Origin: Anaerolineae bacterium
Lineage (GTDB): Bacteria > Chloroflexota > Anaerolineae > Promineifilales > Promineifilaceae
Reading direction: 5' to 3'
NCBI GenBank assembly: GCA_015486215.1
Contig: WFSA01000072.1
Span: 1-40,403, forward strand
DNA: 40,403 nucleotides
The position numbers and the translations under genes are program-made. The notes beneath the pieces are model-generated. The model was not told where the DNA came from. It ran no database searches and worked only from the letters and a program-made list of their open reading frames with translations. Positions 1 to 40,403 of this stretch are shown here, one piece after another. The stretch's first letter is position 1; the number at the start of each line of letters is the position of its first letter.

Positions 1-90
1 AGCAAGTTCCCTCCCCCTTTAGGGGGAGGGAACTTGCTCCCTCTCCCTTTGGGAGAGGGCTGGGGTGAGGGTAAAACGCCAAAGTTAAAA
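1..90. repeat. Truncated copy of GGGGGAGGGAACTTGCTCCC repeat (family M5)
   Basis: The first ~90 bases match the right half of the elements at 13998-14155 and 40255-40403: a CCCTCCCCC/GGGGGAGGG hairpin, then CTCCCTCTCCCTTTGGGAGA and a GGGGTGAGGGTAAA tail ending at the CAAAGTTAAA motif. The window edge cuts the left part. It is a dispersed non-coding repeat, not a gene. Confidence 0.8.
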
Positions 91-365
91 ACGAGTGTTC
101 CCTTAGCTTCTGGGAAATGGATAACGGGCACGCCTCTGTGAGCCGCTGTCTCGCCATAAAATTTACCAATACAATCAACAATATCTTCCCGAAGACAAAT
201 TTATATTACAAATAATTTATGCCGTTGTCAAGATATTTTGGGCGACCCACCAGATCGCCCCCACTTGTACATACCCCCCTCCCCTATTAACATTCCTTAT
301 CATCTGCCTGCACATAGATACAAAACAGAAAATACAGCGTATTGCAAAGTATCATATCGTATATC

Positions 366-418
366 AATGTATACATTCATATACTCGTCGTACATCAATG
401 TATACATTATTGTACAAT
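366..418. promoter_or_regulatory. Cluster of AATGTATACATT palindromes (downstream cluster)
   Basis: Two perfect 12-bp palindromes AATGTATACATT occur at 366-377 and 397-408 (centres 31 bp apart), followed by ATTGTACAAT at 409-418. Related copies lie at 698-760 and 2048-2069, on both sides of the ParA/RHH operon. Iterated short palindromes beside a parA gene are typical of centromere-like sites or operators bound by the small DNA-binding partner. The assignment is inferred from position and repetition only. Confidence 0.5.
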
Positions 419-697
419 GGTCTACGTCAAGTAAATGAAGAAGATGGGGTAGAGCAGGATCGGGGGAGGGGGGTAGTGCGGAGGAATACAACAATAAGAA
501 TGCCCGCCACTTGCATGATTTGGATACGGCCGTGTATTTACACCAAAGTGAAGAAAAAACGGCCGTGTGCCCGTTTTTAATACGTCTACATGAAAATACG
601 GGGGGAGATTTAACGATAGGATGATGGAATAGGGATGCAGGGGGGATGAAAGCTGCCCGTTCTCTCCCCTCGCCCAAATCTCATTATTTTGCGTTAC

Positions 698-760
698 AAT
701 GTACGCTAATGCAAAGCAATGTATACGTTATCTTACGCAATGTATACATTGCAATACATT
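698..760. promoter_or_regulatory. Cluster of AATGTATAC iterons just past the RHH gene
   Basis: Four variants are visible: AATGTACGC (698-706), AATGTATACGTT (718-729), the perfect palindrome AATGTATACATT (739-750) and AATACATT (753-760). They start about 40 bp beyond the stop codon of the minus-strand ribbon-helix-helix gene. With the copies at 366-408 and 2048-2069 they bracket the operon. A partition-site or autoregulatory role is plausible but not shown. Confidence 0.5.
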
Positions 761-797
761 AGAATACGTCATAAATCCACAATCAAAGATAGTTTCG

Positions 798-1208
798 CTA
801 CTCAAAATCAATCGTGTTACGAAATTTGGGCGAATTACTACGGAGCAATGCAGGCGCAGGAATACCCCCATTTGAATAATCTTCCCACGCATACAACAAT
901 AGATATTTTGCAAATTGTGACGCAGGAACGCCTAAATCAATAGACTCTTGGCGCAACGCTTCCTTCAAATCCTGCCCGATGTCATAGGTTGCCCGGCCGA
1001 CGAGCCGTTTTTTAGGTGTTCTATTTTTGGCCGAGTGTGCGCGGCTGGGGGCTGGATGGGTAGACGGCCGTTGACGCACAGGCCGCAATTGCGGAACAAC
1101 AGTAGCCAACTCCTCCTCAATCGGTTCCAGTATCGGATCGAGCGGCGGCGGCGTACCAAGTCCTTGCAGCCGGCTCATCACATCGGGGATCGCTCTACGT
1201 TTACTCAT
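798..1208 (-). CDS. Small ParB-like partner of ParA with C-terminal ribbon-helix-helix-like domain
   Basis: This 136-residue protein is encoded directly behind parA and overlaps it by 8 bases, so the two are translationally coupled. The first ~70 residues are proline-rich and basic and look disordered. Residues ~70-115 (RATYDIGQDLKEALRQESID and onward) fit a ribbon-helix-helix layout: one strand, then two helices with a hydrophobic register. Such proteins act as the centromere-binding partner and repressor in type Ib partition operons. The family is inferred from context and pattern, not from a recognised signature. The AATGTATACATT clusters on both sides of the operon are its most likely DNA targets. 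Confidence 0.6.
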   Translation of the reverse strand: MSKRRAIPDVMSRLQGLGTPPPLDPILEPIEEELATVVPQLRPVRQRPSTHPAPSRAHSAKNRTPKKRLVGRATYDIGQDLKEALRQESIDLGVPASQFAKYLLLYAWEDYSNGGIPAPALLRSNSPKFRNTIDFE

Positions 1209-1944
1209 CGCTGATAACCCTTTTGGTCAATGCCAAATAATCACGCGCCCCATTACTGCGCTTATCATGCTCAAAAATATGTTGACCATACGCTGGCGAC
1301 TCGCTCAACCGCACATTATACCGAATCGGATCGCAGACAAGGCTACCAAAAGATTGTTCCAACTGCTGCATAAGGTCTTGTGTCTGCCTCACACGCCGAT
1401 CCAGCGCAGTCGGCAGCACATAACGCAATTCCACATCATGGTAACGACGCACCTCCTCAATACGGCGGGTGAATTCAATCAAGCCGTCGAGGCTCAACGC
1501 CTCCAAATTGACGGGGGTCAGCACCTCTCTGACAAAAAAGAGGACATTGATCTGCAGATTATCCCAGCCGGGCGACGTGTCAACGATGACGTAATGATAA
1601 TTGCCGATATGGGGCGCAAGCGCGGCCGCCAGCGTCTCCTCCTGACGCATATCCGTCTCCGCGATGACCTGCTTAACACCCGCCAGCCGATGACCGCCAG
1701 CAAGCAAATCAAGATTCGGACGCGCTTCCACGATAGCTCTGTCAAAAGGAACTTGCCCCATCATAAAATCAGCCAAGCCAACTTCAGGACGCAGCCCTAA
1801 CGCTTTGCCAGCTTGCGCCTGCGTATCTGTGTCGATCAAAAGCACGCGCCGCTTTGTAATAGCCAGCGCGGCCGATAAATTAATGGCAGTCGTCGTCTTG
1901 CCGACACCGCCTTTGGATAAGGAGATTGAAAGTATTCTTGTCAT
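1201..1944 (-). CDS. parA: ParA-family partition ATPase
   Basis: The 247-residue protein starts with the deviant Walker A motif KGGVGKTTTAIN near residues 11-22, typical of ParA/MinD ATPases. It continues with a Walker A' region (LLIDTDTQAQAGKALGL) and a Walker B-like segment (YHYVIVDTSPGWD). Its length suits the short ParA proteins of plasmids and integrated elements. I chose the ATG at 1944; a longer TTG frame would begin inside the 28-bp palindrome at 1954-1981 and is unlikely to be real. ParA dimers bind DNA non-specifically and move partner-centromere complexes. The downstream overlapping RHH-like gene completes a two-gene partition cassette. It may segregate an integrated plasmid-like island or a replicon. 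Confidence 0.9.
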   Translation of the reverse strand: MTRILSISLSKGGVGKTTTAINLSAALAITKRRVLLIDTDTQAQAGKALGLRPEVGLADFMMGQVPFDRAIVEARPNLDLLAGGHRLAGVKQVIAETDMRQEETLAAALAPHIGNYHYVIVDTSPGWDNLQINVLFFVREVLTPVNLEALSLDGLIEFTRRIEEVRRYHDVELRYVLPTALDRRVRQTQDLMQQLEQSFGSLVCDPIRYNVRLSESPAYGQHIFEHDKRSNGARDYLALTKRVISDE

Positions 1945-1953
1945 AGTAATACT

Positions 1954-1981
1954 GTAGGTCAAGTTTGCAAACTTGACCTAC
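1954..1981. repeat. 28-bp palindrome, copy 1 of 7
   Basis: Perfect palindrome with half-site GTAGGTCAAGTTTG. It sits 9 bp upstream of the parA ATG. The other copies are at 2086, 2186, 2286, 5794, 6086 and 7257; none was seen outside 1954-7284. Confidence 0.95.
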
Positions 1982-2047
1982 AAAATGTAAGCACGACCAA
2001 TAAGTTTTTAACTACAGAAATAAGAACTGTTTCTACCATAGTACAGT

Positions 2048-2069
2048 AATGTATCACAATGTATACGTT
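2048..2069. promoter_or_regulatory. AATGTATAC iteron pair upstream of parA
   Basis: AATGTATCAC (2048-2057) is followed directly by AATGTATACGTT (2058-2069). The pair lies about 100 bp upstream of the parA start and matches the iterons downstream of the operon, so it may be the autoregulatory operator of the parA operon. Confidence 0.45.
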
Positions 2070-2085
2070 TGGCAAAAACAAAACC

Positions 2086-2313
2086 GTAGGTCAAGTTTGC
2101 AAACTTGACCTACGGAGGCCGCTTGCGGCTGGGGGTGAAGTACATAACAATGCGTATGCGTATTGCAGTTTAAGGACAAACTATTATGGGTCAAGTTTGT
2201 AAACTTGACCTGCGGAGGCCGCTTGCGGCTGGGGATGAAGTACATAACAATACATATGCGTATTGCAATTTAAGGACAAACTATTGTAGGTCAAGTTTGC
2301 AAACTTGACCTAC
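2086..2313. repeat. 100-bp tandem direct repeat (two full units plus partial third)
   Basis: Unit 1 is 2086-2185 and unit 2 is 2186-2285; they differ at about eight positions. The first 28 bases recur a third time at 2286-2313. Each unit contains the 28-bp palindrome, a GCCGCTTGCGGC hairpin (2118-2129 in unit 1) and an imperfect palindrome around AATGCGTATGCGTATT related to the AATGTATAC iterons. The array lies between the divergent parA and NACHT genes, so it may carry both promoters or a partition centromere. Confidence 0.9.
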
Positions 2314-2389
2314 GAACCACTCGCCGCTCACCCTCCTTTATGCTATTATTTCCACATCGTAAACCCGTCAGAAAACCATAGGAACCATC

Positions 2390-5293
2390 ATGAAAAAGAA
2401 CAACCTGCTCGACCTATTTCTCGTCCCGCTGAAAACGTTGGCTGCCAAATTAAATATCCAAATTTTTATCTTTATCACCATCATTATCATACTATTCCTT
2501 GCCACTCTTGCGTACATGAAGATCGATCCCATCTTAATTATGGTGCTACTATTGATATTCGCTTCTATTGGGATGATTATCTACTACCATCTGGAAAAAA
2601 AACCTGACAAAAGCGATACGGAAGTCGTGAAAGTAACGAAAGAAAATCCATCTCCCACAATGTCCGATAATGAGCTGGAGGAACTCTATCTTAGGAATTT
2701 GCGCGAACAGTGCGGATATGTTTCTACAGCCATATACGCCCCATCATCCAACACGCATCAAAACAAGAACAGCGCAAACACCTTAAAATTAGATGCGGTC
2801 TTTACTAATTTAGATGTGCCATCAACACAACAGAATATACAGCACGAAAAAGGAGAACGATCTTCTCGTCAACCTGTGCTGAACAGTCTCAGCAATCACA
2901 AAAAATTTGTGCTGTTAGGTCAAGCTGGTTCTGGCAAATCTACATTAGTCAATTACATCACCCTCTGCTTGAGCGGAGAGAAATTGGGCGAAACCGATTT
3001 CAATACCGCTGCATTGGCAAAATCGGGATGGAAGTTACCCGCATTAATGCCAATTCGTGTTATTTTACGCGATTATGCTGTACGTGGGCTGCCAATAAAA
3101 CAATCTTTATGGAAATTTATAGAGGCCGAATTAAAAAGAATTGACGATAGTTTAACCGCTTATGCCCCCCAACTGGAACATCACTTAAAGCAAAAAGGGG
3201 GATTATTACTGCTGGATGGGTATGATGAAGTGCCTGAAGCAAATAAACGACGTGAACAACTTAAAAAAGCTATTCAAAATTTTCATGCACATTTTCCTAA
3301 AGTCCGTATCGTCGTTACCACCCGTCCATATGCGTATGAAAACAATCCAGCGTGGCAAATACCTGGATTTTCCTACGCCACCTTACTTAATTTTACGCCA
3401 GACCAAATCTCTGAATATGTGCAACGATGGTACAAAGCAGTTGCTGAAACAGATCCGACCCTGCAAACAGAACATGCAGCAACCTATACGAAACAGTTAC
3501 AATCGGAAGTCGGTAAAAATGGCAAAAAAGGGGTGAGGGAATTGGCGGAACGCCCTTTACTGCTAACCTTAATCTGTTCTCTGCATCGTGCATGGGGTGG
3601 ACGGCCGTTACCGAGCAAACGACACGAACTGTACGAGGCAAGCGTCAAACTCCTTCTTGATTTATGGGAACGACCAAAAATGGTCACTGATGAGCAAGGG
3701 CACGAAGTCCGAATTGGACCAGACTTGGGCGAGCTAGGTATTGATGATACAGACAAAATACGAGATGCACTCAATCAGGTCGCCTATACAGTCCATGCCG
3801 CCCAGCTGGAAAATGAAAACTTAAAAGAGACAGCCGACATACCAGAATATTTATTAACTCACGCACTGATCGACAGCCACCCCGCCAAAGAAATTCCATA
3901 TATACGTGTGGCAGCATACCTCAAAGATCGCACAGGACTGATTATAGATCAGGGGCCAAGCAAAAATGAGAGTAAACAGATAGGAGAACAACCACATATC
4001 TACACCTTTCCGCATCGCACCTTTCAGGAATATCTGGCGGCTTGTTACCTTTTAGCCGAGAAACGCCCGCGTGATATTGCCCATTTAGCGCGCGAAGAGC
4101 GGACAAAGTGGCAAGAAGCATTATTGTTATCAGTGGGACGCAACAATTCCAAACATGATGTATGGAGGTTAGTCAGCGAACTTTGTCCAGACGATTGGGA
4201 AAATGAAAAAATCAATCTCCCCGATGAAACGCGGGATGGAATACTTTTAGCCGGACGGGCATTGAGAGAGAAAGGGTTGACGGATCGTGTTAAGGATGAG
4301 GAGTATGAAAAAATTCGGAAACGGGTGCAAATATGGCACAAAGCAATCGTGACGCACGGCATATTGAAACCGCCAAACCGGGCTGAAGCGGGCTTAACAT
4401 TGGCCGCGCTGGGGGATGACCGACCTGGCGTGCTGCATTGTGATGAGATGCGCTTTTGCACCGTGCCTGCGGGTGAATTTTGGCTGGAAGATTGGAACAA
4501 GAATGGCAACAGCCAATGGTACAAAAAGTTGCGCCAGCCGTACTGGCTGGCGCAGCTACCCGTGACCGTTGCCCAATTCCGCGAATTTATAGACGAAAGC
4601 GGATATACACCAAGAAGCAGTGATAGCCTGATCGGAGCGGATAACCTGCCTGTGGTACAGGTAAACTGGTACGACAGCTTGAAATTCTGTGAGTGGCTGG
4701 ATAAGCGGTGGGGCAAGGATGGTTATGGCTGGCTTCCAAAAGGGTACCACATCACCCTGCCCAGCGAGGCGGAGTGGGAGAAGGCGGCCCGCGGCGGCCG
4801 TTATTTGCCGATGCAAGAACAAATTATACCCCCTGCAGCGTTACGGCAAGCGGCACAAAACAGCTTACCATTGACCGCCCAGGAGCAGCTATTGGCAAAA
4901 CGAGCATACCCATGGGGAGGTGAGCCAGCACAAGAAAAACAGCCCGACGAGACCCTTTTACACCACGCCAATAATGAGACCGCAGGCATTGGCCGCCGCA
5001 GCAGCGTTGGCGCGTTTCCAACCGGCCGCAGCCCGGTTGGTTGTTTGGATATGAGCGGCAATATATGGGAATGGACACGCAGTTTGTATACTAAATCGTT
5101 TCCGCCACAACTGACAGCCGAATTTGAAACAGAAAATTTTGGCAACAAAGAGTCTCTGGTGATGCGCGGCGGTTCATATTATCAAAATCAGAACCTTTGT
5201 TCTGCCCGTGTCTGGTACGATCCGCTCGACCTCATCCTCGATGACCTCGGGTTGCGTGTGGCGGTGTCCCCATTTCTCCCCTCTGAACGCTGA
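2390..5293 (+). CDS. Membrane-anchored NACHT NTPase with C-terminal FGE/C-type-lectin-fold domain; DGR target protein
   Basis: A 967-residue protein starting at ATG 2390, with AGGAACC six bases upstream. Residues ~24-43 and ~46-66 are two hydrophobic membrane segments. A NACHT-type STAND NTPase follows: Walker A GQAGSGKST (177-185), Walker B LLLLDGYDE (272-280) and the sensor-like RIVVTTRPYAY (306-316). A helical region leads to an FGE-sulfatase domain from ~685, recognised by VPAGEFW, LPVTVAQF, LPSEAEWEKAARGG, GNIWEWTRS and VMRGGSYY. The end of this domain is the DGR variable repeat: codons 941-944, 946-948, 950 and 952-953 differ from the template only where the template has adenine. STAND NTPases act as oligomerising sensor switches in immunity and cell-death pathways, so this is probably a membrane-tethered receptor with a diversified ligand-binding face. 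The ligand is unknown. No separate effector domain is obvious; the membrane segments could be the effector. Confidence 0.92.
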   Translation: MKKNNLLDLFLVPLKTLAAKLNIQIFIFITIIIILFLATLAYMKIDPILIMVLLLIFASIGMIIYYHLEKKPDKSDTEVVKVTKENPSPTMSDNELEELYLRNLREQCGYVSTAIYAPSSNTHQNKNSANTLKLDAVFTNLDVPSTQQNIQHEKGERSSRQPVLNSLSNHKKFVLLGQAGSGKSTLVNYITLCLSGEKLGETDFNTAALAKSGWKLPALMPIRVILRDYAVRGLPIKQSLWKFIEAELKRIDDSLTAYAPQLEHHLKQKGGLLLLDGYDEVPEANKRREQLKKAIQNFHAHFPKVRIVVTTRPYAYENNPAWQIPGFSYATLLNFTPDQISEYVQRWYKAVAETDPTLQTEHAATYTKQLQSEVGKNGKKGVRELAERPLLLTLICSLHRAWGGRPLPSKRHELYEASVKLLLDLWERPKMVTDEQGHEVRIGPDLGELGIDDTDKIRDALNQVAYTVHAAQLENENLKETADIPEYLLTHALIDSHPAKEIPYIRVAAYLKDRTGLIIDQGPSKNESKQIGEQPHIYTFPHRTFQEYLAACYLLAEKRPRDIAHLAREERTKWQEALLLSVGRNNSKHDVWRLVSELCPDDWENEKINLPDETRDGILLAGRALREKGLTDRVKDEEYEKIRKRVQIWHKAIVTHGILKPPNRAEAGLTLAALGDDRPGVLHCDEMRFCTVPAGEFWLEDWNKNGNSQWYKKLRQPYWLAQLPVTVAQFREFIDESGYTPRSSDSLIGADNLPVVQVNWYDSLKFCEWLDKRWGKDGYGWLPKGYHITLPSEAEWEKAARGGRYLPMQEQIIPPAALRQAAQNSLPLTAQEQLLAKRAYPWGGEPAQEKQPDETLLHHANNETAGIGRRSSVGAFPTGRSPVGCLDMSGNIWEWTRSLYTKSFPPQLTAEFETENFGNKESLVMRGGSYYQNQNLCSARVWYDPLDLILDDLGLRVAVSPFLPSER
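5193..5269 (+). repeat. DGR variable repeat (VR) in the FGE domain
   Basis: These 77 bases align without gaps to the template repeat at 5904-5980 (offset 711). All 56 positions that are not adenine in the template are identical. Of 21 template adenines, 14 are changed (to G, T or C). Changed codons include AAC to GTC, AGG to TGG, AAC to TAC, AAT to GAT, CAC to CTC, and AAC to GAC or CTC. The invariant 3' end GGGTTGCGTGTGGCGGTGTC is the likely initiation-of-mutagenic-homology region. Confidence 0.97.
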
Positions 5294-5321
5294 TGCCTCT
5301 GACCTCTGAATCTCTGGGTTT

Positions 5322-5336
5322 CGCGGCGAAGCCGCG
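5322..5336. other. GC-rich hairpin downstream of VR
   Basis: CGCGGC-GAA-GCCGCG forms a perfect 6-bp stem with a 3-base loop, 53 bp past the VR end and 29 bp past the target stop codon. In the Bordetella phage DGR a hairpin just after the VR promotes target recognition. This one is at a reasonable but longer distance, so an equivalent role is a guess. Confidence 0.5.
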
Positions 5337-5359
5337 TTCTCTGATCGTTGTTCTTTGTA

Positions 5360-5418
5360 GAAGTTCAACTTCCCAAAAAAGTTGGACTTCTGTAACGGGG
5401 GTTTGGGGGCTTGCCCCC
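5360..5418. repeat. Two adjacent hairpins between NACHT gene and avd
   Basis: GAAGTTCAACTT (5360-5371) pairs with AAGTTGGACTTC (5379-5390) with one mismatch. It is followed by GGGGG-CTTG-CCCCC (5405-5418). Neither has a T-run on the plus strand, so neither is a clear terminator for the NACHT gene. They look like a dispersed palindromic repeat in the target-avd spacer. Confidence 0.7.
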
Positions 5419-5449
5419 GATCAAAAAAAATTTTCAAATGGAGCGTATT

Positions 5450-5797
5450 ATGGCACGACAAGAAATGCCCATTTTCAGCAAAACATTTGATTTTCTTACC
5501 TGGTTACTGCCCGTCAGTAACAAATTTCCCCGCGCCCATCGGCAAACCGTCACCAAACGCTTCCTCGATGCCGCTTTTGAGTTGCGCGAACATCTGGAAG
5601 CGGCTAACCTTCGTCGCGGTGCAGCCCGCCGCCAAAAACTGCACGAAGCAGATGAAGCATTAGCCAACATCCGCCTTTACCTGCGCTTAACCGCCCATTG
5701 GCAATGGCTTTCCAAAGGGCAATACCATCATGCGGCAAAAATGCTCAATGAAATTGGGCGTTTGCTCGGCGGCTGGATGAAAACAGTACCCGTGTAG
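5450..5797 (+). CDS. avd: DGR accessory variability determinant (Avd-like)
   Basis: A 115-residue, basic, mostly helical protein. I chose ATG 5450 because GGAG sits six bases upstream. The pattern (PIFSKTFDFLTWLLPVSNKF, RFLDAAFELREHLEAANL, ADEALANIRLYLRL, AAKMLNEIGRLLGGW) matches the four-helix-bundle Avd family, which forms a pentamer, binds the reverse transcriptase and the template RNA, and is needed for mutagenic retrohoming. Its length is close to the usual ~115-130. It lies between the target gene and the template repeat on the same strand as both. Its TAG stop is the second to fourth base of palindrome copy 5, so the repeat abuts the gene exactly. Confidence 0.9.
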   Translation: MARQEMPIFSKTFDFLTWLLPVSNKFPRAHRQTVTKRFLDAAFELREHLEAANLRRGAARRQKLHEADEALANIRLYLRLTAHWQWLSKGQYHHAAKMLNEIGRLLGGWMKTVPV

Positions 5798-5821
5798 GTC
5801 AAGTTTGCAAACTTGACCTAC
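5794..5821. repeat. 28-bp palindrome, copy 5 of 7
   Basis: Perfect copy, half-site GTAGGTCAAGTTTG. It contains the avd stop codon and separates avd from the template-repeat region. Confidence 0.95.
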
Positions 5822-5833
5822 AAGAGTCAGTAC

Positions 5834-5876
5834 GCAGTCATCATCTATCAAACTGTGTTTAATAGATGATGACTGC
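5834..5876 (+). ncRNA. Strong hairpin between avd and TR, possible 5' part of the DGR template RNA
   Basis: GCAGTCATCATCTAT (5834-5848) pairs perfectly with ATAGATGATGACTGC (5862-5876). The loop can extend through AAAC/GTTT pairing. It lies 27 bp before the TR. In the studied DGR, RNA flanking the TR is structured and essential for cDNA priming, so this hairpin may belong to the template transcript. It could instead be a transcription attenuator after avd, although no T-run follows. Confidence 0.5.
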
Positions 5877-5888
5877 TGATTGGCAGTA

Positions 5889-6078
5889 GGGCAAAACCCA
5901 GACACCTTTGTTCTGCCCGTAACAGGAACAATCCGCACAACAACATCAACGATAACAACGGGTTGCGTGTGGCGGTGTCCACACTTCTCAAGCGGGTTCA
6001 CTCGCAACTATCCCCCCCAGAATTACGCGGCGGATACGTCTTCTGCGTCGAGGGTAGAGAAATGGCGGGGTTTTGTCC
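5889..6078 (+). ncRNA. Putative DGR template RNA region enclosing TR
   Basis: GGGCAAAACCC (5889-5899) can pair with GGGTTTTGTCC (6068-6078): 11 pairs with one G-U. This would close a large loop containing the TR. The transcript would run on the plus strand, the sense orientation of both TR and VR. The true RNA ends cannot be seen from sequence. Confidence 0.45.
5904..5980 (+). repeat. DGR template repeat (TR)
   Basis: A 77-bp non-coding donor copy of the VR. Read in the VR frame it is rich in AAC/AAT codons (N-R-N-N-P-H-N-N-I-N-D-N-N where the VR reads V-W-Y-D-P-L-D-L-I-L-D-D-L), the hallmark that gives maximal diversity with no stop codons. Outside 5904-5980 the similarity to the target gene ends abruptly. 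Confidence 0.97.
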
Positions 6079-6085
6079 TGGCCGT

Positions 6086-6113
6086 GTAGGTCAAGTTTGC
6101 AAACTTGACCTAC
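6086..6113. repeat. 28-bp palindrome, copy 6 of 7
   Basis: Perfect copy placed between the TR region and the reverse transcriptase 3' end. With copy 5 it brackets the TR. Confidence 0.95.
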
Positions 6114-6172
6114 GAGGGCAAATACCAACGGCTGTGCCGCCTCGGTTCGTCCCTGCGGCACAGCTAAACTTT

Positions 6173-6210
6173 CAAGAGTGATTCACTCTTTCGGGAGTGA
6201 ACCACTCTTG
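6173..6210. terminator. Hairpin at the 3' end of the reverse transcriptase gene
   Basis: CAAGAGTGATTCACTC (6173-6188) and GAGTGAACCACTCTTG (6195-6210) form a 16-bp stem with one mismatch around a 6-base loop. It spans the RT stop codon. There is no clear T-run, so it may be a processing or termination structure between the convergent TR and RT transcripts rather than a classical terminator. Confidence 0.5.
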
Positions 6211-7241
6211 GGAACAAGAGTGTTCATCAGAACCGCCTTCCGCAAACCGACCGTATTCCCCCAACGCGCATGATTTGCCCATCCTCGCACCGAAGCAGTC
6301 ACTTGTTCCAAATTTATCTCCCCCTTTGCATATTGCGCCAATAATCTGTGAAATTTTTGTTGATACTGCACCCCATTGCGCCGCTTCAAGCGCATTCGAT
6401 CTGGAAAAATTTGAAAACCTAAAAAAGGAATGCCCTCCGTGACGGGACGGGGGTGAGTGCCGTCGTGAATAGTTAATCGCAACAGTGCCAATCGCTCTAT
6501 CGCTGCCGTTTTCCAGTGCCACAATGTCTTTTTATTGTCAGCAAAAAGCAAAAAATCATCCACATAGCGCACATAACCGTGACAGCGCAGTTCCCGCTTC
6601 ACAAAATGGTCAAACGGGTTCATGTACACATTGGCCCAAAATTGACTGGTCAAATTCCCAATCGGCAAGCCGCGCGGCCTGTTGATGGCAAAGAGGTCAT
6701 CATCTGCAAAATAAACCATGTCATACTGCGCTTTCAGCACCTCTTTGCCGCCATCCAAAATCAAATCAATCAACCAGATCAGATGCGGATCGTTTACTTT
6801 TCGTGCCAGCGCACAGCGCAAAATCTGATGATCCACGCTGGGGAAAAATTGACGTACATCGGCTTGCCACACATAACGAAAACGGCGGGCATACTGCTGA
6901 CAGCGGGCGCGTGCTGCGTGAGTTCCTTTGCCCATTCGATTCGCATAGCTGTCAGTAATAAAACTGCGCTCAAATCGGGGTTCGATCAAGTTGCACAGTG
7001 CATGATGCACAACACGATCTCGGAAAGGGGCGGCACTAATCAAGCGTCGTTTGGGATCGTGAATAAAGAAACTGTGATATCCGCCAGGGCGATATAATTG
7101 TGATGATAATTCGTGTGCCAATTGTAATACATTGTCTTCTACACGATGGTCGAAAGCGGCAGCGTCCAAGCTGCCACGCTTACCCTTACTCGCGCGGCGG
7201 TATGCCAGTTGCAGATTATCCCAGCTTGCTAACGGCTCCAT
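6183..7241 (-). CDS. DGR reverse transcriptase
   Basis: A 352-residue reverse transcriptase starting at ATG 7241. An alternative TTG at 7265 lies inside palindrome copy 7 and is not favoured. Catalytic regions are intact: VWQADVRQFFPSVD (first Asp ~128), GLPIGNLTSQFWANVYMNPF (~192-211) and YVDD (~226-229), then GIPFLGF. The IGNLTSQ motif in the fourth RT block distinguishes DGR reverse transcriptases from retron and group II intron enzymes, and no intron maturase domain is present. It would copy the template RNA with adenine-specific errors and, with Avd, write the cDNA into the VR. Its strand is opposite to avd, TR and VR, so RT and template RNA are made convergently and RT needs its own promoter to the right of 7241. 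Confidence 0.95.
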   Translation of the reverse strand: MEPLASWDNLQLAYRRASKGKRGSLDAAAFDHRVEDNVLQLAHELSSQLYRPGGYHSFFIHDPKRRLISAAPFRDRVVHHALCNLIEPRFERSFITDSYANRMGKGTHAARARCQQYARRFRYVWQADVRQFFPSVDHQILRCALARKVNDPHLIWLIDLILDGGKEVLKAQYDMVYFADDDLFAINRPRGLPIGNLTSQFWANVYMNPFDHFVKRELRCHGYVRYVDDFLLFADNKKTLWHWKTAAIERLALLRLTIHDGTHPRPVTEGIPFLGFQIFPDRMRLKRRNGVQYQQKFHRLLAQYAKGEINLEQVTASVRGWANHARWGNTVGLRKAVLMNTLVPKSGSLPKE

Positions 7242-7256
7242 CACCTTCCTGTTCTT

Positions 7257-7284
7257 GTGGGTCAAGTTTGCAAACTTGACCTAC
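7257..7284. repeat. 28-bp palindrome, copy 7 of 7
   Basis: One mismatch to the consensus (GTGGGTC at the left end). It ends 16 bp upstream of the RT start and is the rightmost copy in the window. Confidence 0.9.
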
Positions 7285-7350
7285 CGGTCAGCAGGATCGG
7301 CATACTCTTTGTTTAGCTTCTCTTGGCAAAACTGATCCGCCAACGCGCTA

Positions 7351-7478
7351 ATCATTTGGGTGTGTTTCAAATGAGTTGAGCCAAAGTGATTGTCACGGGG
7401 CGAACGGGCTTGGTTTACCCAAAACTTTGTGCCCCGTGACTGTCACTTCTACTGAAATGAAACACACCCTAATCATTT
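7351..7478. repeat. MITE-like element, family M3, copy 1
   Basis: An imperfect inverted repeat of ~128 bp whose ends carry GGGTGTGTTTCA and TGAAACACACCC. Internal arms TCACGGGGC/GCCCCGTGA can pair. The copy at 8025-8154 is the same element in opposite orientation. Confidence 0.85.
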
Positions 7479-7492
7479 CATACGTTTCTGGG

Positions 7493-7610
7493 AGATGGTC
7501 ATCTCTTCGCCCATTGTCATTCCCGCGTAGGCGGGAATCCATACTTCCCGAGAGGTGGGTTCCCGTCTGCACGGGAATGACACGCATGGGGTGGTCGAAA
7601 CGATGACCAA
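7493..7610. repeat. MITE-like element, family M4, copy 1
   Basis: Contains CATTCCCGCGTAGGCGGGAA, then GTCTGCACGGGAATGAC and GGTGGTCGAAACGATGACCA. The reverse-complement copy is at 19086-19203. No coding capacity is seen. Confidence 0.85.
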
Positions 7611-7664
7611 CCCTCGTTTCTGCCATCTTTTTTGGAACTGAATATAGGTTTTTCATGTTCTATT

Positions 7665-7776
7665 GTATCTTCTCAATAAATCGTGGACAAGACTTGACAA
7701 ATTTCATCAGCACTTTATTTTACACGAGTACCATTAGGAAAATTTGTCAAGTCTCCCCAGAATACTGAGAAGATAC
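7665..7776. repeat. MITE-like element, family M1, copy 1 (inverted)
   Basis: A 112-bp element bounded by GTATCTTCTCA and TGAGAAGATAC, with inner arms GACTTGACAAATTT and AAATTTGTCAAGTC. It matches, in reverse orientation, the copies at 13808, 18905, 23348 and 37838. Confidence 0.9.
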
Positions 7777-8024
7777 GTTCTATTTTCCTTAATTTTTTGA
7801 CATGCAAAATGATAACATTCATCTTTACAGTTTAGCGTCGTAAATGAAACGCGGATGGGACGGATAAACGCGGATTTTCTTTGTTTTATCCGCGTTGACG
7901 GGAATTCACCTCTCTAAAAAACTGGGTAAACGGCCTTTCACCCTCACCCCAACCCTTTGGGGAAGGGTGAGGATGGGGGAGTAACCGATTACCAGAAGAA
8001 ATTGAACCACTCTCTGAAAAAATC

Positions 8025-8154
8025 AAATGATTTGGGTGTGTTTCATTTCAGTAGAAGTGATAGTCACGGGGCGCATAGTTTCGGGTAAATTAAGTCCGTT
8101 TGCCCCGTGACAATCACTTTGGTTCAACTCATTTGAAACGCACCCAAATGATTT
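8025..8154. repeat. MITE-like element, family M3, copy 2 (inverted)
   Basis: Reverse-complement relative of 7351-7478, ending near 8154, about 150 bp before the ATPase start codon. Confidence 0.85.
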
Positions 8155-8302
8155 TAGCGATTTAGTACTGAAAGTATAGTGAAAAACATGTATCACGTGA
8201 AAAACGCGAAATTCATCCTTGACTTTCTCAAAACATTCGATTAGTATAGTTGTAAATAGACTATTCGTAACTACGCTATATGCAGTTGAGATTGAGGCTG
8301 AG

Positions 8303-9781
8303 ATGATATTTGTCGGAAGAGATAGAGAGTTAGAAGTATTAGACAATTTATGGGAATCGCCTAGAGCAACATTGCTTATTCTATACGGCCGTCGGCGTGT
8401 TGGCAAGACCCGCTTATTAACACATTGGCTGCAACAGCGGGAACGGAACGGATTCTATTGGGTTGCCGAACCCTCATCTTCACTTTCCCAATTGCGATCA
8501 TTTTCGCAAGCGTTGATGCGTTTCATGGATGATGAGGCTGACATTCCGGCAGATTTCACCTTTTCCACATGGGAATTGGCGTTCAGGCAGCTCGCTTTGT
8601 ACGCACAGCAAGAGCGCATCGTCCTTTTTCTGGATGAAGTGACTTATTTGATTGATGTTGACCCTGAATTTGTCGGCGTTTTGCAAAAAGTGTGGGATCG
8701 ATGGTTAAAGGATTCCAAATTGATGTTCGCGCTGGCTGGTTCGCAAATGGGATTAATGCGCCGTCATCTGCTTAATTATGATGCACCCCTGCACGGCCGT
8801 GCGACAGCCCAAATGCAACTCCCGCCACTCCCTTACGGAGCAACCCGAGATTATTTCCCCGAATATGATGCTGTTCAGCGCGTCAACCTATACGCCATGT
8901 GGGGCGGCGTTCCCGCCTATTGGGAGCGATTGAACCCCAATTACAACATTTGGGAAAATTTGCGGCGGAACACCTTGCCCGCTCATTCATGGATGACGGA
9001 TGAATCCCGCATTTTATTACAGGATTTCATCACCGATCTGCATAATTATGTCGGTATTTTACGCGCCATCGCTGATGAACAGCGTGCCATCGGCCAAATT
9101 GCCAAGCGCACCGGCTTGACGAGCAGTAAAGCGTCCTTTTATCTCAGCGTTTTGCGTGACACAGGATTCGTCACCCGCGAAATTCCGATTTCGCAGCGCG
9201 GCACTGATTCCCGACGCGGCCGTTACTCCGTCACCGACCCATACCTCCGCTTTTTTTACCGCTTCTTGTCCGCTTACCAATCAAAATTAGCCTTAGGGCG
9301 GATGGATGAGATGTTGACTATGATTCAAGCGGAACTGCCGCTCTTTATTCAAGAGAACAGTTGGCAGGAACTTTGCCGCCAATGGACATTAACTGCCAGC
9401 GCGATGGGCGTTCTGCCCATTGAAGTGGATGAGGTTGGCAGTGAATGGGCTAGTCGTTACATGCTCGATGTCGTTGGAGTCAATGAGCAGACGACTGATT
9501 TGCTCATTGGTGATTGCTATTGGAGCGATGAGCCGCTAGATCATCAAGCGATCATCAAACTTGTGGATAAAACAACGACCATCGCCACCAATATGAACAA
9601 AGGGGAGGTCAGCAATGTGCATTACACCCTATTCTCCTCTGCCGGCTGGAATGAAGATGCCCATTTATATGCCGAAACGCTGGTTGCCAGCGACACACGG
9701 CGCAAGTATTGGCGATTACACTCTGTTGAGTTGATTGATTTGGAACGCTTAGACAGGGATTTGATCACGTGGAAAATCTAA
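8303..9781 (+). CDS. ATPase_2/DUF234-type AAA+ ATPase
   Basis: A 492-residue protein. I chose ATG 8303 (MIFVGRDRELEVL), where this family normally begins. A P-loop YGRRRVGKTRLL lies at ~34-45 and a Walker B IVLFLDEVTYL near 110. A winged-helix segment (IGQIAKRTGLTSSKASFYLS) and a DUF234-like C-terminal half (YSVTDPYLRFFYRFL) follow. These ATPases are common in archaea and mobile-element-rich bacteria; their function is poorly defined, with the C-terminal part resembling nuclease-like folds. No partner gene is coupled to it. The upstream 150 bp is taken up by repeat M3, so its promoter probably lies within or next to that repeat. Confidence 0.85.
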   Translation: MIFVGRDRELEVLDNLWESPRATLLILYGRRRVGKTRLLTHWLQQRERNGFYWVAEPSSSLSQLRSFSQALMRFMDDEADIPADFTFSTWELAFRQLALYAQQERIVLFLDEVTYLIDVDPEFVGVLQKVWDRWLKDSKLMFALAGSQMGLMRRHLLNYDAPLHGRATAQMQLPPLPYGATRDYFPEYDAVQRVNLYAMWGGVPAYWERLNPNYNIWENLRRNTLPAHSWMTDESRILLQDFITDLHNYVGILRAIADEQRAIGQIAKRTGLTSSKASFYLSVLRDTGFVTREIPISQRGTDSRRGRYSVTDPYLRFFYRFLSAYQSKLALGRMDEMLTMIQAELPLFIQENSWQELCRQWTLTASAMGVLPIEVDEVGSEWASRYMLDVVGVNEQTTDLLIGDCYWSDEPLDHQAIIKLVDKTTTIATNMNKGEVSNVHYTLFSSAGWNEDAHLYAETLVASDTRRKYWRLHSVELIDLERLDRDLITWKI

Positions 9782-10133
9782 AAAGAGGAAAGGTACACGG
9801 CTTGCGCTGATTTCACGGATGAGAGAATATTTGACAAATTTTTCTGCAATACTCATGTAAAACGAGATATCTTAATGAAATCTGTCAGGTCTCCCGAAAA
9901 CAAGTTGAGTAGAAAGCAAAAAAGTCAGTGCTAACACACTAACTTTCATTGCCTTCACCGTATTTTATTTAATCGCATACTTTCAGGCTGTAATAGCACT
10001 GCAATGCTGTTTGGCCCGTATTGAAAGCCCGTTTTGTGGGGAGGGGGAAGTTGTATCTACCACCCTTTATGCAATCAACCTACTAGGAGAATAACATAGG
10101 CTGATCCTCGTGTCAACCTGTCTTATTTATCGT
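9782..10133. other. Intergenic gap with a degenerate M1-like repeat
   Basis: A diverged relative of family M1 lies at about 9828-9900 (TTTGACAAATTTTTC ... GAAATCTGTCAGGTCTCCC), lacking the GTATCTTCTCA ends. The rest is AT-rich and shows no gene. An AGGAGA sequence at ~10085 is too far from either start candidate of the next gene to be its ribosome site. Confidence 0.55.
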
Positions 10134-11327
10134 ATGAGCGATCTTGATCGACTGTTGTCTTCTGCCTTGCGGGAGGCAAATCGACTCCTGCTTGAACGGC
10201 GTAAGCAACAATCGCAAAGGAAGCGGAAAACGGATGCCAAGCCAGCCGTCTCTCCCTCCCATCCCTCAGCGACCATTGCTGACCTGCCGGCTCATTTAGG
10301 GTGGGGAAGTGCTGCGGCAACGGCCGTTCTCCGCCGCGCTCATACCCGCCTCAACAAACGGGGCATCACCCCAACGGCCGTACCCCAGCCGATCCCTATA
10401 GAAACGGCCGTTTCCACAAGTACAACTCTCCCATCCACCGTAAAACTATATCCCGACATCGGGCTGGGCATCTTGCGCCAAGAGCAAGCCGCTTCTGGCC
10501 GCATTTGGCTGTTAGCCCGTCATCTTGATACGTCAGGAAGCGGCAAACTTCGCATAGCGGACTTACGGGAAGCAATTACAGATCATTCTGCGCCATTACA
10601 TATTTGCGGCTGGCGGCAATTACGGAATTTATTACGACAAGGTGACGGGGTGTTTTGGCATCGAGATAAAACGCATCTCTGGTTACATTCAGCCGTAAAA
10701 ACAGCATCTGCGCTTGAAGTAAGTCGTCTAAACGGCCGTCCAGTCCACCTCCCGATTTCTGCCCTGACAGGCAGTATCGGCGATATCCGCGCCCATCTAT
10801 ACGCCGCCTTCCACAGCGGGCGCGTCAAAGAGGGCGGGGGGGCTGAGGCTGCCCCCAAACCGATCGCCCGCGAAACATTGACAAAACTTTCGGGCATTGG
10901 GGCAGTGACGCAGCGCAGCTATGAGCAAAAAACGAAGATCAGCGTGCGGCATAATTACGCCATTGGCGAGAGAGCAAGCAAGGAGAATCAAGAAGCGCGG
11001 GCGTGGAAACATGGCGGCGCAGCTTTTATAGTACAAGACACTCACGGTCAACACGGCCGTAAAGGAGAAGAGTACGTCGCGTGGCAATTACCAAATAGCT
11101 ACAGCAGTACGCATCAACAACGGCCGTTAGGCCGTCAAAAGCGAATCAATCGCCAACTCAAAGACCTGGTTATGAAAGGGATGCCGGGGAACGTTGACCA
11201 AACGAGCGAGCGGCAGATGCCAAAACTGTATTATGCCAATGGGAAAGCAGCAACGACGAACTCATACTGGTTTAGAAAGAGCGGCGGCAACGGCCGTTAC
11301 GCCCTTTGGCATACGATGACAACGTGA
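10134..11327 (+). CDS. Unrecognised DNA-binding-like protein with two possible HTH segments
   Basis: I do not recognise a family. From ATG 10134 it has 397 residues; a GTG at 10110 would add eight, and neither has a good ribosome site. The N-terminus (~1-40) is a basic amphipathic helix, followed by a proline/threonine-rich linker. The segment SGKLRIADLREAITDHSAPL through HLWLHS (~140-185) and the segment ARETLTKLSGIGAVTQRSYE (~248-267) look like helix-turn-helix units. The C-terminus is rich in Lys, Arg, Tyr and Gln. This layout recalls replication or transcription-control proteins of mobile elements. It carries seven ACGGCCGT octamers, the densest gene in the window, so it is well adapted to this host. 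Confidence 0.7.
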   Translation: MSDLDRLLSSALREANRLLLERRKQQSQRKRKTDAKPAVSPSHPSATIADLPAHLGWGSAAATAVLRRAHTRLNKRGITPTAVPQPIPIETAVSTSTTLPSTVKLYPDIGLGILRQEQAASGRIWLLARHLDTSGSGKLRIADLREAITDHSAPLHICGWRQLRNLLRQGDGVFWHRDKTHLWLHSAVKTASALEVSRLNGRPVHLPISALTGSIGDIRAHLYAAFHSGRVKEGGGAEAAPKPIARETLTKLSGIGAVTQRSYEQKTKISVRHNYAIGERASKENQEARAWKHGGAAFIVQDTHGQHGRKGEEYVAWQLPNSYSSTHQQRPLGRQKRINRQLKDLVMKGMPGNVDQTSERQMPKLYYANGKAATTNSYWFRKSGGNGRYALWHTMTT

Positions 11328-11373
11328 TAAGAATAGTCGGAAAGAAATTGACTACATTATAAGGGATTATTAA

Positions 11374-12237
11374 CTATTCTTTGACAGTATAGGAGGCAAA
11401 AAGCTGACCATTTCCGCCTAGAGCCATTCGGTCAAAATAAAGCGCATACAATGATAGATCAACAGCTTTTGTCACTAATGGCCCTTCCAAGATTGATGCA
11501 AACAGCCGTCCACCCAATAATTTATGCGCTTGTGTGATATACAGCCGATTTAACACGCTGCTTTCAAGCAATAACGACAACACCTTCGGCCCTGCGGCCG
11601 AGTAAATAGCATGATACCCCAAAGCTGCCATCTGCTTGACCATTTCAACGCCGTCTACACTTTCATCACCAGCAATAAGGAGATGCCCCGCTTTTGCCAT
11701 CTCTTTCATCCGCTCTTTATCGGCATTGGCTGATGTGACAATCAATAATTTCCGTCCACACTCTATTAAAATTGATGGAATGGGGAAATGGAGCGATTGG
11801 CTGATGATGGCTATATCTGGCTGCGGTGTCAATCCGCGCTCCACCCGCCATTGACGCAGATCGGCAAAACGGGGATCGTCAATCTGCAATATCTCTTGCC
11901 CACGGCCGTCAACCCATTCTCGTAAATAACGGCCGCTGCTGATAATCAAATCAGCCTGCACCGCTAACTCCTGAAATAATCGCCAATCACGCGCGTTGGC
12001 AATTGCCTTTGGCACAGTCAAGCCCGCTTTGGTAGGGTGAGGGACGGCAATACGGCCGTCTACACTAGTCACAAAGTTGGCATACACAAATGGGCGACGG
12101 GCAGCGTGCCGTCGAATGTTATGGTTAAGATAGAGAGTGTGTAACGGCCGTTTACCCTCCCCATTTGTATAGAACTGTGGTTCATTTTTATGTTCAATTG
12201 CTGGAGAAGGGTATAGTTGGATGATTGAATCGTTCAT
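11374..12237 (-). CDS. RibD C-terminal-domain (pyrimidine/dihydrofolate reductase-like) protein
   Basis: A 287-residue protein starting at ATG 12237. The core from ~40 on matches the RibD_C/DHFR-like fold: FVYANFVTSVDGRIA, DLIISSGRYLREW, KLLIVTSANAD, a GHLLIAGDESVDG segment and the late YSAAGPKVLSLLLESSVLNR motif that binds the nicotinamide cofactor. Stand-alone RibD_C proteins reduce aminopyrimidine intermediates in riboflavin-type pathways or act as general NADPH reductases. No deaminase domain or rib gene is nearby, so the substrate is open. It follows the peroxidase gene on the same strand, with ~80 bp between them. Confidence 0.8.
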   Translation of the reverse strand: MNDSIIQLYPSPAIEHKNEPQFYTNGEGKRPLHTLYLNHNIRRHAARRPFVYANFVTSVDGRIAVPHPTKAGLTVPKAIANARDWRLFQELAVQADLIISSGRYLREWVDGRGQEILQIDDPRFADLRQWRVERGLTPQPDIAIISQSLHFPIPSILIECGRKLLIVTSANADKERMKEMAKAGHLLIAGDESVDGVEMVKQMAALGYHAIYSAAGPKVLSLLLESSVLNRLYITQAHKLLGGRLFASILEGPLVTKAVDLSLYALYFDRMALGGNGQLFASYTVKE

Positions 12238-12318
12238 ACTGTGTTATTTATACGCGGATCAAAAAAAGAAGATCTGCGTTTATCCGTAAAATCCGTCTGA
12301 TCCGCATTCATACACCAA

Positions 12319-13752
12319 TTAATTCTGAAAAATAGCGTCCAGCCGCAATCCATCGGGGTCAGGCAGCAACTCAGATGGAATCCATGGAGCTAAACAGGCA
12401 GGCTCTTTGACGCATGGGTCTGTCAAGGTCAGCAAAAAGTTGACAATATCATCAATTTCTTCATCTGCCAGCGTCATACTCATTAATGTTTTGACATTTT
12501 TGTTTCTATTTTCGTGTAGCTGTGCCAATGCTTCCTCTGTATGCTCTTTGCTATTGACCATATGGATAGAGGAATCGAACTGATTGAAGTCATAAGCGGC
12601 AACGGCCGTTTCGGGATTGACCATATGGCGCACAACTTCTTCCAGCGTTTGGTACGCGCCATCATGCCCATACGGTTCTGTCACTTCCACGTTTAGCAAG
12701 GTCGGCACGCGGAAAGCGTATCGGTCAACTTCGTCTCCCGTCTCTGAATACCGTCCCCAATCGTCGTCATAGGGGACGGCACCATATCCGATTTGGGGAA
12801 CGGCCGTCACATAAAATTGCTCATCAGTGAAAAAATCACCCGCGTGGCAGGCGGCGCATCCCGCACGGCCGTAAAACAAGATCGCCCCCTGTTTGGCCGA
12901 CGCGCTGATCGCCTCATCATCCCCTTGCACATACGCCTTCCACGCCGTCTCCACAAAAAGCTGCGACCGCTCATACTCCCCAATCGCATGGGCGATAGCG
13001 GCATAAGTGATCAGATCTTCTGCGTTTGCATTACTATTGAAGGCCGATTGAAAAAATAGAAGCCAATCGTTCGAAGGAATTGTTCCCGCTCCATCGCCAT
13101 AATCGCCGATATTAGCGGCCAAAGCGTTCCGAATATCGCTGCCGTTATGGCCGCTCATGCCAAAATCAAAACCGCGCATTTCCACATCAGCGGTGACAGG
13201 AAAACGGCTTTGCGCTTCGACTAAATTGGCCCCCGCTTCAGGATCAGCATAATGAAAAACGCGATCTGGCGTGTGGATGCCTTGCCCGTCCCCTCCGTTT
13301 TTGAGTGGTGTTTTGCCCAAACTTTCCACACGGCCATCCCAAAACATCACCTCATCCCACAAGCCGCAATTGAAGGTCGTCGGCGCGTTCCGTGCCACTA
13401 ACGCTCCTTCAGGATGTTTACGCCCCGTCCCTAATAAAGCAGGATCAGCCGCCCCGACACCGATGGATAAGGGCAGCCCGTCATCCCCGCCCAGCAACGG
13501 GTGATGGCAGCTCACGCACGCCGCATCACCCGCGCCGCTCAACGCTTGGGTATAAAATAGCTGCATACCCAATTGGGCAAGGGGGTCAGAGATGCGGGGC
13601 AGATCGCGCCCCTGTGATGGATCGCCCGTTAATTGGTGCATGTTGATGATGTCACGTAACTGTTCGTCTGGGTTGACGGCCGTTTGCCCGCAAGCTGTCA
13701 ACAGCCCCAGAAAAATCAACCATTTTAGAGTAGATATGCTTCTGTAAATCAT
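12319..13752 (-). CDS. Di-heme cytochrome c peroxidase/MauG-like lipoprotein
   Basis: A 477-residue protein with an N-terminal lipobox LLTAC (Cys ~21), so it is probably lipid-anchored on the outer face of the membrane. Two c-type heme motifs, CVSCH (~79-83) and CAACH (~297), together with APTTFNCGLWDEVMFWDGR and FRVPTLLNV, fit the bacterial di-heme cytochrome c peroxidase family. These enzymes reduce hydrogen peroxide with electrons from small cytochromes or copper proteins; MauG-like members oxidise proteins instead. GGGAGC precedes ATG 13752 at a usable distance. A family M1 repeat lies ~55 bp upstream of the start. Confidence 0.88.
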   Translation of the reverse strand: MIYRSISTLKWLIFLGLLTACGQTAVNPDEQLRDIINMHQLTGDPSQGRDLPRISDPLAQLGMQLFYTQALSGAGDAACVSCHHPLLGGDDGLPLSIGVGAADPALLGTGRKHPEGALVARNAPTTFNCGLWDEVMFWDGRVESLGKTPLKNGGDGQGIHTPDRVFHYADPEAGANLVEAQSRFPVTADVEMRGFDFGMSGHNGSDIRNALAANIGDYGDGAGTIPSNDWLLFFQSAFNSNANAEDLITYAAIAHAIGEYERSQLFVETAWKAYVQGDDEAISASAKQGAILFYGRAGCAACHAGDFFTDEQFYVTAVPQIGYGAVPYDDDWGRYSETGDEVDRYAFRVPTLLNVEVTEPYGHDGAYQTLEEVVRHMVNPETAVAAYDFNQFDSSIHMVNSKEHTEEALAQLHENRNKNVKTLMSMTLADEEIDDIVNFLLTLTDPCVKEPACLAPWIPSELLPDPDGLRLDAIFQN

Positions 13753-13807
13753 TTAAGAATGCTCCCTTTTGTATGGTTTAGGAACGAGAATTTAATAACT
13801 TGCGGAA

Positions 13808-13895
13808 GTATCTTCTCAGTATTCTGGGGAGATTTGACAAATTTTCCTAATGATGAAATTTGTCAAGTCTTGTCCACGATTTATTGAGAAGATAC
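13808..13895. repeat. MITE-like element, family M1, copy 2 (short form)
   Basis: 88 bp between GTATCTTCTCA and TGAGAAGATAC. Compared with the 112-bp copies it lacks the central ACTCGTGTAAAATAAAGTG segment. Confidence 0.9.
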
Positions 13896-13997
13896 CCTGC
13901 CCTCATGAAAATAGGGGAATGACAACTTTGGTAGTTAAATAAATCCTCGTTTCTTAAGATAGAACGCAGATTATCAGGATTGTTAGTACCTTAGGAA

Positions 13998-14155
13998 TAA
14001 GACTTTATTAACTTACCCGTTTTACCGATATTTGAGTTTTGTCGTCCCCCACCCTAAACCTCCCCCGAAGGGGGAGGGAACTTGCTCCCTCTCCCTTTGG
14101 GAGAGGGTTGGGGTGAGGGTAAACTCCAAAGTTAAATGGGTAAGTTATTTAAGTC
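13998..14155. repeat. MITE-like element, family M5, full copy
   Basis: Ends are inverted repeats: AAGACTTTATTAACTTACCC on the left and its relative GGGTAAGTTATTTAAGTC on the right. The interior is a C-rich/G-rich hairpin series around GGGGGAGGGAACTTGCTCCC. It is nearly identical to 40255-40403. Confidence 0.85.
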
Positions 14156-14289
14156 CCATTACTTATCAGTGATATTCTTTTCTGATTTATCCTGACAATC
14201 TGCGTCATCTGCGTTCTATTCTTTGAATAAATTAAGTAGTAATGGATAATCATAAGCGATTATTGATTATAGCCGATTATCCATTATCA

Positions 14290-14412
14290 GTATCTTCTCA
14301 ATATTTCGGGGTGAGTACAACCAATTAAGAAAGGAATAAATTACGTCAGTTGCGTAAATTCGTTCCTTTCCTAATTAGCTGTACTCATGCCCCCAATTTT
14401 TTGAGAAGATAC
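14290..14412. repeat. MITE-like element, family M2
   Basis: A 123-bp element with the same outer ends as family M1 (GTATCTTCTCAATA / TGAGAAGATAC) but an unrelated core: GAGTACAACCAATTAAGAAA pairing with a TTTCCTAATTAGCTGTACTC arm around ACGTCAGTTGCGT. It ends 48 bp before the transketolase start. Confidence 0.85.
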
Positions 14413-14460
14413 CATTATCACTTCTTAATTATCAATTTGTACTATCTTGGAGATATTCTA

Positions 14461-16443
14461 ATGAACAGTTCTAACTTAATTGCAACCGCAAACACGCTGC
14501 GAGTCTTGGCGATGGACGGCGTGCAGAAAGCAAATTCAGGCCATCCTGGGATGCCGATGGGAATGGCTGACGCGGCCTCCGTTTTATGGGCAAACTACTT
14601 GAAATTTGATCCCAAAAATCCAGAATGGGCAGATCGGGATCGCTTTGTTCTGTCGGCTGGACATGGCAGTATGCTGCTTTACGGCTTGCTCCATCTCAGC
14701 GGTTACGACTTGTCGCTGGAGGATTTGAAAAATTTCCGTCAATGGGGCAGCAAAACGCCAGGTCATCCCGAATATGGGCATACGGCGGGCGTGGAGACGA
14801 CGACGGGGCCGCTGGGGTCTGGGATATCAACGGCCGTTGGCATGGCCTTTGCCGAGCGATGGTCAGCCGCCAAGTTCAACCGCCCCGATTTTTCCATCAT
14901 CAATCACCGCACCTATGTCATCGCTGGCGATGGCGATTTGATGGAAGGGGTTTCCAGCGAAGCCTCTTCATTGGCCGGGCATTGGGGATTAGGGCGGCTC
15001 ATTGTGCTGTATGACGATAACCAAATTTGCATCGAAGGGGCGACAGATAAGAGCTTCACCGAAGATGTGCTGGCGCGGTATGCGGCGTATGGATGGCAGA
15101 CAGCCCGCGTGGACGGGCATGATACGGCAGCTGTGGCAGCAGCTTTGGATACGGCGATTGCGGATGAGGAACGGCCGTCTCTCATCGCCTGCCGCACGAC
15201 AATTGGCTTTGGCAGCCCCAATTTGGCAGGATCAGAAAAAACGCACGGCTCACCATTGGGTGCAGATGAAATTCGTCTGACCAAAGAGGCGTTGGGCGTG
15301 CCGCTAACCCCATTCTGGACAGACCCCGTCGCATATGAAACATTGGGCGAAGCGGGCAGAAAAGGGGCAAAGGGACGAGAAAGCTGGGAAAAACTCCTAG
15401 CAGGCTATGCGAAATTCCATCCTGAATTAGCGGCAAGATTTATGCAGATGATGAGCGGACTGCTGCCCAATGGATGGGACGATCTGCCCTTGACCTTTGA
15501 CAAACCGCTCGCCACTCGTGCCTCTTCGGGCAAGATATTGAACGCGCTGTCGGCTAATCTGCCCGCATTGTTGGGCGGCTCAGCCGATTTGGCGGGGTCA
15601 AATAAGACGGCGATTGAGGGGGCTGCGTCGGTGCAAAAGGGGGAATTCGACGGCCGTAATATCCATTTTGGCGTGCGCGAGCATGGGATGGCTTCCATTA
15701 TGAACGGGATGGCGTTGCATGGCATCATCCCGTATGGCGGCACATTCCTTGTTTTTGCCGATTATATGCGCGGCGCAATGCGGCTGGCCGCGCTGATGGG
15801 ATTGGGTACAATTTATGTCCTTACCCACGACTCCATCGGGCTGGGAGAGGATGGGCCGACCCATCAACCGATAGAGACGCTGGCTTCGTTGCGGGCAATG
15901 CCTAATTTGAATGTGATGCGGCCGGCTGATGCGTGGGAAACGGCCGTTGCGTGGAAAGTCGCCATCGAAAACCGTCAAACACCCACCGTTTTAGCCCTCA
16001 CGCGGCAAGGGTTAGCTCCGCTGGATAAGGAAAAAGCAGAGGGCGTACGCAAAGGGGCGTATGTTTTGTCCGATGCTGCTGATCTACACGTCATTTTGAT
16101 GGGCAGCGGCTCAGAGGTTCATATCGCCCTTGAGGCGCAGGCACTGCTGGCGCAGAAGGGGATCGCGGCGCGGGTCGTCTCTATGCCCTGCTGGGAACTG
16201 TTTGAGGCGCAGCCACAGGCGTATAAGGATGAAGTTTTGCCGCCAGCGGTGACGGCGCGGGTTTCGATGGAGGCGGCGGTCACGCAGGGATGGGAAAAGT
16301 ACACGGGCAGTTTTGGCGCGGCATTGGGCATCAATCACTTTGGTGCGTCGGCTCCGTTTGAGACGCTTTATGAGGAGTTCGGGCTGACGGCCGTTGCGAT
16401 GGCCGATGCAGCAGAGCAGCTTGTGACGGGACGGGTCAAATGA
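14461..16443 (+). CDS. tkt: Transketolase
   Basis: A 660-residue, full-length, TPP-dependent transketolase moving two-carbon units between sugar phosphates in the pentose phosphate or Calvin pathway. ATG 14461 is preceded by TTGGAGATATTCTA with GGAG at a good distance. Signatures present: [40 protein letters not shown], the TPP-binding [20 protein letters not shown] ending in DDN, and the pyrimidine-domain [19 protein letters not shown]. The downstream epimerase gene overlaps by four bases (ATGA), so the two are co-translated. Confidence 0.97.
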
Positions 16444-17120
16444 GCGTGCCGAAAAAGAGATCAATTATCGTAGCGCCCTCTATCTTGGCGGCCGATTTTG
16501 CGCGGTTGGAAGAGCAGGTGGCGGAGGCGGTCGCGGCGGGAGCGGATTATGTGCATATTGATGTGATGGACGGCCGTTTTGTCCCCAATATCAGCATTGG
16601 CGCGTTGGTTGTGAAGGCGTTACGGTCGTTGGCCGACCGAACGGGCGCGATTTTGGATGTGCATCTGATGATCGTGGAGCCAGAACGGTACATCGAAGCG
16701 TTCGCCCAAGCGGGGGCAGACATTATCACCGTGCATGTGGAAGCGACGGCTCACCTGCACCGCACTATCCAACTTATTCGCGGCATGGGGGTGAAGCCGG
16801 GCGTAACGCTTAATCCCGGCACGCCGCTATCGGCGTTAGATGAGGTGTTGGCGGATGTCGATCTGGTCTTGATCATGTCGGTCAATCCCGGCTTTGGCGG
16901 GCAGGGATACATTCCTTCCAGCACGGACAAGATTCGGCGATTGCGGAGGTTATTGGATGAGAGGGGGTTGACGGCCGTTTTGGAGGTAGATGGCGGCGTA
17001 AAAGTGCATAACGCAACTGAAATCGTGGAAGCGGGCGCGGATGTCTTGGTCGCTGGCAGTGCCATCTTTGGCGGTGAACGCTCTATTGGGGAAAATGTGC
17101 GTGCTTTTTTGGATTGTTGA
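16440..17120 (+). CDS. rpe: Ribulose-phosphate 3-epimerase
   Basis: A 226-residue TIM-barrel enzyme interconverting ribulose-5-phosphate and xylulose-5-phosphate, the substrate of the preceding transketolase. Diagnostic segments: [61 protein letters not shown] and [12 protein letters not shown] (metal and phosphate ligands). The start overlaps the tkt stop. A GC-rich terminator follows after ~15 bp, so tkt-rpe ends here. Confidence 0.97.
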
Positions 17121-17135
17121 ACCTGTTTGGCGTAG

Positions 17136-17160
17136 AGCCGCCCCGCTGGGGCGGCTTTTT
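17136..17160 (+). terminator. Rho-independent terminator of tkt-rpe
   Basis: AGCCGCCCC-GCT-GGGGCGGCT (17136-17156) followed by TTTTT. The same 25-bp hairpin sequence occurs in inverted orientation at 17591-17615. Confidence 0.9.
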
Positions 17161-17566
17161 ATTCCCCTGAAGATTGTATACGATTGAAAAAGATGGTGAG
17201 CCAGAGGACGTAAAAGGCCAGAACGGCCGTTTCAACCCCAAAAACAGTCACATTGATGGCTGGATCGAGGGCGTGAAAATCGGTGCGGCTGTTGATGATG
17301 ATCAGCCCGATGAGTGCGCCGCCGCCGCTGATGAGAAGCGCCTTTACCAATGCGCGGTTCTGCACGACATCGCGTGCGGCGGTGAATAGGAAAATTGCCC
17401 ATCCGAATGAGAGGAAGGAGATAATTCTGTCTTGGTAGGCGTATGAGGGGACGTTGAAATAAATGAACAGCATGGGGACTTTGATGCCCAGCATATGTAC
17501 GGCGGCTACGGCGAAGAAATAGAGCGCGCCTGCGAAGAGGGAGTAGCTTAGGATTTTTTTGTTCAT
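17159..17566 (-). CDS. Small four-helix integral membrane protein, unknown function
   Basis: 135 residues with about four predicted membrane segments: ~6-25, ~46-64, ~73-92 and ~105-127. No catalytic or binding motif is visible and I do not recognise the family. It starts at ATG 17566 without a clear ribosome site. Its stop codon lies at the right edge of the rpe terminator, and inverted copies of the same hairpin bracket the gene on both sides. No coupling to neighbours is evident. Confidence 0.75.
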   Translation of the reverse strand: MNKKILSYSLFAGALYFFAVAAVHMLGIKVPMLFIYFNVPSYAYQDRIISFLSFGWAIFLFTAARDVVQNRALVKALLISGGGALIGLIIINSRTDFHALDPAINVTVFGVETAVLAFYVLWLTIFFNRIQSSGE

Positions 17567-17590
17567 GGGTTGATTTTTGAGGGAGGAAGG

Positions 17591-17615
17591 AGCCGCCCCA
17601 GCGGGGCGGCTCTAC
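17591..17615 (-). terminator. Hairpin after the trans-sulfuration gene
   Basis: AGCCGCCCC-AGC-GGGGCGGCT lies 19 bp past the stop at 17634. It is the inverted copy of 17132-17156. Read on the minus strand it is followed by CCTTCC rather than a T-run, so termination strength is uncertain. Confidence 0.6.
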
Positions 17616-17633
17616 GACGACGGGATGGATGTT

Positions 17634-18857
17634 TTAGGCTAGGGCTTGCTTTAGGTCGGCGATGATGTCTTCGGCGGCTTCTAGTCCGACGGATAGACGC
17701 ACCAGCCCGTCGGTGATGCCGACTTTGGCGCGGTGTTCAGGGTCAACATTGGCGTGGGTCATGGAGGCGGGATGCTCGATGAGGGTGTCTACGTTACCTA
17801 AGCTGACGGCTAGGGAGCATAGATTGACGCGACCTAACAGACGGGTCGCTCCTTCGTAGCCGCCTGCGACTTCAAAGGAGATCATGCCGCCGAAGCCGTC
17901 CATCTGCCGTTGGGCGAGGGCGTGTTGGGGGAAGCTCTTGAGGCCGGGGTAGTGAACGGCCGTTATACCCTCGTGCCCTTCTAAAAATTCGGCAACAGCC
18001 ATGCCGTTACTATTGTGCCGTTCCATCCGCAAAGGCAATGTTTTGAGGCCGAGTGTGGTCAGCCAGCAATCGAACGGGCTGGGGACTGCGCCGACGTACC
18101 GTATCAACATCCCCATCTTTTCGTCCAACAGTTCAATGTCGTTGGTGACGATTGCGCCGCCGATGATGGTTCCGTGTCCGCCGATGTATTTGGTGGTGCT
18201 GTGGACGACGACATCGGCTCCTTGTTCTAACGGCCGTTGTAAAACGGGCGTAGCAAAGGTGTTGTCTACGACGACTTTGACCCCGTGTGTGTGGGCGACT
18301 TCGGCGATGGCGGCGATGTCGATCAGTCCCATTGTGGGATTGGCGGGGGTTTCAAGGTAAACGGCCGTTGTGTTGGGGTGCGCTTTTAATTCTGCTTCTA
18401 ATTCGATGGGGTCTAAGGTGATCACCCGCGAAAAGGTGATGCCGTAATCGGGCAGTACTTGGGTGATGAGGTGATTGGCCGAGCCGTATAACGCCCCTTG
18501 CGTGATGAGATGATCGCCTGCGTGCAGCAAGCCCATCAATGCCGCGCTGACCGCGCCCATGCCTGAGCTAAATATCTCTGCCCCGACGACGGGGCCGTCA
18601 TTGCCCGCTTGCCGCGCCTCTTTGATGAGTTGGAATCCTTCTAATGCGGCTAATTTTGTCGCCAACGCTTTTCTGTTGGGATGTCCGCCTCGTGTGTAGA
18701 TGTAGCCATCCGTTTCGCCGTTCGCATATGCCTCCACCGCCGCCATATCGGGAAAGGTGAAGGTGGATGTTTGGTAGATGGGGTCAATATGTGCGCCGTT
18801 TTCGGCGTGGATGCTGCCCGCGTGGATAGCGGCCGTTGCAAAATGTTGTTCGGTCAT
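17634..18857 (-). CDS. PLP-dependent trans-sulfuration enzyme (cystathionine gamma-synthase/methionine gamma-lyase family)
   Basis: A 407-residue enzyme. ATG 18857 has TAAGGAGAATT directly upstream; a longer frame to 18899 is not needed. Family signatures: TAAIHAGSIHAENGAHIDPI, YIYTRGGHPNRKALATKLAA, SGMGAVSAALMGLLHAGDH, DNTFATPVLQRPLEQGADVV and HSTTKYIGGHGTIIGG with the PLP-binding lysine. Family members make or cleave cystathionine, or sulfhydrylate O-acetylhomoserine. Sequence alone does not separate these, and no met or cys partner is adjacent. A family M1 repeat starts 48 bp upstream of the start codon, squeezing the promoter. Confidence 0.9.
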   Translation of the reverse strand: MTEQHFATAAIHAGSIHAENGAHIDPIYQTSTFTFPDMAAVEAYANGETDGYIYTRGGHPNRKALATKLAALEGFQLIKEARQAGNDGPVVGAEIFSSGMGAVSAALMGLLHAGDHLITQGALYGSANHLITQVLPDYGITFSRVITLDPIELEAELKAHPNTTAVYLETPANPTMGLIDIAAIAEVAHTHGVKVVVDNTFATPVLQRPLEQGADVVVHSTTKYIGGHGTIIGGAIVTNDIELLDEKMGMLIRYVGAVPSPFDCWLTTLGLKTLPLRMERHNSNGMAVAEFLEGHEGITAVHYPGLKSFPQHALAQRQMDGFGGMISFEVAGGYEGATRLLGRVNLCSLAVSLGNVDTLIEHPASMTHANVDPEHRAKVGITDGLVRLSVGLEAAEDIIADLKQALA

Positions 18858-18904
18858 AATTCTCCTTACATATGATAAAATAGGGATAGATTCTAACATA
18901 ATAC

Positions 18905-19016
18905 GTATATTCTCAGTATTCTGGGGAGACTTGACAAATTTTCCTAATGATACTTGTGTAAAATAAAGTGTTGATGAAATTTGTCAAGTCTTGCCCACGA
19001 TTTATTGAGAAGATAC
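18905..19016. repeat. MITE-like element, family M1, copy 3
   Basis: 112 bp. The left end is altered to GTATATTCTCA; the right end TGAGAAGATAC is intact. Same core as the copy at 23348. Confidence 0.9.
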
Positions 19017-19085
19017 CATAATACTCCATAAAATTGGATTAGATGCGTCCCATTTCTTTTTATAAACGATAATGCAAACATAGGG

Positions 19086-19203
19086 GGTGGTCATCGTTTC
19101 GACCACCTCATGCGTGTCATTCTCATGCAGACGGGAATCCACCTCTCAGGGAAGTATGGATTCCCGCCTGCGCGGGAATGACAATGGGTGAAGGGATGAC
19201 TAT
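19086..19203. repeat. MITE-like element, family M4, copy 2 (inverted)
   Basis: Reverse-complement relative of 7493-7610: GGTGGTCATCGTTTCGACCA, CAGACGGGAATCCACC and GGATTCCCGCCTGCGCGGGA are in matching order. Confidence 0.85.
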
Positions 19204-19214
19204 CCCCCAAATAT

Positions 19215-20084
19215 ATGATTAAAGAAATTCAAGCGAAGGTGTTGCTTTCTCAGGTTAAACAGCCGGATAGATGGTTTGGGCTGAAATATAATATGAATTT
19301 GTATCGCGGCTGTCAGCATCAGTGCATTTATTGTGATTCGCGCAGTCTTTGTTACGGTATTGATAATTTTGCTGATATTTTGATCAAGGCGAACGCGATT
19401 GATCTATTGCGGAAGGAGTTGGCGGGCAAGCGGGTGAAGGGGACGATTGGCACGGGATCGATGAATGATCCGTATATGCCTGTTGAAAAGAGGGTCAATT
19501 TGACGGGGCGGGCGTTGACAGCTATCGCGCAGTTCCGTTTTCCAGTGCATATCATAACCAAAAGTGATCTTGTTCTGCGCGATTTGGAGTTGCTGCGGGA
19601 GATTAGTCAGGTGTACACGGCCGTTTCCTTCACTATCACCACCACCAGCGATGCGCTGGCAAAAAAGCTGGAGCCGGCCGCCCCATCCCCCTCCGCACGG
19701 TTGAAAGCGATAGAGACGCTGGCCGCCAATGGCATTTATACGGGGGTGACGATGATGCCCATTTTGCCATTCATCGAAGATAATGAGGAAAATATCCGTC
19801 AGATTGTGCGGCGTGCGGCTGATGCGGGCGCGTCATATATTTTGGCTTCGTTTGGGGTGACATTGCGCGATAGACAGCGTGCATATTATTATGACAAGCT
19901 GGATAAAATGTTTCCTGAGATGAAGCGGCGATATATTCGGCAGTTTGGCAACGCTTATTTTGCTCCCGCGCAAAAGTATGAGCGGTTGAAGGAGGCGTTT
20001 AAGGAGGCGTGCGCTGTGTATGGGATTGCAAGGCGGATGCGGGTTTATGAGAGGAAAACGGCCGTGCAGATGTCTCTGTTTTAA
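19215..20084 (+). CDS. SPL-family radical SAM protein
   Basis: A 289-residue radical-SAM enzyme. The cluster motif RGCQHQCIYCDSRS gives Cys33, Cys37 and Cys40 (C-x3-C-x2-C). GTGSMNDPYMPVEK, VHIITKSDLVLRDLELL and the SFTITTTSDALAKKLEP region are typical of the group related to spore photoproduct lyase (Rv2578c/SplB-like). The substrate of this subgroup is generally unknown, and DNA repair should not be assumed. A family M4 repeat ends 11 bp before ATG 19215 and no clear ribosome site is visible. Three ACGGCCGT octamers occur at or near its end. Confidence 0.88.
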   Translation: MIKEIQAKVLLSQVKQPDRWFGLKYNMNLYRGCQHQCIYCDSRSLCYGIDNFADILIKANAIDLLRKELAGKRVKGTIGTGSMNDPYMPVEKRVNLTGRALTAIAQFRFPVHIITKSDLVLRDLELLREISQVYTAVSFTITTTSDALAKKLEPAAPSPSARLKAIETLAANGIYTGVTMMPILPFIEDNEENIRQIVRRAADAGASYILASFGVTLRDRQRAYYYDKLDKMFPEMKRRYIRQFGNAYFAPAQKYERLKEAFKEACAVYGIARRMRVYERKTAVQMSLF

Positions 20085-20099
20085 CGGCCGTGCGGCTTT

Positions 20100-20693
20100 T
20101 TACTCGTTTTGTAATTGTTTTTGGGCGCGGGTGATGACATTGCGGGTGATGAGCTTGAGAGTCTCAAAAACACCTTCTTTATGGATGGCAACGGCCGTTA
20201 TTGATGGATATTTCCCTGTTCGCATCACATTTTGCAAAACGATGGGAGACATTGCGTTAGGTATATCCTGTTTGTTAAATTGGATCACGATGGGGAAGGT
20301 GTCCATATCTACATTCAGTTCAGTCAGATGAGTGTTGAGTTGATGCCACGCTTTTAGATTGTTGCGTAATTGATGCGGGGCGGAGTCAACGACAAAGACG
20401 ACTCCATCAGCCCCGCGCAAGACAACTTTTCGGCTTGCTTCATAAAACGATTGTCCTGGCACGGTATATAGATTCAGTTGAGGGGTGAGATTGGCGATTT
20501 TGCCTAATTTTAATTGCAGAAGGTCAAAATAGAGGGTGCGGTCTTTTTTTGTGTTTAATGAGATTAAGTCGCTACGCTTATCTGGAGAGACAGATTCATG
20601 GATTTTTTCCAGATTAGTGGTTTTGCCGCTCATGGCGGGGCCGTAATAGACAATTTTTAGATTGAGTTTGTGTAATTGCCAATTGATGTGCAT
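20100..20693 (-). CDS. MglA-like small Ras-family GTPase
   Basis: A 197-residue protein starting at ATG 20693. Nucleotide-binding motifs: G1 GPAMSGKTT (18-26), G3 TVPGQSFYEASR with the MglA-type TVPGQ, and G4 NKQD. MglA-type GTPases act as polarity and motility switches and are controlled by Roadblock/LC7 proteins such as MglB. The gene ~110 bp upstream on the same strand encodes a receiver-Roadblock fusion, so the pair forms a plausible signal-to-GTPase module. The membrane or pole target is unknown. Confidence 0.92.
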   Translation of the reverse strand: MHINWQLHKLNLKIVYYGPAMSGKTTNLEKIHESVSPDKRSDLISLNTKKDRTLYFDLLQLKLGKIANLTPQLNLYTVPGQSFYEASRKVVLRGADGVVFVVDSAPHQLRNNLKAWHQLNTHLTELNVDMDTFPIVIQFNKQDIPNAMSPIVLQNVMRTGKYPSITAVAIHKEGVFETLKLITRNVITRAQKQLQNE

Positions 20694-20805
20694 CTATTTA
20701 CTCCATGCAGTTGATATGTTGTTTGTTTAGATAGTGTTGAATGTTTTTGCATAGTGACCTTTTATCGTGTCAGAATTATACTATGAGAATGCACTCTTAC
20801 GGTAG

Positions 20806-21702
20806 TTATATGAATAAGTTGTCTAGCTCATCATCAAATGCTTGTTGCACATCATGTCTGAGAAGCATATCTGGCGGGCGGGAGAAGTTGACATCGCCTA
20901 CGGTTTCTCGCAGATCAACGGCCGTTTTGCGGGCGTAATACCAAACAGAGCCAAGTTTACTGCTATATGCGGTTTGTTCCACAATGATAGTCAGCAAAAT
21001 CTGCTGATTGATATTAATAATGTATAAATCCTCCTGTTCTCCTTCACGATAAGTCAAATTGATCGTGTTGGGATTGTTATCTAACGAACGGCCAACATCA
21101 ATAATTGTAGAGATTCCACCGCCTAATAAGGGGACGATTTCCTCTAAAATGAGGTCGCCTCGTTCTCCTATCTGTGCCAATATCTGTCCAGCGGCATCAG
21201 ATAAAAAAAGAAAACGTGCGTCGATCTCCATTTTTAATGTTTCCATTAACGTTAATAATTTGCGAAAGCGTTTGTCTGATAAAATCAGAATACCAGGTCG
21301 GCTGACGGCCGTTTCCTTCTCGATAGCTACTTCATCCAGCGCACTCCATATCATTTGGCGGAATGTGCTTATATCCAATGGTTTTGTAAGATATTTGTAC
21401 GCTTCGTGCCTTCGTGCTTCCTGTTCCAGTTTACGGGTACCATAAGCGGTGATCATGATCACTCTGGTATCAGGGTTGATGTCGCGGACGGCATCCAGCA
21501 GTTGCAAACCATTCATTCCCTCCATTTGATAATCGGTGACGACGACATCATACGGCCGTTCTTCCAATTCAGCCAACGCCTCTTCGCCGCTAGCCGCTAC
21601 ATCGACTTCATAGTTGTTTCCCAATTTCTTCAAACTGCCCTTGAGGACAGTCAGGACTGAGAGTTCATCATCTACGATTAAAACACGTTGTTTTTTGCTC
21701 AT
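20806..21702 (-). CDS. Response regulator with Roadblock/LC7-like C-terminal domain
   Basis: 298 residues. An N-terminal receiver with DD (11-12), phospho-acceptor Asp57 (VVVTDYQMEGMNG), Thr85 and Lys107 (YLTKPL) looks fully functional. After a linker (~125-160), residues ~165-265 carry FLFLSDAAGQILAQIGERGD, LLGGGISTIIDVGRSL and LYIININQQILLTIIVEQ, the pattern of a Roadblock/LC7 domain. Such domains bind and regulate MglA GTPases, encoded just downstream on the same strand. Its phosphodonor may be the kinase-like protein upstream. Confidence 0.88.
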   Translation of the reverse strand: MSKKQRVLIVDDELSVLTVLKGSLKKLGNNYEVDVAASGEEALAELEERPYDVVVTDYQMEGMNGLQLLDAVRDINPDTRVIMITAYGTRKLEQEARRHEAYKYLTKPLDISTFRQMIWSALDEVAIEKETAVSRPGILILSDKRFRKLLTLMETLKMEIDARFLFLSDAAGQILAQIGERGDLILEEIVPLLGGGISTIIDVGRSLDNNPNTINLTYREGEQEDLYIININQQILLTIIVEQTAYSSKLGSVWYYARKTAVDLRETVGDVNFSRPPDMLLRHDVQQAFDDELDNLFI

Positions 21703-21811
21703 AATCAGTGTGCAGCGTATGGATGAGTGATAGATCGTCCATATACAGCTGGAATAGTACCACCAAATGATAACAATTTTGATTTATCAACCCCGTAAAC
21801 TGTAATCGCTT

Positions 21812-22813
21812 TTAGGGTGATGGCTCTTTGTGAATTGGAAATTCAATGCGAATAATGCTTTGTTCTTTTTGCTTGATCGAGGTCAGCTTACCGTTGTGGG
21901 TAAGGGCGGTACTGTAACTGAGGGCGAGCTTGGCGTTGAGTTGCGGCAAGGGAGCGGTGGATAAAACGGCCGTTCTAAACTCAACGCGCACCATCTTTCC
22001 TATCGACATTGCATACAGAGATAATTCGCCGCCCCGCTCTTCTGACAGGTCACAAATAGCGAAGATGATATTCATAAACAAAAAGCGCAACTGGTTTGCC
22101 GATCCCCAAATAGTTGGCAAAGATGGCGCAAAATGCTTGTTCAGGCGCAGCTTTTTCCACCCCATCTCTTTGCGTATCAATGGATCAATCTCTTCTAACA
22201 AATGATCTAATACAACTTCATCTTGTTCATCATTGTCGAGCGGATTGACTTTATGCACATGAGCGATTAGTTTTGTTACCCGATCAGCCTGTTCAATGGC
22301 AAGTTCAAGATACTCTTTCAATGACACAGGATCATTTAATTCCTCTAACGCTAACATCATCGCCCCTTTGATTCCCTGCATGGGGTTATTGATCTCATGT
22401 ATCAATCCCGCACTCAATCTGCCCATGACAGCTAACTTCTCTGTTTGATTCTTCTCTGGATGAGCAGATGGTTGTGCCAAATAGGGGGCTAACCGCGTTT
22501 TGATCGCTATGGGCGAAAGCGGAGAGATGAGAATGTCTGTTGCTCCAGCTTCTAATAGCGCGTCTCGCTCGGTTATAGCGGAGATGATGGGAATAATAGG
22601 GTGATGGGGCTTTGCTTCGTGTAGTCGTTGGCAAGCATGTGTGACGCGGCCTTCCTGTGCCAGTATAACAAGCGTTACATCATCCCATACAACCGTATTT
22701 AATGCGTCATCCACAGAGTGAACACACATAAGGGTGATATGGTCGTATGTAGACAGCAGCCTCTGGCATTTTTGTTTGAGTATCGTTGTGGTAGTAATAA
22801 GTAATAAAATCAT
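21812..22813 (-). CDS. Receiver-like plus HisKA protein with degenerate ATPase domain
   Basis: 333 residues. Residues ~1-115 resemble a receiver fold but lack the acidic pair and clear phospho-Asp. Residues ~128-200 are a good HisKA dimerisation domain with phospho-His in SAGLIHEINNPMQGIKGA. The remaining ~130 residues align with a HATPase_c domain only loosely: the N-box position reads FMNIIFAICDL without the usual second Asn, and no DxGxG motif is visible. It may be a pseudokinase or scaffold rather than an active kinase. It is upstream of, and co-directional with, the receiver-Roadblock and MglA genes. Confidence 0.8.
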   Translation of the reverse strand: MILLLITTTTILKQKCQRLLSTYDHITLMCVHSVDDALNTVVWDDVTLVILAQEGRVTHACQRLHEAKPHHPIIPIISAITERDALLEAGATDILISPLSPIAIKTRLAPYLAQPSAHPEKNQTEKLAVMGRLSAGLIHEINNPMQGIKGAMMLALEELNDPVSLKEYLELAIEQADRVTKLIAHVHKVNPLDNDEQDEVVLDHLLEEIDPLIRKEMGWKKLRLNKHFAPSLPTIWGSANQLRFLFMNIIFAICDLSEERGGELSLYAMSIGKMVRVEFRTAVLSTAPLPQLNAKLALSYSTALTHNGKLTSIKQKEQSIIRIEFPIHKEPSP

Positions 22814-23031
22814 TGCGAGTATGAGAAGCCATCTGTCAGCAATCAGTTAGGAAAATCTTCTATTCGTTAATTTATACATTAAATTCACAGATAGACAGTA
22901 ATATGGACTACTGTTATCAATGAAATTAGTGTAGGCAGTATCTATTCGTTTTTAACAGATGCCTAAAAAAGTGAATATGTGTATATTTTACCGTAAATAT
23001 ATATATTTCGTGTGAGAATTGCGTGATTTGA

Positions 23032-23064
23032 TTCAAAAAGCCCGCCATTGACGGGCTTTTTGAA
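23032..23064. terminator. Bidirectional terminator-like hairpin
   Basis: TTCAAAAAGCCCG (23032-23044) pairs perfectly with CGGGCTTTTTGAA (23052-23064), with a 7-base loop and T/A runs on both strands. No gene end is adjacent on either strand, so it may terminate a small untranslated transcript or remain from a lost gene. Confidence 0.75.
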
Positions 23065-23187
23065 TATATTTAGGAATGACAAGGGGCAAAGGGGTGACCA
23101 TCCCCCTGTTTTTAGAGAGCGATAAACCCCTCTTAAAACAAAAAACGGCCGTTAACATTCAATCCCACAGATCGCAGAAAAATCGGA

Positions 23188-23527
23188 TAGGGACATAGGG
23201 CGATTGCAACCTCCAAATCGCACTGTTAAATTCCAAATTCACACCGTTTTTAGCAGCTCCGCAATTGACATAACATGTGAATTGCGGAGAATTTATACAT
23301 TATGATTGTCGTGATCGTATTTCGTGATCGGTTTTTTCGATTTTCGAGTATCTTCTCAGTATTCTGGGGAGACTTGACAAATTTTCCTAATGATACTCGT
23401 GTAAAATAAAGTGCTAATGAAATTTGTCAAGTCTTGTCCACGATTTATTGAGAAGATACATTTTCGATCACAAAAACGATCACGATCACGAATTAAGGCG
23501 AGGTTGCAATTGCCCTAGATAGGGACA
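23188..23527. repeat. Nested inverted-repeat element containing M1 copy 4
   Basis: The outer arms are related: AGGGCGATTGCAACCTC near 23197 and GAGGTTGCAATTGCCCT near 23501. Inner arms CGTGATCG... (23308-23346) and ...CGATCACGATCACG (23465-23491) are also inverted. The M1 element sits at the centre, so M1 appears to have inserted into the loop of an older palindromic element. Confidence 0.75.
23348..23459. repeat. MITE-like element, family M1, copy 4
   Basis: A 112-bp full-length copy with intact GTATCTTCTCA and TGAGAAGATAC ends. No obvious target-site duplication is seen. Confidence 0.92.
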
Positions 23528-23635
23528 CAACCTTATGGGTAGACGCTTCGTAATGTGTTACGATTCAGAGAATAACAGTTAAGATTCATGTGAACAACAG
23601 ATTCTCATGAGCAAAATATAATAAGGTGACGAAAA

Positions 23636-23818
23636 ATGAATGAAAAACGATTTGTACGCTCAAATGACAAAATGCTTGCTGGCGTAGCCGCTGGTATAGC
23701 TAATTATCTTGGCTTAGATCCGATGCTTGCACGACTTGCATTTGTCTTGTTCTCATTGTTGGGTGGAGCAGGTGGCTTGGTCTACTTGGTTTTATGGATT
23801 ATTATGCCGAAAGAGTAG
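23636..23818 (+). CDS. PspC-domain miniprotein
   Basis: 60 residues forming essentially one PspC domain: KRFVRSNDKMLAGVAAGIAN, YLGLDPMLARLAFVLFSLLG, then a hydrophobic VYLVLWIIMPKE end. The second half is a membrane segment. PspC domains occur in phage-shock-type envelope stress systems and as toxin-like or sensory membrane proteins; no pspA is nearby. AAGGTG lies eight bases before ATG 23636. Two hairpins follow, so it is probably a monocistronic unit. Confidence 0.9.
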   Translation: MNEKRFVRSNDKMLAGVAAGIANYLGLDPMLARLAFVLFSLLGGAGGLVYLVLWIIMPKE

Positions 23819-23839
23819 ATAGAAAGATGGTGGGTTTTA

Positions 23840-23870
23840 GGTGACAGGCACTTGCCAAGTGCCTGTCACC
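23840..23870. repeat. 31-bp hairpin repeat
   Basis: GGTGACAGGCACTTG and CAAGTGCCTGTCACC form a 15-bp perfect stem around one unpaired base, 21 bp after the PspC stop. It has no T-run and looks like a REP-type element. Confidence 0.85.
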
Positions 23871-23881
23871 TTGAAGAACAT

Positions 23882-23919
23882 AACATGCCCTTCCCCGAAA
23901 TGGGAAAGGGCATGTTTTA
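23882..23919. terminator. Terminator-like hairpin between convergent pspC-like gene and ACIII cluster
   Basis: ACATGCCCTTCCC and GGGAAAGGGCATGT form an imperfect stem followed by TTTTAT on the plus strand. It lies between the ends of two convergent units and probably serves both. Confidence 0.7.
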
Positions 23920-23947
23920 TATGTTTAGCTGAACAAACGGCCGTTTA

Positions 23948-25057
23948 CTACGGCCCCAACGTCCCCACATACGTCAACACCTGCCACATCTGCTCCTGAT
24001 CCATCTTCCGCTTCATTGCCGGCATATCATTCAACCCTTCGGCTATGCGGCACAGATATTCGCCGCCATTTTCATGCAGATACGTTTGCACATCTGCATC
24101 CGTCAAATTAGTCGGCACATAAGACAATCCATCCGCCCCAGCCCCATCATCAGCGTGACAACGCACACAATTATCCTCATATAACAGCAGACCAGCGGCG
24201 ATAGCATCCGCATCATCCCACGCAAATGGGTTTGATTGCTCCAGATAAGCCGCATCACACGCTGGTTTTTCATCTTCAGCCACCTCTTCAACGACAAAGG
24301 CAGGCTCTTCTGTTGTACCTTCTGTTCCATCTTCCCCTTCAACGACCGGGGGTGGAATGATCGGGTTATAGGTGAAAGTACGCATGAAATTGACGACCGC
24401 CCACCGCTCCTCTTGGCTCAATCGTGCTTGCCATGAAGGCATATCATCGCTGCCTTGCGTCATCGCGGTAAAGAAGGTGTCGCCCGATTGATTGCTCATC
24501 AATTGGTGGTCAGCGAGATCGGCTACGTTAACAAGCTCGCTTGTTCCAGCCGCTCCATGACACTCAGCGCAATGTTCAGCGTACAACTCTTGCCCGACGA
24601 TTAACGATGCAGTTGGGGCAGCAAAACGCCATACATAATAAACGACATCCCACCGTTCATCCGCACTCAACACGGTGCTGAAATCTGGCACGTCGGCCGT
24701 ATGACCGCTTGTTGTTGCTTGGAAGAACTCGGCGGGCGTTTTGCCATGCCGATAAGCTGTGTCGGTGAAGTCATGCGCGTTGGGAACAGAGCCAGTGCCG
24801 TCTTCAGCGTGACACTCGGCGCAATGTTCCACATATAACGCTTCGCCGCCCTCTGCCGCCGGTGAGGCGGAGGGGTATTCTATAATGAGGGGGTCGGCAA
24901 CGGCCGTTTCTTCTATCATATCATCCGCCATCACAGGGGACAGCGTCGGAATCGGCGTTGCCCCTTTCGGATACGGATTTGGATTTCCCGTACAGGCCGA
25001 CAGCCCCATCAAAACGAGAAATAAACCTGCAAGTACTATATTTTTTCGAGTTAGCAT
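23948..25057 (-). CDS. Triheme c-type cytochrome lipoprotein
   Basis: 369 residues with a lipobox GLSAC (Cys22), so anchored to the outer face of the membrane. Three class-I cytochrome c modules carry CAECH (~79), CAECH (~170) and CVRCH (~295). The first two modules (LYVEHCAECH, LYAEHCAECH) look like an internal duplication, and an acidic Glu-rich linker precedes the third. As the last gene of the ACIII cluster, 59 bp after actE, it is a good candidate for the electron acceptor that carries electrons from the complex to a terminal oxidase, none of which is encoded in the window. Confidence 0.88.
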   Translation of the reverse strand: MLTRKNIVLAGLFLVLMGLSACTGNPNPYPKGATPIPTLSPVMADDMIEETAVADPLIIEYPSASPAAEGGEALYVEHCAECHAEDGTGSVPNAHDFTDTAYRHGKTPAEFFQATTSGHTADVPDFSTVLSADERWDVVYYVWRFAAPTASLIVGQELYAEHCAECHGAAGTSELVNVADLADHQLMSNQSGDTFFTAMTQGSDDMPSWQARLSQEERWAVVNFMRTFTYNPIIPPPVVEGEDGTEGTTEEPAFVVEEVAEDEKPACDAAYLEQSNPFAWDDADAIAAGLLLYEDNCVRCHADDGAGADGLSYVPTNLTDADVQTYLHENGGEYLCRIAEGLNDMPAMKRKMDQEQMWQVLTYVGTLGP

Positions 25058-25076
25058 AATTTAATGGATAATGAAT

Positions 25077-25108
25077 AATTGATAATGGATAATTACCCAT
25101 TATCAATT
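25077..25108. repeat. Hairpin in the actE-triheme gap
   Basis: AATTGATAATGG and CCATTATCAATT form a 12-bp perfect stem. Similar TGGATAAT/ATTATCCA sequences recur at ~14240-14290. It may modulate transcript levels of the last gene. Confidence 0.7.
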
Positions 25109-25116
25109 CTCAATTA

Positions 25117-25638
25117 TCAATTCTCCATTGTTAACGTGCGAAGATGATTGACAACATCCCATCGCTCCCGAACGGTTAAATTTTCATATAACGCAGGCAT
25201 CCCTTTCTGCCCTTGCGTGATGGTACGGAATATCTTTCCATCTTCCTGCTTGGCGATATTACTGCCCGTGATGTCTGGCGGCGGATCGGCCTCTGCATCT
25301 TCATAATAGGCAGCAATAGAACCGTCGCCCACACCATCTTCACCATGACAAAGAGCGCAATGGATCGAATATAAAATTTCTCCACGCTGCAAAGAGTGTG
25401 CATCAGCGTTAACGGGGTTATCAGGCAGACTGCCAAAGACAATCGCCTGCCCTTCAATAGAAACTGCCCCTGCCGGCGGCAAGCCGCGATGCCCTTCTTG
25501 ATACCCAGTCGTTGGATTCTCAGCCATATTGGTAGGGATCGGGATTTTGATTATTTGATAGGTAAACAGCAGCCCGACAATAAGAGGAACTGTCAACCCA
25601 GCAAGAATAAGATATGCGCGTTTAGCTTGTCTGCTCAT
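25117..25638 (-). CDS. actE: ACIII subunit ActE (monoheme cytochrome c)
   Basis: 173 residues. An N-terminal hydrophobic segment (~8-27) anchors or exports it, and one heme motif CALCH lies near residue 94 within SIHCALCHGEDGVGDG. GKIFRTITQGQKGMPALYEN supplies the distal Met region. ActE is the periplasmic monoheme subunit of Alternative Complex III. Its start overlaps the actD stop by four bases, showing translational coupling. Confidence 0.9.
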   Translation of the reverse strand: MSRQAKRAYLILAGLTVPLIVGLLFTYQIIKIPIPTNMAENPTTGYQEGHRGLPPAGAVSIEGQAIVFGSLPDNPVNADAHSLQRGEILYSIHCALCHGEDGVGDGSIAAYYEDAEADPPPDITGSNIAKQEDGKIFRTITQGQKGMPALYENLTVRERWDVVNHLRTLTMEN

Positions 25639-26162
25639 AATGTCATCTTCTCCGGACGATGGATATCTTGTCCACCATTGCTTTCCATCGCCGAAACAGC
25701 CGCTTTTTCCTGATTAAGCGGGATGTTCTCCAATAAGACGGACAGCATCCCGCTGGTGACGCGCTTGGTGTAGAATTTCTTCTCAAAACCGGGCACATCA
25801 ATCTCCCATAACACACCGATAAATATAGCGATAACGGTGAACAACATTGTAAAAATATAGGTAATGATCGCCGCTGGCGGGCCGCCTGTGAGCGGGTGAC
25901 CGCTTACATTGATCGGATATAGGCGAGGGGTGACAGACGAAAGGAAAAATCCCGTTGCAAACCCAAGAGCCGATCCCGCCAACACAATCAGCGGCAGACG
26001 AATCCATATATGTTCCCGTCCCAATGATTGCTCAGGGTAGGGGATGGGTGAGATGACCGTGATCTGATCATCTTGCACACCCAAATCGTAAATATCATCA
26101 AGGGCAGCGGCCGTTGCCGTATCATCTTCAAACAGCCCCATCAGATTAATTGTTTTGTTCAT
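25635..26162 (-). CDS. actD: ACIII subunit ActD (two-helix membrane protein)
   Basis: 175 residues from ATG 26162, with GGAGTG upstream. An N-terminal soluble part (LMGLFEDDTATAAALDDIYD) is followed by two membrane segments (~55-76 and ~96-120) with the characteristic SGHPLTGGPPAAIITYIF between them. This matches ActD, the DUF3341-type subunit that packs against ActC at the membrane. A frame extending to 26186 would read into the TGCAAA repeat and is not favoured. Confidence 0.92.
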   Translation of the reverse strand: MNKTINLMGLFEDDTATAAALDDIYDLGVQDDQITVISPIPYPEQSLGREHIWIRLPLIVLAGSALGFATGFFLSSVTPRLYPINVSGHPLTGGPPAAIITYIFTMLFTVIAIFIGVLWEIDVPGFEKKFYTKRVTSGMLSVLLENIPLNQEKAAVSAMESNGGQDIHRPEKMTL

Positions 26163-26173
26163 AAAGCACTCCG

Positions 26174-26205
26174 TGCAAACCTGCAAACTTGCAAATTTGC
26201 AAACT
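26174..26205. repeat. TGCAAAYY octamer array between actC and actD
   Basis: Four consecutive 8-base units (TGCAAACC, TGCAAACT, TGCAAATT, TGCAAACT) fill most of the 42-bp gap. Related arrays lie at 30570-30636, 31177-31211 and 35499-35530, all inside or at the edge of the same respiratory locus. Confidence 0.85.
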
Positions 26206-27629
26206 CAGTCCACCTGCGTAATTGTCACCACTTCCACACGGCCGACTTGGCGCGTGCTAAAGCGCAGTCGCCCTTGCTTGACCTCCCAAACAGGTACATA
26301 CGGAATGACCCGTGTGAAAATCATGTAAAAGAGAATAAATCCAGCAAATGTCATCGCCACGATGCTGATAGTGACCCATGTTGGTTTATAATCACCCCAA
26401 TTGAATGGCATGTAATTTCGCATCAAGTTGCCGGCAACGATCAAGAACCGTTCGATATACATGCCGACATTGACCATTAAAGTCAGAATCAACAAGAAGA
26501 GCGGACTGCGGCGCACTTTTCGGAAGGCCAAGAAGAAGATAGGAATGATATTGAGAACCATCATTGTGATGAATAGAGGCGCAAGATCGCCGTACCATTC
26601 ATCATGCAGCAGTTCAACGGTGATGGGCATATTGCTGTACCATTCCACGATCAGCCCCGCGAACCAGACGTATATCCAAGAGATACCAGCGACGAAGATT
26701 AACTTGCCAACATTGTCGAGATGCTCTTTCCGTAAATAAAAATCAAGTTTCATCCCCCATCGCACCAGCACTAAAATAGTTGCTAACGCTGAAAGGCCAG
26801 AAAAAACGGCTCCGATGATGAAGAAAATCGGCAAAATGGTACTGTTCCAGCGCGGTTGCGTCGTGACAGCAAAATCCCATGAAACGATGGAGTGAACAGA
26901 GAGGAAGATGGGGATAATAACGATGGCGAAGATGCCCAACGCTTTCTCCAATTTATGCCATCCCGCTTCTGTTCCGCGCCATCCTAATGCCATCGCTCGA
27001 TACAGTTTGTACCGCCAGCCGGTTGAATTATCCCGTGCCATGCCCAAATCGGGGATGAGAGCGAGGTAGAGATAGAGGCTGCTGCCCACTAGATAGGTGG
27101 TGATAGCGAGCATGTCCCACATCAACGGGGATTGAAAATTCGGCCACAGGTGGCGGTTATTGGGGTAGGGGAACATCCAGATGACTTTCCACAAGCGTCC
27201 CACATGAATCATGGGGTACATGCCGGCCATCATCAGGGCGAAGGCGGTCATCGCCTCTGCGCCGCGTGTGATAGGCCGCCGCCAATCCGCTTTAAAAATA
27301 CGCAAAACGGCCGAGATCATTGTTCCTGCATGGCTAATACCCACCCAAAACACAAAGGTGGAGATATACATGCCCCAATAGACGGGACGGTTGATGCCGG
27401 CAACGCCGAATCCCCAGCGAATTTGGTATCCCCAAGCGTACAAGCCCCAGAAGAACACGGCCGTTAACACAGCCAGCGTCCCCCAGAACAGCGGTCCCGT
27501 TCTTTTCATCGGTTCCAACATCAAAGCGTTTAGCTCATCGTCAGAGACAGTGGTCAACAAGAGTTGATCTTGTACATCTTCTGGCACGATTACGCCATCG
27601 CTCTTTCTAATTCTTTTAATTTTAGACAC
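26205..27629 (-). CDS. actC: ACIII subunit ActC (NrfD-like quinol-interacting membrane protein)
   Basis: 474 residues, starting at GTG 27629 with AGGAGG nine bases upstream and overlapping the actB2 stop. About ten membrane helices. NrfD/PsrC-type features include FWVGISHAGTMISAVLRIF, RRPITRGAEAMTAFALMMAG, HSIVSWDFAVTTQPRWNST and MYIERFLIVAGNLMRNYMPF. ActC is the integral subunit that receives quinol next to the iron-sulfur subunit. No second NrfD-like gene (actF) is present downstream in this cluster. Confidence 0.94.
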   Translation of the reverse strand: MSKIKRIRKSDGVIVPEDVQDQLLLTTVSDDELNALMLEPMKRTGPLFWGTLAVLTAVFFWGLYAWGYQIRWGFGVAGINRPVYWGMYISTFVFWVGISHAGTMISAVLRIFKADWRRPITRGAEAMTAFALMMAGMYPMIHVGRLWKVIWMFPYPNNRHLWPNFQSPLMWDMLAITTYLVGSSLYLYLALIPDLGMARDNSTGWRYKLYRAMALGWRGTEAGWHKLEKALGIFAIVIIPIFLSVHSIVSWDFAVTTQPRWNSTILPIFFIIGAVFSGLSALATILVLVRWGMKLDFYLRKEHLDNVGKLIFVAGISWIYVWFAGLIVEWYSNMPITVELLHDEWYGDLAPLFITMMVLNIIPIFFLAFRKVRRSPLFLLILTLMVNVGMYIERFLIVAGNLMRNYMPFNWGDYKPTWVTISIVAMTFAGFILFYMIFTRVIPYVPVWEVKQGRLRFSTRQVGRVEVVTITQVD

Positions 27630-28389
27630 GAGTTTCGCCTCCTTTGAGATAGATAACTGCCGGCCCTGTACCTAAGTTATCGAGCAAGCGGAAAGCACGG
27701 GAGCTGCGAGCCTCTTGACTGACTGCACTTTCGGAATCGTTCAAATTTCCAAAGGTGAACGCATCAGTCGGGCAGGATTGAACACAAGCGGGCGCAATTT
27801 CTCCATCTTGTACATCGCGTCCCTCTGCCTTTGCATCCTCTTGGGTGCGGCGGATACGCTGTACGCAAAAGGTGCATTTTTCCATAATACCGCGTGAACG
27901 AACCGTCACGTCAGGATTAAGCTGTTCGGCTAAAGGTTCGGGATAGATGGGGTCAAACCAATTGTACATGCGTGTTTTGTACGGGCAGGCCGAGCCGCAG
28001 AAGCGAGTACCGATACAACGGTTATAAATCTGGCCGTTCAACCCCTCATCGCTGTGATAAGTGGCGTAAACGGGGCAGACCGCTTCGCAAGGTGCGTCGG
28101 TGCATTGTTGGCACATGACAGGCATGAATTTTGCTTTGACATTGGGGTATTCCCCTTCCCAATACCGTTCGATACGCAGCCAATGGGCAGAACGGCCGTA
28201 TGCCGTCTCTTCTTCGCCCACCACTGGGACATTATTTTCAGCATGACAAGCGACAACACATGCCTGACACCCGGTACATTTATCCAAATCAATAGATAAA
28301 CCCCAGCGTGTTTCAGCAGTTGTCTCCCCGCCATGCCCGCCGCCTTCATTTTCGGGCGTATTAAGTGAGTTCTTCTTTGCCGTGGCCAT
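27622..28389 (-). CDS. actB2: ACIII iron-sulfur subunit ActB2 (split ActB C-terminal part)
   Basis: 255 residues with four ferredoxin-type clusters. The first is CTGCQACVVAC (Cys38, 41, 44, 48); the second includes Cys93, 96, 101 and 105. The third reads CIGTRFCGSAC: the second cysteine is Thr128, which in ACIII marks the [3Fe-4S] cluster. CTFC and CVQSCP complete the set. In most ACIII operons this is the C-terminal half of a fused ActB; here it is a separate frame overlapping actB1 by 29 bases, with GGAG before ATG 28389. The full motif set and good start argue for a true split rather than a frameshift. Confidence 0.93.
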   Translation of the reverse strand: MATAKKNSLNTPENEGGGHGGETTAETRWGLSIDLDKCTGCQACVVACHAENNVPVVGEEETAYGRSAHWLRIERYWEGEYPNVKAKFMPVMCQQCTDAPCEAVCPVYATYHSDEGLNGQIYNRCIGTRFCGSACPYKTRMYNWFDPIYPEPLAEQLNPDVTVRSRGIMEKCTFCVQRIRRTQEDAKAEGRDVQDGEIAPACVQSCPTDAFTFGNLNDSESAVSQEARSSRAFRLLDNLGTGPAVIYLKGGETRV

Positions 28390-30559
28390 GTAAACTCTCC
28401 AATCTTGCTAACTTCTCTTTTCGTCCAGTCCGTTCGATGCGAACGCGAGCAGATGCCCACGCTAACGCCCCCGTCTTTGGATCGGTTATCGTTCCCACTA
28501 AATCCATCGGATTGCTGCCGCGTTTTTGGGCGTAACGGCCGTAATCCTCATGCCCTTGTCCCACCGGAATCGCCACCACATCGGGGCGGATGCCGGGATA
28601 GACAACAACGCGGGCTTCAATCTCCCCATTTGGCGAGATGATTTTGACAACATCATTATCATGCACCCCATATTTGTGAGCCGTTTGGGGGTTCATCTCA
28701 ACCCATGTATTCCAAGCCGCCGTCGTCATCGGATCGGGAGCCTCTTGCAGCCATGGCAAGTTCGCGCCCCGTCCATCACTCAAGCTGACGCTCGGATAAG
28801 GATGGAGGAAGAGGGGGTATTCCCGTGCCCTGCCATCAAAATTAGGAGCGGCGACGGGGAGCGGGCTGTTTTTGAACCCAACAGCTTCTGGTTCGGCACT
28901 CAATTTTTTGTTTGCCCACCAGCCGCCATGTTGACGGAACGCTGCCCAGAACTCTTTGCCCGTTTTTGTCGTGTATGGAGTAAGACTGGAGCCGTAAATA
29001 GAGCCGCTCATATCTTCCATAAACAGGATTTCGCTTTCCCACGGCAACGCTTTTGCCGCCGCGCCGCCCATCTCTTTTGCCAACGCCATGATCACTTCCG
29101 TTGTTGAACGGGTGTCGTACATGCGCTCGACGATGGGTTGCTGGCTGGCAACGGCTGGCCGGTCGCCGCCTGATGAGGCGACTTGGTAGCCCCAGCTTTC
29201 CAGATAGGTGTTATCGGGCAGGATGAGATCGGATTGAACGGCCGTTTCATCCACAAATGAGCTAAACGAGACAATATAAGGAACGTTGGCGAGTGCCTCT
29301 TTGAAAGCGGCCGCTTGCGGCAGTTCAAAAACTGGATTTGCGCCATGTACAAACAGAATCTCGACTTCGCCCCCATTCATCCGCTCAATCAACGCCTCCA
29401 CATCGGCGAAGGAGTTGGGCATCGGGGCTGCTTCCAACGCTTCCGCTGGAGAATTGGGTGAGATATACACGCCCCCTTCTCGTCCCAATTGGTTCAAAAT
29501 AAGATTGAGGGAGTGAATGGCTAAATAGCTGTCATACCCATTGCTGTGTCCTGCAGGAGTGCCGCCGGGAACGACGACTGGGTGGTCAGCATTTGCTAAT
29601 ATGCGAGCCATCTTCTTCAAGGTATCCAACTCTATACCGCTTGCATGAGCGATCTCTTTTATATCTATATTGTGGTACATGCCAGAGAAGGAGCCGCCGC
29701 CAAGAATTTTCCCTAAGGCGAGAGCGACGAGACCGTCCATTCCCGGCCGAATCGGTACCCATTGATCGGCTGTGGCCGCTGTGGCCGACATGCGCGGCTC
29801 AAATTGAACCAGATAGCCGCGCCCGCCCGTCTGGCCGCGAAACTTGCTGTAAGCACGGCTGTAAGAGACGGGAGACATCCACGTTTCGACGAAATTGGCA
29901 CCAAATGAGAAGATCACGTCAGCGTTAGCGATGTCATAAATCGGTTGCTGCATCGTGCCAAACAATTTCTTGGCCGCTTTTGCGCTCGTTGCCCGCCCTT
30001 CGAGGGCGGCGTGTAAATCGTATTGCAACGGCGGCGGTGCGCCAATCGCTTCCAGCCAGCGGCTGGTGACATAATAGAGATTGTCGGCCATTACGCCGCC
30101 AAAAAAAATGATATTGGCGGGATCGGCTGCTTCTATTTTGTCCATCAGGCTGCTTAACGCTGTTTCCCAATGGAGGGGTTCAAAAATGCGTGATTCACGG
30201 CCGTTTTGTTTGACAGCATTTCGCAGACGGTCGGGGTTATAGAGAGCTTGCAAGCCTGCTTGTCCCCGCGCACATGTTTTGCCATCATTGAGTGGATAGC
30301 TGGGATTCCCTTCGATTTTCTTCGCACGGCCGTTAATCGTCCGCACCATAATTCCACATCCAGCCGCACACATACGGCATGTTGTCGCATACCATGTTGC
30401 TTTGCCCGGTAATGCCTCTTCTGGCGGCACAACATACGGTTCAAAATGTTCACCGACTTTTTTAGCCGCGACGGGCATCGCACCAACAGTTGCTCCTGCT
30501 GCTGCCGCCCCGCCAACCAGCTTCAAAAAACTTCGGCGTGATAATGTTGCTTTCTTCAT
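28361..30559 (-). CDS. actB1: ACIII molybdopterin-oxidoreductase-like subunit ActB1
   Basis: 732 residues from ATG 30559 (AAGGATA upstream). A twin-arginine signal (SRRSFLKLVGG) implies folded export. The protein follows the molybdopterin oxidoreductase fold, including DVIFSFGANFVETW, VQFEPRMSATAATADQWVPI, a typical VVVPGGTPAGHSNGYD region and a C-terminal dinucleotide-binding-like barrel (VEMNPQTAHKYGVHDNDVVK). Residues Cys61, 64, 68 and 96 form a C-x2-C-x3-C-x27-C motif able to bind an extra iron-sulfur cluster. ActB of studied ACIII lacks molybdenum cofactor and is regarded as structural. Together with ActB2 it replaces fused ActB. Confidence 0.92.
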   Translation of the reverse strand: MKKATLSRRSFLKLVGGAAAAGATVGAMPVAAKKVGEHFEPYVVPPEEALPGKATWYATTCRMCAAGCGIMVRTINGRAKKIEGNPSYPLNDGKTCARGQAGLQALYNPDRLRNAVKQNGRESRIFEPLHWETALSSLMDKIEAADPANIIFFGGVMADNLYYVTSRWLEAIGAPPPLQYDLHAALEGRATSAKAAKKLFGTMQQPIYDIANADVIFSFGANFVETWMSPVSYSRAYSKFRGQTGGRGYLVQFEPRMSATAATADQWVPIRPGMDGLVALALGKILGGGSFSGMYHNIDIKEIAHASGIELDTLKKMARILANADHPVVVPGGTPAGHSNGYDSYLAIHSLNLILNQLGREGGVYISPNSPAEALEAAPMPNSFADVEALIERMNGGEVEILFVHGANPVFELPQAAAFKEALANVPYIVSFSSFVDETAVQSDLILPDNTYLESWGYQVASSGGDRPAVASQQPIVERMYDTRSTTEVIMALAKEMGGAAAKALPWESEILFMEDMSGSIYGSSLTPYTTKTGKEFWAAFRQHGGWWANKKLSAEPEAVGFKNSPLPVAAPNFDGRAREYPLFLHPYPSVSLSDGRGANLPWLQEAPDPMTTAAWNTWVEMNPQTAHKYGVHDNDVVKIISPNGEIEARVVVYPGIRPDVVAIPVGQGHEDYGRYAQKRGSNPMDLVGTITDPKTGALAWASARVRIERTGRKEKLARLESLHGHGKEELT

Positions 30560-30569
30560 AGTATATCCT

Positions 30570-30636
30570 TCGGAGTTTGCAAGTTTGCAAGCCTGCAAGT
30601 CTGCAACTTCACCTGCACACCTGCACACCTGCTACT
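30570..30636. repeat. TGCAAG/TGCACA octamer array between actA and actB1
   Basis: Runs of GTTTGCAAG, CCTGCAAG, TCTGCAAC and CCTGCACA at 8-base spacing occupy nearly the whole intercistronic gap, ending close to the actA stop (30632-30634). Related to the arrays at 26174, 31177 and 35499. Confidence 0.8.
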
Positions 30637-31162
30637 TATGACATACAAGACAATCCCACAAATGCGGGGCAATATCTTCATGTTGTTGTTCGTGACAATC
30701 CAGACACCAGCCCATGTCCATTTTTTCCATTGGTGCTGCTAAATCCATCTCGCCGATGTCGCCATGACACTCTTCACAAGCCAAGCCGCTGATCACATGC
30801 GGTTGATGGCTGAAATAGACAAAATCAGGCTGTTTATTGACCCGTTCCCACGGGATGGGTTCATTATTGTTCCAATATTCAGTGACAAGCTGTACGTCAG
30901 CGTTATCTGTGGCGATGGTTTGGTGACAACCGATACATTTTTGTACCGATGGCACACCTGCCACAGGTGAACGCCCTGCATTAGAATGACAATACAGACA
31001 TTCCATACCCGCATCAATGTGGACTTTGTGGCTGTAATCCACAGGTTGACTTTCAGACGCACCAGCCGATTGTTGGCTATAATAGCCGCCGACCAAAACG
31101 GCCGTGACCAAAAATACAGCCAGTAAAATAAATGGAACTTTCCGTCGTTTAACTTGAGCCAT
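30632..31162 (-). CDS. actA: ACIII subunit ActA (pentaheme cytochrome c)
   Basis: 176 residues starting at ATG 31162, with AAGGAAC five bases upstream. A single N-terminal membrane segment (~10-28) precedes five heme motifs: CLYCH, CIGCH, CEECH, CLDCH and CLVCH. DYSHKVHIDAGMECLYCHSN and VYFSHQPHVISGLACEECHG are characteristic of ActA. It supplies the heme wire that takes electrons from ActB2 to ActE or to soluble cytochromes. An upstream in-frame extension reads through the TGCAAA array and lacks conservation features. Confidence 0.94.
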   Translation of the reverse strand: MAQVKRRKVPFILLAVFLVTAVLVGGYYSQQSAGASESQPVDYSHKVHIDAGMECLYCHSNAGRSPVAGVPSVQKCIGCHQTIATDNADVQLVTEYWNNNEPIPWERVNKQPDFVYFSHQPHVISGLACEECHGDIGEMDLAAPMEKMDMGWCLDCHEQQHEDIAPHLWDCLVCHK

Positions 31163-31176
31163 AATGTTCCTTTGAG

Positions 31177-31211
31177 AGTTTACAAACCTGCAAACTTGCA
31201 AACCTGCACGT
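31177..31211. repeat. TGCAAACC octamer array between TPR gene and actA
   Basis: GTTTACAAACC, TGCAAACT, TGCAAACC and TGCACGTT at 8-base steps, directly upstream of the actA ribosome site. Confidence 0.8.
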
Positions 31212-31214
31212 TTG

Positions 31215-32117
31215 CTACTCTGTCCCGCCCCCGTCTCCAATGTGACTGTTCTCTTCTTGTTGTTCATACTCTACAAGAGAACTTAACAATGCCTCTGCCT
31301 GATGTTTTCCTTCTTCATCGTCAGTCATGCCGATGTAGATGGTCAGGTCAGCGGCGGCGGCAGGCAGATTGCTTAAATTCATATAGGCGACAGCCCTGTT
31401 GAAGTAGGGGGCTGGCGCATCGGGTGAAAATTCAATCGCTTTGTGGAAATCTTCCAGAGCCTTATCATTTTCGCTTTTTTCTAAATATAAAACGCCGCGA
31501 TTAAAATAAGCGGCCGTCAGCTCTGGATTTAACTCCAGCGCGTAACTAAAATCTTCCATCGCCAAATCGGGTTCGCCCATATTAAGGAACGCTTGACCGC
31601 GATTGACATAGGTGGCTGCATAACCAGGGTCTAATTCAATTGCTTGATTAAAATCTTCGAGAGCCGTTGCCGGCCGCCCCATTGTGGCGTAAGTGGTTGC
31701 CCGTGCTGCAAACAGTTCGGGCATATGGGGGTTAGCCGAGATGCCGCTCTCAAAAGCGTCTAACGCATCGGCATAATCGCCTCGTTCAGCATGAATAATA
31801 CCTTTGTAATAATACGCTTGCGCCGCCGCATTCACATCAGAAGCGATGGCAATATCTAATGATTCTAACGCTTCGTCTACCTCACCCCGTCCAGCTTGCT
31901 CTAACGCTAGTTTGATAAAGTCATTGGTAGAACCGTTTTCGTTTTCGGTCTCTGTTGTGTCTGTAGTTGTGGGAATGTCGTCGTGGTAAGGATCGGATGA
32001 GGAACGGTTATATAACCATAATCCGCCGCTTATGATGATTAATGCGGCTCCTATTCCGATAATAAGCCATTGCCAAGGGAAGGAACGGCCGTTTTTAGGG
32101 AGTGTTTCTTTTGTCAT
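31215..32117 (-). CDS. Membrane-anchored TPR protein of the ACIII locus
   Basis: 300 residues from ATG 32117 with GAGGCT upstream. One membrane segment (~14-35) is followed by an acidic Thr/Glu-rich linker (~40-65) and about six tetratricopeptide repeats (~67-280), for example YYYKGIIHAERGDYADALDA and YVNRGQAFLNMGEPDLAMED. TPR proteins are protein-protein scaffolds. Its place immediately before actA suggests a role in assembling the complex or recruiting cytochromes; that is inference. It is not a standard ACIII subunit. Confidence 0.88.
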   Translation of the reverse strand: MTKETLPKNGRSFPWQWLIIGIGAALIIISGGLWLYNRSSSDPYHDDIPTTTDTTETENENGSTNDFIKLALEQAGRGEVDEALESLDIAIASDVNAAAQAYYYKGIIHAERGDYADALDAFESGISANPHMPELFAARATTYATMGRPATALEDFNQAIELDPGYAATYVNRGQAFLNMGEPDLAMEDFSYALELNPELTAAYFNRGVLYLEKSENDKALEDFHKAIEFSPDAPAPYFNRAVAYMNLSNLPAAAADLTIYIGMTDDEEGKHQAEALLSSLVEYEQQEENSHIGDGGGTE

Positions 32118-32312
32118 TAACTAGCCTCATTTGAATTTAGTGAAGAAAGCAGTGTTGAACACCTATATTAACACGTTGATCTTTTGTCTTGTTGTTATGA
32201 GAACGGTCTGTAGATTTACAAACTACACTGGCTTCCTACTCTAATTTCGTTAAAATACTCTGTCAGCTTAGGCGAGCAAGTGTCCGCACCCTTACCCGCC
32301 AATGCTAACGAG

Positions 32313-32347
32313 AAAGGTACAACCATCTCCCAAATGGTTGTACCTTT
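32313..32347. terminator. Terminator-like hairpin
   Basis: AAAGGTACAACCAT (32313-32326) pairs perfectly with ATGGTTGTACCTTT (32334-32347) and is followed by further T residues on the plus strand. On the minus strand, the direction of the respiratory genes, the trailing sequence is TTTCTC, so it may partly separate the dodecaheme gene from the TPR-act genes. Confidence 0.7.
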
Positions 32348-32356
32348 TTTTGTCGA

Positions 32357-32402
32357 CTTCATCCTAACGCTTTCCCCTTATGGGAAGAGCATTAGGATGA
32401 AG
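32357..32402. terminator. Hairpin just after the dodecaheme cytochrome gene
   Basis: CTTCATCCTAA (32357-32367) pairs with TTAGGATGAAG (32392-32402), with inner pairing of GCTTTCCCC to TGGGAAGAGC. It lies 11 bp past the stop at 32413 and is the first possible stop for that transcript. Confidence 0.65.
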
Positions 32403-32412
32403 ATTGGTCATA

Positions 32413-35073
32413 CTACTCTTTCTTTGACATAAACATGCCGCCAGCACCGATGAGTGCACCGCCGATCAAAGCAAGAATAACGTAAAGAGAGTTGCCGCCG
32501 CCAGATTGCTCGGCTGCGCCGCTATCTTCTGGCATAGATTCAACAGTCGCCTCTGCATTCGCCAATTCTGACTCTGCTTCGTCGCGTGCTGCTTCTGCTG
32601 CTGCCAAATCTGCTTCTAGGCTTTGAACTTCGTCATCACTGCCAGCCGCATCGGCTGTCAAGGTTGCGATCTCTTCTTGTGCAGTCATCAACTCTGCTGT
32701 TGCCGCTGCTAACTCATCAGCGTCGCCGCCGTTGACTGCATCTTTCAACAGTTGGTTCATCAAATCAATGTGGTCATCGTTAGAAACGATTTCGCCATAT
32801 TTGGCGACAACTGCGTCGGTCCAGAAGTCGCTGTCAGCCATATTGGTATGGCAGCCCATGCAGACACCAGTCCGTTCCATACGGTCACGCTGGTCTTGCG
32901 TGAGTGGGCCTGATGCCGGCCAGTGAGAGCCAACCGTTTGCATCTGTTCGCCTGTTTCTGGGTCAACAACCTGCGTCAAATCCATTGGTAAATCAGGAAT
33001 CGCCTGAATTTGGGTCTGATATTGTTGTGGCAAGATGTTGCCGTCATTGTCACGCAAATCAACCACGAATCCATCGTCGTATCCCAACATGAACTTGCCG
33101 CCGCCTTCGCCATATCCCAATGCTTTGGGATCGCTATGGCATGATTCACAGGAGCGGGCTTCACGACCAACCGTATGCGGTTGTGCGGGAGCGATATCCA
33201 AGCCGCGTTGACCATTCTCGCCGCCGCCTTCTTCGCCGGGCAGAGTGTGCCCGATCACGTTATTGGCGATATTTGTGCCATCGGGGCCGATAACGGTGTA
33301 GATGACTTGGCAGCCAGGAATAATTGGGGTGACGCGCCCTTCACCATTGATACCGAGAATGGGGTTTTCCCAACGGAGGAAGGAGCGGCCTTCATGGATT
33401 TTACCGGGAAGAACGAGGCTCTTGTCGGCAACACCGCTTGCATTGCGGGAGTTACCAACAGCAACCCAATCTGTACCTGCTTGGCCTTCGGAGTAATCAG
33501 CGGTGACGTGGCAGCCGTAACATTGCGGTGCCCAATCTGCGTGACAGGAGTAACATTCTAATTTGTCTTTATGCGCTTGGATTTTATCCATCGCTACTTC
33601 TGCGTCGCGGGATTTCCATGTGCCAGCTTCTTTGATACCTTTCAAGGTGGGAACGGTGTAGTCACGTCCTGTTGCTGAATGGACAACAACGTCATCGCCG
33701 CGCCGTACGATATTACCAAATGGATTGCCGCGTGCGGTAAGAATGTAGCCGTCTTCGACATCATACTCTGTGCCAAAGTCCATACCATCTAATGTTTCTG
33801 TTGTTGTGCCGCGTGCGTCTTCGGACATGACACCAGCAAGTAACTCTTCGCCGAAGCCGATGGGGAGTTCCCATGGATAAGCGTCGGTTGTGCCGTGACA
33901 GTCAGAACATTCGATCTCGACCTGTGCCAGCGTGGTGCCGAACAGGTTGCCGTCACCGTGCATGTCGATGCTGGTGTGGCAATCTTGGCAGAGCATTCCG
34001 CCTTCGGGGTTGCCATCGCGGCTGATGGGATCGTGATGTAGGTCGTCTTTGATGTAGAGGTATTTTTTGGTGTGCAGTTTTGGCTGTCCCATACCTGTTT
34101 CATCGGTTGGCGTGCCATAGGGGAATTCCATGATACCTTCAAAGCTTACGCCAATACGCTTGCCGCGATTATGGCATGAGTTACAGGTCTCAACGGGGAT
34201 GCCGCCTGTTTCGCGTGTACCTTGAATTTTGTGGCTTAACATATGGCCGGGTTCGTCAACGGGGATGGTCGGATCGCCGCCCTCATAGAAGCCTTCGTTG
34301 CTATAGAGGATGTGGCAGGAGGAGCAGCCCATGCCGCGCCAATCGCCGCGCTTGTCGCGGGGCGGTGTACCAACGTGACAGCGTTGGCATTGGTTGCGTT
34401 GATAGGTGAAACCAGCTAATTCTGGGTTGGCAACGATCTCTTCTACGGTTGGATTGGGCATCTCATCCATGTGATTCAGAATTTGATCGGGATACGCTTC
34501 GATGAGTGCTTCCATATACGCTTTGTAGGTGTCGGTGCCGAAGATGGGTGTTGGGCCGTCGGTGTCGTCGATGGTGTAGTTGCCGTATTTATGTTCGCGT
34601 TCTTCACCATATTCGCCATGGATGCCCCATGCCCACATATTACCTTGAATTTTACCTGCTTCGGTGTTCATTAAGGAACGTTCCATCGCGTAGGTGTAAT
34701 CCAGATGACATTGACCACAAGTTTGATCGGCGACATTGTTTGCGCCGGGATCGGGGAAGAATTCCCCTACTTCGGCAACCATATGAGCTGCATCTGCGTC
34801 GGTCGCGTCTTCATCGCCGCCATGACAGACAACACATCCGCCTTGATTATCGATTTGTCGTCCCATATCTGATTCTGGATCGACAATATCTTCAATACCT
34901 TCATGGCAGGAAAGACAGCCTTCGGCTGCTTCGTCTTGGGCTGCGGGTGCGCTCATTTTTACTGAGGCAACGGCCGTTGACGTACTTTCATCTGCCGAAG
35001 AAGCCAATGCGATACCAACTGCTGTCAACAAAATGACGAGAGCGGCTACGATAGGGAGTGAATATTTCTTCAT
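32413..35073 (-). CDS. Dodecaheme c-type cytochrome with C-terminal coiled coil and membrane anchor
   Basis: 886 residues from ATG 35073 (AAGGAGAAATAATC upstream). A signal peptide or anchor (~4-25) is followed by twelve CxxCH motifs: CLSCH, CVVCH, CGQCH, CQRCH, CSSCH, CNSCH, CQDCH, CSDCH, CYSCH, CYGCH, CESCH and CMGCH. The last ~130 residues form an Ala/Glu-rich coiled coil (LEADLAAAEAARDEAESELA), a Gly/Ser linker and a final membrane helix (LYVILALIGGALIGAGGMFM) ending in MSKKE. It faces the outside of the membrane and could exchange electrons with ActA or with an external donor or acceptor. I do not recognise an enzyme family such as HAO or NrfA. It heads the minus-strand respiratory cluster. 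Confidence 0.9.
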   Translation of the reverse strand: MKKYSLPIVAALVILLTAVGIALASSADESTSTAVASVKMSAPAAQDEAAEGCLSCHEGIEDIVDPESDMGRQIDNQGGCVVCHGGDEDATDADAAHMVAEVGEFFPDPGANNVADQTCGQCHLDYTYAMERSLMNTEAGKIQGNMWAWGIHGEYGEEREHKYGNYTIDDTDGPTPIFGTDTYKAYMEALIEAYPDQILNHMDEMPNPTVEEIVANPELAGFTYQRNQCQRCHVGTPPRDKRGDWRGMGCSSCHILYSNEGFYEGGDPTIPVDEPGHMLSHKIQGTRETGGIPVETCNSCHNRGKRIGVSFEGIMEFPYGTPTDETGMGQPKLHTKKYLYIKDDLHHDPISRDGNPEGGMLCQDCHTSIDMHGDGNLFGTTLAQVEIECSDCHGTTDAYPWELPIGFGEELLAGVMSEDARGTTTETLDGMDFGTEYDVEDGYILTARGNPFGNIVRRGDDVVVHSATGRDYTVPTLKGIKEAGTWKSRDAEVAMDKIQAHKDKLECYSCHADWAPQCYGCHVTADYSEGQAGTDWVAVGNSRNASGVADKSLVLPGKIHEGRSFLRWENPILGINGEGRVTPIIPGCQVIYTVIGPDGTNIANNVIGHTLPGEEGGGENGQRGLDIAPAQPHTVGREARSCESCHSDPKALGYGEGGGKFMLGYDDGFVVDLRDNDGNILPQQYQTQIQAIPDLPMDLTQVVDPETGEQMQTVGSHWPASGPLTQDQRDRMERTGVCMGCHTNMADSDFWTDAVVAKYGEIVSNDDHIDLMNQLLKDAVNGGDADELAAATAELMTAQEEIATLTADAAGSDDEVQSLEADLAAAEAARDEAESELANAEATVESMPEDSGAAEQSGGGNSLYVILALIGGALIGAGGMFMSKKE

Positions 35074-35373
35074 GATTATTTCTCCTTTGTCAATAGGATT
35101 CCTATTGACTACCATCAGCGTTATTGGGTTTTTATAGATGCACTACCGCTGATTTCATATAGTGCATTGTAATTTCTGCAAATTTGTCATTACAACTTCC
35201 ATCTATGATTGGATATTTGCCAGAGAATTTAAGTTCTGCTTAATAAATATCTCCGCTGCGGACAAATCATTTTGTATGACAAACAATACTGGGTGGCATT
35301 GTTTGTTATCAATGTCATCTACAGACATTTCTACAATGCTATTTATTTTGCCGTATAGTTGGCAAAGTCGAAT

Positions 35374-35412
35374 CACCCTATAGGGTGGTGTGTCATCATC
35401 CTATAGGATGAT
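35374..35412. promoter_or_regulatory. Two CCTATAGG-centred palindromes, probable operators
   Basis: CACCCTATAGGGTG (35374-35387) and ATCATCCTATAGGATGAT (35395-35412) are both perfect palindromes sharing the core CCTATAGG. Their centres are 23 bp apart, about two helical turns. They lie between the divergent ACIII-locus and two-component genes, so the NarL-type regulator at 37929 or another dimeric factor is a candidate binder. Confidence 0.6.
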
Positions 35413-35498
35413 ATTCGTTGGGGGGGGATAACAGAGATACAATGAGTTGGAGGGTGGAGATGGAGGATGGAGATAGAGGGTAGGGCAGGTTTACAATA

Positions 35499-35530
35499 GC
35501 ATGCACATTTGCAAATCTGCATATTTGCAC
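35499..35530. repeat. TGCAAA octamer array upstream of the kinase gene
   Basis: TGCACATT, TGCAAATC, TGCATATT and TGCACAAT at 8-base spacing, running into the kinase ATG at 35532. Same repeat type as inside the act operon. Confidence 0.75.
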
Positions 35531-35531
35531 A

Positions 35532-37808
35532 ATGTTTGATCGAATTCGGGCAAAATTATTAGTGGCGTTTTTGATTGTGGTTATGGTTCCGTTGATTGGT
35601 ACGGGGCTGTATGGCAATTGGGTGACGAGCCGTATTATTAGTGAACGGGCTGTCGAGTCGGCGCGGAATGATGTGCGCTTGCGGACGGAGCAGATCGCGG
35701 CGTTTTTGAATCATGTGCGCGGGGATGTGTTGTACGTTTCTCGTTTGGACAGTTTGCAGTTTTTAGGTGAGGCATTGAGTGTAAATGATGAGGAGATGAT
35801 TGGTTTTTGGCGCAAGCAGGCACAGCGCGAATTTTTGATTTTCTCAGCTTCCCGTCCCGCATATTATCAGGTGCGGTATTTGGATGCGTCTGGACAAGAG
35901 CAGGTGCGTGTGGATTCCGACGGCCGTTTTTCTGAAGCCATCCATACAGAAAGTTTGCAAAACAAAGGGGATAGATATTACTTTCAAGAAGCGATGAAGC
36001 TGCCGCGCGGCGGTATTTATGTCACCCCGCTTGATTTGAACCGCGAAAATGGTGAGATTGAAAAGCCATATATCCCTGTCATTCGGTATGCGACACCGAT
36101 GTATGATGACGAAGGGCAGCAGCGGGGCATTTTAGTTATTAATGTGTATGCCGATTCTTTCCTTACTTTTGTGAACGGGGATAATCAAACGGAGGAACCG
36201 CTTATCATGGTCAGCCAAGATGGGTATTATTTGGTTCACCCTGACCAATCACGTTTGTGGGGGGATGCGAGCGGGTTGGGGACGGGTAAAAACCTCTTAC
36301 AAGATTATGGTGAGCAGGCGGATGGTATTTTGTCGGGGGAAGAGGGGTTGTATCAAACATCGTCGCAAGTTGTGGTGTATACGCCGCTTTATCCAGTACG
36401 TTCTGATCGGGATAAGTATTGGGTTATTATGCGGGATTCGCCAAAGTATTCGATGTTGGGGGCGGTGAATGAGTTTCGGGTAACGGCCGTTGCTATTCTC
36501 ATTCTGGCTACTTTTGTAGCGATGATGATGGCCTTTGCCCTTGCTAATCAATTATCGGCCCCCATTTTGCAATTGCAGGAAGGGGTGGAGCGGTTTAGCC
36601 AGGGTGAGCTGGATGAGCCGATTCCAGTAAGAACGGGTGATGAAATTGGGCAGTTGACGGCTGCTTTTAACCAGATGGCTGGTAAAATCAATACCCATGT
36701 CTCCCAATTGAAAAAGTTGAATATCAGCAGCCAGCGTGTCAGTTCAGGCTTGAATAGACAAGCGACGTTGACCGCTATTTTGGAATCAGTTGACGATCTG
36801 TTTGGAGCTGATTGTTCGGTTATAAGTTTTATGGAAGCGGGGCAAACAGCTATGCCGCTTTTGGAGATGGCGATTGGTGATGAAGTGTGGCTGGAGCGGC
36901 GGGGGTCGAAAACGGCCGTTGCTGCTGGACGGAAAACGGTGGCGATTTCCACTTGGTCGTCGGGAAAATTAGAAGATGACGGCTACTTCTGTTACGCACC
37001 GTTGCAAATTAACCCTGAAAATCAAGGATTGATCGAGCTGTACAGCGACGATTCCGCCTTGCGCGAACCAGCATGTGGGAGTCTGCTCTTTACCTTGGCG
37101 GTCGAATCCTCCATCGCCCTTGAAAATATCACCCTGTATGAGACAGTTGATAAGCATAAAGAGCGGCTGGAAAATTTGGTGGAGCAATTGATTGACGCGC
37201 AGGAAGCGGAACGTAAATATGTCGCTTATGATTTGCACGACGGCCTTATTCAATATCTGGTGGCAGCGCGGATGCACCTTAGCAAATTAAGCGCAATTTG
37301 CAAAGATGATGCCAAGCGGGAAGCGTTGCGTGAGACAATGGAACATTTGACACAGGCGGTGCAAGAGGGGCGGCGTGTTGTGGAAGGTCTGCGGCCAACA
37401 TTGCTCGATGATTTGGGCTTGATTCCCGCTCTGCACGCATTGGCACGGGACGTGGCGCGGGTTGCTGGCTGGGATGTCACATTTGATGATCATCTGGGGG
37501 AGAATCGTTTGTCGCCTGCGGTTGAGTTGACCGCTTTTCGGGTGACACAAGAGGCGTTGAGCAATGTACGCAAGCATGCGGATGCGTCGGCGGTGACGGT
37601 TCGATTGATAGAGGAACACGGCCGTCTCTTCGTGTCAGTTCAAGATAATGGTATCGGATTTGATCAAGATAAGTTGGAACAGTACAGCCAAAGTTTTGGT
37701 CTGACCAGCATGAAGGAGCGGGCGGCGATGCTGGGCGGAAAATTTGAAATCGAAAGCAAAAAGGGGGCGGGAACGGCCGTTAAACTGGAAATACCGATTG
37801 AACAATGA
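35532..37808 (+). CDS. Cache-HAMP-GAF sensor histidine kinase (NarX/DegS class)
   Basis: 758 residues. TM1 (~9-27) and TM2 (~318-342) flank a large extracytoplasmic dCache-type sensor (ARPAYYQVRYLDASGQEQVR; YFQEAMKLPRGGIYVTPLDL; MVSQDGYYLVHPDQ). A HAMP domain (~345-395), a GAF-like domain (~410-540) and a HisKA_3 dimerisation domain follow; the phospho-His is His569 in AYDLHDGLIQYLVAARMHLS. The ATPase domain has QEALSNVRKHA, DNGIGFD and GLTSMKERAAMLGG. It should sense a small molecule outside the membrane and phosphorylate the NarL-type regulator encoded 120 bp downstream. Its position divergent from the cytochrome cluster suggests respiratory control. No clear ribosome site precedes ATG 35532. 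Confidence 0.93.
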   Translation: MFDRIRAKLLVAFLIVVMVPLIGTGLYGNWVTSRIISERAVESARNDVRLRTEQIAAFLNHVRGDVLYVSRLDSLQFLGEALSVNDEEMIGFWRKQAQREFLIFSASRPAYYQVRYLDASGQEQVRVDSDGRFSEAIHTESLQNKGDRYYFQEAMKLPRGGIYVTPLDLNRENGEIEKPYIPVIRYATPMYDDEGQQRGILVINVYADSFLTFVNGDNQTEEPLIMVSQDGYYLVHPDQSRLWGDASGLGTGKNLLQDYGEQADGILSGEEGLYQTSSQVVVYTPLYPVRSDRDKYWVIMRDSPKYSMLGAVNEFRVTAVAILILATFVAMMMAFALANQLSAPILQLQEGVERFSQGELDEPIPVRTGDEIGQLTAAFNQMAGKINTHVSQLKKLNISSQRVSSGLNRQATLTAILESVDDLFGADCSVISFMEAGQTAMPLLEMAIGDEVWLERRGSKTAVAAGRKTVAISTWSSGKLEDDGYFCYAPLQINPENQGLIELYSDDSALREPACGSLLFTLAVESSIALENITLYETVDKHKERLENLVEQLIDAQEAERKYVAYDLHDGLIQYLVAARMHLSKLSAICKDDAKREALRETMEHLTQAVQEGRRVVEGLRPTLLDDLGLIPALHALARDVARVAGWDVTFDDHLGENRLSPAVELTAFRVTQEALSNVRKHADASAVTVRLIEEHGRLFVSVQDNGIGFDQDKLEQYSQSFGLTSMKERAAMLGGKFEIESKKGAGTAVKLEIPIEQ

Positions 37809-37830
37809 GCAATGAACAATTGTTCATTGC
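37809..37830 (+). terminator. Palindrome directly after the kinase stop
   Basis: A perfect 22-bp palindrome (half-site GCAATGAACAA) followed by TATTTTTG. It could act as a weak terminator or attenuator between kinase and regulator. Confidence 0.6.
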
Positions 37831-37837
37831 TATTTTT

Positions 37838-37917
37838 GTATCTTCTCAGTATTCTAAGGAGACTTGACAAATTAGGAAAATTTGTCAAGTCTTGTCCACG
37901 ATTTATTGAGAAGACAC
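37838..37917. repeat. MITE-like element, family M1, copy 5 (between kinase and regulator)
   Basis: An 80-bp form bounded by GTATCTTCTCA and TGAGAAGACAC, with inner arms GACTTGACAAATT and AATTTGTCAAGTC. It ends 11 bp before the regulator start, so it splits what would otherwise be a tight two-gene operon. Confidence 0.9.
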
Positions 37918-37928
37918 CTATTTTTATT

Positions 37929-38630
37929 ATGGACGATAAGAAAATTCGCGTAGCAATCGCAGATGATCATGGGGTAGTGCGGGCTGGAATTATTAGTTTG
38001 TTAGAGGATTCCGGGCTGAATGTGGTTGGATCGGCGAGCGATGGCTTTGAAGCGGTTGAATTAGCGCGTGAACTGCTACCCGATGTCATGCTCTTGGATA
38101 TTCGTATGCCCAATATGGATGGATTACGCGCGTTGGCAGCGATCAAGAGCGAAAACCCGCAAATAATCGTCCTTATGTTGACCACCTATGCCAATCCAGA
38201 ATATCTAGCACGGGCGGTCTCGTTGGGAGCGGCGGGGTATCTATCCAAAGAGGTCGATCCGCAGCGGATTCCCCGCGCGGTGCGGACTGCGGCGGCGGGC
38301 GACTCTTTGCTGGATCGTGACTTATTGTTAGCGGCATTGGAAAGCGGGCGAACGGCCGTATCCACACGAACAAACTCAGCCATCCCGTCCATCCCCATCC
38401 CCACGCCCACGCCCGAACCGACCGAACTGCCCGCCGAAACATTGACCGACAAAGAGACGACAATTCTCAAACTCATCGTCTCTGGGTTGAACAATGGTGC
38501 CATCGCCGACACACTTTCCATCAGCATCAGCACGGTCAAAACGCATATGCGTCACATTTTCCGTAAATTAGGCGTTTCTGATCGGACGCAAGCGGCCGTT
38601 TGGGCGATGAGGCATGGGGTGGCAAAATGA
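37929..38630 (+). CDS. NarL/FixJ-family response regulator
   Basis: 233 residues. I chose ATG 37929 because the longer frame reads through repeat M1. Receiver: ADDHGVVRAG (acidic pair ~12-13), phospho-Asp57 in VMLLDIRMPNMDG, and the GAAGYLSKEVD lysine. A proline/threonine-rich linker (IPSIPIPTPTPEPTE) leads to a LuxR-type helix-turn-helix (LTDKETTILKLIVSGLNNGA; ISISTVKTHMRHIFRKLGVS). It is the natural partner of the upstream kinase. Its targets may include the palindromes at 35374-35412. Confidence 0.94.
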   Translation: MDDKKIRVAIADDHGVVRAGIISLLEDSGLNVVGSASDGFEAVELARELLPDVMLLDIRMPNMDGLRALAAIKSENPQIIVLMLTTYANPEYLARAVSLGAAGYLSKEVDPQRIPRAVRTAAAGDSLLDRDLLLAALESGRTAVSTRTNSAIPSIPIPTPTPEPTELPAETLTDKETTILKLIVSGLNNGAIADTLSISISTVKTHMRHIFRKLGVSDRTQAAVWAMRHGVAK

Positions 38631-38631
38631 T

Positions 38632-38691
38632 CAATGGTCAATTGAGTAGAAAAAATGGTCAATTGCCCACGGATCATCATTGACCATTGAC
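38632..38691 (+). terminator. Hairpin after the regulator gene
   Basis: TCAATGGTCAAT (38632-38643) pairs perfectly with ATTGACCATTGA (38680-38691) around a 36-base loop. It starts 2 bp after the regulator stop. No T-run follows, so it may be a repeat rather than a terminator. Confidence 0.5.
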
Positions 38692-38745
38692 AAGCCGTTG
38701 GCTTCCCGTTGTGTAAAAACGGCCGTCTCCCCATAAAATCCCCCC

Positions 38746-40227
38746 ATGTTCAAACTCACATTGCCCGCAAATATCCTGCTGGGCATCTCATGGCTCTGGC
38801 TGTATCGCCCTGTTTTCAATTATTTACAGGTTATTTTTCAGCGGGAAGATTTTCGTACTAACCAGATTGTGCTGCTATTGCTGCTTGTGTTGTTGGCGAT
38901 GCAGGTGCGGGATAATGGGGAACGGCCGTTTTCCCGTTTTCTTTCCCCGCCGCACAAAAGCCATTTGCCTCTTTTATTGCTGCTTGGCGCGTCCATCACC
39001 TTTTTAATTGGTGAGCGATGGTTGAACGTCAACACCATTTCCGCCGCGCTCTGCTTTTTGAGCGGCTATGGGCTGCTCGGTTTATGGATGTCTCCCGCCG
39101 CATGGCGAAAAGGGCTGCCCGCCGCCCTGTTGCTCGTCGGCGTACTTCCGTTTGGCGAGCATCTGCAAACCTTTGTCGGCTATCCGTTGCGCTACTTCTC
39201 GGCTGAACTGGTGCGGCAAGGATTGGCCGGTTTGCACATCGCCTCACTCGGCACGGAGACGATTTTGGTGTTGGAGAATGGAGTCGCCCTCATTGATTCC
39301 CCGTGCAGCGGCATCAAGAGCATTTGGACGGGGACGCTCTTCTTTTTGGCGGCGATTTGGCTGGAAAAACGGCCGTTGCGCCTCAATCTTCTCCCCATCT
39401 ACACCCTGTTCATCACCCTTTTACTGCTCTCCAACATTATCCGCATCGCCCTTCTGGTGCTGGCTGGACAGGTGATGAACTGGCCGACAGTCGCCCGTCT
39501 TATTCATTTGCCATTGGGCGTGTTGGGCTTCGCGCTCGCCTGCATTGCAGTGCTGATGCTCGTCCGCCGTCTGCCCGCTCATCCCATCCTGCCCCAAACG
39601 CTCCCGCCGACAGCCCCATCCCTCACCCCTATGCTGCTCCTCACTTTATGGGGGATGGCGGCCATTTATACGCCCCGTCCACCGACTGTTTTTGCTGTGG
39701 ATGAAACGGCCGTTTTCCACTTTCCCGCCGACATGCAGACAGAACTATCCCCCTTGAAGGCGGACGAGGAGGCGTGGTTTAAGAAAGATGGAGCCGATAT
39801 GGCCGTGCGTTACACATTTCAATGGCACGCCCTCAGCGGCTCGATGATTCTCGTTAGCAGTCACACATGGCGCGCCCACCATCGCCCCGAACGCTGTTTT
39901 GAAGTGTACGGCTTGGCGATTGAACGCTCCGTCACTTTTCTGGTTGATGAGCAATTCCCTGTCAAACAGGTCACCTTTGCCAACAATGGGCGGCAAGCGG
40001 CGTATTGGTTCCAAACGAATGACCTCATCACCGACGATTACGGCACCCGCATCTGGCATGACCTGCCGCCTGAGCGGAGCCGCTGGCTGCTTGTCTCTAT
40101 TTTATTTGATGATAAAACGGGTGTTACAACAGAGGAGGAAAATGAATTTTATAGAATGGTTGAGGGAGCAGTCCACGAACTGCTCCTAGCTGAATTTAAG
40201 CAAGGATTGGTTCTTCCTGACGCATAA
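38746..40227 (+). CDS. Exosortase with C-terminal EpsI-like domain (XrtO-like)
   Basis: 493 residues. The N-terminal ~290 residues hold about eight membrane helices and the exosortase triad: Cys187 (LIDSPCSGIKSIW), Arg233 (LLSNIIRIALLV) and His254 (RLIHLPLGVLGFA). The C-terminal ~190 residues are extracytoplasmic and EpsI-like, with SSHTWRAHHRPERCFEVYGL. Exosortases cleave and anchor proteins with PEP-CTERM-type tails, often linked to exopolysaccharide export. No clear PEP-CTERM substrate or polysaccharide gene is in the window, so it would act on proteins encoded elsewhere. The start ATG 38746 lacks an obvious ribosome site. Confidence 0.9.
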   Translation: MFKLTLPANILLGISWLWLYRPVFNYLQVIFQREDFRTNQIVLLLLLVLLAMQVRDNGERPFSRFLSPPHKSHLPLLLLLGASITFLIGERWLNVNTISAALCFLSGYGLLGLWMSPAAWRKGLPAALLLVGVLPFGEHLQTFVGYPLRYFSAELVRQGLAGLHIASLGTETILVLENGVALIDSPCSGIKSIWTGTLFFLAAIWLEKRPLRLNLLPIYTLFITLLLLSNIIRIALLVLAGQVMNWPTVARLIHLPLGVLGFALACIAVLMLVRRLPAHPILPQTLPPTAPSLTPMLLLTLWGMAAIYTPRPPTVFAVDETAVFHFPADMQTELSPLKADEEAWFKKDGADMAVRYTFQWHALSGSMILVSSHTWRAHHRPERCFEVYGLAIERSVTFLVDEQFPVKQVTFANNGRQAAYWFQTNDLITDDYGTRIWHDLPPERSRWLLVSILFDDKTGVTTEEENEFYRMVEGAVHELLLAEFKQGLVLPDA

Positions 40228-40254
40228 TTAGATTGCTGAATGGTAATGATGCTA

Positions 40255-40403
40255 AGGAATAAGACTTTATTAACTTACCCGTTTTGCCGATATTTGAGTT
40301 TTGTCGTCCCCCACCCTAACCCTCCCCCGAAGGGGGAGGGAACTTGCTCCCTCTCCCTTTGGGAGAGGGTTGGGGTGAGGGTAAAACTCCAAAGTTAAAT
40401 GGG
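40255..40403. repeat. MITE-like element, family M5, right-hand copy
   Basis: About 149 bp, nearly identical to 13998-14146, with only a few substitutions and one extra A. It is cut by the window end, so the right terminal repeat is not seen. Confidence 0.9.

Follow-up and report, generated by a model that had tools for sequence, protein, structure and literature searches.

A diversity-generating retroelement of an Anaerolineae lineage with its reverse transcriptase facing a conserved template RNA

We analysed a 40,403-nt stretch of DNA from an Anaerolineae bacterium (hereafter the window), which carries a complete, genuine diversity-generating retroelement (DGR) composed of a reverse transcriptase (RT) gene, avd, a template repeat (TR) and a target gene with a variable repeat (VR) (Table 1). 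The RT translation contains YVDD and IGNLTSQ, which correspond to the YxDD and DGR-type GxxxSQ motifs, the SQ motif having been discussed as a DGR mark (PMC3521204), and the avd product scores 92.1 bits against NF033474, where the cut-off for the DGR accessory protein Avd is 80. The VR falls at the C-terminus of the FGE-sulfatase domain, as in DGR targets of the ligand-binding (CLec) type, and sequence profiles make clear to which fold and family RT, Avd and target each belong. In the available portion of Dore et al. (2024, PMC10907252), DGRs of multicellular bacteria are described in which STAND/NACHT antigen sensors are diversified and whose NACHT plus CLec-type targets resemble that of the window; in contrast to the arrangement seen here, a flipped RT is not discussed in that portion.

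The full TR and VR differ at 16 positions, 15 of them TR adenines, and in the 76-nt core that precedes the IMH-like end all 14 mismatches are at TR adenines, the adenine-specific pattern of a DGR (20 of the 76 core bases are A; hypergeometric probability 6e-11 for all-A mismatches). An IMH*/IMH difference is a feature of the DGR of Bordetella phage BPP-1. It is resembled here by a fixed difference between the terminal bases of the TR (CCACACTTCTC) and those of the VR (CCCCATTTCTC), found in the window and at two related loci introduced below, L053 and L091.

Table 1. Coordinates of the DGR components, RNA elements and repeats of the window, and of four template cassettes found elsewhere.
Feature	Position	Strand	Evidence
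DGR target gene, 967 aa, NACHT NTPase with C-terminal FGE-sulfatase/C-type-lectin-like domain	2390-5293	+	Pfam PF05729, PF03781
Variable repeat (VR), at 3' end of target gene	5193-5278	+	A-specific repeat pair with TR
avd, ATG at 5438 or 5450	5438-5797	+	PF22296 (bAvd), E 3e-20; NF033474 over cut-off
GGGCAAAACCC, 5' side of predicted long-range helix enclosing TR (3' side GGGGTTTTGTCC at 6067-6078)	5889-5899	+	RNA folding of window and L053
Template repeat (TR)	5904-5989	+	A-specific pair with VR
TR 3' end ACTTCTC (IMH*-like), pairing with GAGAAAT at 6057-6063; putative cDNA priming helix	5983-5989	+	Heptamer covariation
Conserved structured 3' spacer of TR RNA, three helices, GC-rich terminal hairpin at end	6014-6166	+	Model R1
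Dispersed 28-bp palindrome copy, occupying apical hairpin of helix 2 of TR RNA	6086-6113		Alignment
16-bp hairpin at convergence point, overlapping RT stop and last codons	6173-6210		Part of low-copy repeat
DGR reverse transcriptase, 352 aa	6183-7241	-	RVT_1, E 3e-15; YVDD and IGNLTSQ; RT tree
Dispersed palindrome copy, one mismatch, 16 bp upstream of RT start	7257-7284		Genome copy count
Satellite TR-VR cassettes	L161 7334-7915; L162 694-1203; L163 7324-7665; L164 3763-4244		TR RNA model

The RT gene occupies the minus strand, and the target gene with its VR, avd and the TR all occupy the plus strand. The initial annotation had read the RT as convergent with the TR, VR and avd, and this proved correct, as did its remarks that no single transcript can contain both RT and TR and that the layout is unlike that of the best-studied DGRs. 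It had placed the convergence in a zone from about 6000 to 6180; the convergence stands but the zone shrinks to about 17 bp, from the end of the TR RNA model match at 6166 to the RT stop at 6183. The 16-bp hairpin that it reported at this point is present, with one mismatch in its arms.

An RT on the strand opposite TR, VR and target ORF is the hallmark of 'inverted' DGRs, a layout known since 2012 and of which the window carries a further example. Schillinger et al. (2012, PMC3521204) described three such elements as Group 4 (Shewanella baltica OS155, Vibrio sp. RC586 and Photobacterium angustum S14), inferred a one-time inversion and concluded that a single transcript holding both RT mRNA and template RNA is not required. 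Like Group 4, the element in the window has its RT separated by strand from TR, VR and target, and is otherwise a normal A-specific DGR. Set side by side by pattern only, it also resembles the RT-inverted cassette pattern G5 of Yan et al. (2019, PMC6642488), compared with which the canonical pattern G1 is more than 20 times commoner. By description, the window is like BPP-1 in the order VR, avd, TR and in its 3' spacer RNA, which in BPP-1 recruits RT-Avd and primes cDNA (PMC12875486), but unlike it in the orientation of the RT, which in BPP-1 is co-oriented.

RT relatives were gathered from the genome's family, its class and named genomes, mostly Anaerolineae, and their flanking DNA was examined; a search of viral contigs for relatives returned a single distant match (33% identity). 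A repeat-pair scan over 121 loci, including the window and with L042/L068 and L043/L069 representing the same DNA reached by two routes, identified template-A-specific TR-VR pairs at 93 loci and C- or G-specific control pairs at 10. TR and RT are co-oriented at most loci. This comparison of RT orientation across related Chloroflexota DGRs, which the initial annotation had suggested, revealed a conserved inverted lineage, with the window's layout also found at L053, L054, L093 and L091, which come from three further genera of the window's family, one of them shared by L054 and L093. The RT is intact at L053, L054 and L093, and L091 keeps a remnant only. All five inverted loci have a similar TR end and a NACHT/FGE-like target of about 920-1040 aa with an open frame, as judged by domain scan for the window and by sequence similarity for the others. 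L055, L056, L102, L107 and L075 could be classified only in part, owing to contig ends or a partial RT, with L055 co-oriented by RNA motif. The window genome also contains a second DGR (L070; G000:C60, 3122-4923) with the order VR-RT-avd-TR on one strand, whose RT is 56% identical to the window RT.

The sequence around and downstream of the TR points to a structured template RNA. Both sides of the predicted helix that encloses the TR are present at all five inverted loci, and the spacers 3' of the TR share their motif order across these loci. Searched against Rfam, the TR RNA gave no match and was consequently rejected as a known Rfam family. RNAalifold detected compensatory changes in 25 of 29 pairs among 18 sequences. 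Model R1 assigned the window spacer 124 bits (E 2e-31), and the covariance model yielded 51 matches in 49 of 59 sources, with the window counted among them. In the alignment of these matches, 25 of 27 pairs had changed on both sides and 93.7% of cells were able to pair, versus 67.7% when shuffled and 37-47% when slid; this alignment is fitted to the model, so its counts lean towards structure; the slid controls agree with it, as does the initial alignment, which was not fitted. The heptamer at the TR 3' end and its partner in the spacer formed 149 of 161 possible standard pairs over 23 loci (permutation p 5e-5), and the 17 distinct heptamer pairs formed 111 of 119 (permuted mean 90, maximum 103), with the caveats that the heptamers were chosen by eye, which favours pairing, and that the shuffle controls for composition only. 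In a published scheme (PMC12875486), cDNA synthesis starts in the TR 3' junction, with an adenine of the spacer as primer; the heptamer pairing matches this scheme in position and may mark where priming occurs. The RNA motif precedes the RT match by 68-205 nt at canonical loci; in the window, 17 bp separate the end of the RNA from the RT stop. On sequence evidence, the TR RNA is a unit kept intact in both orientations, for which an RT neighbour in the usual order is dispensable.

One helix of this RNA contains a copy of the palindrome GTAGGTCAAGTTTGCAAACTTGACCTAC, which replaced a variable hairpin there. Allowing up to 3 mismatches, the genome contains 61 copies of the palindrome, which, being dispersed genome-wide, was rejected as a DGR-specific element; its copies in the window (1954-1981, 2086-2113, 2286-2313, 5794-5821, 6086-6113 and 7257-7284) are concentrated around the DGR cassette. 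The near-identical 28-bp copies at 6086 and 7257 bracket the RT, and recombination between them, either as an assembly error or as a phase-variable switch, could in principle have flipped the gene. The 6086 copy sits within the conserved TR RNA, so that such a flip would also have turned positions 6114-6166 and reversed the CAAATACCAAC motif and the terminal hairpin (6119-6166), yet this segment is in correct register with the TR and in the register of all relatives. Furthermore, the relatives have the same layout, in four other genome assemblies, with no such palindromes at those places. The assembly inversion raised by the initial annotation is thereby refuted, and we regard a flip of either kind as extremely improbable. 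Two MITE-like intergenic copies of 132 bp, each with internal inverted repeats, lie upstream of the RT (7350-7481 and 8022-8153; 91% alike, in inverted orientation), followed by a gene at 8219-9781 that is divergent from the RT and encodes an ATPase_2/DUF234 protein matching the candidate defence family PDC-S27 (E 5e-49).

In the RT tree, the window, L053, L054 and L093 form one clade (support 97/83) nested among co-oriented DGRs. Because canonical co-oriented DGRs surround this clade, the inversion looks like one old event that was inherited with the cassette; the five TR-opposite RTs in the tree require two state changes, the second of which is L118. According to the RNA model, the TR RNA is on the strand opposite the RT at 7 of 50 loci, comprising the five of the window's lineage, L118 and L122. 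The last two are separate TR-RT inversions from other parts of the class and were rejected as members of the window's event: at L118 (3484-7251) avd, TR and target face an RT that is placed elsewhere in the RT tree, and at L122 (4420-6073) the TR RNA faces both avd and RT. The Group 4 elements are gammaproteobacterial, whereas the window's lineage is nested among co-oriented Anaerolineae DGRs. Gammaproteobacterial RTs in a plasmid collection are about 32-36% identical to the window RT, and this low identity, together with the nesting, makes it very probable that the window's inversion is independent of that of Group 4, with Group 4 taken by description and the identity measured on the plasmid-borne RTs.

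Homing appears to have continued after the inversion. At lineage-specific non-A sites, the VR base was that of its own TR in 22 of 22, 12 of 12 and 10 of 10 cases (window, L053 and L093 compared), which, if the inversion is shared by descent, means that VRs have been overwritten from TRs since it occurred. The RT dN/dS is about 0.13-0.14 within the inverted clade (0.021/0.155 for L054-L093 and 0.097/0.745 for L053-L054), which places the RT under purifying selection. The initial annotation had suggested that convergent transcription might tie template synthesis to RT expression or set one against the other, and this found no support: the concerted evolution of TR and VR shows only that the head-on layout permits homing. 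Combined with the constraint on the RT, it indicates an inverted element that is functional or was until recently. The cassette might instead be an inactive relic, decaying since the inversion parted RT from TR, as suggested by the loss of most of the RT at L091 and by the dispersed palindromes inserted in the cassette. We consider this very unlikely, given an RT that is intact and constrained within the clade, a window TR-VR core with zero non-A mismatches, the concerted evolution of the repeats and a covarying TR RNA that remains intact at 124 bits.

At the junction of RT and TR RNA, the inverted loci carry stems of 12-17 bp at the RT 3' end, with unrelated sequences among the window, L053, L054/L093 and L091. 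A hairpin score of at least 12 was found at 2 of 42 RT-last loci, and the difference between inverted and RT-last loci (Fisher p 0.0004, or 0.0025 with L054 and L093 as one lineage) rests on few lineages and on scored windows that are not identical between the groups. The window hairpin's score of 13 comes from its own scan, and a shorter stretch in the cross-locus scan scored 8. At L053 and L091 a T-run follows the terminal hairpin of the TR RNA, resembling an intrinsic terminator; the window has no T-run there, nor does its junction hairpin. Scans of the junction region for sigma-70 promoters and terminators gave no more sites than shuffled sequences, and therefore identified neither an RT promoter nor a classical terminator. 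A two-way terminator would be the simplest role for the junction hairpin.

The recurrence of these hairpins with unrelated sequences (p 0.0025 as counted above), the retention of the layout across several genera and the mere 17 bp or so between TR RNA and RT stop are also what might be expected of a selected regulatory device, in which read-through transcripts antisense to RT or TR RNA limit diversification. This is unlikely in our view, since co-oriented relatives manage without a head-on layout, a single inversion by descent accounts for its distribution, the inverted loci differ in junction spacing (between 67 and 163 nt, measured from the RNA motif), and the hairpin statistic involves few independent cases and differing score windows. 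Two points weigh against the main reading given next: L091 is inverted and has an RT remnant only, so upkeep of the layout is not constant, and the promoter and terminator scans yielded no more than shuffles did.

The window probably holds a genuine inverted-type DGR in which RT and TR RNA are separate transcription units and the head-on layout is tolerated and inherited. We propose that the target gene, avd and TR RNA would form one plus-strand unit, met tail to tail by the RT as its own minus-strand unit with, presumably, a separate promoter. RT and Avd would bind a self-contained TR RNA with three elements: the TR itself, a helix formed by its 3' end with the spacer, from which cDNA synthesis would be primed, and the three-helix spacer with its terminal hairpin. 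The two proteins would copy this RNA, making errors at adenines, and the VR would be overwritten by the cDNA. As the TR kept its template RNA module complete, reversal of the RT gene would have cost no function. The head-on layout itself would most likely be a rearrangement that was inherited and tolerated, and the hairpin at the junction would act as a terminator in both directions or as a barrier.

Four further TR-VR cassettes came to light with the RNA model; they carry the conserved TR RNA, and the DNA retrieved around them contains neither RT nor avd. Their TR-VR differences are almost all at adenines (adenine/other: 16/0 for L161, 12/1 for L162, 13/0 for L163 and 10/1 for L164). Two of the four are deep in long contigs; neighbours may be missing at L164, whose contig measures 4.7 kb, and at L162, which begins 694 bases from an end of its contig. 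Genomes G060 and G024 yielded no full-length RT of the window's RT family and no bAvd over cut-off, although both are metagenome-assembled genomes about 97% complete, for which absence is not proof, and G032 holds L162 and also an inverted DGR. These satellites are candidates for templates served in trans, a mode of action that Dore et al. (2024, PMC10907252) also inferred for loci without RT or TR. This RNA family is seen with a co-oriented RT, with a head-on RT, and with RT and avd both missing from the vicinity, which suggests that one RT may serve several cassettes. Whether DGR template RNA in the window's bacterial family is an autonomous module served in trans, with one RT able to diversify several cassettes per genome, we judge to be a nearly even question, leaning slightly towards no.

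The three cases of 2012 now have alongside them an inversion that is mapped on a tree and shows signs that homing continued, an argument that co-transcription of RT and template RNA is not required. The covarying TR RNA family, unmatched in Rfam, marks DGRs and template-only satellites independently of RT and repeat pair, and together with the inversion it makes the minimal trans-served DGR template a directly testable question. At the inverted DGR of G032 (L053), two small ORFs that are toxin-antitoxin-like (PIN-like by appearance) lie between the target gene and avd, at 2931-3583.

Follow-up and report, generated by a model that had tools for sequence, protein, structure and literature searches.

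Certain Chloroflexota appear to tether a twelve-heme electron carrier above the membrane, beside a quinol-oxidising complex

The closest described counterpart of the cytochrome considered here is ExtM of Geobacter, a 12-heme protein whose gene lies with those for a Rieske protein and a cytochrome b; its family is among nine cytochrome families that are conserved across six Geobacter genomes (PMC5877670, available part). According to the Geobacter authors, the protein linking quinol-oxidising complexes to the large ext cytochromes is uncharacterised (PMC5877670, same part). The Carboxydothermus OmhA/SmhB and Thermincola OcwA proteins, from single-membrane metal reducers, are large exported multihemes of cells that lack an outer-membrane porin route; they are likened to our protein by description, as secreted or surface proteins, and the available part of the source reports no linkage to alternative complex III (ACIII) for them (PMC7829351). 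Within the same broad Chloroflexota group, Ardenticatena maritima ARMA_0580 is an exported, membrane-associated multiheme that is stained at the surface (PMC5808234, available part).

The protein studied here resembles ExtM of Geobacter sulfurreducens in its 12 predicted c-type hemes and in homology over most of the ExtM profile (positions 6-511), but differs in the stalk and membrane helix at its C-terminus, in its TPR partner and, within its own lineage, in having ACIII as a neighbour. Genes of sister lineages lie beside ExtP, ExtQ and Rieske homologues, as extM lies with extO/P/Q in Geobacter (PMC5877670, available part). The neighbouring cluster is like ACIII of the Rhodothermus/Chloroflexus type (ActABCDE) in its ActA-, ActB-, ActC-, ActD- and ActE-like genes; unlike the standard ACIII operon, as given in the available parts of PMC8076601 and PMC9386147, ActB is split and a stalked 12-heme cytochrome and a TPR protein are added. 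A stalked cytochrome with 12 hemes encoded alongside ACIII is described in none of the titles and abstract openings returned by searches of the open-licence literature. The core is a known kind of cytochrome; new are the stalk and anchor it carries and its position beside ACIII. The first-pass annotation had called the architecture unrecognised, which does not hold for the ExtM-like 12-heme head; the description stands for the stalk and anchor. The ACIII partner, too, is new.

The window, that is, the whole stretch of DNA analysed, is a complete contig of 40,403 bases belonging to a 4.1-Mb genome. The open reading frame of the cytochrome spans 32413-35115 on the minus strand, and a start at 35073 is better because AAAGGAG lies just 5' of it and the signal helix begins there. 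The extent proposed in the first-pass annotation (32413-35073) is therefore right, as is its count of twelve CxxCH motifs in the 886-aa product; shuffles of the same composition contained on average 0.02 such motifs, with a maximum of 2 (20,000 shuffles). The features of the locus are as follows.

23948-25057, minus strand: triheme cytochrome c at the end of the act cluster, also present in L034
25117-25638, minus strand: ActE-like monoheme cytochrome c
25635-26186, minus strand: ActD (PF11821, 9.9e-22, over the cut-off)
26205-27629, minus strand: ActC (NrfD family)
27622-28389, minus strand: ActB2-like iron-sulfur subunit
28361-30628, minus strand: ActB1-like molybdopterin-type subunit with a Tat signal
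30632-31267, minus strand: ActA-like pentaheme cytochrome c (five CxxCH; best NCBIfam match QrcA, 110.8 bits, below the cut-off)
31215-32117, minus strand: TPR protein with an N-terminal membrane helix, the constant neighbour (domain match, neighbour survey)
32308-32405, minus strand: pair of strong RNA hairpins in the gap separating the cytochrome gene from the TPR gene (z -9.1 and -5.2)
32413-35073, minus strand: twelve-heme cytochrome c, 886 aa (ExtM-like head, stalk, C-terminal membrane helix)
32431-32487, minus strand: membrane helix predicted from hydropathy at the C-terminus, residues 863-881, with KKE as the tail behind it
32536-32769, minus strand: helical, heptad-patterned stalk, residues 769-846 (heptad counts, AF2 helices)
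34999-35073, minus strand: N-terminal hydrophobic signal region, residues 1-25 (AF2 helix 5-25)
35532-37808, plus strand: divergent sensor histidine kinase (dCache-like sensor, HAMP)
37812-38630, plus strand: LuxR-type response regulator
38746-40227, plus strand: exosortase O (XrtO; 355 bits, cut-off 250), on the divergent side near the cytochrome

The signal, stalk and membrane assignments come from hydropathy, from counts of heptad positions and from models of low confidence. The N-terminal helix has a 19-residue mean hydropathy of 2.71. The last 120 residues comprise a helical segment of low complexity that is patterned in heptads, then a membrane helix (from residue 863; 19-residue mean hydropathy 2.09) and the terminal KKE. 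Within the stalk, I, L, M, V or F occupies 9 of 22 a/d positions vs 7 of 56 other positions in the best of seven registers, and AF2 placed helices at 765-807 and 813-845 with only moderate confidence. The coiled-coil-like stalk and membrane anchor proposed earlier are both borne out by this heptad pattern and hydrophobic helix.

The heme head is, judged by comparison with the NF040943 profile, a distant homologue of Geobacter ExtM, the 12-heme cytochrome of the ext cluster. ExtM was the best NCBIfam match of the window protein (5e-70, 236.5 bits) and far ahead of other families, at a score short of the equivalog cut-off of 800 bits. The match covers positions 6-108 and 129-511 of the 599-position profile, several relatives extend it to 581-584, and three relatives matched the profile at 2.8e-72, 5.2e-67 and 9e-61. 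Membership of the OmcA/MtrC decaheme family was not supported: its model TIGR03507 gave 11.3 bits vs a cut-off of 209.3, and PF22113 of the same family gave 27.2 bits vs a cut-off of 30.

Among 396 genomes of the class, 55 contained ExtM matches at 1e-25 and none contained a match above 800 bits. These ExtM-like proteins are of two kinds, a long one with 12 hemes and a short one with 7-9 hemes that covers about two thirds of the profile from its start and mostly has an N-terminal hydrophobic helix (by eye). On contig 165, the window's own genome also encodes one short relative, which has 9 hemes and an N-terminus like that of a lipoprotein. In L040-L042, a short 7-heme ExtM-like protein ends a cluster, which in L041 comprises a molybdopterin enzyme, an FeS protein, an NrfD protein, a diheme c and an ExtP-like cytochrome b. 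ARMA_0580 (430 aa, 7 hemes) is like the short kind in size and N-terminal helix; a kinship is a guess from its description (PMC5808234, available part).

The alignment comprises 22 long members that share 53-80% identity with the window protein (L037, L038, L044, L045, L063 and L061, the last with a frameshifted tail, lie outside it). The 12 proximal histidines of the motifs are invariant in all 22, although one heme site reads CxxxxCH in some relatives; 10 further histidines are invariant in 22 of 22 and two more in 21 of 22. By arithmetic rather than from a structure, this suggests 12 candidate distal histidines for 12 hemes, as in a putative all bis-His wire. Large non-heme inserts are also strongly conserved among the long members.

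In 20 of the 22 rows the C-terminus is complete and anchored: all 20 have a stalk of 36-128 residues, a helix whose mean hydropathy is 2.05-3.01 and a tail with net positive charge. The other two are L033, truncated at a contig end, and L035, which ends without stalk or anchor. A conserved head, a stalk of free length and a retained anchor form the pattern expected for a tethered domain. A scan of genome contigs returned three loci, among them L035 (53% identical), whose N-terminus we take to be lipobox-like. The relatives include an Ardenticatenaceae and an Anaerolineae bacterium, both Chloroflexota. In a phylum sample searched at 1e-60, the long cytochrome was found in 1 of 400 genomes, namely the window's own.

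Structure and remote-homology searches added little. AF2 models reached a mean pLDDT of 44.5 with the 22 rows, and 58.0 (pTM 0.63) for the head only with 45 rows. With the low-confidence model, Foldseek gave no match at E <= 0.001 and VIA-align a single row at Z 2.6. Sequence search of the PDB found no clear relative of the window protein (best 0.63); the 45-row profile gave a weak match (0.0073) to octaheme nitrite reductase, and the sole match of the 22-row profile was a myosin coiled-coil fusion (0.059), on the stalk.

Sorting by an exosortase was considered owing to the GGG-helix-KKE tail and the nearby XrtO gene, and was dropped. XrtO was detected in just 1 of 25 genomes with the cytochrome vs 18 of 273 without it (19 of 298 class genomes), and the tail is retained in the rest, which rejects this idea.

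The first-pass annotation had linked the cytochrome to ACIII, and this linkage is genuine in the window and recurs in other genomes. ActA, ActB1 and ActB2 are closest to Qrc in NCBIfam, yet the PF11821 match of ActD identifies the cluster as ACIII and not Qrc. ActB is encoded by two genes (27622-30628) in the window and in L034 and is fused in the loci of genus g74; the window ActB1 retains a match to the Fe4S4 domain of molybdopterin enzymes. ActF, the second NrfD-type subunit, was not seen among the window proteins scanned. Elsewhere in the window, a NACHT domain is fused to a formylglycine-generating-enzyme-like domain (2390-5293, plus strand).

Placement at the head of the ACIII locus stood in part. 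The gene is adjacent to the TPR-act genes, but 295 bp separate its stop from the TPR gene, and this gap holds both hairpins, which are in tandem and unusually stable. The tandem hairpins are possibly a terminator or attenuator; a terminator scan that requires a T-run listed none, and no T-run follows the two hairpins. Given the gap and the hairpins, the cytochrome may have its own transcript here. Rfam gave no matches.

Two perfect palindromes of 18 and 14 bp with the core CCTATAGG, their centres 23 bp apart, lie at about 35370-35415 between the cytochrome and the divergent kinase. They are possibly sites for a regulator, and were absent upstream of 24 relatives and so confined to the window. 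Of the 27 other loci, many of them cut by contig ends, 11 have homologues of the kinase, the regulator or both on the upstream side.

Gene order was compared across 27 loci plus the window, most of them on draft contigs; L037 and L045 are two pieces of one genome, and L047 (same contig as L034), L039-L043 and L046 fall outside the table. Five of the 27 had no room beyond the cytochrome gene. In all 23 Anaerolineae-class loci with room (22 and the window), the TPR gene came next on the same strand, so that the earlier suggestion of the TPR protein as a partner is well motivated.

Twenty loci, window included, extend past the TPR gene to another gene, and 11 of these have an ACIII or a Rieske/cytochrome b set there. 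In the window and L034, ACIII comes immediately; in L045, L054, L055, L056 and L057, COX1 precedes the act genes; and L059, L060, L062 and L065 have a set comprising a GltD-like flavoprotein, cytochrome b and Rieske protein. Two more run off the contig after the first gene of such a set (COX1 in L052, the GltD-like gene in L058). COX1 thus lies right behind the TPR gene in six loci, all of genus g74. The remaining seven (L036, L049, L050, L051, L061, L064 and L066) show no complex III there; the genes in its place are those for a glutamyl-tRNA reductase, a ThiI-like protein, a PEP carboxylase, a SpoIIE-domain protein and a phosphodiester glycosidase and, on the other strand, an HtrA-like and a nucleotidyltransferase-domain gene.

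Several genomes with such unlinked loci have ActD elsewhere, which indicates that the linkage is not obligatory. ActD was found anywhere in 18 of 25 genomes with the long cytochrome vs 42 of 273 without it, a contrast inflated by shared ancestry. Since ACIII exists in genomes that lack the cytochrome, the cytochrome is an accessory and not a subunit.

Further hemoproteins are encoded upstream in L033 and L063. In L033, a gene (6834-8714) whose product combines a monoheme c domain with a cytochrome D1 domain separates the 12-heme gene from that of the response regulator. In genome G161 (L063, 10398-17047), four multiheme genes with 7, 8, 13 and 7 CxxCH motifs lie directly upstream of the 12-heme gene; two of the products exceed the MtrC/MtrF domain cut-off and one has a NapC/NrfH-type domain.

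The association with ACIII is recurrent without being exclusive, because one half of the tree of heads pairs with an ExtP/ExtQ/Rieske cytochrome b complex. ExtO/P/Q-type Rieske-cytochrome b neighbours were present in four relatives plus one partial locus and were not beside the window gene, where ACIII is found instead. In all four Rieske-type loci, ExtP was the closest model for the cytochrome b (283-284 bits, with the cut-off at 290). The membrane protein after cytochrome b matched ExtQ (4.7e-12) in L060, the one locus tested. In the maximum-likelihood tree, all ACIII-linked rows fell in one half (13 rows, not all of them linked; support 100/99) and all Rieske-linked rows in the other (8 rows, 86/78). 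L033 was the closest relative of the window protein. The tree was rooted at its midpoint and does not fix the order of partner states.

The simplest reading of this split is that a single ExtM-type module retained its TPR protein and either switched quinol-oxidising complexes or was itself recruited by one. The cytochrome would then be a stalk-borne relay that receives its electrons from the complex III type of its lineage and most likely sends them outward. A more specific version is tentative, and we would not expect it to hold in full: a single-membrane electron-export module, made of a stalked ExtM-type head and TPR dock, would have swapped an Ext-type Rieske/cytochrome b for the unrelated ACIII, or the reverse, and ACIII would feed extracellular transfer directly.

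As a whole explanation, an outward relay fed by the neighbouring complex III has in our estimate about an even chance (roughly 0.5). The data show the architecture, the kinship of the head to ExtM, the constant neighbours, the split of partners and the invariant heme motifs; the direction of electron flow, the acceptor, the docking and the surface or extracellular position are inferred. The secreted 12-heme head would stand on its helical stalk, held to the membrane by the C-terminal helix; with one membrane, this would place it in or above the wall. It would accept electrons from the quinol-oxidising complex encoded alongside, delivered in the window lineage by ACIII via ActA, ActE or the triheme cytochrome and in the sister lineages by the ExtP/ExtQ/Rieske cytochrome b complex. 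Electrons would then leave the membrane, most likely for a partner cytochrome or an acceptor at the cell wall or outside it, and the membrane-anchored TPR protein would assemble the cytochrome or dock it to the complex. No Omp85 match was found in the window's own genome (96% complete; controls positive in 7 of 14), which fits a single-membrane envelope. Ardenticatena, of the same broad group, is described as presumably single-membraned, with surface multihemes that it uses in both directions (PMC5808234, available part). The G161 cluster, with two proteins over the MtrC/MtrF cut-off, favours extracellular transfer. Against an outward relay, 7 of 20 loci have no complex III, two hairpins part the window gene from TPR-act, the heme ligands were counted from sequence, and ST-P-ST mineral-binding motifs are not conserved among the relatives.

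The COX1 gene behind the TPR gene in six loci fits an oxidase-linked role equally well. The cytochrome could then be a hub or electron buffer passing complex III electrons to the cell's own terminal oxidase or to exoplasmic reductases, with no extracellular transfer, and the COX2-type cytochromes after ACIII in L055 and L057 and the D1-type, monoheme-domain cytochrome directly upstream in the close relative L033 would suit such a role. We nevertheless regard it as unlikely: twelve stalked hemes exceed the needs of a short hop to an oxidase, the single COX1 of the window genome is on another contig, and the cytochrome D1 domain had no match in that genome. Electrons might also enter rather than leave, from an outside donor (Fe(II), a mineral or a partner cell) through the cytochrome to ACIII or an oxidase. 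The Rieske-type loci do encode a GltD-like NAD(P)-binding flavoprotein, which in that clade would receive electrons by reverse flow, and Ardenticatena maritima performs both anodic and cathodic transfer (PMC5808234, available part). The sequence does not fix direction, and no known Fe(II) oxidase was identified among the genes examined; entry seems to us quite improbable.

A catalytic role, in which one heme is the active site for selenite, tellurite, nitrite or a similar substrate, is brought to mind by the selenite/tellurite operon name of the best model and by the strongly conserved inserts. It is the more doubtful because the published phenotype is that of the porin mutant extI, and the authors suggested the selenoprotein ExtKL as reductase (PMC5877670, available part). 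In addition, the twelve conserved extra histidines could ligate all hemes, and OTR and NrfA models were not among the matches of the window protein, so that we consider a reductase very unlikely.

Known acceptors of ACIII are small cytochromes, HiPIP and oxidases, and with an outward relay the range would grow to include a large multiheme. The pairing of a conserved ExtM-like protein with either type of complex III suggests that ExtM heads accept electrons from quinol-oxidising complexes in general, and the arrangement would offer a design, open to testing, by which electrons could leave a cell with a single membrane.
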